Assembly (NCBI GenBank): GCA_014055465.1
Contig: WIAF01000005.1
Coordinates: 62,001-126,000 of the forward strand
Source of the DNA: Nitrospira sp. CR1.1
GTDB taxonomy: Bacteria; Nitrospirota; Nitrospiria; Nitrospirales; Nitrospiraceae
DNA: 64,000 nucleotides
Direction: 5' to 3'
The position numbers and the translations under genes were made by a program. The notes beneath the pieces are model-generated. The model was not told where the DNA came from and ran no database searches. It worked only from the letters and a program-made list of their open reading frames with translations. How positions within the stretch are numbered: position 1 is the first letter of the stretch; each line of letters begins with the position of its first letter. Positions 1 to 64,000 of this stretch are shown here, piece after piece.

Positions 1-146
1 AATGACGCAGGATGGCGATGCGCGATGAGATTACTCATGATGTGTTCCCCCGGAGGCAATACAAGGCATAGACGCGCCCCCGTCAGACGTATCGGCAGAT
101 GGCTTCAAAACATAAAGTCCGGTCAACCGCATTGTCTCTCCGCAGG
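1..146. other. Intergenic leader region, no gene seen
   Basis: No convincing coding sequence is visible between the window edge and the promoter of the HD-GYP gene. A short inverted repeat pairs bases 119-124 with 151-156, or alternatively 120-126 with 164-170. Because the second arm overlaps the candidate sigma-28 promoter, these repeats would lie mostly upstream of the transcript. Any upstream gene lies outside the window. Confidence 0.5.
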
Positions 147-174
147 TAAAGACCGGCCTCACATTGACCGATAG
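147..174 (+). promoter_or_regulatory. Candidate sigma-28 (FliA) promoter of the HD-GYP / hybrid kinase operon
   Basis: The -35 element TAAAGACC is at 147-154 and the -10 element ACCGATAG at 167-174, separated by 12 bases. The enterobacterial FliA consensus is TAAAGTTT, 11 bases, GCCGATAA. Three other candidates in this window use the same 12-base gap, which strengthens the call. Predicted transcription start is near 181, about 70 bases before the start codon. Read by eye, not tested. Confidence 0.55.
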
Positions 175-180
175 GTATGG

Positions 181-222
181 GACAGGAACCACACCCTGTC
201 AGCCTGTGAATCAGCACAGGCT
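181..222 (+). promoter_or_regulatory. Two tandem stem-loops at the predicted 5' end of the mRNA
   Basis: GACAGG (181-186) pairs with CCTGTC (195-200). Immediately after, AGCCTGTG (201-208) pairs with CACAGGCT (215-222) around a six-base loop. They fill the leader between the predicted start near 181 and the ribosome site. They could protect the 5' end or bind a regulator. They match no riboswitch family I recognise. Confidence 0.4.
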
Positions 223-249
223 TTCTTGAGGATTAGGCAGAACTCTGAC

Positions 250-1500
250 ATGGCTTCGACAAAACGTATCCCCATTGATCAGCTCACCGTCGGTATGTTT
301 ATCGCGGGTTTGGATCAACCCTGGTACAAGACGCCGTTTCTGCTCCATAAATGGCTGGTATCCAATCCCGATGACATCGTTCAACTCAAACGGCACGGCA
401 TTCAGGTCGTCACCATAGATACAGATCGAGGGGTGGATGTAGGGGCAGCCCCCATCGCCGTCACGGAAGCGCCTCCTTCGTTGCCGGAACCTTCCCCCGC
501 GCCAAGTGACATGGTCGAGGCTGCCACGAACGGCCACGCGTCGCATGCCGGGGCGGCAGCGGCGGTCTATCGAGAGGCCATGGCAGCGATCGAACGGGTC
601 TTCACCGACATTGAAGCGGGTCAGCCGCCCAAGCTCGAGGCACTCAAACCCGTGGTGAGCAAACTGCTGAAGCAGATCATCGAGCAACCCGAAGCGATGA
701 TGATCCAGTTTTGTCTGGATAAAATGCGCCGCTTCGACGGCACTCTCGCCAATCATGGCATGGATGTCTGCGTCCTGACGCTCATTCTCGCTGTGGAAAA
801 CGGGTGCACGGAATCGGAGATGGAAGCGCTCGGGGTGGGCGCGCTTCTCCACGATATCGGATTTGTCCGTCTCCCGCGGAACATTTATCGGAAAACCTCG
901 GCCCTAACCGAGCAGGAACAGGTGCTGATGCGGCAACATCCGCAGCTGGCGGCCACTGTGTTGTCGCAAGCCGACCGAGTGCCGGAGACGGTGACCAGGA
1001 TCATTGCAGAACATCACGAATTTCAGGACGGGACTGGCTTTCCCAAACTGGTGAAGGCCGGCGGGATTTCTCCGCTGACCCAACTGATGGCGCTGGCGGA
1101 CGCCTATGACGATCTGGTGACGACCAGATATGGCCGCCCGCCCCTGCTGCCCCATGACGCGATTCGGCAGCTCTTCGTGTTGGGGGCCAAAGGGCGGTAC
1201 GACAAAACGTTAGTTGAGGTCGCGATCAAGGTGTTGGGCGTCTATCCCCTGGGAAGTCTCATCAAGCTCAATACCAGCGAGTGTGCGGTCGTCATCGGCC
1301 TCAATCATGAAGACCGGCTGCGTCCGCGAATCCGGATCATCAGACGGCCAGATGGGGAGATCCAGAATCCTCCTATCGACACCGACCTTCAAAACCAGCC
1401 CGACGACCAACCGGTGCGCTCGATTCTCCGCGCCATGGATCCCCGGCAGGAACAGATCGATCTCCCGCAATTTCTTGATGTCGCAATAGGTGGTGCGTAA
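250..1500 (+). CDS. HD-GYP domain protein (c-di-GMP phosphodiesterase-like)
   Basis: A 416-residue protein with an N-terminal DUF3391-like segment (about 1-60), a Pro/Ala-rich linker and an HD-GYP domain (about 160-345). Visible motifs, numbered from the ATG at 250, are HD at 201-202, HHE at 255-257, and DGTGFP at 260-265 with Phe in the GYP position. The Lys that normally follows HDIG is Phe (HDIGF), so activity may be altered. HD-GYP proteins hydrolyse c-di-GMP, often lowering it to favour motility. An in-frame TTG at 226 exists, but the ATG at 250 gives normal spacing to AGGCAG. The hybrid kinase gene starts 2 bases after the stop, so they are probably cotranscribed, and the candidate sigma-28 promoter ties both to the flagellar regulon. 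Confidence 0.85.
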
Positions 1501-1502
1501 AC

Positions 1503-4343
1503 ATGAACCGTCCGTCACAGTCGGGTTCCCCTCAATCTCAACCACCCACCGGCTTCACGCTGGCGCCGGAAACGATGGTTCTCCTATGGGATGCCGTGCC
1601 GCTCGGCATTTGCCTGTTGGCTTCGGATCACACCATCGTGTTCGTCAACCGGATGGCTGCCCGCCTGCTCGGCCGGTCGCCGGCCGACTGTGCCGGTAAA
1701 TTGTTTTCAGATCTTGCCGGCCAGCCGCTCGAGCTGAGCAATTCCTTGCACTCTACGGGGGTGTTGAAATTCCAGGCAGGGCTCGGCGGGACATCCGATG
1801 AGGCCACGGATCGCGATGCGGATGAGACGCCGGCTGTCACGGTGATCGAGTGGGAACAATTGCGTCTGTCAGGAATTCCATCCGTCTCCACGCTGTTGAC
1901 ACTCCGGGACATCTCACGGGAATGCGAGTTGGAACAGGATCGTGACCGGCTGGCCACCGTGGCGGATGAAAGCCCCTACCCGATCGTGGAAATCGATCGA
2001 AACGGCAATATCCTGTATGCGAACCCCACGATGGTGGAGGTCCTGTGCCGATTCGGGTATGACCCCAATGGCAAACCGGATATCCTTCCCGAGAATCTGC
2101 CTGCGCTTGTCGCCACGTGCCTCCTAGAAGGACGGACGCTGAGTTCACAGGAGGTCGTCAGAGGCGAGGCTTGTTACAGCTGGACACTGTGCCCCGTTCC
2201 CAGTAATCACCTCGTGCGAGCCTACGGGATCGACCTCGGTGAAGTGCATGCGACCCACCGCGCGCTGAACGCCACCGCCGATCATCTTCGAGAGAGCAAC
2301 CGTCAATTGGATCAGGCGCTGCAGCAGGCCCAGGCGGCCGCGCGCGCCAAATCGTCGTTTCTGGCCATGATCACGCATGAGTTGCGCACGCCCATGAACG
2401 GTGTGATCGGCATGGCCAGCCTGTTGCTGGATACCGCTCTGACAGAAGAGCAACGCTCCTACACGCAAACGATTCAGCAATGCGGCGAGGCCCAACTCTC
2501 CCTGATTAATGACGTGCTGGAATGCAGCAAAATCGAAGCTGGCAAACTTGAACTTGAGACGCTCGATTTCCAGCTCCGCACGACGGTGGAAGACGTGTTG
2601 TCACAGTTTGCGGAGCGGGCGCAGCGCAAAGGCCTCGAAATTACCGGCCTGGTTCACGCCGCCGTGCCCAACGCGTTGCGCGGCGATCCCGGGCGGCTGC
2701 GGCAAGTTTTGACAAACTTCGTGGGAAACGCGGTTAAATTCACCGAACAGGGAGAGGTGACGCTGCAGGCGTTCCTGGAGAGTGACACCACGGCCGGGGT
2801 GATGATCAAGTTTGAAGTGACGGACTCCGGCATCGGCATCAGCGAAGAAGTGCAGGGACGGCTATTTCAGGCGTTTACCCAGGCCGACAGTTCCACGACA
2901 CGCAAGTACGGCGGGACGGGGCTCGGGCTGGCCATTTCGAAACAACTGGTCGAGCTGATGGGCGGCGAGGTCGGCCTTCGTAGCCGACCCGGAGAAGGTA
3001 CCACCTTCTGGTGCACGGCTCTATTCCAGAAACAAGCCGTGTGCACGCCTGCCATCGTCCCTTCGGCTGAGCTGAGCGGTCGCCGTATCCTCATCGTCGA
3101 CGACAATGAGTCGAATCGCACCATTCTCCATCATCTAGTCTCCGGATGGGGTATGCGGGACGGTCAGGCATGTAATGCCGCGGAAGCGATGGATATGCTG
3201 GAGCAGGCGGCGGCGAAGGGGGAACCCTATGATGCGGCCGTGCTGGATATGCTGATGCCCGGCAAAGATGGACTTCAATTGGCGCAGGACATCCGGGCTC
3301 ACCAAAATGGGGCCGGGGTTCGATTGGTGGTGCTGACGTCGCTGATTCAGCCCGGCCATGCGGAGCGGGCGCGTCGCGCCGGATTCACGGCCTACCTGAC
3401 GAAACCGGTTCGCCATGATCAGCTGCAAGGGTGTCTGCGTGTGGTGTTTGGATTGCAACACCAGGTGCCGGCCGCAGCAATCGGGACAAGCAAGGGGCGC
3501 CCCATCTCGCCGACCCTCATCACACGGCACACGCTGGCCGAACAATCCTCCCGCCCCCGTATTCTGGTTGCCGAAGACAATGTGGTCAATCAGAAGCTGG
3601 CCGTCCGCATGCTGGACCGCCTCGGATATCAGCCGGATGTGGTGTCGAATGGCCAGGAAGCCGTGACGGCTTTCGAACGGGAATCCTATGCGGCGATCGT
3701 CATGGATTGCCAGATGCCGACGATGGACGGCTACGAGGCCACGAGGCTCATCCGCGAACAGGAGGAGAAACCGGATGCGTCTCGGACTCGCGCACACATT
3801 CCGATCATCGCCCTGACGGCGAATGCGTTGCCCGGTGACCGGGAGCGATGCAAGGCCGCCGGTATGGACGACTATCTCACGAAGCCGGTGAAGACGGATG
3901 ATCTCGGCCTCATTCTGCAACGATGGGTTCCGGTGAAGGCTGCGGCCGACGTTGCGCCCCCTCCCCCTCCCCGCGACATGAGTATGACGGACGCGCGGGT
4001 GTTCGACGCGAGCGCCATGCTGGCCAACATCGGCGGAGATGCCGAACTGTTCGATCAATTGATCCGTCTGTTCCTTGACCGCCATCGCGCCATGATGAAG
4101 GAGATCGAGTCTGCCATCGGGCAGGCTGATGCCGCAGCACTTGAACGGGCCGCACATAGCCTCAAAGGCACGGCCGGTAATCTCTGTGCACCTGATGTGG
4201 TGTTGCTGGCAAGCCAGCTTGAGGCTTCCGGACGACTCGGAACGCTGACGGAAGCGCCCAGCTTGCTGGTCCGGTTGGACCGCACCGTGAACGAATTGGT
4301 GGCCGTCTTATCTCGCCAGATCCCTCCTTCCCTCCCGCAGTGA
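1503..4343 (+). CDS. Hybrid sensor histidine kinase (PAS-PAS-HisKA-HATPase-REC-REC-HPt)
   Basis: A 946-residue BarA-like multistep phosphorelay kinase. Two PAS-like regions (about 20-70 and 150-240) precede a short coiled coil and the dimerisation domain with phosphoacceptor His292 (MITHELRTP). The ATPase domain has N-box NAVKFT and glycine boxes DSGIGIS and GTGLGLAIS. Receiver 1 (from about 527) has Asp582, receiver 2 (from about 680) has Asp735, and a C-terminal HPt domain has His885 ([10 protein letters not shown]). No membrane segment is evident, so it is probably cytoplasmic. Two receivers plus HPt allow phosphotransfer to a separate regulator. The output partner is unknown; candidates in the window are the NtrC-type regulators and the receiver on FliH. 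Confidence 0.9.
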
Positions 4344-4449
4344 CGCCTCTGCCGACAGGACACGATACCCGGCAAGACGTGTGTGCCGTCAAGAATTCTA
4401 TGCGTTCTACAATGGAAGCAGGCCGTCGCAAGACCTGACAGGAAGTGGC
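4344..4449. other. Convergent intergenic gap, no gene seen
   Basis: The space lies between the ends of the hybrid kinase gene (+) and fliW (-). I see no strong stem with a T-run that would mark a factor-independent terminator on either strand. Confidence 0.4.
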
Positions 4450-4929
4450 TTAGCGGGCTGAGGCGTGCAGGGATGGGGAAGGCGACTGACCGGTCGACGC
4501 GGGAGCTGCGGCAAAGAGCGGATAGCGGGTCGGCAAATCCTCGGGCAACACCAATTGTTTGCACAGCCTGGTGCGGTGGTTCATGATCAGCGGGCCGCGC
4601 AGATTGGCCGTCACCGCGGTCGGATCATCGGAAGGAATCGTCAAAATTGTCACGACGGATAATTCGTCCTGATCCTGCTTCTGGATTTCGATGAGCGCGT
4701 CCGTGGTGATCGTGACCTGGTAATCAGGCTTAAACAGCGCCGGATCGAGAATGACAAAGGCGAGCTGAGGTTCCTCGACGCATTGCAACCACTTAAACGG
4801 CGCATCCGTGTCATGGTCGAGCACGACGTATCTGGTCCAGTCGGGAAATCCCAGAATGCCGGATGGAAACACCAACAGCGCGTCGTCGTTCACCTCGAAG
4901 GTCCCGAATCTGGTCGACTGACACTTCAT
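4450..4929 (-). CDS. fliW: Flagellar assembly factor FliW
   Basis: A 159-residue protein with the FliW fold signatures: an N-terminal TRFGTFEV strand, the FPSGILGFP motif, and LRGPLIMNHRTR near the C-terminus. FliW binds CsrA and flagellin in a three-way switch: secretion of flagellin frees FliW to sequester CsrA, which relieves CsrA repression of flagellin translation. It starts 9 bases after the csrA stop, the usual csrA-fliW pairing. The C-terminal 20 residues are Ser/Pro/Ala-rich and look disordered. Length is typical of the family. Confidence 0.95.
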   Translation of the reverse strand: MKCQSTRFGTFEVNDDALLVFPSGILGFPDWTRYVVLDHDTDAPFKWLQCVEEPQLAFVILDPALFKPDYQVTITTDALIEIQKQDQDELSVVTILTIPSDDPTAVTANLRGPLIMNHRTRLCKQLVLPEDLPTRYPLFAAAPASTGQSPSPSLHASAR

Positions 4930-4938
4930 GAATGGTTC

Positions 4939-5184
4939 TCAGCCCCCCCGGCGCCCTGTTTTATTGGACAGTTGACGAAAGGCTTCCAGAGGAATGACTC
5001 CAGGCCCCGCAGCAATCCGATTCTCGTCTTGAATCCGCGCATGCACTTCATCGCGATGGACCTGCACATTGGGCGGCGCTTCGATTCCCAGTCTGACTTG
5101 CCCGCCTTTGATGCCGAGCACCACAATGCGGACATCCGGACCGATGGTGACGCCCTCTCCCCGGCGTCGCGTTAAGACCAGCAT
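4939..5184 (-). CDS. csrA: Carbon storage / translational regulator CsrA
   Basis: An 81-residue RNA-binding protein beginning MLVLTRRRGE with the typical RLGIEAP strand and the conserved HRDEV. CsrA binds GGA motifs in mRNA leaders and, in fliW-bearing bacteria, represses flagellin translation. The protein has a C-terminal tail about 15-20 residues longer than the 61-residue E. coli form, as in many FliW-containing species where the extension helps contact FliW (known of the family; not testable here). It lies between flgL and fliW and has its own candidate sigma-28 promoter at 5224-5251. Confidence 0.97.
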   Translation of the reverse strand: MLVLTRRRGEGVTIGPDVRIVVLGIKGGQVRLGIEAPPNVQVHRDEVHARIQDENRIAAGPGVIPLEAFRQLSNKTGRRGG

Positions 5185-5223
5185 ACAAGCCTTCCTTGGC
5201 GTGTGAATACGGGTGCATTGGGT

Positions 5224-5251
5224 ATATCGGTTGCGGTGAGAAGAAACTTAA
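5224..5251 (-). promoter_or_regulatory. Candidate sigma-28 promoter of csrA-fliW
   Basis: On the minus strand the -35 element TTAAGTTT (5244-5251) and -10 element ACCGATAT (5224-5231) are separated by 12 bases. The start would be near 5217, leaving a leader of about 33 bases before csrA. It falls in the 74-base gap after flgL, so csrA-fliW can be transcribed both by read-through from flgM and independently. Confidence 0.55.
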
Positions 5252-5258
5252 GCGCTGG

Positions 5259-6149
5259 TTACCGCAGATAGTTGAGCAAGGAGGAGTCGAAAATTTTGCT
5301 GAATGTCTGGCTGGCAGCCTGCACCGCGACCTGTTGGAGGCTCAATTGGCTGATCGCCGTCGCAAGGTCGGCATCTTGATTGTCGGAGATGGCCTTGGAA
5401 ATGGTCAGGGTCGCCGTATCCAGCGCGTCGTGAGTGACTTGCAGGCGGTTGGCCAGCGCCCCGACTGTCCCCTGCGCGTCGCTGATCTGCGCCGTGGCCA
5501 AGTCAAGGTTGCCGATACCGGCTTGAATCCCCGGGCGATTGTTGCTTTCGAGCGCCGTGAGCAAGTCCCGGAGCGAATCGAACATGTTCGTGGTCGCACC
5601 GGTGAAAATGCTGCTTCCGGGAACAAGAATTTGCACGGTCTGATTTTCGCCGACGGCGATCGACTGCGTTTCCGTGTTGCCTTGATAGGTCACCGTATCG
5701 CCTGTTGTAATGACGTAGGGCGTCACGTTGGTTTTCGTCCCGCCGAAGACCGCCTGCCCCGCCACCTCCGTATTCCCCAGCTGGACCAATTGTCGTTGGA
5801 GTTGTCGGATCTCCTTGGCGATCGACTGGCGTCCTTCCGCGGAAGTCGTATCGCTGCTGGCTTGAATGGTCAACTCGCGTACGCGCGTAATGAGGTTCTG
5901 GACCTGCCCTAACGCCTGGTCGGCGGCGTTCACCCGGGAGGTTCCGAAATTGATATTACGAATCCATTGCGTCGTCTGGGAGAGCGCGGACTTGTCGAGG
6001 ACGATCTGGCCATATGAACTCGGGTCGTCTTCGGGAGTGGAGACTCGTTTTTGGCTGGAGATCTGCTCCTGCGAAGTCAACATTTGCAAGCGGGAACGTT
6101 GGAGATTGCCGAGCAGGGTGTTGTACATCTGTTGATCGGCGACTCTCAT
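5259..6149 (-). CDS. flgL: Flagellar hook-filament junction protein FlgL (HAP3)
   Basis: A 296-residue flagellin-like protein. The N-terminal helix (QMYNTLLGNLQRSRLQM) and C-terminal helix (FSKIFDSSLLNYLR) are the D0/D1 coiled-coil ends that pack in the axial structure. FlgL joins FlgK to the filament. A GGTKTNVTPY segment near residue 132 is typical of the variable middle. It starts about 30 bases after flgK and is the last gene of flgM-flgN-flgK-flgL. Length is normal for HAP3. Confidence 0.95.
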   Translation of the reverse strand: MRVADQQMYNTLLGNLQRSRLQMLTSQEQISSQKRVSTPEDDPSSYGQIVLDKSALSQTTQWIRNINFGTSRVNAADQALGQVQNLITRVRELTIQASSDTTSAEGRQSIAKEIRQLQRQLVQLGNTEVAGQAVFGGTKTNVTPYVITTGDTVTYQGNTETQSIAVGENQTVQILVPGSSIFTGATTNMFDSLRDLLTALESNNRPGIQAGIGNLDLATAQISDAQGTVGALANRLQVTHDALDTATLTISKAISDNQDADLATAISQLSLQQVAVQAASQTFSKIFDSSLLNYLR

Positions 6150-6180
6150 AATGCCTGCTCCCGGTGAGGTGACAAGACGG

Positions 6181-7575
6181 TTAACGCTTCAAAGACAAGA
6201 TCGTCTGCAGCATTTCGTCGCTGGTGGTGATCAGCTTTGACGCAGCCTGAAACGCGCGCTGATACTTCAGTAAATTGATGAGCTCTTCGTCCATCGAGAC
6301 CCCGGATACTTCCGCCCGATGCGCCAGCAATTGGTTGTGTAAAATTTCCTGTCCCTGCAGGTCGCGCGTCGCTCCCTGGAGGGTCGCTCCAAAACTTCCG
6401 GCCATTGCGCCGTAGTAGCTTTGAAAGGTCGTATTTCCCAGGCCCGCTATTGAAGCCGTTTGCAGGTTTGCCAAGGCGAGGGCATTGACGTTGTTGCCCG
6501 GCACACCGGCGGCTGTCGAGGAGGCGGCGATTTTTTGCCGATCGGTCAGCGCCACACTGATCGTGCCCGCGGTTGTTCCCGAGGCCGTAAAAAAATCCTG
6601 CGTGGTGGAGCCATCCAACCCATACCCCAGACGATGCTGAGTATTCACTTGCGATACGAGTTGCGACGTGAGGGTGTCGAGAGACGTTTGCAGGCCCGCG
6701 GCAGTCGTATCCCGCGCATCGATCAACCCCTTGAGACGGCCGCCGTTTATTGACGAGGTAATATCCGTATTGGGGCCGGTCCCGCCGTCATACCGCACGT
6801 CGAGCAATCCCCCGTTGGTCACGTCCGGAACACCTGTGAGTTTGAATGCCGTGTGATCCGTGACCAGGATCTGCCCGACCCCGACAAATACACTCACCTG
6901 CCCGTTTCCGTCCTCGATGGAGGAAATATCGATCAGGCCGGCAAGGTCGTTCAGGAAGCGCCCGCGTTGGTCCCGCAAATCGTTGGCCTGCTGCCCGCCG
7001 ACTTCGGTCAGTTTGATCTGGGCGTTCAGATCTGCGATCTTGCTCGCCAGCGCATTGATGTCGTTGATCCCGCTCCCGATTTGTCCATCAAGGGAGATCC
7101 GTTGCGCTGACAGCTGCGATGACGCCTGGTTCAACAGTTTCGCCACACCGTCGGCCTTGGTCAGGAGCACCGTGCGCGCGGTCAGGTCGGCCGGATTGGT
7201 CGCCACGTCCTGCCAGGCCTTGAAGAATTCGTTGAGTCCCGCCGCGACGCCTTGATCATTCGCATCGTTAAACAGAATCTGGATTTGGGAGAGCGCCTTC
7301 TGCGATGCGTCGAACTGCCCGATCCGCTCGTTGGATCCCAGCAGTTGTTGCTCCACGAAGCTGTCGACGGAGCGGCGGATCTCCGACACCTGGACGCCGG
7401 TCCCGATCTGGCCCGGGCGGCCGTTCTCCGGCAGGGTTTCGGTGAGCACCGCTTCCTGGCGAGAGTAGCCGGGGGTACTGACGTTGGCAATGTTCTGCCC
7501 GGTGACCGACATCGCGCGCTGGAAACTGGCCAGTGCGTTGGAGCCCACGCCGAAGAGTCCGTTCAGTCCTGACAT
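6181..7575 (-). CDS. flgK: Flagellar hook-associated protein FlgK (HAP1)
   Basis: A 464-residue hook-associated protein. The N-terminus carries the rod/hook signature NIANVSTPGYSRQ (about residues 29-41), and the C-terminus ends in a D0 helix with INLLKYQRAFQAASK followed by SDEMLQTIL. FlgK forms the first junction layer on the hook. It is somewhat shorter than the 547-residue Salmonella protein, mainly in the middle domains. It follows flgN, its likely export chaperone, by 11 bases. Confidence 0.95.
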   Translation of the reverse strand: MSGLNGLFGVGSNALASFQRAMSVTGQNIANVSTPGYSRQEAVLTETLPENGRPGQIGTGVQVSEIRRSVDSFVEQQLLGSNERIGQFDASQKALSQIQILFNDANDQGVAAGLNEFFKAWQDVATNPADLTARTVLLTKADGVAKLLNQASSQLSAQRISLDGQIGSGINDINALASKIADLNAQIKLTEVGGQQANDLRDQRGRFLNDLAGLIDISSIEDGNGQVSVFVGVGQILVTDHTAFKLTGVPDVTNGGLLDVRYDGGTGPNTDITSSINGGRLKGLIDARDTTAAGLQTSLDTLTSQLVSQVNTQHRLGYGLDGSTTQDFFTASGTTAGTISVALTDRQKIAASSTAAGVPGNNVNALALANLQTASIAGLGNTTFQSYYGAMAGSFGATLQGATRDLQGQEILHNQLLAHRAEVSGVSMDEELINLLKYQRAFQAASKLITTSDEMLQTILSLKR

Positions 7576-7586
7576 ACGACCACTCG

Positions 7587-8036
7587 TTATCCTTTGGCTC
7601 TCACCAGGCCTGCGCCGGCCGCGACCGCCGTGCCGGCTGACGAATAGAGTGCGGCTGACTCAGGGGACCGCTGCCAGCGCTTCAGCGCCCCGTGCAAGAA
7701 TTCAAGCGACTGCCCAATGAGTGCCGCGTTGAATCGATTCAATCGATCGGTTTCGCCGATGGCCGCGATCAACTGGGCTTCCAGCGTCGAACGGGCGCCG
7801 GCGGAACGTTGAGACTGTTCTCCCGCGGACCGATCGCGCCGCTGTTGTTCCAGGTCTCGAATCTCATCCAGCAGTTGAGTTTTTCGCTGAGTGACTGAGG
7901 TAAACTGGCCGAAAGATAAGGAGCGGATCGCGTCCTGTTCCTCCAGAAGCAAGGACTGGAACGCGAGCATTTTGTCGAGCATGCCACGCATGAGCATGTC
8001 TGATTCAGCGGGAGTGGATTGCGAAAGGGTCGACAC
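7587..8036 (-). CDS. flgN: FlgN-family flagellar export chaperone
   Basis: A 149-residue, mostly helical, coiled-coil-prone protein with the FlgN-type segment LLEEQDAIRSLSFGQF, then KTQLLDEIRDLEQQRR, and a terminal LNRFNAALIGQSLEFL helix. FlgN proteins escort FlgK and FlgL to the export gate. The start is GTG (8034-8036), supported by GAGGAGG nine bases upstream. Position between flgM and flgK matches the family, and sequence similarity alone would be weak. Confidence 0.85.
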   Translation of the reverse strand: MSTLSQSTPAESDMLMRGMLDKMLAFQSLLLEEQDAIRSLSFGQFTSVTQRKTQLLDEIRDLEQQRRDRSAGEQSQRSAGARSTLEAQLIAAIGETDRLNRFNAALIGQSLEFLHGALKRWQRSPESAALYSSAGTAVAAGAGLVRAKG

Positions 8037-8111
8037 CGTGCTTCCTCCTCGACAGTAACAGTCCGGCCTACGAGGACAGTGAGCGAAGGGTCGAGCCGGT
8101 GAGGCGACTCG

Positions 8112-8417
8112 TTACAGAACCGCGTCCGTCAACACGTTACGAATGATGGCATCCGCAACCTTTTTGCCGTCGACGTTATAGGTGCCCCCTTCGACTGACT
8201 GCTGGATCTGGCCGACTCTGGCGTCACGTTCGTGATCCGGCTGTTCCGCCGCCGCCCTCAGGCGTTGAAGTTCCTTGGCCCGCTCTGAAATCTGCACGCG
8301 ATCCTGCGACTGCGTGGCCTGAGATGCGGTTTTTTTATTGTGTGTCCGGTCAGTCTCCTGAACGCCTAAGAGAATTTTCGCGAGATCTGCGGCCCGGCCA
8401 TTATGTGAGATCTCCAT
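8112..8417 (-). CDS. flgM: Anti-sigma-28 factor FlgM
   Basis: A 101-residue protein with the FlgM C-terminal pattern: SQDRVQISERAKELQRL, then VGQIQQSVEGGTYNVDGKKVA and a final helix AIIRNVL. FlgM holds FliA inactive until the hook is finished and FlgM is secreted. It heads flgM-flgN-flgK-flgL and has a good sigma-28-like promoter at 8475-8502, so its synthesis is probably autoregulated through FliA. A run of eight A on the coding strand (opposite 8330-8337) encodes its two lysines near residue 28 and is a potential slippage point. Confidence 0.93.
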   Translation of the reverse strand: MEISHNGRAADLAKILLGVQETDRTHNKKTASQATQSQDRVQISERAKELQRLRAAAEQPDHERDARVGQIQQSVEGGTYNVDGKKVADAIIRNVLTDAVL

Positions 8418-8474
8418 GACTGCTTCTCCTCCCCTGTACAGGGTGTTCCGTAGGCTTTCCCCTAGTCGAGTACT

Positions 8475-8502
8475 CTATCGGCGGGGTCGGCGGGGAACTT
8501 TA
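8475..8502 (-). promoter_or_regulatory. Sigma-28 promoter of flgM-flgN-flgK-flgL
   Basis: The -35 TAAAGTTC (8495-8502) and -10 GCCGATAG (8475-8482) are each one base from the enterobacterial FliA consensus, with a 12-base gap instead of 11. The start would be near 8468, about 50 bases before flgM. This is the best-matching sigma-28 element in the window. Confidence 0.75.
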
Positions 8503-8517
8503 GGAGAGGCGGCCCGG

Positions 8518-8841
8518 TTATGTATTTTTTTCCACGTAGGCATCCACAAAGGCCGTGAGGCCGATTCCCCCCGCCTGTGTCGCCAATCTGGCAATCTCCT
8601 GATCGTAAAAGGAGTACCAGACCTGTTCGCCTTTTCTCTCCAGAAGGCCTTTTGGAACAGTTTCTCGCATTTTTCCAATAAGATACGAGATGAAATACGC
8701 TTCGAACTCCTGACCGGCTTTATGCATCGCGTCAGCGGACCTCTGTCCTGCCTGTCCCGGGACCCGATCGAGCCCTGCGGGCTGAGTAGCATTCATGTGT
8801 GCCAGATCAAGTTGACCGCTTAACAGATTTTTGATGTCCAT
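8518..8841 (-). CDS. flgJ: Rod-binding protein FlgJ (N-terminal domain only)
   Basis: A 107-residue protein with the rod-binding motif AGQEFEAYFISYLIGKMRETVP and a closing LATQAGGIGLTAF region. It corresponds to the rod-capping half of enterobacterial FlgJ and lacks the C-terminal muramidase domain, as in many phyla; a separate lytic enzyme must open the wall. The ATG at 8839-8841 is preferred. An in-frame upstream start at 8871 would overlap the end of flgI. Last gene of flgF-flgG-flgA-flgH-flgI-flgJ. Confidence 0.9.
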   Translation of the reverse strand: MDIKNLLSGQLDLAHMNATQPAGLDRVPGQAGQRSADAMHKAGQEFEAYFISYLIGKMRETVPKGLLERKGEQVWYSFYDQEIARLATQAGGIGLTAFVDAYVEKNT

Positions 8842-8857
8842 AGTAGGTGAGTCTTTC

Positions 8858-10165
8858 TTATACAATCTCAAGATTAGCTTGAAGTGCTCCGGCCGAGCGC
8901 AGGGCCGACAGAATGGCGACCAGATCGCGCGGCGTCACGCCGACGGCATTGAGTGCGCGAACGACCTCTCCCAGCGTCACCGTTTGATCGACCACGATCA
9001 AGCGCGACTCCTGCTCGGCGACCTCGGTTTGGACATCAGGCGTGACCGTCGTTTGGCCTTGGGTGGAGCCGATCAAGGGCGCGGGAGGTTGCGACACGTT
9101 GAGCGTGTTCTTCACGGAAATGGTGAGGTTGCCATGCGAGATCGCGCAGGTGGAGAGGCGGACATGCTCTCCCAGCACCACCGTGCCGGTGCGTTCATTC
9201 ACCACCACCTTAGCTGCCACATCCACACTCACATCCAATCCTTCCATCGTGGCGATGTACTCCACGACCCGCCCCTGGAAGGTCGACGGCAAGGTGGTCT
9301 TGACGAGGCCGGCATTGACCGGGACCGCGGTGCCTTTACCAAACGTCCCGTCAATGGCCTCGGCCGTGCGAATCGCGGTGGTGAAATCAGGATGCCGCAA
9401 GAGGACCGAGACGGTATCCCAGGTATCGATATCGACCACCAATTCTTTTTCGACGATGGCGCCGGCCGGAACCACCCCGGCGGCCTGATGGTTCTTCGTG
9501 ACGGTGGCGCCGCCCGCCCCACCGGTCCCGCCTAAGAACCCGCCGATGGACACCGGCCCTTGGGCCACGGCAAAGACTTGTTGGTTCGGCGCTTTCAGCG
9601 GCGTGAGGAGCAACGTGCCACCTTGAAGGCTCTTGGCGTTCGCCATGGAGGACACGATCGCATCGAGCGTCATGCCCGGTTTGACAAACGGCGGAAGCTT
9701 GGCCGTGACCATGACCGACGCGATGTTTCGCGTGAGCAACTGAATCGGATCAATGACCAGATTGATGCCCATCTTGTTCAACATGGACATCATGGCCTGA
9801 ATCGTGAACTGGCCGCCGATGACCTGGTCGCCCGTACGATCCAGACCGACCACCAGGCCATATCCGATCAATTGGTTTTCCCGTACCCCTTCGATGGTGG
9901 CCACATCCTTCACACGCACGGCGTGGGCCAACGAGGCGCTGAAGAAGGAGATCGTCAGGAAAGCAAGCATGCCCACAGCGGTGCGGCGAAACCAGGGACT
10001 CATCTGCCGGCTGGGCTCTGCCACCGGCGCCGGTTTGGGCGGCGGCGTCCATGGACGAGCCAGGAGTTCAGGATCCATCGAGGGTGTCCGGAGTACCCCG
10101 CTCGACAGCATGAGACGAAAACATTGCATGATCATCGCCCGTTGTTCTTTGCGTGGCCTCGTCAT
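8858..10165 (-). CDS. flgI: Flagellar P-ring protein FlgI with an N-terminal extension
   Basis: The P-ring protein, recognised by RVKDVATIEGVRENQLIGYG at the mature N-terminus, LVVGLDRTGDQ, and a C-terminal LNAVGVTPRDLVAILSAL. The only strong ribosome site (AGGAG) lies 6 bases before the ATG at 10163-10165. That start gives 435 residues with about 54 extra residues, Pro-rich at the end, ahead of a normal signal peptide (starting MSPWFRRTAVGM). The alternative ATG at 10001-10003 gives a conventional 381-residue precursor but has no good ribosome site. The extension overlaps no other gene: flgH stops at 10209. Confidence 0.9.
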   Translation of the reverse strand: MTRPRKEQRAMIMQCFRLMLSSGVLRTPSMDPELLARPWTPPPKPAPVAEPSRQMSPWFRRTAVGMLAFLTISFFSASLAHAVRVKDVATIEGVRENQLIGYGLVVGLDRTGDQVIGGQFTIQAMMSMLNKMGINLVIDPIQLLTRNIASVMVTAKLPPFVKPGMTLDAIVSSMANAKSLQGGTLLLTPLKAPNQQVFAVAQGPVSIGGFLGGTGGAGGATVTKNHQAAGVVPAGAIVEKELVVDIDTWDTVSVLLRHPDFTTAIRTAEAIDGTFGKGTAVPVNAGLVKTTLPSTFQGRVVEYIATMEGLDVSVDVAAKVVVNERTGTVVLGEHVRLSTCAISHGNLTISVKNTLNVSQPPAPLIGSTQGQTTVTPDVQTEVAEQESRLIVVDQTVTLGEVVRALNAVGVTPRDLVAILSALRSAGALQANLEIV

Positions 10166-10208
10166 GGTGACTCCTGTCTCGCTCCTGTTCGCCCTGATCA
10201 TTTCTGCG

Positions 10209-10925
10209 TTAAAAGGGATAGACCCAGTCCAGAATCCTGACGAACCAGCCCGGCCGCTGGACATCGTCCACCACTCCCAGGCCGGAATATTCAATTTTGG
10301 CATCCGCAATGGCGCTCGACTGCACCGTGTTCTTGGTGTTGACGTCGACCCGGCGGACGATGCCGGCGATCGTCATGATCTGCCGCTCCGAATTGACCGT
10401 GACTTCGCGCCGTCCCTCGATCCGCAAATCGCCGTTTGGCAGCACTTCGGTCACAATGGCTGAGATGGTGCCGGTTAGGGTATCTTCGCGGTTCGTGGCG
10501 CCTTTTCCGCCAAACTTGTTCTTCGCGCTGGCGTCGATACCGAATCCTCGCTTGGCTTCTCCGCCGAGCCGGATACCGGGAAGACCGAGATAGCCCATAC
10601 CTGTGCCGCCGAGGCCATTCGACACGGTGGAATCTTTTTCCGCGCTGGTATCGGCGCTCTTCGAGCCCTTGTGTTTTTCCGAGATCAGGATCGTGATGAT
10701 GTCGCCGGCGCGCATGGCGCGCAGGTCTTCATACAGATAGGCCCGCCCGTTTTCTTCCTGCCACAGCGATCCGGTCGTCTTGGGGGGCGGCATTTTCGCC
10801 AGCTCCGCTTTTGTGGGCTTCGCGGCCGACGAACTGGAACAACCGGGCAGGACGCAGAGGGCAAGCCCGAAGAAGAGGAATCCGATCGTCTGAGAACGAG
10901 TGAATGACGGGTTAAAAGGTGACAC
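10209..10925 (-). CDS. flgH: Flagellar L-ring lipoprotein FlgH
   Basis: A 238-residue lipoprotein precursor. The signal peptide ends in lipobox LPGC near residue 29, so it is lipidated and sorted to the outer membrane. The FlgH body shows SLWQEENGRAYLYEDLRAMRAGD, the Gly-rich middle region, and the C-terminal VTEVLPNGDLRIEGRREVTVN strand. FlgH forms the L-ring bushing. The start is GTG and overlaps the end of flgA by 14 bases. Confidence 0.95.
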   Translation of the reverse strand: MSPFNPSFTRSQTIGFLFFGLALCVLPGCSSSSAAKPTKAELAKMPPPKTTGSLWQEENGRAYLYEDLRAMRAGDIITILISEKHKGSKSADTSAEKDSTVSNGLGGTGMGYLGLPGIRLGGEAKRGFGIDASAKNKFGGKGATNREDTLTGTISAIVTEVLPNGDLRIEGRREVTVNSERQIMTIAGIVRRVDVNTKNTVQSSAIADAKIEYSGLGVVDDVQRPGWFVRILDWVYPF

Positions 10926-11718
10926 GGACCACCCCCGGACCTACGACAGTTGCCCTCAGATCCTTGCCGGAATCAACATTGGACACCGTGATGGTTTGGC
11001 CCAGTTCGCCGTGTGACTTGGTGACACCCACGGTCTGAACCGAGAGGCCCCCCTGCCGCGCTTCGATCGTCACCCGATCGCCTTTGCGGACCGCAAACGG
11101 CTTCCGCAAGGAGGTCTGCCGGATCGCGTGTTGAGGAGGCAGCGGACGGATGGCGGCTTTCCCCACGACATCTGCCGGATTCGTGACAAACGGTTGTTTG
11201 AGGTCATACAGCACGAGGCGTTCCGTCGTGACGTCGTCGGCAGCGATCTCCTCATCAACCTTAATCGGACGGACCGGCACCACGACTTCGACGACGGCGG
11301 CGACGTCCGCCGTGGCCTCGACGGTCTTGAGAAACCGCCCATTGACGCTGAGATGAATCTGAAACACTCGGCGACCGAGCGGTTCTTCGGAATGACTCGC
11401 GCTGACTTGCAGGTCCATTGTTCCGGAAGGCACCACGATCGGTTGTTGGGGATCGCCCAGCGCCACCTGGCAATCGACGGCTCGTCCGGCGAGTTCGCGC
11501 TTGACGAAATCGCGGATGACCCCGCGGATCTGTTCCGGATAAATCGTGCGTTTTCCGCGGGTCAACGGGAGGCTGTGAGCACTGTGTACGAGGGCTTCGT
11601 GCACGCGGAATAGGGGCCGGATGGGAGCCCGCTCCCCTGCCGCCGCAGGAAGGATCGCGCTCGCGAACAGGCTGAGGGTCGCCACACAGATAAGGCCGGC
11701 TCGGTTCACGGGTGTCAC
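10912..11718 (-). CDS. flgA: Flagellar P-ring assembly chaperone FlgA
   Basis: A 268-residue secreted protein with signal peptide (about 1-27), a SAF-like domain (VVPVRPIKVDEEIAADDV) and C-terminal IRQTSLRKPFAVRKGDRVTI typical of FlgA. FlgA helps FlgI assemble around the rod in the periplasm. The ORF opens at GTG 11716-11718, but the likely ribosome site AGAGG sits too close to it. The in-frame GTG at 11707-11709 (three codons later) has better spacing and may be the real start. Confidence 0.92.
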   Translation of the reverse strand: MTPVNRAGLICVATLSLFASAILPAAAGERAPIRPLFRVHEALVHSAHSLPLTRGKRTIYPEQIRGVIRDFVKRELAGRAVDCQVALGDPQQPIVVPSGTMDLQVSASHSEEPLGRRVFQIHLSVNGRFLKTVEATADVAAVVEVVVPVRPIKVDEEIAADDVTTERLVLYDLKQPFVTNPADVVGKAAIRPLPPQHAIRQTSLRKPFAVRKGDRVTIEARQGGLSVQTVGVTKSHGELGQTITVSNVDSGKDLRATVVGPGVVRVTF

Positions 11719-11741
11719 CTCTGCTTCAAGGACGGCGCCGA

Positions 11742-12533
11742 TTACCGGCGCAGGTTATTGGCGATCTGCATCATTTCATCGGATGCCTGGATCGTCTTCG
11801 AATTGATTTCGTAACTCCGCTGGGCAATGATCATGTTGACCATCTCTTCCGCCAGATTGACGTTGGAACTTTCCAGAAATCCCTGCTGCAGCGTGCCGAA
11901 ACCGGTCGAAAACCCGCCGGTCCCCTGCTGCGCCGGTCCCGAGGCAAAACTGTCGAGGAACAGATTGCCGCCCATCGCGACCAGTCCGGATGGGTTGTCG
12001 AAGCGCACCAACTGAATCTGCCCCACCTGCGACGCCTGAGTCACGCCGGGGAGCAGCACCGAGACGGTGCCGTCCTGGCCGATGTCGATTTTGAGCGCGC
12101 CGGACGGGATGGTAATGACCGGGGTCAGCTGATCGCCGTCACCGGTGACCAGATTGCCGACGTTGTCGCGCTTGAAGGACCCGTTACGGGTATACATGAT
12201 CGTGCCGTCCGGCCTGGCGACCTGAAAAAATCCTGCGCCGTCGATGGCCAGATCCAGGTCATTGCTCGTCTGACGCATGTTTCCTTGCATCCACTCCTTG
12301 GCCACGGTGATGGGACGGACGCCGCCTCCGACCTGTACGCCCACGGGAAAGACGCCGACGTTCGACGCGTTCGTGCCGGGCAAGCGTTGAATCTGATAGA
12401 GCAGGTCGCCGAATTCCGCCCGGCTGCGCTTGAACGCATTCGTGTTCACGTTCGCCAGATTGTTCGCGATCGTGTCCACGTTGAGTTGCTGGGCCGTCAT
12501 GCCCGTCGCGGCCGTCCACATTGCGCGAATCAT
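11742..12533 (-). CDS. flgG: Flagellar distal rod protein FlgG
   Basis: A 263-residue rod protein with N-terminal signature NLANVNTNAFKRSRAEF, the family segment EWMQGNMRQTSNDLDLAIDGAG in the middle, and C-terminal LAEEMVNMIIAQRSYEINSK followed by SDEMMQIANNLRR. Full length for FlgG, which forms the distal rod through the P- and L-rings. AGGAGG lies directly upstream. It starts 9 bases after flgF. Confidence 0.97.
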   Translation of the reverse strand: MIRAMWTAATGMTAQQLNVDTIANNLANVNTNAFKRSRAEFGDLLYQIQRLPGTNASNVGVFPVGVQVGGGVRPITVAKEWMQGNMRQTSNDLDLAIDGAGFFQVARPDGTIMYTRNGSFKRDNVGNLVTGDGDQLTPVITIPSGALKIDIGQDGTVSVLLPGVTQASQVGQIQLVRFDNPSGLVAMGGNLFLDSFASGPAQQGTGGFSTGFGTLQQGFLESSNVNLAEEMVNMIIAQRSYEINSKTIQASDEMMQIANNLRR

Positions 12534-12542
12534 ACACTCCTC

Positions 12543-13310
12543 CTATTGCACCCGGCCGAGATCCTGGATGGCCGTATCCGTCATATGGTCCAGCGTCTGA
12601 ATGAGCTTTTGCGCCGATTCATAACTCCGCATGCCCTGAATCATCTTCACCATTTCGCTCAACGAATTGACGTTCGATTCTTCGATATGTCCGGACTGGA
12701 GCTGTGGTTTCTTCGAGACGGCCGGCTTCCCGCCGGTAAACAAGCCTTCGGCGTATTTCTGCGGCATCTCGTTCGGAGAAAATTCAACGACCTTGATCGT
12801 ACCGATCGGGTTCCCGTCGACTTGAATCGCGCCTTCGGTGTTGATCTGAATGTTGCCGGGCGGGACCTTGATCTCGCCTTTGGTTCCCATCACAGGATGG
12901 CCGAGGTTTGTCACCAACCGTCGTTGGCCATCGAGTGAGAAAATGCCGTTGCGGGTATACCGCACCCCGTCGGGGGTCTTGACCTCAAAGAATCCATCGG
13001 TCTGGATGGCGACGTCGAGCGGATTGCCGGTAATGCGGATCCGTCCCGGCTCGAAGGTCGTTCGCATGCCGTTCGCTTCAGTAAACACGCGCTCGGTCGG
13101 GCCGGCCGGTCTGGTGGAGATGGTCGTGGTGATGCCGCTGGATGCGGCTCCCATCCCTACCGACCCGCCACGGGCCAAGAGTCCGCGAAACCCCTGTTGG
13201 TCCTGTTTGAATCCGGCCGTATTGACGTTCGCCAAATTGTTGGCGAAGACCTGTAGTTGCTTTTCTTGAGCGACTGCGCCGGAAAGTATGGGATAGATGG
13301 CTCGATTCAT
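12543..13310 (-). CDS. flgF: Flagellar proximal rod protein FlgF
   Basis: A 255-residue rod protein with NLANVNTAGFKQDQ near the N-terminus, DVAIQTDGFFEVKTPDGVRYTR in the middle and the EMVKMIQGMRSYESAQK C-terminal helix. FlgF is a proximal rod subunit. It heads flgF-flgG-flgA-flgH-flgI-flgJ and has a sigma-54-type element 45 bases upstream (13355-13370). The ribosome site is weak. Confidence 0.95.
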   Translation of the reverse strand: MNRAIYPILSGAVAQEKQLQVFANNLANVNTAGFKQDQQGFRGLLARGGSVGMGAASSGITTTISTRPAGPTERVFTEANGMRTTFEPGRIRITGNPLDVAIQTDGFFEVKTPDGVRYTRNGIFSLDGQRRLVTNLGHPVMGTKGEIKVPPGNIQINTEGAIQVDGNPIGTIKVVEFSPNEMPQKYAEGLFTGGKPAVSKKPQLQSGHIEESNVNSLSEMVKMIQGMRSYESAQKLIQTLDHMTDTAIQDLGRVQ

Positions 13311-13354
13311 ATGGTGTCGGTTCCAACCCTTCTGTCTGTGTCACAGGAGGAGTT

Positions 13355-13370
13355 AGCAATCGACATGCCA
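13355..13370 (-). promoter_or_regulatory. Sigma-54 promoter of flgF-flgG-flgA-flgH-flgI-flgJ
   Basis: The minus strand reads TGGCATGTCGATTGCT, an excellent match to the -24/-12 pattern TGGCAC, 5 bases, TTGCW. The start would be about 12 bases past the GC, near 13344, leaving a leader of about 34 bases. Activation by an NtrC-type regulator is expected; the enhancer site was not identified. Confidence 0.75.
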
Positions 13371-13588
13371 TTGCGAAGAGATGCGTGGAGCAATGTGCCC
13401 GCAACGTCCGGCGAAAGAAATCACCTATGATTACCAAGAGATGGCGATACAACTGTTGGTGAATGTTCGCGCGCGCCGGCCGGTGAGGCCGATGAGAGCT
13501 GTCAAAGATGCTGACGGTGGGAAGTCTTTACCGGAGACTGGGAAAGTCCTGCCTACCTCGGCGAGTGTCCGGGATACAGCACGGAGGA
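13371..13588. other. Intergenic region between the GGDEF gene and flgF
   Basis: About 220 bases with no supportable gene. A short GC hairpin (CGGCC 13477-13481 with GGCCG 13487-13491) is present without a T-run. The region could hold the enhancer for the sigma-54 promoter of flgF. Confidence 0.4.
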
Positions 13589-14473
13589 TCAGGCCACAAT
13601 CGTCGAGGTGGGCGCCGCAGAATTCGCGAGCATGTTCTCTGGGCCGGATATCCCCGGGGCGTGGGTCTGCGCTGCCTCCAGGGCACGGGTGGCTGCGTCG
13701 AGCAGGACATTGGGATCAAGAGCGTCGCGGGTGGAGAGACCGACACCGACCCGGCTGGTCAGGAAGACTTCCTGGTGATCGAGGGTAATCGGCAGAGCGA
13801 TAGCCCCCTGCATTTTCCTGGCGAGAACCATCACCTCATCGAGACCCGTCACCTGCTCCAGCAACACCGCAAACGTCCGTTCGGCCACCCTCGCCACTGT
13901 GTCCGTGGTGCGCAAGGCGCTCTTCACGCGAGCCGCCTCGATCCGGTAGATGAGATGGCGGTTCAGTTCGGCCGACATTTCGGCGGCAGGAATGAAATAG
14001 TCCAGCTCGATCATGAGCACCGCCACCTGGCGGCCATGCTGTTGGGCGCGGATCAGGGCCTGATTGAGGAGCGAGCAGAAGAGGCGATTCAACGGTAAAC
14101 CGGTGACCGGATCGTATGTGCTTTTCACGGCATCCTCTGACGCATTCCAGCGCCTCTGCGCGGTGGAGGTGCGGCTGTGCGGCGTCCAGAAGCTCGCCCC
14201 GAAAATCACCAGGGTAAACGCCACTCCAATCGAGATCATCACGGGGTAGGCCGTTAAAGCGGAGACGGTCAGGAGGCCGATGGCCGCCGTCCAGTATAAG
14301 CCGCCGGCCATGAACAGAAGACAGGCCAGCACGCCGAATCGGGCAACGGCATATGACCGGAAGTGGGCCTCATCATCAGACCAGGCCTGCCGGTGGACGG
14401 GCTCCGGTCCGGCGGGAGCAGGCGAATCGTTGGATGCAGGTCGAGGCACGCGCATACGCGGGAAGAACCTCAA
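13589..14473 (-). CDS. Membrane protein with a degenerate GGDEF domain (probable c-di-GMP receptor)
   Basis: A 294-residue protein with two transmembrane helices (about 46-68 and 72-96) and a cytoplasmic GGDEF-like domain (about 118-280). The catalytic GGDEF motif is replaced by A197-E-R-T-F201, so synthesis of c-di-GMP is unlikely. The inhibitory-site motif R188-T-T-D191 sits at the usual spacing, five residues before it, suggesting it can still bind c-di-GMP. The gene stands alone between fliA and flgF and has a candidate sigma-28 promoter (14505-14532) whose -35 overlaps the fliA terminator. A c-di-GMP-sensing role in late flagellar function is inference. Confidence 0.8.
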   Translation of the reverse strand: MRFFPRMRVPRPASNDSPAPAGPEPVHRQAWSDDEAHFRSYAVARFGVLACLLFMAGGLYWTAAIGLLTVSALTAYPVMISIGVAFTLVIFGASFWTPHSRTSTAQRRWNASEDAVKSTYDPVTGLPLNRLFCSLLNQALIRAQQHGRQVAVLMIELDYFIPAAEMSAELNRHLIYRIEAARVKSALRTTDTVARVAERTFAVLLEQVTGLDEVMVLARKMQGAIALPITLDHQEVFLTSRVGVGLSTRDALDPNVLLDAATRALEAAQTHAPGISGPENMLANSAAPTSTIVA

Positions 14474-14504
14474 TGGTTACGCAATAAATATCGGCGTCGA
14501 GAAG

Positions 14505-14532
14505 GTATCGGATGGAGTGGAGGGAAACTAAA
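14505..14532 (-). promoter_or_regulatory. Candidate sigma-28 promoter of the GGDEF-like gene
   Basis: The -35 TTTAGTTT (14525-14532) and -10 TCCGATAC (14505-14512) are 12 bases apart. The -35 is also the T-rich tail of the terminator at 14525-14549. The start would be near 14498, about 25 bases before the ATG. Confidence 0.5.
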
Positions 14533-14549
14533 GGCCGTCTGCCGGCCTT
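14525..14549 (-). terminator. Factor-independent terminator after fliA
   Basis: On the minus strand AAGGCCG (opposite 14543-14549) pairs with CGGCCTT (opposite 14531-14537) around a five-base loop and runs into TTTAGTTT. This is a classical stem plus T-rich tail about 57 bases after the fliA stop. It would end the long fliL-fliA transcript. Confidence 0.65.
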
Positions 14550-14606
14550 CATGGCAGCCGGTGATCGCACTGACAGCAAGGGGGAGAAGCCGATTCGAAC
14601 CTGTCC

Positions 14607-15368
14607 TTAGACATCGACCGGTTCAAGCCGGGCCTTGAGGTGAAGAATGGCTTTCGAATGGATCTGGCAGACCCGCGACTCCGTGACTTTCAGCGCCTGC
14701 CCGATTTCTTTCATGGTCAGCTCCTCGAAATAGTAGAGCGACAGCACCAGGCGCTCCTTCTGAGGCAGGTCCTGGATCGCCGATTCCAAAACATGGCGGG
14801 CCCGCTCGTTGACAAGGACCGAGAGCGGGTCCGGCTGGTTGGAGTCGGTCAACATGCTGATGATCTTGTGTCCATCCGCATCCTGCACCCCGAGATCATC
14901 CAGGCTGATCACGACCGCGCCGCGCGAACGGGTCAGGAAATCATCCAGCTCCTCCGCGGACATTTTGAGTTCTTTGCCGACTTCCTGGTCCGTCGGCGGA
15001 CGACCGAGTCGATGCAGCAGTTCGGAATAGGTTTTTTGGAGCAGGGAGATCCGCTCGTGGACCGAGCGCGGAATCCAGTCCATCGACCGGATTTCATCGA
15101 GCATGGCGCCGCGAATACGAAACTCCGCATAGGTTTTGAATTTCGCCTCGCGGGTCGGGTCGTATTTGTCCATCGCATCCATGAGCCCCATGATACCCAC
15201 GGACATCAGATCTTCCGCATCCATGTAAGCCGGCAGCCGGAAGGCCAGCCGATGAGCCATGGCTTTCACGACATGGGTGAATTCCTGAATGACCCGTTCA
15301 CGCTCCGCTTCCGCAATCACCCGGCGCGAAGCATTGCCGGCCGCAGACATTTTGCGTGCTTCCATCAT
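14607..15368 (-). CDS. fliA: RNA polymerase sigma-28 factor FliA
   Basis: A 253-residue FliA/WhiG-type sigma factor. Region 2 contains YMDAEDLMSVGIMGLMDAMDKYD and FRIRGAMLDEIRSMDWIPRSV, region 3 the LGRPPTDQEVGKEL segment, and region 4 the helix-turn-helix EELTMKEIGQALKVTESRVCQIHS. FliA directs late flagellar transcription and is held by FlgM. It is the last gene of the export-gene operon, 20 bases after flhG. Confidence 0.96.
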   Translation of the reverse strand: MMEARKMSAAGNASRRVIAEAERERVIQEFTHVVKAMAHRLAFRLPAYMDAEDLMSVGIMGLMDAMDKYDPTREAKFKTYAEFRIRGAMLDEIRSMDWIPRSVHERISLLQKTYSELLHRLGRPPTDQEVGKELKMSAEELDDFLTRSRGAVVISLDDLGVQDADGHKIISMLTDSNQPDPLSVLVNERARHVLESAIQDLPQKERLVLSLYYFEELTMKEIGQALKVTESRVCQIHSKAILHLKARLEPVDV

Positions 15369-15387
15369 GCGCGTAGCGTCCTTTCAG

Positions 15388-16254
15388 TCAGTGCGTCCGC
15401 AAGAGTTGTTGCCAGAGGAACTGCACTGTGCCCTTCGGAAGCGCCGGTGGCGTCAGCTGCGCCACCGCTTCAGTCAGCTCTCGAAATGCGCGGCTGGCCG
15501 GCGCGTGAGGAAACAGATCGACGACGGCCCGCTGTTGGGAGACCGCCATCGGCACATAGTCGTCTTGGGGAATGGCGCCCAGGTAATCGAGGGAGATATG
15601 AAGGAACCGGCTGACGGCGACTTCCAGTTTCTGGTAGATGCGGGCCGCATCCCGCGGGGACTTCACCATATTGACGAGGACATGAAAGCGCCGTTCCCGG
15701 TATTGGCGCAACAGCACCTTCATCAAGGCGTAGGCGTCGGTCAGGGAGGTGGGCTCCGGAGACACAACGACCACGATGGATTGGGCGGCGGCGGCAAAAT
15801 ACGTCACGGTTGAAGAAATCCCCGCGCCGGTGTCGATCAACAACACGTCCATGGTGGAGGCCAGGCGTTCCAATTCTTCCTGCAAAATCAGCTGCTGCGC
15901 CTCGGTCAACACGGTCAGTTGTGAAATACCGGTGCTGGCGGGCAGCACGACGATTCCATCAGGCCCGGTCAACGCGATGTCCTCGAGCCGGCAGGTTTTG
16001 GCGAGGACGTGCTCCAGCGTGTATTTGGGCGTCAGGCCGAGGAGAATATCGACATTCCCCAAGCCGAGATCGGCATCCAGCACCAGCACGCGCTTGCCCG
16101 TCCGGGCCAGGGCGATCGCCGTGTTTGCCACCACATTGGTCTTCCCCACCCCGCCTTTTCCGCTGGTGACGGTGATGACCTGCGTGCGAGAGGGACCGGC
16201 GCTGCCGTCAAACGTGTTCAGTTGCGGATCCAAAATGTCTGGTTCGATCGCCAT
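15388..16254 (-). CDS. flhG: Flagellar number regulator FlhG (MinD-like ATPase)
   Basis: A 288-residue ParA/MinD-family ATPase. The deviant Walker A motif SGKGGVGKTN lies about residues 30-39, followed by VLDADLGLGNVDILLGL (Walker A') and LLIDTGAGIS (Walker B). FlhG antagonises FlhF and limits flagellar number; in polar flagellates it also restrains the master regulator. The ATG at 16252-16254 is chosen because GGGGAGA precedes it; an upstream in-frame start at 16281 would touch flhF. Its position after flhF is the standard order. Confidence 0.93.
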   Translation of the reverse strand: MAIEPDILDPQLNTFDGSAGPSRTQVITVTSGKGGVGKTNVVANTAIALARTGKRVLVLDADLGLGNVDILLGLTPKYTLEHVLAKTCRLEDIALTGPDGIVVLPASTGISQLTVLTEAQQLILQEELERLASTMDVLLIDTGAGISSTVTYFAAAAQSIVVVVSPEPTSLTDAYALMKVLLRQYRERRFHVLVNMVKSPRDAARIYQKLEVAVSRFLHISLDYLGAIPQDDYVPMAVSQQRAVVDLFPHAPASRAFRELTEAVAQLTPPALPKGTVQFLWQQLLRTH

Positions 16255-16281
16255 CGTCTCTCCCCTTTGATTCGCTCCCAT

Positions 16282-17565
16282 CTATCGTGAGTACGTCTTG
16301 ACTGCGGGCACAACTGCCGGAGTGGCCTGCCTGATCCATGGATGGCCAGTGCTTTCCCCCGGCGTCCGAACCTGCCCTCCCAGGAGCAGGTCGCCCAAGC
16401 GGTTGACTTGCGCCTGGACTAAGTCATCGGGCACGCGCTGACCGGTGCCCCAGTAGGAGAGCGGAATCCCGGTACGATGCGTGGCTTCAAAAATTCCGCC
16501 ATACCCGGTCGTTTCATCCAGCTTGGTGAATAGCAGCCGCAAGGACGGCACATCCACACATTGGCTGGTGCTGACGACGATGTCCGGTACCCGCGTCCCG
16601 GCGGCCAGCACGAGATGAACCTCCAGGGGAAGGGCTCCGTTGACCAACCCCCTCCAACGCTGCGCCGCGATTGGCTCATAGGGGCTGAATCCCGCCGTAT
16701 CAATCAGGATCAATTCGGCCTCGCGAGCCTGCTTGATAGCCGCGCGGGTTTCCTCGCATGACCCCGCCACAACCAGCTCGATCCCCAGGACTTCCGCATA
16801 CAGCCGCAGGTGCTCCACCGCTGCCGGACGATAGGTGTCCATCGTAATCAGGGCGACACTCCGTTGTTCGACAATGCCATAGTGCGTCGCCAGCTTCGCA
16901 ATGCTGGACGTTTTACCCACACCGCTTGGTCCGACAAACAGCGCGATCTTCTGTTCGCCGGCGGTGCTCAGCAGCGGACCGGCGGTGGTGACGCGGTCCA
17001 GCAACACCGTCCGCAATAACTGTAGAGAGGAATTACGTTGGCTTGCCCCCTGCTCCACCAAGGTCTCGCGCAATTCGCGCAGGCAGGCTTCGGCGGTGGC
17101 ATGCTCCACACCTTGAGCCAGCAGGTCTTCATACACGCGCTGGAACGACTGAAAGGTGGTGGCCTGATTGTCCTTGCTGCCGTCGGAAGACGTCACCGTG
17201 CGCGGAAGTTCCCGGGGCGCCATCACCGCCTGGCGCGCCGATGGCCGCCGCGTTTCATCGTTCTTGTCCATCGCGCCCTGCAGCGTCTTTTGAAACCGTG
17301 ACTCCTCGGCGGACACTGCGGGAGCTTGCGCGGCAGCCGGAACGGCGCGATCCTCTTCGCCCAGTATCGGCGCGGATTCCGGCACCGCCGCATCGTCTTC
17401 AATGGCGGCCATCACTTCGAGCATCGATCCGCCCAGGAGGCCGAACCCGTTATCCCATGATCGCACCCGCTTCGTGGAGAGAATGACGGCATCCGGCCCC
17501 AGCGTATCCTTGATGGAGCGAATGGCTTCATGCATCGTTGCCACGTGAAAGGTCCGTACCTTCAT
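16282..17565 (-). CDS. flhF: Flagellar biosynthesis GTPase FlhF (SRP-type)
   Basis: A 427-residue SRP-family GTPase. A basic N-terminus (MKVRTFHVATMHEAI) and a Pro/Ala/Glu-rich B region precede the N domain and G domain. The P-loop GPSGVGKT is near residue 212, with MDTYRPAAVEHL, LIDTAGFS and TKLDETTGYG following. FlhF fixes the site where flagella assemble, usually a pole. Its ATG overlaps the flhA stop by 4 bases (ATGA), so translation is coupled. Confidence 0.95.
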   Translation of the reverse strand: MKVRTFHVATMHEAIRSIKDTLGPDAVILSTKRVRSWDNGFGLLGGSMLEVMAAIEDDAAVPESAPILGEEDRAVPAAAQAPAVSAEESRFQKTLQGAMDKNDETRRPSARQAVMAPRELPRTVTSSDGSKDNQATTFQSFQRVYEDLLAQGVEHATAEACLRELRETLVEQGASQRNSSLQLLRTVLLDRVTTAGPLLSTAGEQKIALFVGPSGVGKTSSIAKLATHYGIVEQRSVALITMDTYRPAAVEHLRLYAEVLGIELVVAGSCEETRAAIKQAREAELILIDTAGFSPYEPIAAQRWRGLVNGALPLEVHLVLAAGTRVPDIVVSTSQCVDVPSLRLLFTKLDETTGYGGIFEATHRTGIPLSYWGTGQRVPDDLVQAQVNRLGDLLLGGQVRTPGESTGHPWIRQATPAVVPAVKTYSR

Positions 17566-19670
17566 GCCAGGCTCCTCGTGTCAGCGCCGTCGAGATCGAG
17601 ACGAACTGTTTCCATGGCTTGCAATCTGGTCACGCTATCCACCTCGTTGAGTCCCAGGATCGGGACCGAGTGCAAAATACGGTCCGTCAGTTTCCGGAGA
17701 TGCCGTCGTAGCGACGGGGAACAGAGAATCACCGGTTGATGTCCCCGCCCGACCATTCGCTCCGCGGCCTGCTTCAATGCACTGAGCAGTTTCTGTGCCA
17801 CCAGCGGATCGGGAACCCACTGGTTGCCCTGCCCGGCTGCATTCGCCTGATCGGCGAGGGTGCGGTCCAGGCGCGGGTCGAGGCCGATGATCGGCAACGA
17901 GCCATCCGGAGCGAGATATTGTTTCGTAATCGTCCGTCCCAGCGCCTGACGCGCGACTTCCGTGAGAATATCGGCATCCTTCGTGCTCGCCGCATGGTCG
18001 GCGATGGTTTCCAAGATGGTTCGCAGATCGCGAATGGGAACTCCCTCGCGCAAGAGATGCGACAACACGCGCACCAGCGTCCCGAGCGGAATCAGATTGG
18101 GAATGACTTCCTCGACCAGCTTGGGGTGATTCTTGCCTAGCTGGTCCAATAACCCCTGCACTTCCTGCCGCCCCAAGAGTTCGTGCGCATGCCTCTTAAT
18201 CAGCTCAGAGAGATGCGTCGCGATAGCGGAGCCCGGGTCCACGACGGTGTATCCGGCCATCTGCGCCTGTTCACGCTGCTGCTCCGGAACCCACATCGCG
18301 GGGAGCCCGAAGGCCGGCTCCTTGGTCGGCAGGCCGTGAATCATGCCCCGCTGCGCCGTGCCCGGGTCGATGGCCAACACATGGGCCGGCATCACCTCTG
18401 ATTTGGCCAACTCGACGCCTTTGAGGAGCGCCGCATATTCGTTGGGCCTGAGTTGCAGATTGTCTCGAATGTGGATCGGCGGCAGGACGAATCCCATCTG
18501 CTCGGCAAATTGGCGCCGTAAGCCTTTGATCCGATCGAGCAAGGCACCGCCCTGCCCTCCGTCAACCAGACCGATGAGTCCGTACCCCACCTGGACTTCC
18601 ATGAGGTCCAGCGGAACGACCTGGGTGGCGGCTTCCTCAGCTTTGACTTGCGGGGATTCTTTTTCAGGAACTGCGGCGGCGATCTTTTGCTGTTCATTGA
18701 GTTGAAAGGCCATCCAGCCGGTCAGACTGCCGAGCGCCAGAAATGCCAGATGGGGTAACCCAGGCACCAGGCCCATGGCAAGCAGAATGCCGGAGGCAGT
18801 GCCGATGGCTTTGGGCGAAATGAGGACCTGCCGGGTGATTTCGAATCCCAGGTTCACCTCGGAGGCGGCGCGGGTGATGACGATACCGGCGGCGGTGGAG
18901 ACGATGAGCGCCGGGACCTGCGCCACGAGGCCTTCGCCGACCGTCAGCAAGGTATACGTCTGCGCGGCGGCAGACAGGGTCATGCCCTGCTGCAGCACGC
19001 CGATGGTCAATCCACCGAGAATATTGACGAGCGTGATGACCACCGCCGCTATGGCATCGCCCCGGACGAACTTACTCGAACCATCCATCGCTCCATAAAA
19101 GTCCGCTTCCTGCGCGATATCCTTTCGCCGCTGACGAGCCTCTTTGTCATTGATCAGGCCGGCATTCAAATCCGCATCAATGGCCATCTGCTTGCCGGGC
19201 ATGGCATCCAAGGTAAACCGGGCGGCGACTTCCGCCACGCGGCCGGCGCCTTTGGTGATGACGACAAAGTTGATGATCACCAGAATCGAGAAGACGACCA
19301 GTCCGACGGTATAGTTTCCGCCGACGACGAAATTGCCGAATGCGCGGATGACTTCCCCTGCCGCAGCCGCGCCTTCGTTGCCGTGCAGCAGAATCAGCCG
19401 CGTGGACGCGATGTTGAGGGCCAGGCGCAGCAGCGTCACCATCAGAAGAATCGAGGGGAAGACAGAGAACTCCAGCGGCCGACGGACCTGCATGCCGACC
19501 AGGAGAATAATGATCGACAGGGTAATGTTGAAACTGAGCAACAGGTCCAAAAAGAAGCGCGGCAGCGGGACCAGCATGACCATCAAAATGCCGACCACGC
19601 CCACGGACATCAGAATGTCCGGGTGTTTCACCAGGGATGTGCTGGGTATCGAGGTATTGTCCTTCACCAT
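17562..19670 (-). CDS. flhA: Flagellar export gate protein FlhA
   Basis: A 702-residue export-gate protein. About eight transmembrane helices lie in the first 330 residues, with the conserved FHIPEP-family cytoplasmic loop RVAEVAARFTLDAMPGKQMAIDADLNAG split here only for reference to positions near 140-170, and a large C-terminal cytosolic domain that binds chaperone-substrate complexes. The segment SEVMPAHVLAIDPG and the late LPIIGLDPRLDRT are family-like. Full length for FlhA, directly downstream of flhB. Confidence 0.97.
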   Translation of the reverse strand: MVKDNTSIPSTSLVKHPDILMSVGVVGILMVMLVPLPRFFLDLLLSFNITLSIIILLVGMQVRRPLEFSVFPSILLMVTLLRLALNIASTRLILLHGNEGAAAAGEVIRAFGNFVVGGNYTVGLVVFSILVIINFVVITKGAGRVAEVAARFTLDAMPGKQMAIDADLNAGLINDKEARQRRKDIAQEADFYGAMDGSSKFVRGDAIAAVVITLVNILGGLTIGVLQQGMTLSAAAQTYTLLTVGEGLVAQVPALIVSTAAGIVITRAASEVNLGFEITRQVLISPKAIGTASGILLAMGLVPGLPHLAFLALGSLTGWMAFQLNEQQKIAAAVPEKESPQVKAEEAATQVVPLDLMEVQVGYGLIGLVDGGQGGALLDRIKGLRRQFAEQMGFVLPPIHIRDNLQLRPNEYAALLKGVELAKSEVMPAHVLAIDPGTAQRGMIHGLPTKEPAFGLPAMWVPEQQREQAQMAGYTVVDPGSAIATHLSELIKRHAHELLGRQEVQGLLDQLGKNHPKLVEEVIPNLIPLGTLVRVLSHLLREGVPIRDLRTILETIADHAASTKDADILTEVARQALGRTITKQYLAPDGSLPIIGLDPRLDRTLADQANAAGQGNQWVPDPLVAQKLLSALKQAAERMVGRGHQPVILCSPSLRRHLRKLTDRILHSVPILGLNEVDSVTRLQAMETVRLDLDGADTRSLA

Positions 19671-19692
19671 CTCCGCTCCCTACCGGCCGGGA

Positions 19693-20775
19693 TTATGCCG
19701 GCGGCAATTTTCCACGCACGCGATACACGAAGGCCAGAATTTCGGCGACGGCGCGGTAGAGGTCTTCCGGAACCTCCCGGCCCACTTCGACCAACTTGTA
19801 CAGCGTCCTGGCCACCAGTTTGTTCTCCACGATCATGACGCCGTGCTGGCGACCGATTTCCCGGATCTTTTCGGCGACGAAGCCGGCGCCTTTGGCCACC
19901 ACGACCGGCGCTCCCATCGCCTTCGAATCGTATTTCAATGCCACTGCCAGATGAGTCGGGTTCGTGATGATGACGTCCGCCTTGGGCACGGCAGCCATCA
20001 TGCGCTTGCGCGACATCTCACGCTGGGTGCTGCGGACCTTCGCTTTGAGCCCGGGATCTCCTTCCGCTGCGCGGCTCTCTTCCTTGATTTCGTCGCGCGA
20101 CATCCGCAGGCCGCGCTCCCATTCAAAACGCTGATACCCGTAGTCCAGGGCGCCGATGACCAGCGCCGCGCCGCTCATCATGAGCGCGGCCTTGAAGGTG
20201 GCCCATCCCACCGTGGGCAACAGGGTCTCCATTCCGAATTGGGTCAGCGGCGAAAATTGGAGCATGTCCTGCTTGATGGTGAGGTACCCGACGCCTCCGA
20301 TCGCCAGGATCTTGAGCCAGGATTTCACCAACTCGCTCAAGGCCCGAACAGAAAAGAGCCGGGAGAATCCGCCCAGCGGGCTGATGCGCGACCAATCAAC
20401 ACTCAGCCCGTCCTTCCGCCAGAGGAAGCCTGTTTGCATCAGGTTGGCTCCCACACCCACCACGGCAATCCCCGCCACAACGGGTCCGATCATGAGAAAC
20501 ACGTCGATCCCGATTTGCCGCAGAATCAGATGCAGGTGATCGAGGCTGAGCGCCCGGAGCGTCGATTCCTCCATGGATTGGCTGAGCCAATGGCGCAAGG
20601 AATTGCGTAGTCGCTCCATCATCACGGGAGTCATCCAATAGAGCGCGGCAAAACTCCCCAACAACGCGACCGCCATGGCGGCATCGCGGCTGAGAGCGAT
20701 CTGACCTTTCGCTCTCGCTTCTGCTTTGCGTTTCGGTGTTGCCTGTTCTGTGCGATTTTGTGCGCTGTCAGCCAT
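19693..20775 (-). CDS. flhB: Flagellar export substrate-specificity switch protein FlhB
   Basis: A 360-residue protein with N-terminal EQATPKRKAEARAKGQ, four membrane helices (to about 212) and a cytoplasmic domain containing the autocleavage site N272-P-T-H275. Self-cleavage between Asn and Pro, with FliK, switches export from rod/hook to filament substrates. Its start overlaps the fliR stop by 8 bases. Full length. Confidence 0.97.
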   Translation of the reverse strand: MADSAQNRTEQATPKRKAEARAKGQIALSRDAAMAVALLGSFAALYWMTPVMMERLRNSLRHWLSQSMEESTLRALSLDHLHLILRQIGIDVFLMIGPVVAGIAVVGVGANLMQTGFLWRKDGLSVDWSRISPLGGFSRLFSVRALSELVKSWLKILAIGGVGYLTIKQDMLQFSPLTQFGMETLLPTVGWATFKAALMMSGAALVIGALDYGYQRFEWERGLRMSRDEIKEESRAAEGDPGLKAKVRSTQREMSRKRMMAAVPKADVIITNPTHLAVALKYDSKAMGAPVVVAKGAGFVAEKIREIGRQHGVMIVENKLVARTLYKLVEVGREVPEDLYRAVAEILAFVYRVRGKLPPA

Positions 20776-21556
20776 GCCCCAACCCCTTCAGGAGACTCAA
20801 AATCGTCTCCACAAGGCTTTCGAATTCTTTCTCGAACAACGACAGCGTAAACGGCATGGCCAGACTCATGGCAAACAGGCCCGCCCCGATCGTGATCGGG
20901 AAGCTCAAGATAAACACGTTCATTTGAGGCACGGCACGCCCGAGGATAGCGAGGACCGTATTGACGATCAGCAGCGTCGCAAAGACCGGGGCCGCCATCT
21001 TCAGCGCGACGCCCAGCATGTTCTGCGCCAAATGGATAATGTCGGTGGCGATGCTGTCGGAGAGTTTGGCGCCGAAGGGCGGCACAAACTCGTAACTCAT
21101 GCCGATGGCATGTACCACCATTAGGTGCGCGTTGAGCGAGAGAAACACCAACGACCCGAGCGTCAGCTGAAATTGCGCGATGATCGGAGCGTGTTGATGG
21201 CTCATCGGATCGAACATCTGGATCGCGCTGAACCCCATCTGCGTACCCACCAGCTCGCCGGCCACTTGAAAGCCGGAAAACAAGAGACGGACCGCGAGAC
21301 CGATGGTCAAGCCGATCAGGAATTCGCTGCCGATGCCCGCAATCACCAGGGCGGGATCGTTCGGAAAACTGGGCAACTGAATGATCGGCGCCAGAACCAG
21401 TCCCAGCATCGTGACTAAACCGGCCTTCACCGGCATCGGGATGGTGAGCGTGTTCAGGATGGGAAAGACGCTGATTATGCCGGCAATCCGGACCAACAGA
21501 ATCGAGAAGGATTGAAAGTGTGGCAGGGCGAGGTGCAGGGTTTGCGCGGCGTTCAT
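20768..21556 (-). CDS. fliR: Flagellar export gate protein FliR
   Basis: A 262-residue polytopic membrane protein of the FliR/SctT family, with six or so hydrophobic helices. The segments VFPILNTLTIPMPVKAGL, EFLIGLTIGLAVRLLFSGF and GAGLFAMSLAMPFTLSLFEKEF are typical. FliR, FliP and FliQ form the export channel core. It lies in the conserved order fliP-fliQ-fliR-flhB, 15 bases after fliQ. Confidence 0.95.
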   Translation of the reverse strand: MNAAQTLHLALPHFQSFSILLVRIAGIISVFPILNTLTIPMPVKAGLVTMLGLVLAPIIQLPSFPNDPALVIAGIGSEFLIGLTIGLAVRLLFSGFQVAGELVGTQMGFSAIQMFDPMSHQHAPIIAQFQLTLGSLVFLSLNAHLMVVHAIGMSYEFVPPFGAKLSDSIATDIIHLAQNMLGVALKMAAPVFATLLIVNTVLAILGRAVPQMNVFILSFPITIGAGLFAMSLAMPFTLSLFEKEFESLVETILSLLKGLGHG

Positions 21557-21571
21557 GCTGTCAACGACCTG

Positions 21572-21847
21572 TCAGTGAATCAACGTCGGAATGCTGGTGA
21601 TGATATGGGTCATAAACGCAATGAGCACGCCCATCATCCAGGGCAGAAACAGCAATGTGGCGGCAAATACCGCCAGCACTTTCGGCACGAACGTCAGCGT
21701 CGCTTCGTTGATCTGGGTCATCGCCTGAAACGTGCTGACCAGCAAGCCGACGATCAGGCTCAGGCCTAAGACTGGCGCCGAGACCAACATGGCGGTTTCG
21801 ATGGCCTGGCGCCCGATTTCCGTGACCGTTTCAATCGTCATCGTCAA
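21572..21847 (-). CDS. fliQ: Flagellar export gate protein FliQ
   Basis: A 91-residue membrane protein of two helices. The family pattern AMLVSAPVLGLSLIVGLLVSTFQAMTQINEATLTFVPK is evident across about residues 19-56 in pieces such as GLLVSTFQAMTQI. FliQ wraps the FliP-FliR channel. It starts 5 bases after fliP; the second ATG at 21841 could also serve. Length is standard. Confidence 0.95.
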   Translation of the reverse strand: MTMTIETVTEIGRQAIETAMLVSAPVLGLSLIVGLLVSTFQAMTQINEATLTFVPKVLAVFAATLLFLPWMMGVLIAFMTHIITSIPTLIH

Positions 21848-21852
21848 CAGTC

Positions 21853-22653
21853 CTATTGAAAGCTCTTCACCATAGACCCGACCACGAGATACCAGCCGTC
21901 TGCCAGAACAAAGAGGATCAGCTTGAACGGCAGAGAAATCATGACGGGTGGTAGCAGCATCATGCCCATGGACATCAAGACACTGGCCACAACCATGTCC
22001 ACAATGAGAAACGGAATGTAGAGGAGAAATCCGATTTGAAACGCGATACGCAATTCGCTGAGGACGAACGCGGGAATGATCACATGCGTCGGAACCTGGT
22101 CCACTTGCGCAGGTTTCGGGGAATGGGACAGTTCCAGGAACAGTTCCAGATCCTTATCCCGCATTTGTTTCAACATGAAGCCCCGAATCGGTTGAATCCC
22201 CCGATTCCAAGCATCCTCATAGCCGATTTGTTCGGCCAGCAGCGGCTGCAGCGCATCGGTGTAGACCGCTTGTCCCACTGGAGCCATCACAAACATGGTG
22301 AGAAAGAGGGCCAAACTGATCAGCACTTGATTGGGCGGCACCTGCTGCGTCCCGAGGGCCTGGCGAAGAAATGAGAGCACGATCACCATGCGCGTGAACG
22401 ACGTCACCATGATGAACAACGCCGGCGCCAGGGACAGGACGGTCAACAGCGCGAGAATCTGCAGAACCACGGCGGTCTGTTTGGCGCCGCTCTGGCCGAG
22501 GTCCAGCGTCAGCGAGGGCCCCTCCGCATACACGGTCGAAGCGCTGATCAGCATCATGAGAAGGGCCAGCACGAACCATCCTGTGCTGCGACCGCTCGGG
22601 CCACAGACTGTCCTTGGTCGACTCCGAAGAGACATGAACTTACACGCCGGCAT
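21853..22653 (-). CDS. fliP: Flagellar export gate protein FliP
   Basis: A 266-residue membrane protein with a cleavable signal peptide (about 1-43), then FTRMVIVLSFLRQALGTQ and PPNQVLISLALFLTMF, the MRDKDLELFLEL loop, and a C-terminal FLIVDMVVASVLMSMGMMLL. All are FliP-family hallmarks. The ATG at 22651-22653 has GAGGAGA upstream. Its start overlaps the end of fliO by 14 bases. Confidence 0.97.
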   Translation of the reverse strand: MPACKFMSLRSRPRTVCGPSGRSTGWFVLALLMMLISASTVYAEGPSLTLDLGQSGAKQTAVVLQILALLTVLSLAPALFIMVTSFTRMVIVLSFLRQALGTQQVPPNQVLISLALFLTMFVMAPVGQAVYTDALQPLLAEQIGYEDAWNRGIQPIRGFMLKQMRDKDLELFLELSHSPKPAQVDQVPTHVIIPAFVLSELRIAFQIGFLLYIPFLIVDMVVASVLMSMGMMLLPPVMISLPFKLILFVLADGWYLVVGSMVKSFQ

Positions 22654-23008
22654 GGACGGTCTCCTCGCGATGCTGCGACCGGCCCGGATCAGATGGCTGG
22701 ATGAAAGGACTCGATGGCGTATCGAGCATGAGCCGTTTCACCTGCTCCGGATCCGTGACTTTCCCGAGCAGCACCACATCAGTCGCTGTGGTGCCAAGAA
22801 TCAGGAGCTCGCCGGCGGCGGCGACCACCATCACATGCTTGCGGGATCCCAGCGAACCACTGCCGAGAATTTTCACCAGCGGTGCGCCTCCGACGGGGAG
22901 AAAGCGCTGGCCCACCCTGGATTTCACGACGGCCAGGAGGCCTAGAATCAACGCCAGGACAACCCCCAGCGCTGACACCATGCGGACCACGCTTTCCCAA
23001 ATCTCCAT
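22640..23008 (-). CDS. fliO: Flagellar biosynthesis protein FliO
   Basis: A 122-residue protein with one N-terminal transmembrane helix (about 9-27) and a cytosolic part with GSGSLGSRKHVMVVAAAGELLILGTT in short segments such as LILGTTATDVVLL. FliO helps assemble the FliP ring. The family is poorly conserved, and the call rests on the helix, the ILGTT-type strand and the position between fliN and fliP. Confidence 0.9.
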   Translation of the reverse strand: MEIWESVVRMVSALGVVLALILGLLAVVKSRVGQRFLPVGGAPLVKILGSGSLGSRKHVMVVAAAGELLILGTTATDVVLLGKVTDPEQVKRLMLDTPSSPFIQPSDPGRSQHREETVHAGV

Positions 23009-23064
23009 GAAACGATCGACCTTCTTTGCGCGCGCCCCGGCAGTCTTGCCGGGGCGCGCCGCGG

Positions 23065-23433
23065 TTACCCGAGTTGCTGAATGCGCTGATTGGGACTCAC
23101 GACATCGGTCAACCGGATGCCGAACTTTTCGTTGACCACCACGACCTCGCCGCGCGCGACCAGCTTGTTGTTGACCAGCACTTCCATCGGCTCTCCGGCC
23201 AGTTTATTCAGTTCAATGACGGACCCCTGTCCAAGCTGCAACAACTCGCGAATCAACATGCGCGTCGAGCCGATCTGCACGGTCACCTGCAACGGAATGT
23301 CGAGGACGAAATCGATATTTTTGTTGGCCGGCACCGCTCCATGGTTATCGACCGGGGGAAACGAGGTCGCCTGCGGGCTCATGTCCGCGGCATTGGATCC
23401 ATCTGTCTGCGGGGTTGTATCGCCGTTGCCCAT
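23065..23433 (-). CDS. fliN: Flagellar motor switch protein FliN
   Basis: A 122-residue C-ring protein. A disordered acidic/Pro-rich N-terminus of about 40 residues precedes a SpoA domain with VLDIPLQVTVQIGST, LLQLGQGSVIELNKLAGEP and VNNKLVARGEVVVVNEKFGI. FliN forms the base of the switch complex with FliM and docks FliH. The ATG at 23433 is used, since longer in-frame versions would overlap fliM. Confidence 0.95.
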   Translation of the reverse strand: MGNGDTTPQTDGSNAADMSPQATSFPPVDNHGAVPANKNIDFVLDIPLQVTVQIGSTRMLIRELLQLGQGSVIELNKLAGEPMEVLVNNKLVARGEVVVVNEKFGIRLTDVVSPNQRIQQLG

Positions 23434-23462
23434 GCGCAAGTCTCCTTTAATTCCGGCGCGAC

Positions 23463-24434
23463 CTAACTCAAGACCCTGGTAACGCGGCAGGCATGATTGC
23501 CTTTGAACACCCCGGGCTGCCCGTGGAATTTCGGATCGCCTTCTACCAGACACAGCATCGGATCACCGGGATGTTGATCCAACATCAACACATCGCCGGG
23601 ATTAAAGTTCATGAGGTCCTGCACATTAATTTTGGCGGTTCCGAGTTGAACGGTTACAGCCACATCACATTCCTGTAGCGAATCCTTAAACCGACTTCCC
23701 CAGCTGCTGTCTTGCTCGACGTTATCGGCAAATAAGCCCGAGTAGAGCTTTTCTTTAATCGGCTCCAGCATGGAATAGGGATACGCGATAAACATTTCAC
23801 GGGTAATGTCGCCGAGATGCACCTGCAACGTGACCACCACGACAATTTCCGACGTGGTGACCACCATGGCAAATTGCGGGTTGCTCTCCGAACGCAGATA
23901 CCCGAGCTTGACCGGCATGACGGCGTGCCAGGCTTTCTCGAGATCGATCAATGCTTGTTGAACGAGTTTCTTGATCAGCCGGAGTTGAATGGTCGTGAAC
24001 TCTCGGCCTTCCGGCTTGACGTGAGTCTGGACTTTTCCCCCGAAGAAAAAATCCACGATCAGGTACACCAACATGGCGTCCATGATGTAGAGCCCGTTGC
24101 CGCGCAACGGCTCCATGGCGAACAGGTTGAACGAAGAGGGCACCGGAACTTTTTGGATGAAATCACCGAACTTGATGATTTGGGTGCCGAGGACGCTGAA
24201 TTCGATCTTCTCGCGCAAGACACTCGTCCAGGATACGGATTGCTGGCGCGTGAAGCGGTCATTGATCATTTCCATCGTGGGCATGCGCCCGCGAATGATC
24301 CGCTCCTGGTTCGTCAGACTGTAGGTTTTGATGCCGCCGGGTTCTTCCTCTTCCTTCGGCGCCGTTTCGACCTCGCCGGACATGACGCCGCCCATCAAGG
24401 CATCGATTTCTTCCTGGGAAAGTATCTTGTCCAT
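23463..24434 (-). CDS. fliM: Flagellar motor switch protein FliM
   Basis: A 323-residue protein. The N-terminal peptide LSQEEIDALMGG is the CheY-P binding site, followed by a CheC-like middle domain (GDFIQKVPVPSSFNLFAMEP, then DFFFGGKVQT) and a C-terminal SpoA domain (LGTAKINVQDLMNFNPGDVL). The intact CheY-binding peptide implies chemotactic switching. It starts 23 bases after fliL. Confidence 0.97.
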   Translation of the reverse strand: MDKILSQEEIDALMGGVMSGEVETAPKEEEEPGGIKTYSLTNQERIIRGRMPTMEMINDRFTRQQSVSWTSVLREKIEFSVLGTQIIKFGDFIQKVPVPSSFNLFAMEPLRGNGLYIMDAMLVYLIVDFFFGGKVQTHVKPEGREFTTIQLRLIKKLVQQALIDLEKAWHAVMPVKLGYLRSESNPQFAMVVTTSEIVVVVTLQVHLGDITREMFIAYPYSMLEPIKEKLYSGLFADNVEQDSSWGSRFKDSLQECDVAVTVQLGTAKINVQDLMNFNPGDVLMLDQHPGDPMLCLVEGDPKFHGQPGVFKGNHACRVTRVLS

Positions 24435-24457
24435 GATGTCCTCGACGGCGGTTCCGG

Positions 24458-24997
24458 CTACTGAATCACGAATTCCGTGAAGTACGTCGATTTGACGGAT
24501 TTTTTCGGCAGCAGTCCGTTGATGCGTTCGGTGATGTCGTCGCGCAACTTGTGTTTCCCCTGCGGCGAGCGGGCGGTGGCCGAATCCAGACTGGTCAAGA
24601 GCACGAGAATGGCATCGCGAATTTGCGGTGTGCGCGCCTTGATCTGCTCAACCGTTCCGGCATTGTCCGTTTCCACCTTCATGGTCACTTTGAGGTACCG
24701 AATTTCAGGCGAATCCGCGAGGTTGACGATGAAGGGATCCAGATCGGCGATGGCGCTGGCATCGGCAACGGCGCCATGCTCCCCTCCTGATTTCTCTTCA
24801 GCTGCGCCATGCCCGGAAGCCTTTTCTCCTCCACCCTCGGCCTGCGCTTTCTCGGCGGAGGATCCGCCCATCATTTTCATCATCGCAAAGGCGCCACCCA
24901 ACGCGAGGACCAATACTCCCGCGACGATAATGATGACCATCTTCATGGGAATCCCAGCCGGTGCTGCGGGCGCCTTTTCTTCAGCTGCGTCTGACAT
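24458..24997 (-). CDS. fliL: Flagellar basal-body protein FliL
   Basis: A 179-residue protein: a short cytosolic N-terminus, one transmembrane helix (about 19-41), an Ala/Gly/Glu-rich linker and a periplasmic stomatin-like domain (DLDPFIVNLADSPEIRYLKV, then RDAILVLLTSL and the C-terminal STYFTEFVIQ). FliL stabilises stators at the basal body. The ATG at 24997 has AGGAGG upstream. It heads the long fliL-fliA operon and is preceded by a sigma-54 element. Confidence 0.94.
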   Translation of the reverse strand: MSDAAEEKAPAAPAGIPMKMVIIIVAGVLVLALGGAFAMMKMMGGSSAEKAQAEGGGEKASGHGAAEEKSGGEHGAVADASAIADLDPFIVNLADSPEIRYLKVTMKVETDNAGTVEQIKARTPQIRDAILVLLTSLDSATARSPQGKHKLRDDITERINGLLPKKSVKSTYFTEFVIQ

Positions 24998-25039
24998 ACA
25001 AACCTCCTGCGGACAGTGTTTGCCGGTGCCGGTCAGTTG

Positions 25040-25055
25040 TGCAATGCATATGCCA
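25040..25055 (-). promoter_or_regulatory. Sigma-54 promoter of the fliL-fliA operon
   Basis: The minus strand reads TGGCATATGCATTGCA, matching both conserved blocks (TGGCA and TTGCA) at canonical spacing. The start is predicted near 25028, about 31 bases before the fliL ATG. It would drive fliL through flhG and fliA. Confidence 0.8.
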
Positions 25056-25288
25056 CGTAGGGCGCAGACCGCGCCTGTCGACCGCTGCGCGCAACGGGTC
25101 AGATCGTGTGATAACACAATGATTTGGAATGGCTGATGCTCTCGCGCGAACGTTTCCCGCCAACGCAAGGAATATGTTGTCACGGTAGTGACGCGGGATT
25201 CGCGGGAGCTGACAGAATGTTGACGAGAGGAAAGAGACGATCGGGAGCGATGGCGTGAAGGAGCACTAGGTAGAAATTGCCGACTGAA
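25056..25288. other. Intergenic region upstream of the fliL promoter
   Basis: About 230 bases between the fliL promoter and the flgE terminator. I see no gene with a ribosome site. It could hold the binding site of an NtrC-type activator, but no clear inverted repeat was recognised. Confidence 0.4.
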
Positions 25289-25320
25289 GCCCCGGCGCGG
25301 TGATCGCACCGTGCCGGGGC
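25289..25320 (-). terminator. Strong hairpin after flgE (probable terminator)
   Basis: A 13-base stem (25289-25301 with 25308-25320, one G-T type mismatch) with a six-base loop begins 9 bases past the flgE stop. The T-run is poor. It marks the boundary between the fliK-flgD-flgE and fliL units, consistent with a separate promoter for fliL. Confidence 0.55.
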
Positions 25321-25329
25321 CCTCACCGG

Positions 25330-26553
25330 TTATCGCTTGAGATTCACGAGCTCCTGCAACATTTCGTCGCTGGTCGTGATGGCCCGTGAATTGGCCTGGA
25401 AGGCGCGCTGGGTAATGATCATGTCCACAAACTCTTTGCCGAGATCTACATTGGACTGTTCCACGGTTCCCGACAGAACCCTGCCCAAACCATTGATCGT
25501 TGGCGCCCCGGCCAGGGCCGCGCCGGATTCGACCGTCTCCAGGAAATGGTTGTCGCCGACATTGGCCAATCCATCGGGATTGGTGAAGCGGCTCAACACC
25601 ACTTGCGCCAGAGCCCGGGTTTGTCCATTCGTAAACTGCGCCATCACTTTTCCTTCCTTGTCGACGCTGATGCGATCGAGCGTGCCGGATGAATAACCGT
25701 TTTGTGTCTGGCTCTGCACGCCGGATGCCGCCCCGAACTGAGTTAACGAGGCCAGGTTGACCGTCACGGTTTGTGGCGTCGTGGCGCCGTTCGTCAGCGT
25801 GGCGGTGATGGTCTGCGTGCCACCCGCAGTCACGGCGCCGCTCGCATTAAACGTCATATTGGTTTGTGCCGCCGCCGCGCCGCCATCGATCTGGGAATAG
25901 ACGCCCCAGGCATTCGCGGCCGTTTTCCGGAAATACAACTGCATCTGGTGTGAGTTGCCCAACGAATCATAAAACGTCATCCCGGTAGAGAAGTTGTATG
26001 ACGTGGTATCGGTCACGCTGAACGCCGTCGTCGGTACCGTGGCATTGGCGTTGAGATTTCCAAGAATGGTCGCGGTTGACGTCGTCTGCGGCGGGACGGC
26101 GCTTGAGGTCAACGTGATGCCCCCGACCGTGCTCGTGATATTGCCGATGGTGTCAGCCTGGTACCCTTGCAGAAGAGCGCCGCTGGCATCGACGACCCGC
26201 CCCAGGCTATCCACCTTGAATTGTCCGGCCCGCGTGTAAAAACTCGATCCAGAGGCATTGCGCACCAGATAGAATCCATTGCCGTCGATCGCCAGATCGA
26301 AGGTATTCCCGGTGGTGGTCATTGAGCCTTGGGAAAAATTGGTTTGCACATCGTTGAGGTACACCCCGAGTCCGATCTGATCGCTGCCGGCGCCACCCGC
26401 CATGCTGGACGAAATCAAATCCGAAAACGTGGCCCGGCTTGATTTGAATCCTGCCGTTCCAACGTTGGCGATATTATTGCCGATGACACCCATGGCGTTC
26501 CCGTACGAACTCAATCCGGTCACCGCGGTGAACATCGAAGTCAAAATGCCCAT
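25330..26553 (-). CDS. flgE: Flagellar hook protein FlgE
   Basis: A 407-residue hook protein with N-terminal signature GNNIANVGTAGFKSSRATF (about 25-43), the LAIDGNGFYLVRN segment, a Thr/Ser-rich variable middle, and C-terminal LGKEFVDMIITQRAFQANSR followed by SDEMLQELVNLKR. FlgE polymerises into the hook on the FlgD scaffold. It follows flgD by 72 bases, with GGAGGAGAG as ribosome site. Length is near that of Salmonella FlgE (403). Confidence 0.97.
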   Translation of the reverse strand: MGILTSMFTAVTGLSSYGNAMGVIGNNIANVGTAGFKSSRATFSDLISSSMAGGAGSDQIGLGVYLNDVQTNFSQGSMTTTGNTFDLAIDGNGFYLVRNASGSSFYTRAGQFKVDSLGRVVDASGALLQGYQADTIGNITSTVGGITLTSSAVPPQTTSTATILGNLNANATVPTTAFSVTDTTSYNFSTGMTFYDSLGNSHQMQLYFRKTAANAWGVYSQIDGGAAAAQTNMTFNASGAVTAGGTQTITATLTNGATTPQTVTVNLASLTQFGAASGVQSQTQNGYSSGTLDRISVDKEGKVMAQFTNGQTRALAQVVLSRFTNPDGLANVGDNHFLETVESGAALAGAPTINGLGRVLSGTVEQSNVDLGKEFVDMIITQRAFQANSRAITTSDEMLQELVNLKR

Positions 26554-26625
26554 GATCTCTCCTCCTTATTACCGTTCCCTGTCTGATTCTCTGAACCTAC
26601 CCGACCGTCATGGACGGCGGTAGAA

Positions 26626-26916
26626 TCACGCCACCGCTGTCGTATTGGTCTGGGTGGTCTTATTCTGGGCCGACTCCTGGAGCGCCACGCTCTTCTCCAT
26701 CAAGGAGACCATCTTCGTCATCTGATCCAACTGCGAGAATTGGGCCGTCTGAGCGATGAACGCTTCGTTCTCCATCGGCTTCAAGGGATCCTGATGTTGG
26801 AGTTGCGTCACCAGTAATTTGAGGAAATCATCTTTCCCGAGCGGTTTGGGTCCATCCGTCGTCGGGGTCGATGAATCCGGCGGAGTCTTCTGCGTAATCA
26901 CGTTACTGATATCCAT
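26626..26916 (-). CDS. flgD: Minimal flagellar hook cap protein FlgD
   Basis: Only 96 residues. It contains the conserved FlgD N-terminal segment ([20 protein letters not shown], about 28-47, then [18 protein letters not shown]), then ends in a short Gln/Thr-rich tail. The Ig-like and Tudor-like domains that make up the rest of the usual 220-230-residue hook cap are absent. There is no downstream reading-frame remnant before flgE, so this looks like a genuine short form rather than a truncation. It lies between fliK (12 bases) and flgE as expected. Confidence 0.9.
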
Positions 26917-26928
26917 AGTTCCTCCCTC

Positions 26929-28512
26929 TCAGGCAAAAAAACTCAGGCGTTCGTTCGATCCGGCACCATGGTCACCCCTCGCCCCGCGTTCATCCTCGCG
27001 CGTCGCTGACTGGGACATGTTGGAGGACGGCGGACGACCCTGTGGTTGCTGCTGCTGAAACATCCAGGCGTTGTCTCCCCGCCCCTGTTGCTGATCGACC
27101 GTGACCCGCAACATGCCCATTTCCAGGCCGGTCGTGCGCAACGACGATTCCAACGATTGTCCCTGTTGCAGCAATCCCTGGCCCAATTCTCCATGTTCCG
27201 TTCGTATATGCGCATGCACGGTTTGGTCGCTCATCATCACCCGGACGCGCAGCGGTCCCATATCGAGCGGATCCAAATCCAACGTCACGCTGTGTGAAAC
27301 CGGGGCAGCCCCTCGCAGGTCGTTCACCCGTTCGGATTCAGAGGCGCGCAGCACCGCGGCGGTCTGGCCCGACTCGCTCCGGCCGGACGAACTGTCGCTC
27401 CCCGCAGGCGCCGCTTGCGCGAGACTAGTCATCCGGTCGAGAAATACCGGTCGACTCCCCTGATCGATTGACGGAGTCTGGTTCGGGAGGGAACGATCGG
27501 CGCCCCCGGAAGAATCGGGAAGACTCTGCCCGTCCTGTTCCATAAAGCGGCCAGCACCGGACCCGGCCTGGCTCTCCCCCAGAGATGTTCCTTGCGCAAG
27601 GGCGTCGAGAACCGCCGAACGATCGACATTCTCGAGCGGGGCTTGCTCCGCGTGTTTGGGATCCTGCTTAGAGACGGTCATGGCAGCAAGCGCGGGATTC
27701 AGCTGGTCTGGTTCCATGCGGAGCCCCTCAGCGACTTCAAGGGAGCCTGTCGCCCGTCCTTCTGAGACAGGGGCTTGTCCGGCAACCAGGGGGATGTCCT
27801 TCACCTCTCTCTGCACCGTGTCTTTGCCTGCCGGTTCCTCTGCCGGCGCCGCTTCCCTGCCTGTTGCTGCCCTGGGAGCCGTTTCACGTGCCGGGAGTCC
27901 ATCCGCGGCCACATCACCAGCAGGTGAGGGAGCCCCCAGGGAGGTGGACGGGGCGGTTCCCTTTGCTCCGCTCTCCATGGGGATGGTAGCAATCGCTTGG
28001 CCGGCATTCTCCGAATGATCCGCTCCTGTTTCCGCTTGCGTGGGTTGCTCTTCGACCGGAGCCGTCTGAGCGGCCGGCACGATCATCGCGGCCAGCATGA
28101 TGTCCTGCGGCAAGGTGTCCTGCTCATGGCTGTTCTTTTTTGATTCCTGAGCCCTGTCTTGTGGTTCCGATTCATCCGTCGACTGTGGCGTCTTTTCCCT
28201 CGAGCGTTCACTGCGCGCCAGGGTCTGTGGATTACCCTCAGACACGGTGGATCGATCCGACGGTTCGGTGGATGATTCCGGCGTGGAATGAGCGAGCGTG
28301 CGCGCGTGGGTTGCTGTCCTGTCCCCGTTGCGCACCGGAGGCGCATCATGCACGGCTTGGCTCTGACGAGCCTCCGCGCGGCCGAGCACGGTCTCAAAAT
28401 GACGGGATGGCTCTGCGCCTTGGAACGCCGGCTGACGATCCCTGGCATCCTGGAGCGCCGGCGCCGGACGACTTGGAAACCCGCTGAAGAGTGGCTGCAT
28501 ATCAGTGGCCAT
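26929..28512 (-). CDS. fliK: Flagellar hook-length control protein FliK
   Basis: A 527-residue protein. About the first 400 residues are low-complexity, rich in Glu, Ser, Pro, Gln and Ala, as expected for the secreted ruler part. The C-terminal domain shows SVTLDLDPLDMGPLRVRV and HGELGQGLLQQGQSLESSL, the FliK-C pattern that interacts with FlhB, then a Gln-rich tail. FliK measures the hook and triggers the export switch. The ATG at 28512 has AGGAA seven bases upstream. It is preceded by a sigma-54 element. Confidence 0.92.
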   Translation of the reverse strand: MATDMQPLFSGFPSRPAPALQDARDRQPAFQGAEPSRHFETVLGRAEARQSQAVHDAPPVRNGDRTATHARTLAHSTPESSTEPSDRSTVSEGNPQTLARSERSREKTPQSTDESEPQDRAQESKKNSHEQDTLPQDIMLAAMIVPAAQTAPVEEQPTQAETGADHSENAGQAIATIPMESGAKGTAPSTSLGAPSPAGDVAADGLPARETAPRAATGREAAPAEEPAGKDTVQREVKDIPLVAGQAPVSEGRATGSLEVAEGLRMEPDQLNPALAAMTVSKQDPKHAEQAPLENVDRSAVLDALAQGTSLGESQAGSGAGRFMEQDGQSLPDSSGGADRSLPNQTPSIDQGSRPVFLDRMTSLAQAAPAGSDSSSGRSESGQTAAVLRASESERVNDLRGAAPVSHSVTLDLDPLDMGPLRVRVMMSDQTVHAHIRTEHGELGQGLLQQGQSLESSLRTTGLEMGMLRVTVDQQQGRGDNAWMFQQQQPQGRPPSSNMSQSATREDERGARGDHGAGSNERLSFFA

Positions 28513-28558
28513 ACAATTCCTGTCTGTGACACGCCCATGAATAGACATGGAACACCAT

Positions 28559-28574
28559 TACAAAGGGCGTGCCA
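28559..28574 (-). promoter_or_regulatory. Probable sigma-54 promoter of fliK-flgD-flgE
   Basis: The minus strand reads TGGCACGCCCTTTGTA. The -24 block is perfect; the -12 block has GT in place of GC. The spacing equals that of the other three sigma-54 elements. The start would be near 28547, about 35 bases before fliK. Confidence 0.6.
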
Positions 28575-28707
28575 TGAGTTCGTCGCAGAAAAATGCGGCC
28601 TGACGCAAGATTTTGAGGCAACTTCGTGAACGGAGGCTTGTGAGAAGGAAATTTCTGCAGGTGGAGACGGCAAAAGCTGCCGTAAGAGGATGCGTGAACA
28701 GGAGCGG

Positions 28708-29340
28708 CTACGGTGTCGTCAGCAATTGTTCGGTCAGCCGGGCTGCGCGCTCCGGTTTGACCTCCGCAAGAATGGCTCCAGCTGATTTGCCTTTGAGCAG
28801 CCTGAGGACCTCGAGCGCCTTTCGTTCGGGCATGCGCTCCAGTCTGGCAGCAGCCTCTTCGGCCGGCATGGCTTCGTAGATCTTCGCCAATTGGGCTTGA
28901 TTGACATTGACAGTCGGAGCGGTTTTGACCGGCGTCTTCACCTTGTCGGCCTCGCCCGCTCCCTTGGCTTGAGCGGCCTGGCGGCGCTTCTTCTCCGCCT
29001 CCACGGCTTGTTCGTGGCGCGTCACAATCTGCTCCAGCTCAGCCTTGAGTTCCAAGAGATGCGTCTCCGATCCGCGCACGGCCGTCTCACGCTTGTCTAA
29101 GAGCCGTTTGCGTTGCTCCAACATCTCGTAGATTTCCCGCGGCGCGCTCGTCGCCGGCCCTTGCACGTCTTGTTTCACGCTTTCCGGTTTCGGCTCTTCC
29201 TTCTGTGCCGCAGGTGCCGGCTTCGCATCCTCAGTCGCATGCGCCGTCGCGACGCATGTGATCAGAAGGGCACTCACGAGCCATCGGGCCGCCGCACCCC
29301 CACGCACACGCTGCTCAGCACGGCTTCCGGTCTGGGTCAT
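28708..29340 (-). CDS. MotE-like periplasmic protein (MgtE N-terminal-type domain)
   Basis: A 210-residue protein with a signal peptide or N-terminal anchor (about 20-36), a Pro/Glu-rich stretch, a long coiled coil (about 70-125) and a C-terminal MgtE_N-type helical domain (IYEAMPAEEAAARLERM, then LEVLRLLKGKSAGAILAEVKP). Similar proteins next to fliJ are called MotE and chaperone the stator protein MotC in Rhizobium; here its partner is unknown. The ATG at 29340 overlaps the fliJ stop (ATGA) and has GGGAG upstream. Confidence 0.8.
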   Translation of the reverse strand: MTQTGSRAEQRVRGGAAARWLVSALLITCVATAHATEDAKPAPAAQKEEPKPESVKQDVQGPATSAPREIYEMLEQRKRLLDKRETAVRGSETHLLELKAELEQIVTRHEQAVEAEKKRRQAAQAKGAGEADKVKTPVKTAPTVNVNQAQLAKIYEAMPAEEAAARLERMPERKALEVLRLLKGKSAGAILAEVKPERAARLTEQLLTTP

Positions 29341-29777
29341 GCCCGTTCTCCCTTTTGCAATGGGCTTCGCCTCCAAGCGCGTTCATCGAGCAATTGTTGA
29401 TCCTGGCGTTCGCGACGGCGTCGTAAGTCCAACGCAGCGCGCGCCGTGAGGAGATCCAGTTTCTTACGATACTGCATCGCTTCGAGGAGTTCCGCGCGCT
29501 TCTCTTCCATTTTGGCCTGATCCGCTGCCAGCACGTGCTCTAAATGTTTCCGTGCCGCGATCGCCTGGTCCATGGCATCGAGGTGGCCGTAGACTTGATC
29601 CACAGTGCTTCCTGTTTGAACCTGAAGCAGATATCGATCGGCATCGGCTTTCGCTCGTGATTCCAACATGGCCATCCGATTTACGGTCTCCTGCAGGGCA
29701 TGACTGAGTTCCGCCAATTCCAATTTGGCAACTTCTTCCAGTTGCAGCGCATAGGTCCTGAGGACGGTCACGTTCAT
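29337..29777 (-). CDS. fliJ: Flagellar export chaperone-escort protein FliJ
   Basis: A 146-residue, almost wholly coiled-coil protein (VAKLELAELSHALQETVNRM and following helices; LEHVLAADQAKMEEKRAELLEAMQ). FliJ resembles the F1 gamma stalk, sits in the centre of the FliI hexamer and links it to FlhA. It overlaps the fliI stop by 4 bases (ATGA). The family is defined more by position and helix pattern than sequence. Confidence 0.9.
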   Translation of the reverse strand: MNVTVLRTYALQLEEVAKLELAELSHALQETVNRMAMLESRAKADADRYLLQVQTGSTVDQVYGHLDAMDQAIAARKHLEHVLAADQAKMEEKRAELLEAMQYRKKLDLLTARAALDLRRRRERQDQQLLDERAWRRSPLQKGERA

Positions 29778-31081
29778 TGAATCGTCCCGGCCAGCGCCAG
29801 GAGCGTGTCGATTGACTGCGGCAATCCGACCGCTTGCTTGGTTTCCTGCCGGAGAAACGACGTGATACCGTCATGGGCGGAAACGGCTTTATCGAGATCT
29901 TTGCTCGTACCGGGTTTGTACGCGCCCAGGGTGATCAGATCCTCCGAGCGTCGATAGAGCGCGGTGCGTTCAAGCACCAGGCGCGCGGCCGCATAGTGCG
30001 CAGGCGTCACAATGTCCCGCATCACCCGGCTAGTGCTCTGAAGAATATCGATGGCGGGAAAATGATTGCGCGCGGCGAGTTCACGCGACAGCACGATATG
30101 ACCGTCAAGAATAGAGCGCACGGCATCCGCTACCGGATCATTGAGGTCGTCACCGTCGACCAGTACCGTGTACAAGCCGGTGATGCTGCCACCGCTTTGC
30201 GCCGGCCCAACCCGCTCGAGTAACTTCGGCAGGACGGCAAACACCGACGGGGTGTAGCCTTTCGTCGTCGGAGGTTCCCCGATGGCCAATCCGACTTCCC
30301 GCTGACTGTAGGCCAAGCGTGAGAGCGAGTCCATCATGAGCAGGACGTGTTTGCCGCAATCACGAAAATATTCCGCAATGGCGGTCGCGACGAGCGCGCC
30401 CCGGATTCGAACCAGCGGAGGTTGGTCGGAGGTCGCCACAACGACAATGGAACGGGCCCGCGCTTCAGGCGTGAGGTCGCGCTCGAGAAACTCTTTGACT
30501 TCGCGCCCCCGCTCGCCGACCAGGGCAATCACTCGTACATCCGCCTGCGTATAGCGGCTGATCATACCCAGGAGCACGCTTTTCCCCACGCCGGAGCCGG
30601 CGAACACGCCGATTTTTTGCCCCTGGCCGCACGTCAATAATGCATTGATGGCCCGAATACCAAGATCGACTGGCTGGGTGATTCGCGCCCGATGCAGAGG
30701 ATTGAGTGGCGCCGCGTACAAGGGAACCCGCACGTCGCTACGGATGGGCGGCAGCCCGTCCAACGGATGTCCGAGCCCGTCAAAGATACGCCCCAACATC
30801 TGCGGGCCGACGGGTACGGACGCGACATGTCCCTTCATTACCACGCGACTGCCGGGCCCGATGCCCTGCATTTCACCTAATGGCATCAGCAATACGCGAT
30901 CTTCCCGAAACCCCACGACTTCCGCCATGACGGCTCCGTGACCTCCTTCACGGGTGATCTCACAGACTTCCCCGACCGAGGTGAACGGTCCCGAGGCTTC
31001 AATGACGATGCCGACGGCCTGAGCCACCCTGCCCGTGACCGCCAGGGGCTCGACATGTTCCAATCGTTCGCTAAGCTTCAC
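29774..31081 (-). CDS. fliI: Flagellum-specific export ATPase FliI
   Basis: A 435-residue F1-beta-like ATPase. The P-loop AGSGVGKS is about residues 161-168, followed by ALVGERGREVKEFLE, a Walker B region with LLMMDSLSRLA and the signature SGGSITGLYTVLVDGDD. FliI powers or primes substrate loading at the export gate and is regulated by FliH. Its start overlaps the end of the REC-FliH gene by 11 bases, so the two are translationally coupled. Confidence 0.97.
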   Translation of the reverse strand: MKLSERLEHVEPLAVTGRVAQAVGIVIEASGPFTSVGEVCEITREGGHGAVMAEVVGFREDRVLLMPLGEMQGIGPGSRVVMKGHVASVPVGPQMLGRIFDGLGHPLDGLPPIRSDVRVPLYAAPLNPLHRARITQPVDLGIRAINALLTCGQGQKIGVFAGSGVGKSVLLGMISRYTQADVRVIALVGERGREVKEFLERDLTPEARARSIVVVATSDQPPLVRIRGALVATAIAEYFRDCGKHVLLMMDSLSRLAYSQREVGLAIGEPPTTKGYTPSVFAVLPKLLERVGPAQSGGSITGLYTVLVDGDDLNDPVADAVRSILDGHIVLSRELAARNHFPAIDILQSTSRVMRDIVTPAHYAAARLVLERTALYRRSEDLITLGAYKPGTSKDLDKAVSAHDGITSFLRQETKQAVGLPQSIDTLLALAGTIQ

Positions 31082-32120
31082 CGGTATCCCGCTTTCTCAA
31101 GGCTTCGCCCAGCCGCAACAATTGGGAATCCAGCGTCGCATCGATCAACAGGCTCTGCGCCTGGACAAGGCATCCGCCGGGGCTGATGGCGGGGTCGGTC
31201 TCAAACTTCAAGGTCAGGAGCCCGTGCGGCGTCTGGCTCAGTGCAGTACGCGCCAATTCGAGCGCGGCAAGATCCGACGGATGCACACGGACGCGGACGA
31301 GACCACTTTCATGCAAATGGGCGAGCGCGCTTCGGACTTGTGCCGCGATCATGTCGCGTTTGTCCGTAACGGCTTCCCGCACGACCTTGTGTGCAATCAT
31401 GAAAGACAGCGACGCGATTTCCTCTTCAACCGTCTCATGCAGGCTCTGCCAGGTTTCTTCCAAGCGCGTCATCAGCGACGCCACCAGGTTCTGTTCCCGC
31501 TGCCGAGCCACCGCCACTCTTTCAGTTGAACGTTTTTCCCCTTCCGCCACTCCCCGCTCAAACTCGGTGAGATCCTCGGTTCCAAAAGGCCGATTGCCCC
31601 GGCTGAAATCCGCGAGGGGTACGGGGCGCAATTGAATGTTGCCGGATCGAATCAAGGTTCGGGTGAGGACGGTATTTTCCTGTCGCAACCGGTAGAGTTC
31701 CAGCAGTCTCGACACCGCCAGCCGGACCAACTCGACCTGAAACGGTTTGGTAAGAAAATCCGCCGCCCCCGCTTTCATGGCCCGAACGGCCAGTTCAATA
31801 TTGCCGTGGCCGGTCATCACGATCCCAAGCAGGCGATTATCGATGTCCAACGCCTGCTGCAGAAACGTGATGCCATCGGCGCCGCCGAGCTGGACATCCA
31901 CGATCACGACGGCAACGGAACGGGTCCGGAGATGACTCAGCGCTTCCTGAACAGACCCGGCGGTGAGAACAGGATGTCCCGTAGACTCGAGCATCTCGGC
32001 CAACAACAAGCAGATGGACGGCTCGTCGTCGACGATCAGGACGGCCCGCCGCGCCAGCTCCTTCTCCGACTCGACGGAAGCCGCCATCGAAACGCCCGTG
32101 CCCGCGGCAGCGTTCCCCAT
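31071..32120 (-). CDS. fliH: Response-regulator receiver domain fused to FliH (REC-FliH)
   Basis: A 349-residue two-part protein. Residues about 25-145 form a complete receiver domain: acidic pair D31-D32, phosphoacceptor D75 (VVIVDVQLGG), T103 in VMTGHG and K125 in FLTKPF. Residues about 185-349 are FliH: a charged coiled coil, then VEEEIASLSFMIAHKVVREA, VRVRVHPSDL and ISPGGCLVQAQSLLIDATLD. FliH inhibits and positions the ATPase FliI and docks it on FliN. Normal FliH is about 230 residues without a receiver. The fusion lies in frame between fliG (ATG abuts the fliG stop, ribosome site GAGGAG) and fliI (11-base overlap), so it is the only FliH here. Phosphorylation-dependent export control is inference. 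Confidence 0.92.
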   Translation of the reverse strand: MGNAAAGTGVSMAASVESEKELARRAVLIVDDEPSICLLLAEMLESTGHPVLTAGSVQEALSHLRTRSVAVVIVDVQLGGADGITFLQQALDIDNRLLGIVMTGHGNIELAVRAMKAGAADFLTKPFQVELVRLAVSRLLELYRLRQENTVLTRTLIRSGNIQLRPVPLADFSRGNRPFGTEDLTEFERGVAEGEKRSTERVAVARQREQNLVASLMTRLEETWQSLHETVEEEIASLSFMIAHKVVREAVTDKRDMIAAQVRSALAHLHESGLVRVRVHPSDLAALELARTALSQTPHGLLTLKFETDPAISPGGCLVQAQSLLIDATLDSQLLRLGEALRKRDTGEA

Positions 32121-33122
32121 TTACAATAACTCCTCGCCTCCGCCGCCTCCGATCACGATGCGACCTTCCTCCTCGAGCTTACGGCAGACCTTGAGGATAT
32201 TCTGTTGAGCTTTTTCAACATCCGACACCTTGACCGGTCCGCGCGTCTCCATGTCCTCCTTGAGCATTTCTGCCGCCCGGCTGGACATATTCTTCAGGAA
32301 CTTCTCTTTGATTTCCGGCGTCGCGCCCCGCAACGCGATCGGCAGGTCTTCCTTGCTGATTTCCTTCATGAGCTCTTGCATCCCGCGAGAATCCAGATCC
32401 ACCAGGTCATCAAAGACAAACATCAAGGCGCGGATACTTTCTGCCAGAGCCTGGTCACGCTCGGTGATCTTCGCCATGATGGCGCCTTCGGTATTCTTAT
32501 CGACGCGGGTCAGAATCTCGGCCATCAGCTCGGCCCCGCCCACGGACATGCTCGACATCCCCATCGAAGCCGACAAAATTTCCTGCAAGCTGTCGCTCAG
32601 CTCCGCCAGCACCTCAGGCTGTACCTCTTGCATCGTCGCCAGCCGCAGCGAAACGTCCGCGTGCAAATGCACCGGCAAGAGGGCCAGGACGGCGCTGCCC
32701 TGTTCGGCTTCCATTTGTCCCAGGCACACGGCAATGGTCTGGGGATGTTCGATTTTGAGGATCTGCGCGATCGTACGAGCATCGACCCATTTCAAGGCGT
32801 CAATGCCCGGATAGGTTTTGGTGTTCAGGGATTCCATCATGCGCGCTGCTTTTTCAGGGCCCAGCGCCTTTTTCAGGATGGCTTCCATGAATTCGCGGCC
32901 TTCGAATTGGACCTCGCCGGATGAACTCGCCTGCTCAAATTCCGCGATCACGCTGTCCTCTTCCTGCTTGGTGATATTCGCGGTTTCTTTCATAAAGGCC
33001 CCGAGCTTGCGAATATCTTTCGGGTCGAGCGTTTTCATGACCGCCGCTGCGGCCTCTTCCCCGATCGCCCGCAGCAGGATGGCGGCTTTTTGCGCGCCGG
33101 TGAGCTCTTTATTGATGGCCAT
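32121..33122 (-). CDS. fliG: Flagellar motor switch protein FliG
   Basis: A 333-residue switch protein. The N-domain begins KELTGAQKAAILLRAIGEE, the middle domain carries the EHPQTIAVCL motif, and the C-domain has FVFDDLVDLDSRGMQELMKEI with the charged torque helix. FliG binds FliF and interacts with MotA. The C-terminus has a Gly-rich end (IGGGGGEELL). It starts 5 bases after fliF. Confidence 0.98.
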   Translation of the reverse strand: MAINKELTGAQKAAILLRAIGEEAAAAVMKTLDPKDIRKLGAFMKETANITKQEEDSVIAEFEQASSSGEVQFEGREFMEAILKKALGPEKAARMMESLNTKTYPGIDALKWVDARTIAQILKIEHPQTIAVCLGQMEAEQGSAVLALLPVHLHADVSLRLATMQEVQPEVLAELSDSLQEILSASMGMSSMSVGGAELMAEILTRVDKNTEGAIMAKITERDQALAESIRALMFVFDDLVDLDSRGMQELMKEISKEDLPIALRGATPEIKEKFLKNMSSRAAEMLKEDMETRGPVKVSDVEKAQQNILKVCRKLEEEGRIVIGGGGGEELL

Positions 33123-33127
33123 ATCCG

Positions 33128-34684
33128 TTACGCGTTACTTTTCAGCCACTGCTTGACCACGACGGCCGTGTTCGCAGGATTGTTTTTCGCCATGTCGAGA
33201 ATCTGGCCGGGTTGTTTCCCGGAGATGGCGGCTTCAACCTGTCCAACCGACGCGGGCAGTGCCGGTGTCTCACCGACGACGGCCTCCGGCGCCGACTGCA
33301 CGAGCATGACCATCAACGGACGGACCACCATGAACAGAATCAGGAAGAACAACAGGCCCCCCACCGCATAGCGGATATAGGGCATCCATGCCTTGCTGCT
33401 GTCGGCTGCGGCTTCCACACCCGCGCCAACCGGTTCTTCCACTCCAAGTCCGAATTGGATACTGACCACTTCCACCTGATCCTGACGTTCAGGGGAATAA
33501 CCCATGGCTTTCTTGACGATTTCTTCAATGCGTTTCATTTCTTCTTCCGAGCGAGGCACATACTTCTTCGGCTGGTCAGCCGCGGCCTCCCCTGCCTTGC
33601 CCCCTTCATAGGTGCCGTCGACCAGCACTGCCACCGAGAGCTTCTTAATGGTCCCTGTCGGCTCGACGATGCGGGAGACGGTTCGGCTGATCTCGTAGTT
33701 CACCGTCTCATTTTTTGTTTGATTGTTGTTCGAACTGGTCTGGCCGCCTTCCGCCTCCGCCCCGCCCGGCAGATTCGATTCCACGCCGGGCACGCCGCCG
33801 GAGGTGCCGTTGACACCGCTGGACTTTTCCTGCCCGCGCTGTTCGCTTCTCACGACCTGGCCGTTTGGATCGTATCGTTCTTCCGTCGTCTCGATTTTCC
33901 GGAAATCAAGTACGCTCGACACCCTGACGACGGCCTTATTCACGCCGACAATGCGTTCCAACATGGTTTGAATGCGCGTCTCGATGTCCTTCTCCAGGGT
34001 GCGTTGGTATTCCATCTGAGTCCCGGACAGTCCGGCCGCTTCATCGCTGGAGGTGTTCGAGAGGAGGTTCCCGTGACCATCGACCACGGTCACGTCACGA
34101 GCCTGAAGTCCTTCGACACTGCTGGACACCAGGTGCACCACGCCTTGAATTTGCGCTTTCGACAAGGATTGATTGGAACGGAGCGACACGACCACCGACG
34201 CGCGCGCGCGGTCCTGTTCGGTCGCAAACAGCCGCCTCTCAGGAATCGCCAAGTGCACACGGGCCCGCTCGACTTCCGGCATCTGCGTAATCGTGCGGGC
34301 CAATTCTCCCTGGAGCGCCCGCCGATAATTCAGCTTCTGCACAAAATCCGACATGCCCATGGTGGTGCGATCGAATATCTCGTATCCGACCCCGCCGCCG
34401 TGAGGAAGACCTTGCCCGGCCATTTCCAGTCGCAAGTCATGCACCTGCGCATTCGGGACAAGGATCGTCGTACCGCCGTTAGTCGTCTCATAGGGCACCT
34501 TGGCATCCTTCAACTTGTCGATAATGCCCGAGGCATCGTCGGTAGCCAGATTGGCATAGAGCACCTGCATGTCCGGCTGTTGCGTCCAGAGCGTGACGGC
34601 CACGAGACCGGCAATGGACCCGGCGAGCGCGAGCAGAATAATCAAACGTTGGTTGATCGTGAACTGGCTGAATTTTGAGAACAT
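33128..34684 (-). CDS. fliF: Flagellar MS-ring protein FliF
   Basis: A 518-residue protein with two membrane helices (about 14-34 and about 432-452) and the periplasmic ring-building domains between. Typical segments are VLYANLATDDASGIIDKLK, MGMSDFVQKLNYRRALQGELARTI and PERRLFATEQDRARASVVV. The C-terminus (GQILDMAKNNPANTAVVVKQW) is the FliG-binding tail. Full length for the phylum. Confidence 0.98.
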   Translation of the reverse strand: MFSKFSQFTINQRLIILLALAGSIAGLVAVTLWTQQPDMQVLYANLATDDASGIIDKLKDAKVPYETTNGGTTILVPNAQVHDLRLEMAGQGLPHGGGVGYEIFDRTTMGMSDFVQKLNYRRALQGELARTITQMPEVERARVHLAIPERRLFATEQDRARASVVVSLRSNQSLSKAQIQGVVHLVSSSVEGLQARDVTVVDGHGNLLSNTSSDEAAGLSGTQMEYQRTLEKDIETRIQTMLERIVGVNKAVVRVSSVLDFRKIETTEERYDPNGQVVRSEQRGQEKSSGVNGTSGGVPGVESNLPGGAEAEGGQTSSNNNQTKNETVNYEISRTVSRIVEPTGTIKKLSVAVLVDGTYEGGKAGEAAADQPKKYVPRSEEEMKRIEEIVKKAMGYSPERQDQVEVVSIQFGLGVEEPVGAGVEAAADSSKAWMPYIRYAVGGLLFFLILFMVVRPLMVMLVQSAPEAVVGETPALPASVGQVEAAISGKQPGQILDMAKNNPANTAVVVKQWLKSNA

Positions 34685-34732
34685 GGGCGGTGAAATCCTT
34701 TATGCGTGATATCCGCGCGGGAGACCGATCGG

Positions 34733-35044
34733 TCAGATCTGCATCCGTTGGATTTCCTCATAGGCCGTCACGAGTTTGTTTCGCACCTGCATCATGAGCT
34801 GAAAGGACGCATCAGCCTGTTGCAACGCCACCATGGTTTGATGAATGTTGGTACTCTGGCCGGTCACCAACGACTCGACGGCCTGATTGGCGCCTGCCTG
34901 CGCGTCATTGATATGCCCGATGGCTTCTTTCAATGAACCTAAAAAGTTCGCCCCCCCGGCCTCGCCGGTCTGCCCGGCTTGCTGAAGCTCCGGCGCCTCG
35001 ATCGGCCGGATCAGATTGGCTCCCGCGATGCGCAGATCGGACAT
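34733..35044 (-). CDS. fliE: Flagellar MS-ring/rod junction protein FliE
   Basis: A 103-residue protein with the FliE core (FLGSLKEAIGHINDAQAGAN; IHQTMVALQQADASFQLMMQ; VRNKLVTAYEEIQRMQI). FliE connects the MS-ring and export gate to the proximal rod. The ATG at 35044 has GGGAGG upstream; an in-frame start at 35077 would overlap flgC. Confidence 0.97.
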   Translation of the reverse strand: MSDLRIAGANLIRPIEAPELQQAGQTGEAGGANFLGSLKEAIGHINDAQAGANQAVESLVTGQSTNIHQTMVALQQADASFQLMMQVRNKLVTAYEEIQRMQI

Positions 35045-35046
35045 GA

Positions 35047-35496
35047 CTACCTCCCGATTTCCAGGGCGCGATTCCACATGGTGCGGGTCGCATTGACGGC
35101 TTGCACGTTGGCCTCATAGGCCCTGGATGCGCCGATCATATTGACCATCTCTTCCATGACGTTCACATTGGGCATCGTGACGAACCCCTTCTTGTCGGCG
35201 TCGGGATGGTGCGGGTCGTACACTGTCTGTCCCGGTTTCTGGTCTTCGATGACCCGGGCGACTTTCACGCCATCCAATGCATGCCGGCCGGACCCTTTGG
35301 ACACTTGCGTGAACGCCTTTTGGAAGGCCGAGGACACAGGCGCCGCTTGAAACACGACATCACGCCGCCGATACGGTCCACCGGTGCTGGTTTTGGTGGA
35401 TTGCGCATTTGCCAGGTTGCTGGCAATGACATTCAGCCGGTGTCGTTGCGCATCGAGCGCCGATACGGAAACCGCGAGACTATCCGTTAAATCCAT
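35047..35496 (-). CDS. flgC: Flagellar proximal rod protein FlgC
   Basis: A 149-residue rod protein with NLANAQSTKTSTGGPYRRRD near the N-terminus, DPHHPDADKKGFVTMPNVNV in the middle and a C-terminal helix (MVNMIGASRAYEANVQAVN). It is 2 bases before fliE and 62 bases after flgB, with GAGAGG as ribosome site. Length is typical. Confidence 0.97.
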   Translation of the reverse strand: MDLTDSLAVSVSALDAQRHRLNVIASNLANAQSTKTSTGGPYRRRDVVFQAAPVSSAFQKAFTQVSKGSGRHALDGVKVARVIEDQKPGQTVYDPHHPDADKKGFVTMPNVNVMEEMVNMIGASRAYEANVQAVNATRTMWNRALEIGR

Positions 35497-35558
35497 CTCA
35501 CACCTCTCTATGGTTCGCCCGTACCCCGAAGACTTGCATCACTCTGCCGCAAGAACGG

Positions 35559-35966
35559 CTACCGTCCTTCACGGATTGCGTTGAGGAGGCCTTTGAATTT
35601 CATGCCAATGATGGTGGCCGATGTGTTGTACTGCTGCGCATTGTCCGACATCTTGGCCATTTCCAGTTCGATGTTGACCGAATTGGCATCCAGCGGCAGA
35701 TCGCCGGCGGGCACCTCTTCGATGCGCCCCTGCACGCGTTGAAAGCCGCTGCCCTTCGGGCCAATGTGGTGCTGATGGGTCGAGACCAGGGTGATCGGCA
35801 GTTTGCCCTGTTGCGCATGCGCCAGAGCCTGACCGAAGTTCAAATCGGTTGCGCGATACTTGGGCGTTTCTTCGTTGGCAATATTGGCAGCGATGACCTG
35901 CTGGCGGGCCCCGCGCAGATCCAATGAACGTTCGAGCAGCTGCATGGTCCTGTCAAAAATGGTCAT
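35559..35966 (-). CDS. flgB: Flagellar proximal rod protein FlgB
   Basis: A 135-residue rod protein (MTIFDRTMQLLERSLDLRGA; ANIANEETPKYRATDLNF; MAKMSDNAQQYNTSATII). FlgB is the first rod subunit. It heads flgB-flgC-fliE-fliF-fliG-fliH-fliI-fliJ-motE-like and is preceded by a sigma-54 element and, further upstream, the NtrC-type regulator gene. The ATG at 35966 fits family length. Confidence 0.96.
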   Translation of the reverse strand: MTIFDRTMQLLERSLDLRGARQQVIAANIANEETPKYRATDLNFGQALAHAQQGKLPITLVSTHQHHIGPKGSGFQRVQGRIEEVPAGDLPLDANSVNIELEMAKMSDNAQQYNTSATIIGMKFKGLLNAIREGR

Positions 35967-36003
35967 AGTCCACACTCCATAGAAAGTTCTGCCCCCAAAG
36001 GGC

Positions 36004-36019
36004 TGCAATCTATGTACCC
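36004..36019 (-). promoter_or_regulatory. Candidate sigma-54 promoter of the flgB operon
   Basis: The minus strand reads GGGTACATAGATTGCA. The -12 block TTGCA is perfect and the -24 block keeps GG and AC. Predicted start is near 35992, about 26 bases before the flgB ATG. It lies in the 170-base gap after the FlrC-like regulator gene. Confidence 0.6.
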
Positions 36020-36136
36020 CGTTCGCGTCAGAATCTCTCGCGGGAACTCCCGGGTCTGTTTGACGAGGCCGCACCGAACCCACCCGGCAAATCCGACCCA
36101 GGAGGGAAAAATTTGCCTGGCACCGGTTTGATAGAT

Positions 36137-37555
36137 TCAGGGTTTTTCTGCCTCTACCTGATAACCGAGATCGCGATATTCCCGTAATTTATTTCGCAAC
36201 GTGCGAATACTGATGCCTAACTCCTTGGCCGCATGGGTACGATTGTCTTTCACTCGTGCCAAGGTCTTGAAGATGAGGTCCCGTTCCATTTCCCACAACG
36301 ACCCGTGAGCGGATGGCGCCACGAGCGCCTCCACGGTTTCGACCGGTTGCATGGGAACCGTTCCATCCCCCGGCATCAAATGATCGACGTCAACCGCGTT
36401 TCCGGTTGTCACCAAAATGGCGCGTTCCATGACATTTTCAAGTTCGCGCACGTTTCCCTTCCATGCGCGCTGTTGGAGATCCGCGATGGCGCGTTCGGAC
36501 AAGGTCGGCACGGTCAGGCCGTTGCGCTGCGCCGACGAACGGAGAAAATGCCTGGCGAGGAGCGGGATGTCACCCGGGCGTTCGCGGAGCGGAGGCACCG
36601 TGACGGGGAAGACATTCAAGCGGTAAAACAGATCCTCCCGAAAACGCCCTTGAGTCACCTCGTGGTAGAGCGAGCGATTCGTCGTGGCGATCACGCGGAT
36701 ATTGACGGGGACCGGGTCGCGCCCACCGATGCGATCGACTTCCCTCTCTTGCAGAACCCGCAACAATTTCGATTGCAGGCCCAAATTCATTTCGCTGATT
36801 TCATCGAGAAACAACGTGCCGGTATGGGCCATTTCAAACTTGCCCAGCTTTTTCTGAATCGCTCCGGTAAACGCCCCGCGCTCATGGCCGAACAATTCAC
36901 TTTCCAGCAGACTGTCCGGAAGCGCGGCGCAATTCAGCGCCACAAACGGACGATGGGCACGAGGGCTTCTCGCATGAATGTAGCGCGCCAACAATTCTTT
37001 ACCCGTCCCGCTTTCGCCGCTGATCAACACGGTGGCTTGGCTGGCCGCGACGCCCTCGAGGGTCGTGAGCAGGCGAATCATGCCGGGGTCTTGTGTCAGG
37101 ATCGCGCGGGCTTCCAGTGCCGCCGGAGTATCCTGCTCATCCGGCTCGGCGCTGGCTTGCAGATTGAAGATCACCCGCTCAAGCAGGTCGGTGGAAAACG
37201 GTTTTAAAATGTAATCGTTCGCGCCATATTTCATGGCCTCCACCGCCGTCTCGACGGTCCCGTAGGCGGTCATGAGAATGATGTAGGTATTGGGCGCTTT
37301 CTGTTTTAACGCTTTGACGAGTTCAAGCCCGTTCAGGCGCGGCATCTTCAAGTCAGTCACCACTAGCCAGGGCTTCAGTCGTTCGACCTGCTCGATCGCA
37401 TCCGCCCCGTCGATGGCGCCACGCACTTGATACCCCATTCGACGCACCGTTTCCGACAAGGCCGTCCGCATCGAAGGTTCATCATCGACGATCAAGACGA
37501 GTCGGGCCTCTTCGGCAGAAGCTGAAGGTCCCTGCAAAGCTGGTTGCGCGCTCAT
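36137..37555 (-). CDS. Sigma-54-dependent response regulator, FlrC/FleR-like
   Basis: A 472-residue NtrC-type activator: receiver domain with phosphoacceptor D68 (VVTDLKMP), AAA+ domain with Walker A GESGTGKE (about 180-187) and intact sigma-54 contact loop GAFTGA (227-232), and a Fis-type helix-turn-helix (NRTHAAKELGISIRTLRNKL). Its ATG overlaps the stop of the PAS kinase gene (ATGA), and it directly precedes flgB and its sigma-54 promoter. By position and architecture it is the probable activator of the sigma-54 flagellar genes; exact targets are inference. Confidence 0.9.
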   Translation of the reverse strand: MSAQPALQGPSASAEEARLVLIVDDEPSMRTALSETVRRMGYQVRGAIDGADAIEQVERLKPWLVVTDLKMPRLNGLELVKALKQKAPNTYIILMTAYGTVETAVEAMKYGANDYILKPFSTDLLERVIFNLQASAEPDEQDTPAALEARAILTQDPGMIRLLTTLEGVAASQATVLISGESGTGKELLARYIHARSPRAHRPFVALNCAALPDSLLESELFGHERGAFTGAIQKKLGKFEMAHTGTLFLDEISEMNLGLQSKLLRVLQEREVDRIGGRDPVPVNIRVIATTNRSLYHEVTQGRFREDLFYRLNVFPVTVPPLRERPGDIPLLARHFLRSSAQRNGLTVPTLSERAIADLQQRAWKGNVRELENVMERAILVTTGNAVDVDHLMPGDGTVPMQPVETVEALVAPSAHGSLWEMERDLIFKTLARVKDNRTHAAKELGISIRTLRNKLREYRDLGYQVEAEKP

Positions 37556-38841
37556 TCATACCTCTTTTCTTCTGTTAGGCTGACAATCTGGCGGGACGCC
37601 TCCGAATGATCGGATAGGGTGTCACTCGAGGCAGGCGTCGACGGCGTGTGTACGGGCCCTTGCGGCAACGTGATCAAGAACGAGGTGCCATGTCCGGGGT
37701 GGCTCTCCACATCGATCCGTCCATGATGGGCTTCGATCAACGCGTGCACGATGGCAAGTCCCAAGCCGGTCCCCTGATCTTTCGTGGTAAAGAAGGGATC
37801 AAAGACCCGCGACTGCAATTCGGCCGGGATACCCGTGCCGGTATCACTCACCGTGAGTTGGATGGCCGGCGATTCCTGGAGTTGAGGCGGGGCAGGACAG
37901 GCGGCCAGGGTGAGGGTTCCGCCCTCTGGCATGGCCTGGACCGCGTTCAAGACCAGATTCAAGAGAACCTGCTTCATTTTCGCGCCGTCGCACCAGAGCC
38001 GGGGCACGAGCGGATGCACCTGACACCGCACCTCGACAGAGTCCGGCGGAATGGCGTGACTGGCCAGCGTCAGCACCTCCCGGATCAGGAATTCTGTGTC
38101 ATGCCATCCTCGCCGCGAACAGTCGGGTCTGGTGTATACGAGCAGATTGGACAGAAGCCGATCCATGGATTGAACAGCCATGGAAATATGTTCCGCATAA
38201 TTCCGGAGTTGAGGCTGGTCACGGAGATCCTTTCGCAACATCGACGCGAACAATTCCACACTGCCCAGGGGATTCCGGATTTCGTGGGCGATGCTGCCCA
38301 CCATCTGCCCCATGGCCTCCAGGCGGTTGCGCCGCTGCAACCGATCTTCGAGCTGACGAATACGCGTGACGTCATGAATCAGCACGAGTTTCCCGATCAG
38401 ATTCCCCGTTTCGTCGGTCAAATCTGTCTGTGACAGGGCGATGGTGACGCCGCTGGGAAGCACGAGCGGGTACTCGCCATGGTCTTTTCGAATCTCTTCC
38501 AATACGGCGCTGGCTCGACGCCCTCGCAATTCAGCCTGCGGCACGCCCAGGAGCAACTCCGTCGAATGATTGCACCGCACCACAATATCTTGAGAATCGG
38601 CCACGATGACGCCGGTATCCAACGATTCCAAGACCGCGGTCACATGGGCACGCATGTCCTCGGTTTCACGCAGATGCTCGCGCAGACTCGCATTGGTTTG
38701 CGCGAGTTCGAGATCCATTTGCTGCAGGCGTGTAGTTAACGCGTCGTACGACTGCTGCAGCACGGTTGCGGCCTGATCAAAATCTCGAAACGCGCGCGTC
38801 AGCAAGTCATTGTTGATCGTGTCTCCCTCCGGCTTGGTCAC
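37552..38841 (-). CDS. PAS-domain sensor histidine kinase, FlrB/FleS-like
   Basis: A 429-residue cytosolic kinase: N-terminal coiled coil (about 20-66), PAS domain (about 67-160), HisKA with H186 (SIAHEIRNPLG) and an ATPase domain ([39 protein letters not shown]). No membrane helix is seen, matching FlrB/FleS, which sense an internal flagellar assembly state. It starts at a GTG that overlaps the TPR gene stop (GTGA) and is coupled to the regulator downstream. Confidence 0.9.
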   Translation of the reverse strand: MTKPEGDTINNDLLTRAFRDFDQAATVLQQSYDALTTRLQQMDLELAQTNASLREHLRETEDMRAHVTAVLESLDTGVIVADSQDIVVRCNHSTELLLGVPQAELRGRRASAVLEEIRKDHGEYPLVLPSGVTIALSQTDLTDETGNLIGKLVLIHDVTRIRQLEDRLQRRNRLEAMGQMVGSIAHEIRNPLGSVELFASMLRKDLRDQPQLRNYAEHISMAVQSMDRLLSNLLVYTRPDCSRRGWHDTEFLIREVLTLASHAIPPDSVEVRCQVHPLVPRLWCDGAKMKQVLLNLVLNAVQAMPEGGTLTLAACPAPPQLQESPAIQLTVSDTGTGIPAELQSRVFDPFFTTKDQGTGLGLAIVHALIEAHHGRIDVESHPGHGTSFLITLPQGPVHTPSTPASSDTLSDHSEASRQIVSLTEEKRYE

Positions 38842-41054
38842 GGTTTTTTCCCTCGTTTGTCGGCCGGCGGTTCCGGCAATTCAGTTGCCAACACGGCCGC
38901 GATGCGGCGAACCAGACTATCGGAATTCACACTCAGTGCGCGCAGCCCGCTTTTGGCAAAATCCTCGCGTTTTGACCCGCGTGCCAGCTGAACCATTTGC
39001 AATTGAGCCCAGGCTTCCTGCACCGGCTCGAGTCCTGCGACGAGCGCCTCTTTATACATGGCCAGCGCCGGCGCCTGGCGATTCAAACGAGCCAGCACAT
39101 CGGCATACCGCAGCAGGTCCCCGGCGGAGAGTTCCCGACCCGCTTTGATCAGGCCGTCGTAGATCGCTGCCGCCTCGGCGTCTTGTTTGGACTGAGCCAA
39201 CACGCCGGCAACTTTCAGCTGCACCATCGTGCGGTCAGGATGCCGCGGATTGTGCGCCAGCCATTGCTGGCCGAGTTTGAGCAGGGCGGCGAGATTGCCT
39301 TCTCCCTCAAACGAGGTCAGAATTCCACGCAATGCCTCTCCAGAAAACCGACCGGTAGGAAATTGCAGGCGATACCGCTCAAACACTGCCCTCGCCGCCC
39401 GCATATCTTTTTGTTCCATGTAACTGTGGGCCAGCCCCATCAACGCCGTTTCATGTACCTTCTCTGCTTTAGGATCGCGAACCAAAGACTGAAACAGCCG
39501 CGCAGACTCCACGGGGAAGCCCAGGCGACGATGCGCGTCTGCGACGTTGAGCAGCAACTCCGTGCCGGCATACAAGCGGTCGGCGAAGGGCCCATGCCGA
39601 TGGAATACATTGATTAGTTCAAAATCATCCTCTGCCTTGAGGGCTGCCTCCAGGCGTGGGCGAAGGAAGCGGACCAGCTGCGCGCCGCTTCTTTCCGGCC
39701 AAGGATCGTTTTCAAACTTGCCTGTGCGCAGCACCGCCAGTTCATACGCGCGGAGGGCATCCTCCGGTTTGCCCGCTCTGTCCAAGGTTTCCCCAAGGTG
39801 AAACAGGGCTTCGCTGCCGACTATCGAATTCTCATAATCTTTGGCACTCTGTTCGAATACCTGACGAGGACTCAGCATTTCTCCCGGCTTCAACGGAACA
39901 TTTTCCAGATGCGCCGCGATGGTGTGTCGAAGATTGACCTCCTCGCCCTCCGGATCCAGATGTTCCTGCACATCGGCATACCGAAGCCTGGCGGTGGCGG
40001 CAATCGGCGCATCAGGGTATTGGCTCAGTAGCGCTGCGTAGAAGATGCTTGATTCAGCCCAACGCCCCGCCTCCTTGTAACTATCGGCGAGGTAGGTCAG
40101 CACGAACGGCGTTTCGGGCCGGGTTGGATACAAATTGTAAAAATGGAGCAACTGCTCCCGCATCACCGGCCCCCGCTTGGATTCCCCGGCGGTATCGGCA
40201 TACCGCAACAGCGCAAAGGCATCGCTCCGAAGCGCGGCAGGCCACCGGCTGGCGATACTTTCGTAGAGCACATCGGCGTCCTTCAAGCGGCTCATCCGAT
40301 AGAGACTGTGAGCTTCTCCCAGCGAGGCAGATACCAACAGGGTAGGATCGACGGTGCGTTTCAACACATGGTCGAAGGTGTGAATGCTCTCTTTCCAGTT
40401 CTTCAATCCTCGCTGGACATAGCCCAGTCCGAGCATGGCCCGATTGGCATCAAACGAGTCGCGCTCCGAGAGAGAGAGGGCATGCTGATAGGCAATCTGC
40501 GCTTCCTGAAACCATCCTTCGACCCGATACACATCGCCGATCCGCCAGGCTGCCCGCTTCGCATTCGTCGATTGCGGATTCTCGCGCATCACTGTTTTGT
40601 ACTGATCGATGATGTCCAGCGGCCGGACTTCAGGGTCGTGACTCTTGAGCGCACTTTCCGCCAGAAACGCCTGGATCGAAGGCTTGAGCGGCGACTCGCG
40701 GTAATCCCGAAGCAGATTGCTGAACTGCAGGCGTGCCTCCGGATAGAGCCCGTGGTTGTACAGACTCACTCCTTGTTCGAACTGTTTCCATTCCGGACGA
40801 TCGGTCGTGCGTTCAAACCGTGGTCCCGGATCGGGCAAGGCCCCACGCACGAGTTCTGATGGCTCCGGCATCATGGCCGGCAACTCTTGCCGCATCGTGG
40901 ATAAGCCGCCTGCAGCCATGGCAGACCCTGTTCCCACGAACAGGAAACAACTGAAAACGTAGCCTGTGCAGGCGAGGGCGTAGCGGGATCTAGAGGATAA
41001 GAGGTGCACAGGAGCCGAATCAGCAAGTCCTGTGCCCCTATGGAAATCCGGCAA
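38838..41054 (-). CDS. Large TPR-repeat exported protein in the flagellar regulator operon
   Basis: Up to 738 residues: a signal peptide ending near MAAGG (about residues 24-48), then about fifteen helical TPR-like repeats, for example VSLYNHGLYPEARLQFSNLL, IAYQHALSLSERDSFDANRA and FEQSAKDYENSIVGSEALFH. TPR arrays scaffold protein complexes; here it is likely periplasmic. The start is uncertain: TTG at 41052-41054 or GTG at 41007-41009 (which places the signal peptide at the N-terminus). It overlaps the kinase gene by 4 bases, an unusual companion for an FlrB/FlrC pair. Specific function is unknown. Confidence 0.75.
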   Translation of the reverse strand: MPDFHRGTGLADSAPVHLLSSRSRYALACTGYVFSCFLFVGTGSAMAAGGLSTMRQELPAMMPEPSELVRGALPDPGPRFERTTDRPEWKQFEQGVSLYNHGLYPEARLQFSNLLRDYRESPLKPSIQAFLAESALKSHDPEVRPLDIIDQYKTVMRENPQSTNAKRAAWRIGDVYRVEGWFQEAQIAYQHALSLSERDSFDANRAMLGLGYVQRGLKNWKESIHTFDHVLKRTVDPTLLVSASLGEAHSLYRMSRLKDADVLYESIASRWPAALRSDAFALLRYADTAGESKRGPVMREQLLHFYNLYPTRPETPFVLTYLADSYKEAGRWAESSIFYAALLSQYPDAPIAATARLRYADVQEHLDPEGEEVNLRHTIAAHLENVPLKPGEMLSPRQVFEQSAKDYENSIVGSEALFHLGETLDRAGKPEDALRAYELAVLRTGKFENDPWPERSGAQLVRFLRPRLEAALKAEDDFELINVFHRHGPFADRLYAGTELLLNVADAHRRLGFPVESARLFQSLVRDPKAEKVHETALMGLAHSYMEQKDMRAARAVFERYRLQFPTGRFSGEALRGILTSFEGEGNLAALLKLGQQWLAHNPRHPDRTMVQLKVAGVLAQSKQDAEAAAIYDGLIKAGRELSAGDLLRYADVLARLNRQAPALAMYKEALVAGLEPVQEAWAQLQMVQLARGSKREDFAKSGLRALSVNSDSLVRRIAAVLATELPEPPADKRGKKP

Positions 41055-41182
41055 CTAGTTGTATCGGTTGATGTTCTAGGTAAACAACGGGTTGAACACC
41101 GAGCCGGCCGTCAGAAATAACAACGTCCGCGATCAAGAGCGGGTCAAGAAATTGACAGGCTGAGAGATGAAGGAGAGATCAG

Positions 41183-42598
41183 TCAGTTTTGAATGGAGTA
41201 CCCATGACTTTTCGGATCGAACCCTTTCCGTTTTAATTTTTCCACGAGCGTAGTCCGATTCACTTGAAGCAGCTGAGCTGCCCGACTGGTTATGCCATTG
41301 GCTTTTCGCAGGGCTTCCCCGATAAGACGGTTCTCGTAATGTTCGAGTTCCTTCGTCAAATTGATGCCATCTTCAGAGAAGCGAATAAACTGCTCGGGAG
41401 CTTCGGCCGCCTTTCCTCCTACCATTTTTAACGAACGTTCCGGGAGATCGGCCACGGTGATCATGCCCCTCTTCTTCAAGACGCAGAGGCGTTCAATCAT
41501 GTTCTCAAGTTCCCGGATATTTCCCGGCCATTCCTCTTCTGTCATGCGAACCAATGCGTCCGGCTCCATGCCGAGAATCTCCGTCCGGCGCAATTGATTG
41601 AATTGGGCGATAAAATGATTGACCAAGAGCGGAATGTCGCTGCGGCGCTCCCGCAACGGAGGAATGTGAATGGGAATGACATGCAATCGATAATACAAAT
41701 CCTGTCGGAACCGGCGCTCCTGAACGGCCTGCGCCAAATCCTGATTGGTGGCCGCGATAATGCGCACATCCACGTTAATCGTCCTGGTTCCACCGACTCG
41801 TTCGAAGCATCGCTCCTGTAAAACGCGCAGTAGCTTCACTTGCAATGGCAAACTCATCTCGCCGACTTCGTCTAGGAAGATGGTGCCGCCATGGGCCAGT
41901 TCAAACCGACCAAGCCGGGTGTGCGCGGCTCCTGTAAACGCCCCCTTTTCATGGCCGAACAGCTCCGACTCCAGCAGCGTTTCCGGAATCGCACCGCAAT
42001 TAACAGGCACTAGAGGGCGGTCTCGTCGCATGCTATTAAAATGCAGCATGCGCGCGATCAATTCTTTTCCCGTTCCGCTCTCCCCTTCAATCAATACCGT
42101 ACTGTCGCTATCAGCGACCTTTTCGACGAAATCCAGCACCATCCGCATCGGCGCACTGGTGCCTACCAAATGCTCAAGCCGGTATTGATCTCGCACCGCT
42201 TTTCGAAGAAGGTGGTTTTCCTGTTTAAGTTTGTATACGTCTAATGCTTTCCTCACCACCACTGCCACCGTGTCAGGCTCGAAAGGCTTGGTGATGAAGT
42301 CGAACGCGCCGGCCTTCATCGCTCGCACAGCATAATCGACCGTTCCGTATCCGGTCATCACGATCGCAATAACCTTAGAATCGATCTTTGAGATTCTGTC
42401 GATCGTTTCCAGCCCATCGATCCCCGGCATCTGAAGATCTGTCAGCACCACGTGTACCGGCTGGTCCTTCACCGCCTCCACCCCGTCCACCCCGTTCGAC
42501 ATGACCGTCACCTGATGACCTTCACTCGTGAGTGTTTCCGCCAATAGCTGCCGGACTGCCGGGTCATCATCAATCACGAGAATGTGTGACTGGCTCAT
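41183..42598 (-). CDS. Sigma-54-dependent response regulator (NtrC/AtoC type)
   Basis: A 471-residue regulator: receiver domain with D54 (VVLTDLQMP) and VMTGYG, AAA+ domain with Walker A GESGTGKE (about 172-179) and GAFTGA (219-224), and a Fis-type helix-turn-helix (GITSRAAQLLQVNRTTLVEKL). It stands alone, about 130 bases upstream of the TPR-kinase-regulator operon. It could be the top regulator of the flagellar cascade or an unrelated NtrC-type protein. Its receiver strongly resembles the one fused to FliH. Confidence 0.88.
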   Translation of the reverse strand: MSQSHILVIDDDPAVRQLLAETLTSEGHQVTVMSNGVDGVEAVKDQPVHVVLTDLQMPGIDGLETIDRISKIDSKVIAIVMTGYGTVDYAVRAMKAGAFDFITKPFEPDTVAVVVRKALDVYKLKQENHLLRKAVRDQYRLEHLVGTSAPMRMVLDFVEKVADSDSTVLIEGESGTGKELIARMLHFNSMRRDRPLVPVNCGAIPETLLESELFGHEKGAFTGAAHTRLGRFELAHGGTIFLDEVGEMSLPLQVKLLRVLQERCFERVGGTRTINVDVRIIAATNQDLAQAVQERRFRQDLYYRLHVIPIHIPPLRERRSDIPLLVNHFIAQFNQLRRTEILGMEPDALVRMTEEEWPGNIRELENMIERLCVLKKRGMITVADLPERSLKMVGGKAAEAPEQFIRFSEDGINLTKELEHYENRLIGEALRKANGITSRAAQLLQVNRTTLVEKLKRKGFDPKSHGYSIQN

Positions 42599-42895
42599 AA
42601 GGGAGCCCTCCTCTCTGGAAGATCGAATGCGATGGACTGGCTTAGCAAAACACGACTACGGCTGGAGACGAGATCCGTGGCGCGTGAAGTAGACATATCC
42701 TAATTCAGCTTATTGGGAATTCGCACTTTATTCAAGTAAAAGTAAGGGCTTTCGGGAAAATTGCACCAGAAGTATTGCGCAGAAACTGAACGACGGACTC
42801 ACGATGCCTATTCGCAGCTTGACAGGCATGAAGAAGAATTGTAGGGTTCCCGCTCTGCTCAATATCCACGATCCTTTCGATAACGAATCTTGCGA
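42599..42895. other. Intergenic region upstream of the NtrC-type regulator and tRNA-Thr
   Basis: About 300 bases, visibly more A+T-rich than the flagellar genes. It contains promoter-like T/A-rich stretches in both directions but no element good enough to call. No gene is supported. Confidence 0.4.
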
Positions 42896-42971
42896 GCTGG
42901 CGTAGCTCAATTGGCAGAGCAGCGGTTTTGTAAACCGCCGGTTGGGGGTTCGATTCCTCTCGCCAGCTCCA
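42896..42971 (+). tRNA. tRNA-Thr (anticodon UGU)
   Basis: A 76-base cloverleaf: acceptor stem GCTGGCG (42896-42902) pairs with CGCCAGC (42961-42967), D-arm AGCTCAATTGGCAGAGC, anticodon stem-loop with TGT, T-arm containing GGTTCGATTCC, discriminator T and an encoded CCA (42969-42971). No 3'-end duplication or integrase was seen nearby. Confidence 0.95.
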
Positions 42972-43359
42972 TGAATTCCACCGACGAATCAACTGGTTGG
43001 CGCTGCACAGAATCGCTCCCCTCCCCTCATAAGTGTGTGAGTGTTTCCGCCTTACCTGTGAAATACTTAAATTTCACCTGTCCCCACCTCGCTCAGCTCC
43101 ATCCAGGCCGATTTTGTACAATCCGCATAACAAAGGGCGATAGGCGTTCAGTTCGGACTGCTCGCAGGAGTGTCGTTGCATCTCATGTCCGAACCTTCTC
43201 TGATTGGTTGTCTAGAATGCCTGAAATCGGCTTCTAGTTAGGACGTTCTCCCCTCCATCGGGTTACCGATTCTGAGGACTAGGCGAAGGGCTGTAGTTCG
43301 AATACTGTTGCTATCTAACGGGAGAGTATTCATGCCGAGGTTCCTTAAGAGGAGGCACC
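42972..43359. other. Gap between tRNA-Thr and the PilZ genes
   Basis: About 390 bases without a supportable gene. A 7-base inverted repeat (43058-43064 with 43071-43077) follows the tRNA but lacks a T-run. The ribosome site of the first PilZ gene (GAGGAGG) is at the right end. Confidence 0.4.
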
Positions 43360-43725
43360 ATGAAGAATCGATATAGTCACCGAGTACCCATGGACTGCTC
43401 GGTCATGTTTGCGGGAGATAATGTGGTGGGTGAAGGGCGAATTCTAGATATTTCTCTTCCAGGATGCCTTCTCGAAAGCCCGAAAAAGATGACCGCTGGC
43501 GAGTATCTCCAACTGAGACTGTTCTTGCCTGATCGTCAATCTCCGCTGCATGTGGCTCTGGCCGCAGTCAGATGGGTGGATGGTTCCAAGCTCGGCGTCG
43601 AATTTATTCGAACCTCTGAAGACGAACAGCGCCGCCTTGAACACTTGGTGCGACAGAGCCCTGCTGTGAGCGGTCCATCAACGTGGAGCGAAGGCATAGT
43701 TCTTTTCGGAGCCACTGGGAGATGA
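43360..43725 (+). CDS. Single-domain PilZ protein (c-di-GMP receptor-like)
   Basis: A 121-residue protein made of one PilZ domain. The two c-di-GMP-binding motifs are present: RYSHR (R4-R8, the RxxxR pattern) and DISLPGC (DxSxxG). PilZ domains bind c-di-GMP and often act on flagellar motors or polysaccharide machinery, but this one lacks the YcgR N-domain. AGAGGAGG lies just upstream. A second PilZ gene follows by about 50 bases. Confidence 0.88.
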   Translation: MKNRYSHRVPMDCSVMFAGDNVVGEGRILDISLPGCLLESPKKMTAGEYLQLRLFLPDRQSPLHVALAAVRWVDGSKLGVEFIRTSEDEQRRLEHLVRQSPAVSGPSTWSEGIVLFGATGR

Positions 43726-43774
43726 ACACATCGACTAACCAATTCATGACCTGATTTTCATAGGAGCCCTGATC

Positions 43775-44116
43775 ATGCCAAAGCATTTTAGGATTCGCAC
43801 GTACCAGAGGGTCAGGCGTTGCGATACTGGCTACTACCTGTCAGAAGATTTTCTTGGAAAAGGGATAATCCGGGATATTTCGAATGGAGGATGGCGTATG
43901 CAGGGTGATCATGAAGTCAGGATAGGCATGAAACTTACATTGCGAATGGAACTTCCTGAGGAAAACTCACCGTTAGAAATAGAAGAGGCTTCAGTTCAAT
44001 GGGCCAGCGGGAAAGACTTTGGCATTCGGATTAAAAAAATCCGTCATACAACGGCAAAGCGACTAGAACGGTTAATTGGATTTCAATTTTGTTCGCTTCC
44101 CCAAATTGAGCCCTAG
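43775..44116 (+). CDS. Second single-domain PilZ protein
   Basis: A 113-residue PilZ protein with RTYQR (R8-R12) and DISNGGW motifs, both needed for c-di-GMP binding. It differs strongly from its neighbour outside these motifs, so it is not a recent duplicate. AGGAG upstream supports the ATG. Its stop codon overlaps that of the convergent regulator gene in the palindrome CTAG (44113-44116). Confidence 0.86.
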   Translation: MPKHFRIRTYQRVRRCDTGYYLSEDFLGKGIIRDISNGGWRMQGDHEVRIGMKLTLRMELPEENSPLEIEEASVQWASGKDFGIRIKKIRHTTAKRLERLIGFQFCSLPQIEP

Positions 44117-45528
44117 GCGTCTTTGACCTCCTCCGTCGTATCCTCAATTTCGGTGAGATCCAGGTCATGACGCTCCTTCAACATCGAAGGATGCAGCCCA
44201 TACTTTTTTAACATTTTATAGAAATCTGCCCGATATCGGCCTGCAAACTGAGCTGCCCGGGAAATATTTCCGCCCGTCATCTGTAATACATTCCGTAAAT
44301 ACGAGCGTTCGAATTCTTCCTTTGCTTCGGTCAAGGGTTTTAAACCCATATCGGTCGACGCCCCGGCTGATGGAAGTAGTTCCGGCGACACCATGTCCTG
44401 CCGGGACATGACCACGGCCTTTTCCACTGCATTTTCAAGTTCCCTAACATTGCCTGGCCATGGATACCCCATAAGCCTATGCATGGCTGCCGGCGTGAAT
44501 CCACGCACATCCTTGTTGGATCGTCGCGCACTCTGCTTCAAAAAATGTTGGGCCAACAGTGGAATGTCGTCCCGCCGTTCGCGCAAAGCAGGAATACTAA
44601 GCGGCACAACGGAAATTCTATAGTATAGGTCGTGCCGGAACGTCCCCAGCTTTACACATTCCGCCAGATCTTTATTCGTCGCCGTAATGATCCGCACATC
44701 GACTTTTGTCGTATACGCGGCGCCGACCTCGCGCACTTCCCGCTCCTGTACGGCGCGTAGAAGTTTTACCTGCATGGGGAGCGACATTTCTGCAATTTCG
44801 TCGAGGAAAAGTGTTCCCCCATTCGCGCTTTGGAAAAGGCCCCGCTTCGCCGTCATTGCACTGGTAAAGGCACCACGGATATGCCCGAATAACTCGCTTT
44901 CAAAAAGACTTTCGCTGATCGCGGCACAATTCAACGCCACAAACGGGCCCTTTGATCGACGGCTATTGGCATGGAGAACTCTGGCCAGCACTTCTTTTCC
45001 TGTCCCGGTTTCGCCGGTTAACAGAATGGTTGCATCTGAATCGGCGATCTGAGCAACTTGCTGAAACAATCGTTGCATGGCGGAACTTCTCGCAATGACA
45101 TTTTCCAAGCCGTAGAGCTCCTTGACCAATGATTTCAGTCGCTGGATTTCTCGAGTCATCCGCAACTGAATCAAGGCTTTATCGATAGTCGCTTTCAATT
45201 CTTTGTCATCAAATGGCTTGGTCAAATAGCCAAAGGCCCCGCGTTGCATCGCTTCGACTGCGTTGGGAATACTCCCATGCGCGGTCAGAATAATGACCGG
45301 CAGTCCCGGTTGAATCTGTAAAAGTTCCTCGGTCAGCACCAATCCATCTTCTGCCCGCAACCGCAAATCAGTAATCGCGATATCGAACGTTTCCTGCCGG
45401 GCCGCAACAAGAGCATCGCGTCCTGTTGTACAGGGCGTCACGGAAAATCCGAGAGCAGACAGCCGCATCCGCAGTAAATGCAACAGACCTTCGTCATCAT
45501 CCACAACGAGAATTCGTTCTTGTTCCAT
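44113..45528 (-). CDS. Sigma-54 response regulator, GlrR/QseF-like, with GAFTSA loop
   Basis: A 471-residue regulator: receiver with D54 (AITDLRLRAEDG), AAA+ domain with Walker A GETGTGKE (172-179), and a C-terminal Fis-type domain (GGNISRAAQFAGRYRADFYKML) closely resembling enterobacterial GlrR. The sigma-54 contact loop, normally GAFTGA, reads GAFTSA (219-224). AAGGA lies upstream of the ATG. It follows the QseG-like gene in the kinase-lipoprotein-regulator order of glrK-qseG-glrR. Confidence 0.88.
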   Translation of the reverse strand: MEQERILVVDDDEGLLHLLRMRLSALGFSVTPCTTGRDALVAARQETFDIAITDLRLRAEDGLVLTEELLQIQPGLPVIILTAHGSIPNAVEAMQRGAFGYLTKPFDDKELKATIDKALIQLRMTREIQRLKSLVKELYGLENVIARSSAMQRLFQQVAQIADSDATILLTGETGTGKEVLARVLHANSRRSKGPFVALNCAAISESLFESELFGHIRGAFTSAMTAKRGLFQSANGGTLFLDEIAEMSLPMQVKLLRAVQEREVREVGAAYTTKVDVRIITATNKDLAECVKLGTFRHDLYYRISVVPLSIPALRERRDDIPLLAQHFLKQSARRSNKDVRGFTPAAMHRLMGYPWPGNVRELENAVEKAVVMSRQDMVSPELLPSAGASTDMGLKPLTEAKEEFERSYLRNVLQMTGGNISRAAQFAGRYRADFYKMLKKYGLHPSMLKERHDLDLTEIEDTTEEVKDA

Positions 45529-45536
45529 GACGGTCC

Positions 45537-46307
45537 TTAGGGTTTGGACGGCTCCGATTGTTGCGATGGGACAAAACTTGCGGGCGGCTTGATTGGACGG
45601 GTCTTTCCTCTCATTTCCTGATCAATGTGCTTGAGCGCTTCAAGCTGGCTCGTGAGTTCTTCGATTTTTTTGTCCCGGTCGCTGACTTGCCGCTGCAGGC
45701 TTTGAAGCGTGGCCGGCTCTACCGACATGCGATGGGACTCACGCCTGGAATTGAATAACTCCGCCTTTCGCTCCTGGTTCTGAAGCTCGCGCTGCATGGC
45801 CTCGAGAGATTGAGCCTCGCTGTCCTGTAACGCACGTAATTGTTCAATGGTGAGTTCGCGGTCGAGAAGATCCCGCACTGTGCGTTCAATTGTTTGGGAA
45901 AGCACCCCTTGAGTCTGAGCGATTGCAGGCCCATTCCAGACGGAACGCATCCATGACTGATCAGGCGATACTTCACCGGCCTGCAGCAATTGCAACCAGA
46001 GTCGACTCGAAACAGCCAACTGGCTCTTGGGGGCGACGGCAATAACTTTCTCGAAGTTATGGATGGCCGACTCTCGATTTTCATACAGAGACGCCAATGC
46101 GCGGGTGAAGAATACATGATCACAGGTATTTTTACTAGCACATTTAGGCGTTGACGAGGAATCTTTACGTAAAATGGCTTGCAAAATCTTGCCCCCCCCC
46201 TCGTCGTTTAGAAAATATGGGCTCTGGTATGGGGGCGGAGGGAGGGTGCCACAGGCGGACAGGAGTCCAAAAACCACCAACACGCCTATGGAGTGACACC
46301 GCCGCAC
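45537..46307 (-). CDS. QseG/YfhG-like lipoprotein
   Basis: A 256-residue putative lipoprotein with a signal peptide and lipobox LLSAC (Cys near residue 19), and a long coiled coil in the C-terminal half (about 130-235). In enterobacteria QseG sits between the GlrK kinase and GlrR regulator genes and activates the kinase at the outer membrane; the position here is identical. It starts at a GTG sharing one base with the kinase stop (TAGTG). A run of nine G (opposite 46192-46200) near codons 36-38 could slip. Confidence 0.75.
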   Translation of the reverse strand: MRRCHSIGVLVVFGLLSACGTLPPPPYQSPYFLNDEGGGKILQAILRKDSSSTPKCASKNTCDHVFFTRALASLYENRESAIHNFEKVIAVAPKSQLAVSSRLWLQLLQAGEVSPDQSWMRSVWNGPAIAQTQGVLSQTIERTVRDLLDRELTIEQLRALQDSEAQSLEAMQRELQNQERKAELFNSRRESHRMSVEPATLQSLQRQVSDRDKKIEELTSQLEALKHIDQEMRGKTRPIKPPASFVPSQQSEPSKP

Positions 46308-47776
46308 TAGGCCAACATCCCTGATTTCGTTAGATATAAAATGAATCGCACGGTCGTCCCTTTTCCGACTTCACTTTCCACCCAAATCCTCCCGCCATGG
46401 GCTTCTACGACCTTTTTCGCAAGGGCTAACCCGAGGCCGCTGCCCACTGACACCTGTCGGTTTCTGGTACGCCCCTGATAAAACCGCTCGAAAATATGTG
46501 GCAGTTCCTCCGCCGGTATGCCGGGACCCGAATCCGCGACGTCGACAAACAGCAGCCCTTCGTCTTGCTTCGGGGTCATGTGTAGCCTGACAATGGCACC
46601 CTCGGGACTGTACTTCAACGCATTCGAGAGGAGATTGTCCAGTACTTGTTCGATGCGTGTGCTATCTGCCCTGACCCAGTGCCGTTCCACCGGGGCCTCA
46701 ATCAAGAGCTGGACATGTTTGGCATCTGCTAATAGGCGGATTTTATTGACCGAAATATCGGCGACCCGCCGGAGATCCGTCGGGACAAACCGATACTCCA
46801 TCATCCCGGACTCCATCTTCGACAGATCTAGGATCGTCGAAATGAGATACATGAGCCGCCGACTACTGTCCGACATAATGCGAAGGGTGGTCCGCTGGTC
46901 CTGTGTTAAGGGGCCGGGAATTTCATCCAGTAAGAGATGAGTGCCTTCCTGGATCGAAGCCATCGGTGTGCGCAACTCATGGGATACATGGGCGAGGAAC
47001 TCGCTTTTGATATCATCCAACTGCTGCAACTTGGTTCCCATCCACTTGACCGTTTCACCCAATTCCCGCAATTCGCGGGGCGCCTGACCATCCAGCGAAG
47101 CATTGAAATTGCCCTGCCCCATCTCCTGAATGGTGGCCTGGAGACGACGCAACGGTCGAAGAATATTGTAACTAGCCACCGCGGCCATACCGAGACCGAA
47201 GAGGAGCGCGACCAACACCAGATTGCGTGTGACGGCTTCCGCATGCACGGAGCTGGCGCGAGACTCATTTACTCCTACAGCAATCCGCCACTCATGGAGG
47301 CCGATGTACTGCTGTAGAGTTGCGACCATTTTTTCCACCATTGCCTCGCGCCGCGCATCATAGGCCGAGGGGGCCTCCGGGTGTCCGCCTGACTCAGCCA
47401 ACTGCGTTTGAAAAAGCGCCAGATGCGCCTGCTGAAGTCCCTGGACATCCTTGAGCAGTCGTATCTCTGGTTCCGGGACGTCATGAGCCAGCAATTCCTG
47501 CAGAATCTGTTGAAACTCTTTGCGCTCGGTCTCGAAACGCTCCAGAAAAGCGGCGGCAGGTACGGCCATGTATCTCTTCTCGTCCTGAACCTCCTCATAG
47601 AGCGAGGCGATTAAGCGTTTGGCTGAATCAATTTCCGGATGATGGTGGGATCCGACCTCCGTATTGAGACCGGCTAATGTCCGAATCTGCAACAACGCGT
47701 AGACATTGACGGCGGTCATTACCGCGATAATGACCACATACGTCAGCACTAATCGCCAGAAAATTGAGAGGCGCAC
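46307..47776 (-). CDS. Sensor histidine kinase, GlrK/QseE-like
   Basis: A 489-residue kinase from the GTG at 47776, which has AAGGGA upstream. N-terminal transmembrane helix (about 8-28), a periplasmic four-helix-type sensor (about 35-185), a second helix (about 186-206), HAMP, HisKA with H266 (AHVSHELRTPMAS) and an ATPase domain (LSNALKYSPEG; DSGPGIPAE; GSGLGLALAKK). Architecture and neighbours match GlrK of the GlrKR system, which in enterobacteria controls envelope-linked sRNA genes. An upstream in-frame GTG at 47848 would add 24 unlikely residues. Confidence 0.88.
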   Translation of the reverse strand: MRLSIFWRLVLTYVVIIAVMTAVNVYALLQIRTLAGLNTEVGSHHHPEIDSAKRLIASLYEEVQDEKRYMAVPAAAFLERFETERKEFQQILQELLAHDVPEPEIRLLKDVQGLQQAHLALFQTQLAESGGHPEAPSAYDARREAMVEKMVATLQQYIGLHEWRIAVGVNESRASSVHAEAVTRNLVLVALLFGLGMAAVASYNILRPLRRLQATIQEMGQGNFNASLDGQAPRELRELGETVKWMGTKLQQLDDIKSEFLAHVSHELRTPMASIQEGTHLLLDEIPGPLTQDQRTTLRIMSDSSRRLMYLISTILDLSKMESGMMEYRFVPTDLRRVADISVNKIRLLADAKHVQLLIEAPVERHWVRADSTRIEQVLDNLLSNALKYSPEGAIVRLHMTPKQDEGLLFVDVADSGPGIPAEELPHIFERFYQGRTRNRQVSVGSGLGLALAKKVVEAHGGRIWVESEVGKGTTVRFILYLTKSGMLA

Positions 47777-47924
47777 GACCAGGTCCCTTCCCTGGTGATG
47801 GACGCAAGATCCTGCAGAATCGGCAGTGCAGGTTAAGCCATACACCACTTCCCTCCTCCCCTCAACAAGTTCTCTATATTGTGCAGAAACGGCGGGTGCG
47901 TCGTCGAATCGCTGGAATCTCTTC

Positions 47925-48743
47925 CTAGCGAGCGGAGTCGTGGAACTGCGACTGATACGCGCGTTGTCGTCGAGACGTGGAAGATAGCGCCGAGAAAAGA
48001 TGGCCTCGAAAGAGGAGCATACCGACCATGAGCGGCGGAGTCAGAAGCAGCGCCATGGTACCGGTGAGGCTTGCGGAAATCCCAAGGTCGGTCAACCAGG
48101 CGCTCAGAATGGTAAACGGCACCAGGACTAACTGGATGAAATCGAGTCCAGCTCCCCTCCCCAACTGACTCGACAGTTTAAAGAAGAGCGACAATCCGAG
48201 TGGCGCCAAGACCAAGGCCATCGGCAGGAACCATTCAATCCAATTATCCAGTACGAACTCGTAACTCCGCTTCAAGACATCAAGCGGAGAATCATGCCTG
48301 GTGAGATAGATCACCTCTGGAGCGGGATTCAGCAGAATGAAGACCAGTAACAAACAGGCCATCACAAGAAATTGACTGTCAGGATTGGCACGCAGACTCG
48401 TGTCCAGGAGCATCGTGGGAATCCAGAGCACAAACCCGACACTAATGACATCCCAAAAATAATGCCCCATGCTTTCCAGCACGTCATGCATGGTTATTGT
48501 CCGCATGCCCTTAATGGACTGTTCGATCAGGCTCAGCGTCGCGCCGATCAAGAGCGCATTGACGGCACCGAGCAGGAATCCTCCGAGCATACCCAGGGGA
48601 CGAGCGATTTGATGGGCCAACATCATCAGTAGGGTAAAGACGATGACGGCGAGGATGACGAACCACCCGCGGACCAGGGAGCGCCCGGTCGCGTGCAGCG
48701 CGTCTCGATAGAGCTGGAGCGTAGAACTGAAGACGGTCAACAT
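47925..48743 (-). CDS. Multi-pass membrane protein of unknown function
   Basis: A 272-residue protein with about six transmembrane helices, for example WFVILAVIVFTLLMMLA and FLVMACLLLVFILLNPAPEV. I recognise no family motif. It lies upstream of the GlrK-like gene with about 150 bases between, so cotranscription is possible but not shown. Confidence 0.7.
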   Translation of the reverse strand: MLTVFSSTLQLYRDALHATGRSLVRGWFVILAVIVFTLLMMLAHQIARPLGMLGGFLLGAVNALLIGATLSLIEQSIKGMRTITMHDVLESMGHYFWDVISVGFVLWIPTMLLDTSLRANPDSQFLVMACLLLVFILLNPAPEVIYLTRHDSPLDVLKRSYEFVLDNWIEWFLPMALVLAPLGLSLFFKLSSQLGRGAGLDFIQLVLVPFTILSAWLTDLGISASLTGTMALLLTPPLMVGMLLFRGHLFSALSSTSRRQRAYQSQFHDSAR

Positions 48744-48976
48744 GGATCAGTCAATGCGGGCCGCATCACATACAGAGCGGTGCCTCGTAGCGAGAAGGCG
48801 ATTCAACATGTTGGGCGGACAATAAGACGGATTCCCCTGACAGGTCAAGTCACGCCGCGAAAGAATTCAGATTCTCGAACGAGCAAGGAATAGCCGGTAG
48901 TGGCTGCTATTGACTTGCCCATCGATATGATTATGTTCTCCCAGTAGAGAGGCACACCCACCCAGGAGTCAGCCAC

Positions 48977-51571
48977 ATGGATATGAACCGGATGACCGTC
49001 AAGCTACAGGAGGCTCTGCAGAGCGCCTCAGCCCTTGCCATGCGCCGTGGACATCAGGGCATTGATGTCGAGCATCTCCTGCTGGCGCTTCTGGAGCAAG
49101 AGCGCGGGATTGCGAGCGCTCTGTTCGAACAGGCCGGGGTGTCACCGGCTGCCGTTCGCCAAGCGGCGGACCAAGCGCTCGCGAAAGTGGCGCAAGTTCA
49201 GGGGCCCGGCGCGGCTCCCGGACAGATCCACCTTGCACCGCGGTTAGGCACTGTGTTGACCAAAGCCGAAGACCAGATGAAGGAATTGCGCGACGAGTTC
49301 ATCAGCGTCGAACATGTTGTTCTGGCCATGGTCGAAGAGGGCGGCGTGTTTCGCCGGCTGAATTTGACGCGGGAACGCCTCCTGACGGCATTGCAACAGG
49401 TTCGTGGCAACCAGCGGGTGACGAGCCAGGATCCTGAAGGCACCTACCAGGCATTGGAAAAATACGGGCGCGACCTCACCAAACTTGCGGGCCAGGGCAA
49501 ACTTGATCCGGTCATCGGCCGTGACGACGAAATCCGACGAACTATCCAGATTCTATCCCGACGAACCAAGAACAACCCCGTCCTGATCGGTGAGCCGGGT
49601 GTCGGCAAGACAGCCATCGTCGAAGGCCTGGCACAGCGCATCGTGAAGGGCGATGTGCCAGAAGGGCTCAAGCAGAAGCGAGTGGTCGTCCTCGATATGG
49701 GCGCGCTCGTGGCCGGCGCCAAGTTCCGTGGAGAATTCGAAGAACGGCTGAAGGCCGTCCTCAAGGAAATCCAATCGGCGCAAGGGCAAGTCCTGCTCTT
49801 CATCGACGAACTGCACACCGTTGTGGGCGCGGGCGCCGCCGAAGGTGCAATGGATGCGGCGAATCTCCTCAAGCCCATGTTGGCCAGAGGCGAAATGCAC
49901 CTCATCGGCGCCACCACTCTGGACGAGTACCGCAAACATATTGAGAAAGATGCCGCGCTCGAGCGCCGATTCCAAACGGTGCTGGTCGATCAGCCGAGTG
50001 TCGAGGACACCATTTCTATTTTACGAGGTCTCAAGGAACGTTACGAAGTGCATCATGGCGTGCGCATCAAAGACGCCGCCCTCGTCGCGGCAGCCAAACT
50101 CTCCAACCGGTATATCGGCGACCGCTTCTTGCCGGATAAAGCGATCGATCTCGTCGACGAATCCGCCGCACGGCTCCGCACGGAAATCGACAGTTTGCCC
50201 GCGGAACTCGATGAGGTCTCACGGAAAGTCTTACAACTGGAGATCGAGCGGGAAGCCCTCAAAAAAGAAACCGATGCGGGAAGCAAGGCGCGTCTCCAAT
50301 CGATTGAAAAGGAGCTGAACGAGAAGAATCGCGATCTGCAGGCCCTGAAGACTCGATGGGAATCTGAAAAAAATTCGGTGAGCAAGCTGCGGAAAATCCG
50401 CCAACAGATTGAGGAAGTGAAGCAGAACATCGAGCAATCCGAGCGCGCGTATGATTTGAACAAGGTCGCCGAACTGCGATACGGCGAGTTGCCCAGGCTC
50501 GAGCGGGAACTCGAACTGGAACAGCAATCCCTCGGCAAAAAACAAAACGAAACCCGCCTGCTGAAAGAAGAGGTGGATGAAGAGGATATCGCCGCCGTGG
50601 TCAGCCGTTGGACCGGGATTCCCGTTACGCGGCTCGTTGAGGGGGAAATGGAAAAACTCCTCAAGCTGGATGAACTGCTCCACAAGCGCGTCGTGGGACA
50701 AGAGCAGGCCGTCACAGCGGTGGCTGATGCCGTGTTGCGGGCCCGCTCCGGCATCAAGGACCCCAACCGGCCGATCGGTTCGTTTCTGTTCCTTGGTCCG
50801 ACCGGTGTGGGCAAGACGGAACTCGCGCGCGCGCTTTCCGTCACCCTCTTCGATGACGAATCGAATCTGATCCGGATCGACATGTCGGAATATATGGAGA
50901 AGCATACGGTCGCCAGGTTAATCGGCGCCCCTCCCGGCTATGTGGGGTATGAGGAAGGCGGCCAACTGACTGAAGCTGTGCGAAGGCATCCGTTCTCCGT
51001 CATCCTCTTCGACGAGATTGAAAAGGCGCACCACGACGTCTTCAATATTCTGCTGCAGGTGCTCGACGACGGACGGCTGACCGATTCACAGGGGCGAACC
51101 GTGGATTTCAAGAATACGGTGTTGATCATGACCTCGAATATCGGCAGTCAGCATATCCTGGAAGCGCAGCAGGCCGGCGCCTCCTATGAGACGATGAAGA
51201 CCCAGGTGACTGGCGAATTGCGGGCACACTTCAGGCCGGAATTCCTGAACCGGGTGGACGAGATCGTGGTCTTTCATGCGCTTGGAAACGAACAGTTGTC
51301 CAAGATTGTAGAGATTCAACTGGAGCGGTTGCGAGCCCGCTTGATTGAGCGGCGGATCACGCTGACGGTCACGCCGGACGCGCTGCAGAACCTAGGCCGC
51401 CGCGGTTACGATCCGGTGTATGGCGCGCGACCGCTCAAGCGACTCATTCAGCAGGAGATTGAGACACCGATGGCGCGGCAGTTGATCAAGGGAGAGCTGC
51501 GGGATGGAGATACGGCGGTGGTGGACGTGAAGGATGGGCAGATCGTCATCGTTCCGACCGTTGCCCCGTGA
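48977..51571 (+). CDS. clpB: Disaggregating chaperone ClpB
   Basis: An 864-residue Hsp100 chaperone: N-domain (Clp_N, two repeats, about 1-145), first AAA+ module with Walker A GEPGVGKT (about 205-212), the long middle coiled coil (about 395-525), and second AAA+ module with GPTGVGKT (about 607-614) and sensor region. ClpB resolves aggregates with DnaK; the full coiled coil separates it from ClpA/ClpC. AGGAG is upstream. I saw no CIRCE element and no clear sigma-32 promoter. Confidence 0.97.
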
Positions 51572-51606
51572 GCCATCCTTCGGTGTGGGACACGCGAAGA
51601 CCCGTC

Positions 51607-51635
51607 GGGGGCGGTTATCCCAAAAAGACCGCCCC
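51607..51635. terminator. Convergent hairpin between clpB and the 141-residue gene
   Basis: GGGGCGGT (51607-51614) pairs with ACCGCCCC (51628-51635) around a 13-base loop. The right arm lies in the end of the minus-strand gene. There is no T-run, so it may be a shared boundary structure rather than a classical terminator. Confidence 0.35.
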
Positions 51636-52040
51636 TCCCTTCGTGTCCGTCTCCTTACCGCTGAAGTGTTTCTTATCGATCCGCCATTCCGTCTGGGACA
51701 CGTCGAGACGATGTCCCTTGATCGTGTGAAACGAACCCTTACTGAACACCACGCGGTTCCCCTCGCGTAATTCCAACATGAACACGACCGTTCCCGATTC
51801 CTCGTGTTTAAGGGAAACGCTGGTCGGACTCTTGGCAAGCTGATACGCGCGACGCTCGTTGAACGTCAGATTGCTGTCGACAACCTTCGCCATCATCCTT
51901 CCCACCTCATCAAACAACGCAAAGTTGACGAGCAACGCCCGCGCCGGTTCCTTGATGGCGACCTCAAACTGCGGCACCCCTTCGATATCGATGATGCCGT
52001 TCGAATTTTTATACAGATTGGACCCGACTTCAATATCCAT
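51615..52040 (-). CDS. Hypothetical protein, 141 residues
   Basis: No family recognised. The protein is soluble, beta-rich by eye and without signal peptide. The ATG at 52040 is favoured because AAGGAG is 8 bases upstream; a GTG at 52046 is too close to it. It lies downstream of a small membrane-protein gene and yifB on the same strand and converges with clpB. Confidence 0.7.
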   Translation of the reverse strand: MDIEVGSNLYKNSNGIIDIEGVPQFEVAIKEPARALLVNFALFDEVGRMMAKVVDSNLTFNERRAYQLAKSPTSVSLKHEESGTVVFMLELREGNRVVFSKGSFHTIKGHRLDVSQTEWRIDKKHFSGKETDTKGGAVFLG

Positions 52041-52082
52041 AGCCACGACTCCTTCTGCTGCACGGCACCCGGAGATGCCTCG

Positions 52083-52313
52083 TCACGATTTCTTGATACG
52101 GTCCAAAATCAATGCGATACACCCGCCCAATAAGCCGCCGCCCAGAATGGTCGTGAGGAATTCAACCAGTTTGAGTTCCCACACCGATCCCTGAGCTTGC
52201 ATCGCTTCTCGAATGCCCCCTTGCAGGAGAATGACCGCCAATGCCATCGTCGCACCGACGATGAACCACCAGGCGAAAACACGCGCGGTATGGATGATAG
52301 GGGATTCTTTCAC
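52083..52313 (-). CDS. Small membrane protein of unknown function
   Basis: A 76-residue protein with two hydrophobic helices (about 12-32 and 52-70) and a basic C-terminus (DRIKKS). It starts at a GTG overlapping the yifB stop (GTGA), so translation is coupled to yifB. No family recognised. Confidence 0.65.
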   Translation of the reverse strand: MKESPIIHTARVFAWWFIVGATMALAVILLQGGIREAMQAQGSVWELKLVEFLTTILGGGLLGGCIALILDRIKKS

Positions 52314-53839
52314 AACTCTACTCGACGATCGAAACTTCGGTACTGAATCGCCTCGGCCAGATGAGCCGGTGCGATACTACCAGACTCAGCCAAATCGGCA
52401 ATAGTCCGGGCGACACGGAGAATGCGTCCGTGCGCACGGGCCGAAAACCCCAATCGGGCCATGGCCTGTTCAAGCAGATCGCGTCCCTGGCTGTCCAGAG
52501 CACAATACTGCTTCAGGTGGCGCGGTTTCAATTGCGCATTGGTGTAGATCCCGTCGCGACGATACCGTTCGGCCTGATGCGCCCGGGCCGCCATCACCCT
52601 CGTCCGGATCGTCGCCGACGAATCGGTCGCCGGCGCGTCATCGCCAAGGGCGCGAATCGGCACAGCCGGCACCTCGATCTGAAGATCGAGACGGTCCAGG
52701 AGGGGTCCGGACAATCGTCCTCGATAACGCCGTACCTGAGCGACGCTACAGACACAGTCTCTCGTCCGGTCGCCGTAATAGCCGCAGGGACAGGGATTCA
52801 TGGCGGCCACCAGCATGAACCGGGCCGGAAATTTCAGGGAGCCGCTGGCGCGTGTGACGGTAACATGCCCATCCTCCAGCGGCTGTCGCAACCCGTCGAG
52901 CGTGGCGCGCCCAAACTCACCGGCTTCGTCCAGAAACAAAACCCCATTGTGAGCGAGGGATACCTCGCCGGGCCGCGGCATAGTTCCGCCGCCGATGAGA
53001 CCAGCCTCTGAAATGCTGTGATGCGGGGCGCGAAAGGGGCGCCGGCGCATCAAGGGCTGATTTCGAGAGAGTTGTCCGACCACACTGTGAATGCGGCTGG
53101 TCTCCAGCGCTTCTTCCTGCGCCAGCAACGGCAGAATGCCGGGGAGGCGGCGCGCCAACATGGTCTTACCGGAACCAGGCGGGCCCATCATCAGAAGATT
53201 GTGTCCGCCGGCGGCAGCGACTTCCAAGGCCCGTTTCGCGTGCGCCTGTCCTTTCACGTCGGCAAAGTCTTCGTCCTCCGGCAGTATGCAGGCGGCGGAT
53301 CCGTCGCCGGTCAACGAGAAGGCGGCAATCGCTTGAGCGCCGCGTAAAAACTCTACGGCTTGCGGAAGCGTGTGGATGGGAAATACTTCCGCGCCGTCGG
53401 CTAACGCCGCCTCCTCGGCATTCTCAGCGGGAGCCAGAATGCGATGACGACGGCGGCAGACCACGCCGATCGACAGGGCCCCCGGGATCGGCTTGAGGCG
53501 ACCATCGAGCGACAGCTCTCCCACGAACACCGAATTCTTGACGGCCTCCGCAGGAATGACGTCTTCCGCCGCGAGAATGCCCAGGGCGATGGCCAGATCA
53601 AGCCCGGCGCCTTCCTTCTTAATATTGGCGGGAGCCAGGTTGACCGTGATTTTTTTGATGGGAAATTGGAAGCCGCTATTTTTAAGGGCGGCACGAACCC
53701 GGTCGCGACTTTCGCGGACTGTCGCATCGGGAAGCCCCACGATGGAGAACTGAGGCAGCCCGGCGGAGATATCGACTTCCACATCCACCAGATGCGCGTC
53801 GATGCCCACGATCGCGGCACTCAAGACATTGGCCAGCAC
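52310..53839 (-). CDS. YifB/ComM-family Mg-chelatase-like AAA+ ATPase
   Basis: A 509-residue protein with an N-terminal Lon-protease-like domain (SIVGLPDATVRESRDRV), an AAA+ module with Walker A GPPGSGKT (near residue 220), and the C-terminal segment DLQIEVPAVPI. In ComM this hexameric helicase drives branch migration during natural transformation; many non-competent bacteria carry a homolog, so the role here is uncertain. Full length. Confidence 0.93.
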   Translation of the reverse strand: MLANVLSAAIVGIDAHLVDVEVDISAGLPQFSIVGLPDATVRESRDRVRAALKNSGFQFPIKKITVNLAPANIKKEGAGLDLAIALGILAAEDVIPAEAVKNSVFVGELSLDGRLKPIPGALSIGVVCRRRHRILAPAENAEEAALADGAEVFPIHTLPQAVEFLRGAQAIAAFSLTGDGSAACILPEDEDFADVKGQAHAKRALEVAAAGGHNLLMMGPPGSGKTMLARRLPGILPLLAQEEALETSRIHSVVGQLSRNQPLMRRRPFRAPHHSISEAGLIGGGTMPRPGEVSLAHNGVLFLDEAGEFGRATLDGLRQPLEDGHVTVTRASGSLKFPARFMLVAAMNPCPCGYYGDRTRDCVCSVAQVRRYRGRLSGPLLDRLDLQIEVPAVPIRALGDDAPATDSSATIRTRVMAARAHQAERYRRDGIYTNAQLKPRHLKQYCALDSQGRDLLEQAMARLGFSARAHGRILRVARTIADLAESGSIAPAHLAEAIQYRSFDRRVEL

Positions 53840-54019
53840 AAATTCCCCCAGAAAACCGTTATGCGGTCGAGAATCAGAGGAAGGTCAAACGGTCGCAAAG
53901 CGGCGTTGGTGGCCGGATTATAGGCAGTTGCCCCTGCGGAATTCAATCACGCCGCCAGCGTAGAGCCGCTCCGGCCTTGCGCTGTAGCGTGGGTAGCGGC
54001 GCTTCTGTATAATGCCGCC
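53840..54019. other. Divergent intergenic region between yifB and a plus-strand unknown gene
   Basis: It contains a perfect TATAAT at 54008-54013, six bases before the ATG of the next gene. No matching strong -35 was seen. No gene. Confidence 0.4.
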
Positions 54020-54706
54020 ATGTCACCCCTCGCAGATCGCCTCAGTCGACCGAATACCAGCTCTGTCATAGAGGCGAATTCGGCGGTCCGGCCAGGAGGG
54101 GCACCCACACCCTTCGTCAGGGCGTATCTCGTCATCATGATGCTAGTCCTGTCGCCGCTTGTTCCCGATAGAGGCTGGAGTCAACTGATGGTCGCCGAAC
54201 CGGCACCGATGAAGGGAACGGTTGCCCAGCCCGCACGGACGGCCTCTGTCTATATCGGCTCGGTCATGGCCATGCTGGCGACCTTTGAAGACGCCGGGAT
54301 TCTGCCACCCGAGGGCACGCCGCAGGCTAACAGGATCATCAAGGCCGTGATTCAATTTCAGTCCGCTTTTCTCAAAAGCAATCATCCGGCCGTCCGGCAG
54401 TTTTTTACGGAAGCCCATCGCACCACGCTGGGCCCTCGCGCTGATGAGGTGGAAGCGTCATTCCGCCAGAGCGGTTGGTCGGCAGATACCTTCGACGCAG
54501 TGATGACGGCCGGACAACTCGAGACGGCCTGGAACGCCGACGGTCTCAGTGACGGCTTCCGGGAATTCAATATCGGGAAACAGGATTTCGATATCCTGGC
54601 GGAACTGTACCAACAGAGCAGCCGCGCCTTTGCTACACAGGGCAACAGTTTCCAGGAAGTCTATGCCCGGCGTCGCGGGGAGATGCCCGGAGCCAAACCG
54701 GAGTAA
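54020..54706 (+). CDS. Hypothetical exported or membrane-anchored protein
   Basis: Up to 228 residues. A hydrophobic segment lies at about 34-50 after a polar N-terminus, and the rest is soluble and helical by eye. Homology is not recognised. The TATAAT at 54008-54013 would place the transcript start near the ATG at 54020, implying a leaderless mRNA or a later start such as the ATG pair at 54137-54142. Confidence 0.6.
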   Translation: MSPLADRLSRPNTSSVIEANSAVRPGGAPTPFVRAYLVIMMLVLSPLVPDRGWSQLMVAEPAPMKGTVAQPARTASVYIGSVMAMLATFEDAGILPPEGTPQANRIIKAVIQFQSAFLKSNHPAVRQFFTEAHRTTLGPRADEVEASFRQSGWSADTFDAVMTAGQLETAWNADGLSDGFREFNIGKQDFDILAELYQQSSRAFATQGNSFQEVYARRRGEMPGAKPE

Positions 54707-54776
54707 CCGTCCCTTATCAACCAAAGCGCAGCCAACACTATCACATTGTTTCACGACTGCAGTTTGAGGAGGCATC

Positions 54777-55013
54777 ATGGCAACGAAAGCGTACATTCTC
54801 ATCAAGGTCAAGGCCGGCAAAGGTAAATCCGTGCTCGCCGCACTCAAGAGCATTGCCGGCGTCGAGCAGATCCACGCCTGTTTTGGCCAACCGGACATTT
54901 TCGTCTTTATTAATGTGGCGGATGAGCGAGCGCTGTCCGACGTCGTGATTACACGCATTCACGCCATCGAAGGCGTCGAAGAAACCGATACGCACATTGT
55001 CGCGGAAACCTAG
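54777..55013 (+). CDS. Stand-alone Lrp/AsnC ligand-binding (RAM) domain protein
   Basis: A 78-residue protein equal to the AsnC/Lrp C-terminal effector domain (AYILIKVKAGKGKSVLAAL; FGQPDIFVFINV; GVEETDTHIV) with no DNA-binding helix-turn-helix. Such stand-alone RAM proteins form oligomers that bind small molecules such as amino acids. GGAGG lies upstream. It ends 1 base before the convergent oxidoreductase gene. Confidence 0.88.
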   Translation: MATKAYILIKVKAGKGKSVLAALKSIAGVEQIHACFGQPDIFVFINVADERALSDVVITRIHAIEGVEETDTHIVAET

Positions 55014-55014
55014 G

Positions 55015-56004
55015 TCACCGGTACTCGACCGTAACCGCCCGGCCGCCCTGGGCGGCTGAGATGTAACAGGCCTCGGCAATTTCAACGGCGCGCTTGCCGT
55101 CTTCGAGGGTGATTGGAGGCGGCAAGCCATCGCGCACGCTCCGCACGAAGGCGCGCAATGCGCTGAGCACGGTTGGGACTGCCGTGGTGGGCCAGTCTCC
55201 GGCGCCATGCCGGGCTGAGATCCTCGTTATCCGCTGCTCGCACCAGTTCGCCGACACCTGTCCTTCGCTGCCGATCAGTTCGACGCGCCCGATCCGACCC
55301 GACGTTACCCGGGACACATCCACCAGACAGGTCAATCCACATCGAGTAACGAGGCGGCCCAGCATCCGCCGCTCTGAACCGGCAGGCGGCACGCGGTCCA
55401 TCTCGCAGGACACCGTGTGAATCTCGTCTTCCGTCAACACGCGAACCAGGTCCAGGAGATGGATCCCGATCTCGAGGACACAGCCGCGCCCGCCGAACCC
55501 ACACTCCTCCTCACTCCTCCCGTGCGGCTCCATCCGGCTGGTCAGGTTGAGATACTGAAGCGCGCCGACCTGCGCCCGGCGTTCACGCAGCGCCGTCACC
55601 GCCGCATCGAACCGCAGGGTCTGCGCAGTCATCATGACCTGACGGCTCCCATGGGTCGCCTGTATGATGGCGCGCGCCTCGTCGGCCGTCGTTGCCAGCG
55701 GCTTTTCCACCAAGAGCGCTTTGTTCGCCTGTGCGACGGACGTACAGATATCCCGATTGAGCGCGGGCGGCGTCACCACGACCACTGCTTCCACCCGGGG
55801 ATCGGCAATCAGCTCGTGATAATCGGAATAACAGGGGACGGTTGCCGCTTCTACCAGCCCCGCTCCCTTCCCGGCCCGACGCCGGCACACAGCTACCAGA
55901 CGGGCCTCAGGAAGATCGTGCAAAAGATGGTTGGCGTAGCGGCTGCCGTGATGGCCAAGTCCGATTAACCCGACTCCGAGCGGCATGCGAGATTCGTGAG
56001 ACAT
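55015..56004 (-). CDS. Gfo/Idh/MocA-family oxidoreductase
   Basis: A 329-residue NAD(P)-dependent oxidoreductase with an N-terminal Rossmann fold (GVGLIGLGHHGSRYANHLL) and the family segment EKPLATTADEARAII. Substrates of the family are usually sugars or sugar acids; the specific one cannot be read. The ATG at 56004 is favoured over an upstream TTG at 56043. It converges with the RAM-domain gene. Confidence 0.85.
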   Translation of the reverse strand: MSHESRMPLGVGLIGLGHHGSRYANHLLHDLPEARLVAVCRRRAGKGAGLVEAATVPCYSDYHELIADPRVEAVVVVTPPALNRDICTSVAQANKALLVEKPLATTADEARAIIQATHGSRQVMMTAQTLRFDAAVTALRERRAQVGALQYLNLTSRMEPHGRSEEECGFGGRGCVLEIGIHLLDLVRVLTEDEIHTVSCEMDRVPPAGSERRMLGRLVTRCGLTCLVDVSRVTSGRIGRVELIGSEGQVSANWCEQRITRISARHGAGDWPTTAVPTVLSALRAFVRSVRDGLPPPITLEDGKRAVEIAEACYISAAQGGRAVTVEYR

Positions 56005-56155
56005 CACTGGCCGCACTCTACCGGCCGGATCGCAACGGGTCAAGACGACTCATGCGGCTGCCGCCATCGATTGACAATGTCCAAATCCGCTCCCTATAGT
56101 ACCAGGCGATTGCCCGTTTGACGCCGATGCCCATCGAGAAAGGACCCGATCGCCC

Positions 56156-56947
56156 ATGACTACGCAGACAGCACCGTTTTCCCTGGATCAGATTGGAACC
56201 GGCACGGCTCGCTTTCCAAGTGGAATGTCGATTCCGACCCCGACTGACGCAATGGTGGATCCGTATATCCGCACGCGGATCAGCAAAGACGTCCATGTGG
56301 AATGTATTCAATTCTGGCCGCAGGACAAAGTCACCTATCCCGGGATTGTGCTGTTGCATGACTGGTGGGGCATGAATTCTCAGATCACGGCGCTGGGCGC
56401 ACGTTTGGCGTGCGAAGGGTACGGCGTCATCATTCCAAAGCTCTATGGCCGGCTCGGCGGCATGGTCACGGCCAATGCCGAAGTGGCGGAAGCACTGGCA
56501 GCCAAGTGCAACGAGCAATTCCTTCTCCAGGACATCAACACCTGCTGCGAATATCTCAATACGACCGAACGCACGAAACGGAATATCCATGGGGTCGTCG
56601 GGTTTGGCCTGGGCGCCTCACTGGCCATCCGCTTTGCCTGCCAACGCAAACGGTTACGGGCCGCCGTCGCCTATTATGGAAAAGTGACCGCGCCGGACCA
56701 ACTCACCAATATGATGAGCCCCTTGCTCTACCATCAGGCAGAGCAGGATACCTGGGCGACGCAATCAGACGTCGATCTGCTCCGGGCCGCTGCGGCCCAG
56801 GGAAAACGGATTGAGATCAAGACCTATCCCGGCGCCACGCACGCCTTCTGCGACGAAACCAGGCAGGGCGCGCACAATCCCGACGCGACCGCGCAAGCTT
56901 GGAACGCCACTGTGGCATTTCTTAAAACCTGTTTCCAGGGAACCTGA
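56156..56947 (+). CDS. Dienelactone hydrolase-like protein without the catalytic nucleophile
   Basis: A 263-residue alpha/beta-hydrolase-fold protein of the dienelactone hydrolase family (PGIVLLHDWWGMNSQI; GVVGFGLGASLAIRF; GATHAF). The nucleophile elbow normally has Cys or Ser (G-x-C/S-x-G), but here reads G149-F-G151-L-G153, with Gly at the nucleophile position. H229 and D198 remain. It is therefore likely not an ordinary hydrolase, perhaps a binding or altered-function member. AAAGGA lies upstream. Confidence 0.8.
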   Translation: MTTQTAPFSLDQIGTGTARFPSGMSIPTPTDAMVDPYIRTRISKDVHVECIQFWPQDKVTYPGIVLLHDWWGMNSQITALGARLACEGYGVIIPKLYGRLGGMVTANAEVAEALAAKCNEQFLLQDINTCCEYLNTTERTKRNIHGVVGFGLGASLAIRFACQRKRLRAAVAYYGKVTAPDQLTNMMSPLLYHQAEQDTWATQSDVDLLRAAAAQGKRIEIKTYPGATHAFCDETRQGAHNPDATAQAWNATVAFLKTCFQGT

Positions 56948-56990
56948 ACGGTATCGAGGGTCAACCAGGCGATGATGATGGCGGCGGCCG

Positions 56991-58022
56991 ATGACCTTCG
57001 GTCACCGCATGTCCTCACTGTCCTTCTTGTCTAGAATGAAAGCAGCCACAGTCATGCCGAATCCTGTCGTTCGCATCGCCCTCCTCGCCTGCTGCCTCAC
57101 CACCCTATTCACCGCGCCGATCACCGTACGCGCCGACGAGGCGACTTCTCCACCCCAGCCGACCCTGGCCAACCGCCTGCCTGCCTTTCAGGAGGTGGCA
57201 CGGAGCAATGCGGCGCAGCTGTCGGCTCTTCCGGCGCAGGGTGATGCGCTGTCCCTGTTCAAGACGGTAATCGGCCCGCAGGTGGGGCTCGGCGACGCAG
57301 CGATGACGGTGGGAGCCAAAGGGCTGACTCCGGCGATGACTCAGGAATTGCTGATCAGTGATCTCACGAGAGCAGCCAATGAGCTCGTGCGCGGGCTGGC
57401 AGCATGGCAATTGGCGCACGCCGCCCGGGATCTCGGCACGTCCGGCACCGCAGAAGCGCGCGAGCGTGTTCACACACACCTCGAAGCCCAAACAGCCTGG
57501 TTGAGCGAAGGCACCACGCTGGGTCCTGCCCTGGGGCGTCTCCAGACGTTAACCGCGGGCGCCCCGACGGAGGACACCGCGCCCGTGATTGCAGGCGTCG
57601 TTGCCCAGATCGAAGCCTGGGCCATCGACACCGTGCACCGCGAATGGTTCAGAATTTACAATTGGAAAGACCAAGTGCGGCAACAGCGCGGCCTCGTGCG
57701 TTTGTGCGGAACGTGGCAATGGTCGATTCACAACCATCAAAACCATCGCGAAGAAAAAACGGCTGTGATCTTCGCTCCCCCGGGCTCCGTGTCGACCACC
57801 AGTCCAGCGGAAATCATTGTCCTGGGTGATAGCGTGTATCTGCGATGGGAAACCAGGGCCGGGGTGCAGGAAGATAGTCTGCTGTTTTCGGGAGAGGGAC
57901 AGCGTTTGGAAGGCACCTTCGTGAATACAGCGGGCGGATGGGGCTCAATAACCGGCAAACGCACCGCTAGCTGCTTCAACGAGGGCGGCAAAGCGACGTC
58001 GCCGCGCCGTCATCATCATTGA
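56991..58022 (+). CDS. Hypothetical exported protein
   Basis: Up to 343 residues with a signal peptide (PNPVVRIALLACCLTTLFT) ending near VRA-DE. The true start is uncertain; ATGs at 57036 and 57054 place the signal peptide closer to the N-terminus. The C-terminal half contains an MGxxxGT-like beta region (SVYLRWETRAGVQEDSLLFS). No family recognised. Confidence 0.6.
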   Translation: MTFGHRMSSLSFLSRMKAATVMPNPVVRIALLACCLTTLFTAPITVRADEATSPPQPTLANRLPAFQEVARSNAAQLSALPAQGDALSLFKTVIGPQVGLGDAAMTVGAKGLTPAMTQELLISDLTRAANELVRGLAAWQLAHAARDLGTSGTAEARERVHTHLEAQTAWLSEGTTLGPALGRLQTLTAGAPTEDTAPVIAGVVAQIEAWAIDTVHREWFRIYNWKDQVRQQRGLVRLCGTWQWSIHNHQNHREEKTAVIFAPPGSVSTTSPAEIIVLGDSVYLRWETRAGVQEDSLLFSGEGQRLEGTFVNTAGGWGSITGKRTASCFNEGGKATSPRRHHH

Positions 58023-58411
58023 GAGCGATCGGCGCACCAGGCGGTCCAGGCAATGCAAGCCCACCCGCTGATAAACGACACCCCGCCCAAGGGAGTCAGA
58101 GCGCCCATCCATTTGATCCCCGCCAGCGCCACAAGATACAAACTCCCGCTGAACAGCAGAATACCGGCGCACAACAACCAGCCGGCCTTGACCGCCCATG
58201 GGCTGTTGGTCTCGCGAAGTAACCAGGCTACGACAAAGAGACCGAGAGCATGGTACATTTGGTAGCGCGCTGCCGTTTCATACACGGTGAGCATGGCCGG
58301 ATCCAGAATCGATTTCAGGGCGTGCGCACCGAAGGCGCCAGCCGCCACGGCGCTCGCCGCAAACAGCGCGCCGAGAAATGCGAATTGAAACGAGCGTATC
58401 GATTGATGCAT
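58016..58411 (-). CDS. DUF423-family small membrane protein
   Basis: A 131-residue membrane protein with four transmembrane helices and the family pattern AAGAFGAHALKSILDPAM, then YQMYHALGLFVVAW and LYLVALAGIKWMGALTPLGG. Relatives (YgdD type) have no established function. The ATG at 58411 is used; longer in-frame starts lack hydrophobic character. It overlaps the preceding plus-strand gene end by 7 bases. Confidence 0.85.
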   Translation of the reverse strand: MHQSIRSFQFAFLGALFAASAVAAGAFGAHALKSILDPAMLTVYETAARYQMYHALGLFVVAWLLRETNSPWAVKAGWLLCAGILLFSGSLYLVALAGIKWMGALTPLGGVSFISGWACIAWTAWCADRSQ

Positions 58412-58482
58412 ACCGGCCTCTTGAAGAGCCACGTCCTCGAGCAGGGCGGGGCGCGCGATTCTAACACGAATGTCGATACGAA

Positions 58483-59049
58483 ATGAGCAAACCGATCCCG
58501 CTTGAATGTCCCCGCTGTCTCCTGGCAAACCCCGATGCCGCCCAGTACTGCGAATGCGGGTACGACTTTACTCCGCACTTCGAAGGGTTTCCGCTGAAAT
58601 CTTCCGCCGGAGCCGCGCCGCGGAAACGTCTGTTCTCGGAAGAAATGGGCCGTGGAAGTTTTGTGCTGGGCATTCTGCTGATCTGGCTGGCGCTTTCAGT
58701 CGGCGAACTTTACCGCATCCGCATCGAATTGCCTCGCCGTCCCAAAATGGAACTCGGGTTCAGCAGTCTGATGGTCGGCCTGACCGATCTTGCCGCCGCG
58801 CTTGTCGTCGGCGCTATCGGCTGGGCTTGTGTGTGGATTGTCTTGGCTGCGCAGAGCAAGCGCGACGGCAGCCTCTGTCCCAAACGGACCACCTTCGTCG
58901 TCACCCTGATCGCCGCGGGCCTGCTTTTTGTCACCCGTACCATCGACCCGAGCGTGTTGGTGCAACACGTCATGCAGGTGCTCTTCGTTTTGGCCATTGC
59001 GATTGCGTCGTATTACGCAGGATGCCGGAACTGGCTGGGGAAATGGTAA
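58483..59049 (+). CDS. Membrane protein with N-terminal zinc-ribbon-like motif
   Basis: A 188-residue protein. The N-terminus carries CPRC (9-12) and CECG motifs about 15 residues apart, a short zinc ribbon, followed by about four transmembrane helices. Function unknown. Start ATG lacks a clear ribosome site. Confidence 0.65.
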   Translation: MSKPIPLECPRCLLANPDAAQYCECGYDFTPHFEGFPLKSSAGAAPRKRLFSEEMGRGSFVLGILLIWLALSVGELYRIRIELPRRPKMELGFSSLMVGLTDLAAALVVGAIGWACVWIVLAAQSKRDGSLCPKRTTFVVTLIAAGLLFVTRTIDPSVLVQHVMQVLFVLAIAIASYYAGCRNWLGKW

Positions 59050-59150
59050 TCGATGAGGCCGGCGTGCAGAGCCGGCATGCGACTATCCGGGGACGCTGTG
59101 GGAAGAACTGCTCGGTCGGCCGTAGAAGACCCGCCGGTGGAAAACCCGCG

Positions 59151-59648
59151 TTACTTTCTGCAGAAGTAAAGGTAAAAGTCGGCGAACTCAACGGCCGGAA
59201 TGCCCAAATGCACCGGCTTTTTTGTATTGCCGCACAGGAGGCTCCATTCCGCCGCAAGCTTTGCCAACTGTTCCTCATTCACCCCATGAGTGCCCCACAA
59301 ATTCACCGATGCGGAGCTCAACACCACCGTGACCGTATGCGTGGAAGGTCCGTAACTAAACTTGAATTCGTGCCCTCCTCGAAATAGCGGAATGACACCT
59401 TCTCGCGATCGCAGCCCCCGATGCTCGCATGTCGTGCAGGTCAGTGATTCCAACCCACTGCGAGTATCGTACTCTCCGGCACAGACCTTCATGCGGCCGG
59501 CGCAGTTATGGACCGGACAACGGAGCCCATCCGGGTCTTTTGGGGCCTGTTCGGGTGTCGGACCTGGTTTGGATGGGTGAGTCGGATCGCCTGCCGCCCC
59601 TGAAAATTCGTGTTCCTGCACAATGACCTCAGCGGTGCGTCGTACCAT
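59151..59648 (-). CDS. Hypothetical protein with Cys-rich cluster
   Basis: A 165-residue protein from the ATG at 59648, which has GGGAG eight bases upstream; an alternative ATG at 59690 has none. It contains CPVHNCAGRMKVC and CTTCEH, a possible zinc-binding cluster (about 45-80). No family recognised. Confidence 0.6.
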   Translation of the reverse strand: MVRRTAEVIVQEHEFSGAAGDPTHPSKPGPTPEQAPKDPDGLRCPVHNCAGRMKVCAGEYDTRSGLESLTCTTCEHRGLRSREGVIPLFRGGHEFKFSYGPSTHTVTVVLSSASVNLWGTHGVNEEQLAKLAAEWSLLCGNTKKPVHLGIPAVEFADFYLYFCRK

Positions 59649-59938
59649 CTGTGGAACTCCCGTCAGAGTGCGGCCATAGCACGTTGCCATGATTAACTAT
59701 GGCAAGTATATCAGACGCAACCACAGATCCCGGATGTCCCGACTTTCGGCTGTGCCGTCATGAGAAGAGCTACCGTGGCCGACATGGACAAGGGAAAGCC
59801 CCTGGTTTTCAGGCAGCTTTTCTCCTAATATCCACTCTCTGCCAGACGGCACTGTGCCACAAGAGGCTTGAAACCACAATCGCTGTTCCCCTGCCGCCGG
59901 CGAGCCGACGGAGGCGGAATCCGAAAGGACCATCGACC

Positions 59939-60283
59939 GTGACAGACGACTACGTGCGCAGGAAGGTACAGGTCATCAAGGAGTTTCTCGAATCGCAATT
60001 TCCAACCCCTTATGTAGTGGAAACCGTCTTGCCGAGACGGGATCCGCTCGCCGACACGAAATATAAAGTGATCCTCAACAATGTGGTCGAACGCACCCTC
60101 CTGGTCTGCCCCGCGGTGGTGATGGACAGCTTTCCCACGCCAGACCTCCTGAAGGAAGTGCTCGTGTCACGCAGGATCATCGACAAGGTCACCGCATCGA
60201 CCGATTCCCGCATCTGCCATGATGACCTGGGTACCGATGACCAGAACTATCAAAAGCCCATCCGTTCCGTGCGCGGACTCTAG
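59939..60283 (+). CDS. Hypothetical protein, 114 residues
   Basis: Starts at GTG 59939 with AAAGGA upstream, giving MTDDYVRRKVQVIKEF and a soluble alpha/beta-looking protein without signal peptide. An open frame extends upstream to 59699, but lacks support. No family recognised. Confidence 0.55.
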   Translation: MTDDYVRRKVQVIKEFLESQFPTPYVVETVLPRRDPLADTKYKVILNNVVERTLLVCPAVVMDSFPTPDLLKEVLVSRRIIDKVTASTDSRICHDDLGTDDQNYQKPIRSVRGL

Positions 60284-60547
60284 CACCAGGGATTAACTGT
60301 AACTCTGTCGTAATTCACATGACCGATCGCACCCGGTTATGAACCATGGCTACACTCGGGCACATTAAAGCGTTGGACACGGTGCATCAGCCTGCCTTCG
60401 GCGTTGGGCGCCGATGGGTACGTTTCAACAATCATTCCACGTACGGTGCCTGGATCATGGGGATGAATATTGCTCAAGAAATCTGCGCACTACACACGAG
60501 CAGACATCGGCTGGAGTGAAGATAGATGGAGGAACACGTGGCGAGTT
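60284..60547. other. Intergenic region before tRNA-Leu
   Basis: About 260 bases. A 57-codon open frame begins at 60346 without a ribosome site and is not called. Nothing else was recognised. Confidence 0.4.
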
Positions 60548-60636
60548 TGGTGCGGGAGGCGGGACTTGAACCCGCACGCCATTGGTATGACACAGGATTT
60601 TAAGTCCTGGGTGTCTGCCGATTCCACCACTCCCGC
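60548..60636 (-). tRNA. tRNA-Leu (anticodon UAA)
   Basis: An 89-base class II tRNA on the minus strand: acceptor GCGGGAG (from 60636) pairs with CTCCCGC, anticodon loop CTTAAAA (anticodon TAA), a long variable arm, T-arm GGGTTCAAGTCCC and encoded CCA ending at 60548. Confidence 0.95.
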
Positions 60637-60788
60637 GGCGCAAAACCGTCGCGGCGAAATCTAACACCCGGGTATCGGAGGGTCAAGCTGCAGGCGGAAG
60701 ATCTTCACAGCTATGTCACGGCCTGTCTCCTATGAGACAGGCCGTTGCAAGACATGCTATCAGGCTAACTGCTTTTCCCAACAGCCGG

Positions 60789-61040
60789 CTAGGCCGCTTC
60801 TTTGTGATCGTCTCGCTTCACCAGAGCCTTGCTCCGTTCCACCATGGTGGAAACCCCGCTTTTCACGGAGCGACTGAACCGGGTCGCCTGAAGCTGGGCT
60901 TTCTTGGCGTATCGGGCGACGTCACGACGCGTCTCTGCCCCGGACTTCGGCGCCAACAGTAACCCCAACGCCGCACCTACAACCGCCCCGCCTCCGATGA
61001 TCGCTGCGATCTTGGCTGCTTCACGCCCCTTGGTAGACAT
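60789..61040 (-). CDS. YtxH-like stress-associated small protein
   Basis: An 83-residue protein with a glycine-rich hydrophobic segment (IIGGGAVVGAALGLLLAP, about 13-30) followed by KSGAETRRDV and a basic helix, the YtxH pattern. The ATG at 61040 has GGGAGGGAG upstream. The family is linked to general stress responses; function is not defined. Confidence 0.82.
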   Translation of the reverse strand: MSTKGREAAKIAAIIGGGAVVGAALGLLLAPKSGAETRRDVARYAKKAQLQATRFSRSVKSGVSTMVERSKALVKRDDHKEAA

Positions 61041-61371
61041 CGTGACTCCCTCCCTCTCGTACAACAAGGTTGATGGTTCACTGACTCGGTGAGTCGCTAT
61101 CTCTACTGCCTCTACAGCATCAACTGTGCCAGCCCATGGTGACGCAGTCTTGGGCCGGAATTGCAGCGTTCGATGTGACTAGGTTAAAAGCGCCTCATAA
61201 TGGGTGCTGTTTTGTGAACAATGGAAGGAGACAACCGTTTCAGAAAAGCGACAGGTGTGCGTGGCACAAACCTACCCGCCTCCGTCAGGCCTTGTCTGGA
61301 GCGGGTTCACGGCTTGCCTTGCAATGTGGATCACGCTCACATAAGATCGCGAAACTCTGTGGAGTCCTTCT
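61041..61371. other. Divergent intergenic region between the YtxH gene and lgt
   Basis: About 330 bases with no supportable gene. A weak sigma-70-like pair (TTGCAA at about 61319 and TAAGAT at about 61342) faces lgt. A 5-base hairpin (GACTC/GAGTC) lies near 61083. No convincing regulatory site. Confidence 0.4.
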
Positions 61372-62205
61372 ATGCTACCTTGGTTACACGCGATTCCCTA
61401 TCCGGATATTGACCCTGTATTTCTCCGATTGGGTCCATTGCAGTTCCGATGGTACGGACTGATGTATCTCATCGGCCTGACCCTCGCCTACTTCATTATC
61501 GAGGCCCGGGCCAGGGCCCAGAAACTCCCGCTGAACAAAGATCAGGTTTACGACATGATCGTCTATGCGGCCGTGGGCGTATTTGCCGGCGGGCGGTTGG
61601 GTTATGTGCTGTTCTACAATCTGTCCTATTACCTGGAAAACCCGCTGAAGATCTTCGCGGTATGGGAAGGCGGCATGTCCTTCCATGGCGGGTTGATCGG
61701 AACCATCGTGGCGTTGATCCTGTTTGCAAAACGGCAAGGCATGACAGTCCTTACCATTGCCGACCTCGCTGCCGGTGTGACCCCGGTAGGTCTCGGACTG
61801 GGGCGAATTGGCAATTTTATCAATGGTGAACTTTACGGACGCCCAACCGATGTGGAGTGGTGCATGGTGTTCCCGGCCGGCGGCATGGCCTGCCGCCACC
61901 CGTCGCAACTCTACGAAGCGTTTCTGGAAGGACTGCTGCTCTTTACGGTGCTGTGGTTGATTACCCGCCGTCTGCCGCCGTCCGGAACCGTCTTTGGGTC
62001 CTTTTTGGTAGGTTACGGGCTTTGCCGGATTATCGTCGAGTTTTTTCGGGAGCCGGACGCTCAGATCGGCTTTCTTGTCGGGACGATTTCAATGGGCCAG
62101 ATGCTTAGCATCCCCATGATCGTCGCAGGAGTAGTGATCCTCGCGATGGCCTCTCAGCGAAAGCGCCCCCTCGGATCAGACTCCGGCTCCGCCGCCCCGC
62201 TGTGA
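61372..62205 (+). CDS. lgt: Prolipoprotein diacylglyceryl transferase Lgt
   Basis: A 277-residue polytopic membrane enzyme that transfers diacylglycerol to the lipobox cysteine of lipoproteins. Conserved segments are YGLMYLIGL, SFHGGLIG and the signature GRIGNFINGELYGR; about seven transmembrane helices. GGAG lies upstream. Needed for FlgH, the QseG-like protein and the TPR lipoprotein in this window. Confidence 0.96.
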   Translation: MLPWLHAIPYPDIDPVFLRLGPLQFRWYGLMYLIGLTLAYFIIEARARAQKLPLNKDQVYDMIVYAAVGVFAGGRLGYVLFYNLSYYLENPLKIFAVWEGGMSFHGGLIGTIVALILFAKRQGMTVLTIADLAAGVTPVGLGLGRIGNFINGELYGRPTDVEWCMVFPAGGMACRHPSQLYEAFLEGLLLFTVLWLITRRLPPSGTVFGSFLVGYGLCRIIVEFFREPDAQIGFLVGTISMGQMLSIPMIVAGVVILAMASQRKRPLGSDSGSAAPL

Positions 62206-62227
62206 GGCTCACGCGTGCGTCAACTCA

Positions 62228-62632
62228 TTATTTGGGGTTGGCGTCCATCCAGGACTTCTTCTCCAGAGTGAGTTCACTGTCGTACTTCCTGAGCGGCGGC
62301 GCGTCCCAGATGACTTTGTTGCCGGGGGCCAGATTGGCCGCGGCGACATAATGTTTTTTAGCTTCGGCCTTCTCGCCAAGTTTTTCCAAAGCCAACGCCA
62401 GATTATAGTGCGCTTCCGCGAGCGCGTGATCGGCCTGGATCGTCATCTGGTATACGTCACGTGCTCCGGCCCAATCTTCTTTCAGGAGCAACTGATTGCC
62501 CTGCTCCAACTGTTGACTCACCGCCGCACTGGTTCCGGTCGGCGCATGGAGCGGCCGTATCTCGGCTTTACGAGGCCCCGCACAACTGACGACCGTCAGC
62601 ATCATCATGACCATCCATCCGAAACGTGTCAT
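62228..62632 (-). CDS. TPR-containing lipoprotein
   Basis: A 134-residue protein with a short lipoprotein signal (lipobox VVSC, Cys near 17) and two TPR-like helices (QLLLKEDWAGARDVYQMTIQ; ALAEAHYNLALALEKLG). GGGAGAAGG upstream. It converges with lgt; partners unknown. Confidence 0.78.
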   Translation of the reverse strand: MTRFGWMVMMMLTVVSCAGPRKAEIRPLHAPTGTSAAVSQQLEQGNQLLLKEDWAGARDVYQMTIQADHALAEAHYNLALALEKLGEKAEAKKHYVAAANLAPGNKVIWDAPPLRKYDSELTLEKKSWMDANPK

Positions 62633-62648
62633 GCCTTCTCCCTTTTGT

Positions 62649-64000
62649 TCAGGTCCGAACCGTCACGCCCAACCGGAGAAAAATAAATTCGAATCCTTCG
62701 ACCGGTTCTCCCAATGACAACGTGACTGCCTCCCGGTACAACCGCGCTTGCTCACGATACATGTCTACCCTGGCGTCGGCCTGGTCGAGCGGGATCATAT
62801 CCGTCTTGTAATCGGCAATCCAGAGTCGGCCGTCGAAACGGTACAGCAGATCAATCGCGCCTTCTAAAATCTGCCGGCCGTTGTTCCTGGGTATCAAGAA
62901 AGGCATCTCCCGCCCAATCACCGTTACTCGTCGCAGGCGCTCGTACGCAGGTGACTGCGCAAAGGTTCGCAGGAGCGCATGAACGTCCTCAGCCATTGCC
63001 TGCCGCGCGGCTTCCTCCGGCTCATCGATCGCCAGAGACGCCCCGGTGATCGCTGCCACTTGCGACTCCACGTCAGCACCGAAGTCCCAATGTTGCAGAA
63101 CCCGGTGTACGATCGTTCCAATCGCTTTTCCCGAAATTGAGTCTCGCCCCTGTCGGGATGATTGGGCAGTTGAAGAGGCCGACGCAGCTGGCTTTCGAAT
63201 GAAATTCGAAGGCGAGACGATCAGAGATTCCGCACGATGCTCCTCCCAAACCCGATCACGTTGCGCCCAGCGATCGGAGAACGCCTGATCGAAGGGGCTC
63301 TCTTCTAACACCGTCGGCTGCTGCCGTACCCTCGAAGGCGGACGATCTTCTCCCATGAGGATGGTTTGTCGCAGGCCAACCCCGCCCACGGATAGATCGC
63401 CCTCCCCATTCCCGTCCAGTTCAGTTCCGGCCGCCTGTTCCAGCAAATCCAGCAGGGCTCCACGCACCCGGCGCTTCGGCAAGGCTCCCGACAACACCAG
63501 GGACTCGCGTGCCCGAGTCATTCCGACATAAAACAGCCGGCGGCGTTCTGCCTGTTCCCGTATACGCGCTTTTTCCGCAACCAGGACCGCACCCGCCGTG
63601 CACAGCCTGCCGAAGTCGAGCCCCTGCATGCCGGTGGACCAATCATGCCAAATCTGGGGTCGGGCGGGGCCTCGACCGGCCCCGTCCCCGTGGTGCAAGC
63701 CGGCCAGAATCACCAGAGGAAACTCCAACCCCTTAGCCTTATGAATGGTCAACACCCGTACCGCATCGAGCGTATCCTCCGACAGCGCGCTCTCCGCTTC
63801 GTCCGGTTGCTGGGTCAGTCGCTCCAGCATCAGCTCGACGAACCCGTTCAGCGTAAGAGCCGGCCGACCAGCCAGATCCGCCGCCATCTGCCGCACCTTC
63901 AGCAGATTCGCCACGGCCTGTTCCCCGTGGATCGAAGCCGCAGCCAATTCGAGCAGCGGAAGTTGCTGAAACACCAGATCTACAACCTCGGGTAACGGAC
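62649..64000 (-). CDS. AddA/RecB-type helicase-nuclease, C-terminal part (runs off the window)
   Basis: At least 450 residues; the frame stays open to base 64000, so the N-terminal ATPase part lies outside. Visible are helicase motif V (VRVLTIHKAKGLEFPLVIL), motif VI (YVGMTRARESL) and a C-terminal RecB-family nuclease domain with ILEGAIDLLYRFDG and WIADYKTD. It resembles the UvrD-like nuclease subunit of AddAB/RecBCD, which processes double-strand breaks. The subunit cannot be assigned firmly from this part. Confidence 0.88.
   Translation of the reverse strand, partial: PLPEVVDLVFQQLPLLELAAASIHGEQAVANLLKVRQMAADLAGRPALTLNGFVELMLERLTQQPDEAESALSEDTLDAVRVLTIHKAKGLEFPLVILAGLHHGDGAGRGPARPQIWHDWSTGMQGLDFGRLCTAGAVLVAEKARIREQAERRRLFYVGMTRARESLVLSGALPKRRVRGALLDLLEQAAGTELDGNGEGDLSVGGVGLRQTILMGEDRPPSRVRQQPTVLEESPFDQAFSDRWAQRDRVWEEHRAESLIVSPSNFIRKPAASASSTAQSSRQGRDSISGKAIGTIVHRVLQHWDFGADVESQVAAITGASLAIDEPEEAARQAMAEDVHALLRTFAQSPAYERLRRVTVIGREMPFLIPRNNGRQILEGAIDLLYRFDGRLWIADYKTDMIPLDQADARVDMYREQARLYREAVTLSLGEPVEGFEFIFLRLGVTVRT

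Follow-up and report, generated by a model that had tools for sequence, protein, structure and literature searches.

Gene expression, chaperones and the export gate are generally held to set the pace of flagellum assembly. Regarding the export ATPase complex, an ordinary FliH (PF02108) consists of a coiled coil and a FliI-binding domain, and it is encoded by a single-copy gene in the order fliG-fliH-fliI-fliJ. In Salmonella FliH binds the export ATPase FliI through its C-terminus, and the contacts with FliN and FlhA are made at its extreme N-terminus, where Trp-7 and Trp-10 are located (PMC9114704). The nearest known post-translational control of this complex is that of c-di-GMP on FliI, a small-molecule allostery (PMC12564702, citing Trampari 2015). 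Receivers are also known elsewhere in the flagellar system. The NtrC-family flagellar regulators (FleR/FlgR/FlrC and the FleQ-like ones) combine a receiver with AAA+ and DNA-binding domains, and CheY and Cle are separate receiver proteins that act at the C-ring on rotation via FliM.

The protein that we analysed here, REC-FliH, is related to each of these. It has the coiled coil, the FliI-binding domain, the gene order and the single copy of an ordinary FliH, but a receiver and a linker precede its stalk, whereas in the other Nitrospirota examined FliH begins with a short N-terminal segment and lacks a receiver. The receiver is of the same type as that of the NtrC-family regulators; however, a Pfam scan found neither an AAA+ sigma-54 domain nor a Fis-type HTH in REC-FliH, and its output is a structural export protein. 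As in CheY and Cle, the receiver would be located at the C-ring, but here it is covalently joined to the export apparatus, and the element that would exert post-translational control is a receiver on FliH instead of a small molecule on FliI. The sequence-only reading of this DNA knew of no described system of this kind, and likewise the open-licence papers that we searched mention neither a FliH with a receiver nor a phosphorelay that controls the export ATPase.

The window, a stretch of 64,000 nucleotides from Nitrospira sp. CR1.1, contains the gene run fleS-fleR-flgB-flgC-fliE-fliF-fliG-REC-fliH-fliI-fliJ. REC-fliH (31071..32120, reverse strand, as are all the genes and domains of this run given below) is one uninterrupted open reading frame of 349 aa, with no internal stop in its translation. 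Its ATG directly follows the TAA stop codon of fliG (32121..33122) and is preceded by a GAGGAG ribosome site, and its 3'-end overlaps fliI (29774..31081), the gene of the export ATPase, by 11 bases. The FleR-like sigma-54 response regulator (36137..37555) and the FleS-like PAS-HisKA-HATPase kinase (37552..38841), both assigned by Pfam and by comparison of loci, lie at the other end of the run. Around 9 kb upstream of REC-fliH, within the same flagellar cluster and on the same strand, there is a further sigma-54 regulator, FleQ-like and with an intact receiver, which we call RR2 (41183..42598). The order fleS-fleR-flgB-flgC-fliE-fliF-fliG-(REC)fliH-fliI is unchanged across the fused loci that we fetched. 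Two less familiar genes belong to the same neighbourhood: one for an MgtE_N-domain protein (28708-29376), between fliJ and fliK, which is retained in nearly all the relatives' loci, and one for a large TPR protein (38838-41054), between RR2 and fleS, which has a same-place match in most of the fused relatives. As for the use of the machinery, a study of Nitrospira genomes noted homologues of FleQ and FleSR and mentioned flagella seen in N. inopinata, so it is probably in use in some Nitrospira species; N. japonica is reported there to have no flagellar genes (PMC5767232).

The sequence-only reading had described a complete receiver on the only FliH of the cluster, ahead of a normal FliH region. 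The first part holds for the whole genome, in which REC-FliH is the single FliH found. The Response_reg match covers residues 27-134 (31719..32042) with 83.5 bits against a cutoff of 30.2, and the catalytic set D31, D32, D75, T103 and K125 is present, the codon of the phospho-acceptor D75 being located at 31896..31898. The receiver is of the NtrC type. By sequence, DctD and NtrC1 are its closest relatives among solved receivers, and the best Foldseek matches are receivers, including NtrX and NtrC1, the 50 matches shown containing receivers and nothing that bears on the fusion. Regarding the FliH region, the match to PF02108 covers residues 210-335 (31116..31493) with 72.9 bits against a curated cutoff of 24.1 and includes the C-terminal FliI-binding domain, and the long helix or coiled-coil stalk (residues 186-267, 31320..31565) is there as well. 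The description of this region as normal holds for these two elements; the docking peptide of the N-terminus was not recognised statistically by a profile scan. The place expected for that peptide in an unfused FliH is occupied by a linker that is disordered by prediction (residues 149-185, 31566..31676). We also considered a separate short FliH translated from an internal start, and rejected it for the window gene, which has no such start with a ribosome site; some relatives have internal start codons with a ribosome site, for instance GTG 151 after AGGAG, and these are not conserved.

A fused gene of this kind might be the product of a sequencing or assembly error that joined two genes, and the distribution of the fusion bears directly on this. 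When we searched 61 related genomes with the protein, full-length matches were found in nearly all the members of the same genus (71-94% identity; one of them, G017, gave no full-length match) and in two further genera of the family (44-51%). A FliH-family search detected FliH in 228 of 396 Nitrospirota genomes and, among the matches listed, nearly all the frames of the window's family were at least 343 aa long; those of the sister family measured 217-254 aa and most of the others 200-280 aa. According to profile scans of the loci that we fetched, 50 FliH sequences have the receiver, 43 of them distinct, with Candidatus Nitrospira defluvii (L155/L236) and N. moscoviensis (L237) among the carriers; the same scans found no receiver in the FliH of four unfused members of the family (L065, L067, L071 and L080), nor in that of the loci examined from the sister family and from other Nitrospirota. 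The fusion is thus far from being missing in the relatives. The same joint recurs in dozens of independent assemblies, closed genomes included, and nothing was found in favour of an artefact, an explanation that we therefore discard as practically impossible.

In a tree built from FliI, FliG, FliF and FlgC, a single clade with support 1.0 unites the fused sequences, sister to the unfused genera of the family. The mapping of the fusion within Nitrospirota, which the sequence-only reading had proposed, hence points to one ancient event: as judged from these sequences, the fusion arose once, in an ancestor of the Nitrospira clade, and no reversal was seen. Outside Nitrospirota we saw no fusion in 615 sampled genomes (398 + 118 + 99) from three further phyla, to which Aromatoleum, a Desulfacinum MAG and a Planctomycetia MAG belong; the matches listed span the receiver only, and few candidates were scored per genome, so that rare fusions could escape this search. 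Two irregular cases appeared along the way. The draft genome G018 has two copies of REC-FliH (C33:30994-32040 and C47:17546-18592), with 91% and 80% identity to that of the window, and may be contaminated or a mixed bin. Another Nitrospirota lineage has a FliH frame of 313 aa (L099:3015-3953), longer than usual, in which the profile found no receiver.

Regarding the competence of the receiver for phosphorylation, D75, T103 and K125 are invariant in all 43 distinct fused sequences, although these include relatives with as little as 35-40% overall identity. Position 31 is D in 41 of the 43 (95%) and E in two, and position 32 is D in 39 (90%), A in three and G in one. We estimated dN/dS from four full-length comparisons, the closest ones with a dS below 1 (L003, L005, L006 and L008, dS 0.57-0.95), since dS approaches or passes saturation in pairs that are farther apart. 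The receiver gave 0.028-0.042 and the FliH part 0.064-0.075. The lowest values, 0-0.013, were those of the linker, which is thus the best conserved segment among close relatives, despite its predicted disorder. This strong purifying selection and the invariant residues across a divergent clade bear out the complete receiver with D75 of the sequence-only reading and are strong evidence for a selected receiver that, by its residues, should be competent for phosphorylation.

The retention of these residues also speaks against a receiver that has switched to another ligand, for example c-di-GMP, as in the Cle proteins. Such a change would fit with a GGDEF protein encoded within the flagellar cluster (13589-14473, adjoining fliA) and with the binding of c-di-GMP to FliI in Pseudomonas (PMC12564702). 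Nevertheless, the Arg-rich tail motif of Cle, [YF]xGP[DE][RK]R (PMC5677366), is absent from the translated REC-FliH, and we regard this switch as highly improbable.

AlphaFold models of 16 family sequences gave an architecture of a confident receiver, a disordered linker (residues 150-184), the helix 186-267 and a C-terminal FliH domain (mean pLDDT 73, pTM 0.40, monomer model). The pLDDT of the receiver was 76-92 in ten-residue blocks over residues 21-140, and its helix alpha-5 extends to about residue 148. Because the receiver is N-terminal in a FliH, whose N-terminus contacts FliN and FlhA (PMC9114704), we infer that it sits at the C-ring/FlhA end of the stalk, far from the FliI-binding end. 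This domain is most likely a working phospho-receiver at this end of the stalk, as predicted from these features. Judging purely from the position of the domain, the most likely effect of phosphorylation would be on docking, since FliH forms dimers and makes its contacts at the C-ring through the N-terminus. The phosphorelay gating of export proposed in the sequence-only reading is supported in part, by the complete and conserved receiver; however, a direct relief of FliI inhibition appears less likely than a gating of docking or localisation, because in the model the receiver is kept apart from the FliI-binding domain by a flexible linker followed by a helix of 80 residues.

It could also be that the receiver replaced the aromatic docking peptide and binds the C-ring unaided, phosphorylation mattering little. 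By eye, the unfused FliH of Nitrospirota have a short N-terminal motif, SK-I/V-IK...V..[FYW].L.E[LFV], and a peptide of this kind seemed to persist after the receiver in fused sequences, for example LHVNAFRLADL in the basal L074. We built a profile from motifs chosen by eye and scored it against shuffles, which gave no support for this persistence except in L074, the only fused lineage above the shuffles, and weakly so (p=0.0135). The values were p=0.16 for L056 and L073, p=0.5 for the REC-FliH of the window and a median p of 0.74 for most other fused sequences, a weak negative given how the motifs were picked. Another docking element is thus possible; moreover, receivers such as CheY and Cle bind FliM (PMC5677366), and D32 is lost in 4 of the 43 sequences. 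On the other hand, a pure scaffold would not need D75, T103 and K125 to be invariant down to 35-40% identity. Constitutive docking ranks next among the readings, although we consider it rather unlikely. We favour phosphorylation-controlled docking, that is, a genuine FliH stalk with a functional N-terminal phospho-receiver that controls the docking of FliH-FliI, to which we assign a probability of around 0.5.

Regarding the origin of the receiver, we built a tree of 141 receivers, 42 of them from FliH. The FliH receivers were monophyletic (0.944) and formed a clade with those of RR2, including the RR2 relatives of the sister family (support 0.996), with the FleR receivers outside. The tree thus ruled out FleR as the source in favour of an RR2-type sigma-54 regulator of the same flagellar cluster, from which, on the basis of this phylogeny, the receiver of REC-FliH descends. 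The helix after the receiver is also alike by eye (LYRLRQENTVL in REC-FliH, YKLKQENHLL in RR2). The RR2 clade and the likeness of the helix together indicate, at the level of sequence, that the receiver and the linker helix of the in-cluster regulator were joined to the N-terminus of FliH.

The leading candidate for the kinase is FleS, as a hypothesis. The activity of the kinases FlgS, FlrB and FleS depends on the MS ring, the rotor and the export apparatus (PMC7064773), so that a kinase of this type would be at work in the vicinity of FliH. In all the fused 16-kb loci that we fetched, fleS lies seven genes upstream of REC-fliH. FleS-FleR also adjoins unfused fliH in the fetched loci; therefore its presence is not specific to the fusion. 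Positions 38 and 43 of the receiver (helix 1), which we take to be kinase contacts by analogy with OmpR, are the hydrophobic L and M in REC-FliH, where RR2 mostly has E/Q and T, and they also differ between REC-FliH and FleR. Because of the difference from RR2, the kinase partner of REC-FliH may have changed relative to that of RR2. With 132 receiver matches in the genome, other kinases are possible partners, for example the hybrid kinase at 1503-4343.

The kinase question is also relevant to a role as phosphate sink or feedback sensor, in which REC-FliH would rival FleR and RR2 for the phosphoryl groups of the kinase with little effect on export, and the balance between free and docked FliH would report the state of assembly to sigma-54 transcription. 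A receiver derived from the in-cluster regulator RR2 and a gene cluster shared with FleS and FleR speak for such a role. However, the residues that probably contact the kinase are unlike those of RR2, and a sink needs neither a fusion to FliH nor a strongly conserved linker, so we consider this role improbable, more so than constitutive docking.

Under the favoured phosphorylation-controlled docking, a histidine kinase, most plausibly the FleS of the same gene run, would phosphorylate D75 of REC-FliH. Phosphorylation would act through pairing of receivers or exposure of the conserved linker and would most likely strengthen or weaken the docking of FliH2-FliI at the C-ring and the export gate. 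The delivery of export substrates would be tied in this way to the state of the kinase, for example after the checkpoint of MS ring, rotor and export gate sensed by kinases of the FlgS/FleS type. More tentatively, we predict that FliH acts here as a response regulator through which an assembly-sensing kinase tunes the docking of the ATPase and the growth of the flagellum, in parallel to sigma-54 transcription. If this is true, it would be the first case of a flagellar export apparatus in which a response regulator forms the ATPase stalk, and a phospho-switch built into that stalk would be a new control point in flagellum assembly. The regulation of the ATPase complex would be directly testable by means of D75 mutants. 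REC-FliH is conserved across the Nitrospira clade, including major nitrite oxidisers, and its origin, in which FliH acquired the receiver of a regulator encoded nearby, is a clean example of signalling rewired through domain fusion.

Other signalling genes are found elsewhere in the window. A DUF3391 HD-domain protein adjoins the hybrid kinase, which has PAS domains, two receivers and an Hpt (226-4343 for the pair). At 44113-47848 there is a row formed by a HAMP kinase (46307-47848), a lipoprotein-like protein to which Pfam has no match (45537-46307) and a regulator of the sigma-54 type (44113-45528), which by its gene order presumably resembles QseE-QseG-QseF (GlrK/GlrR).
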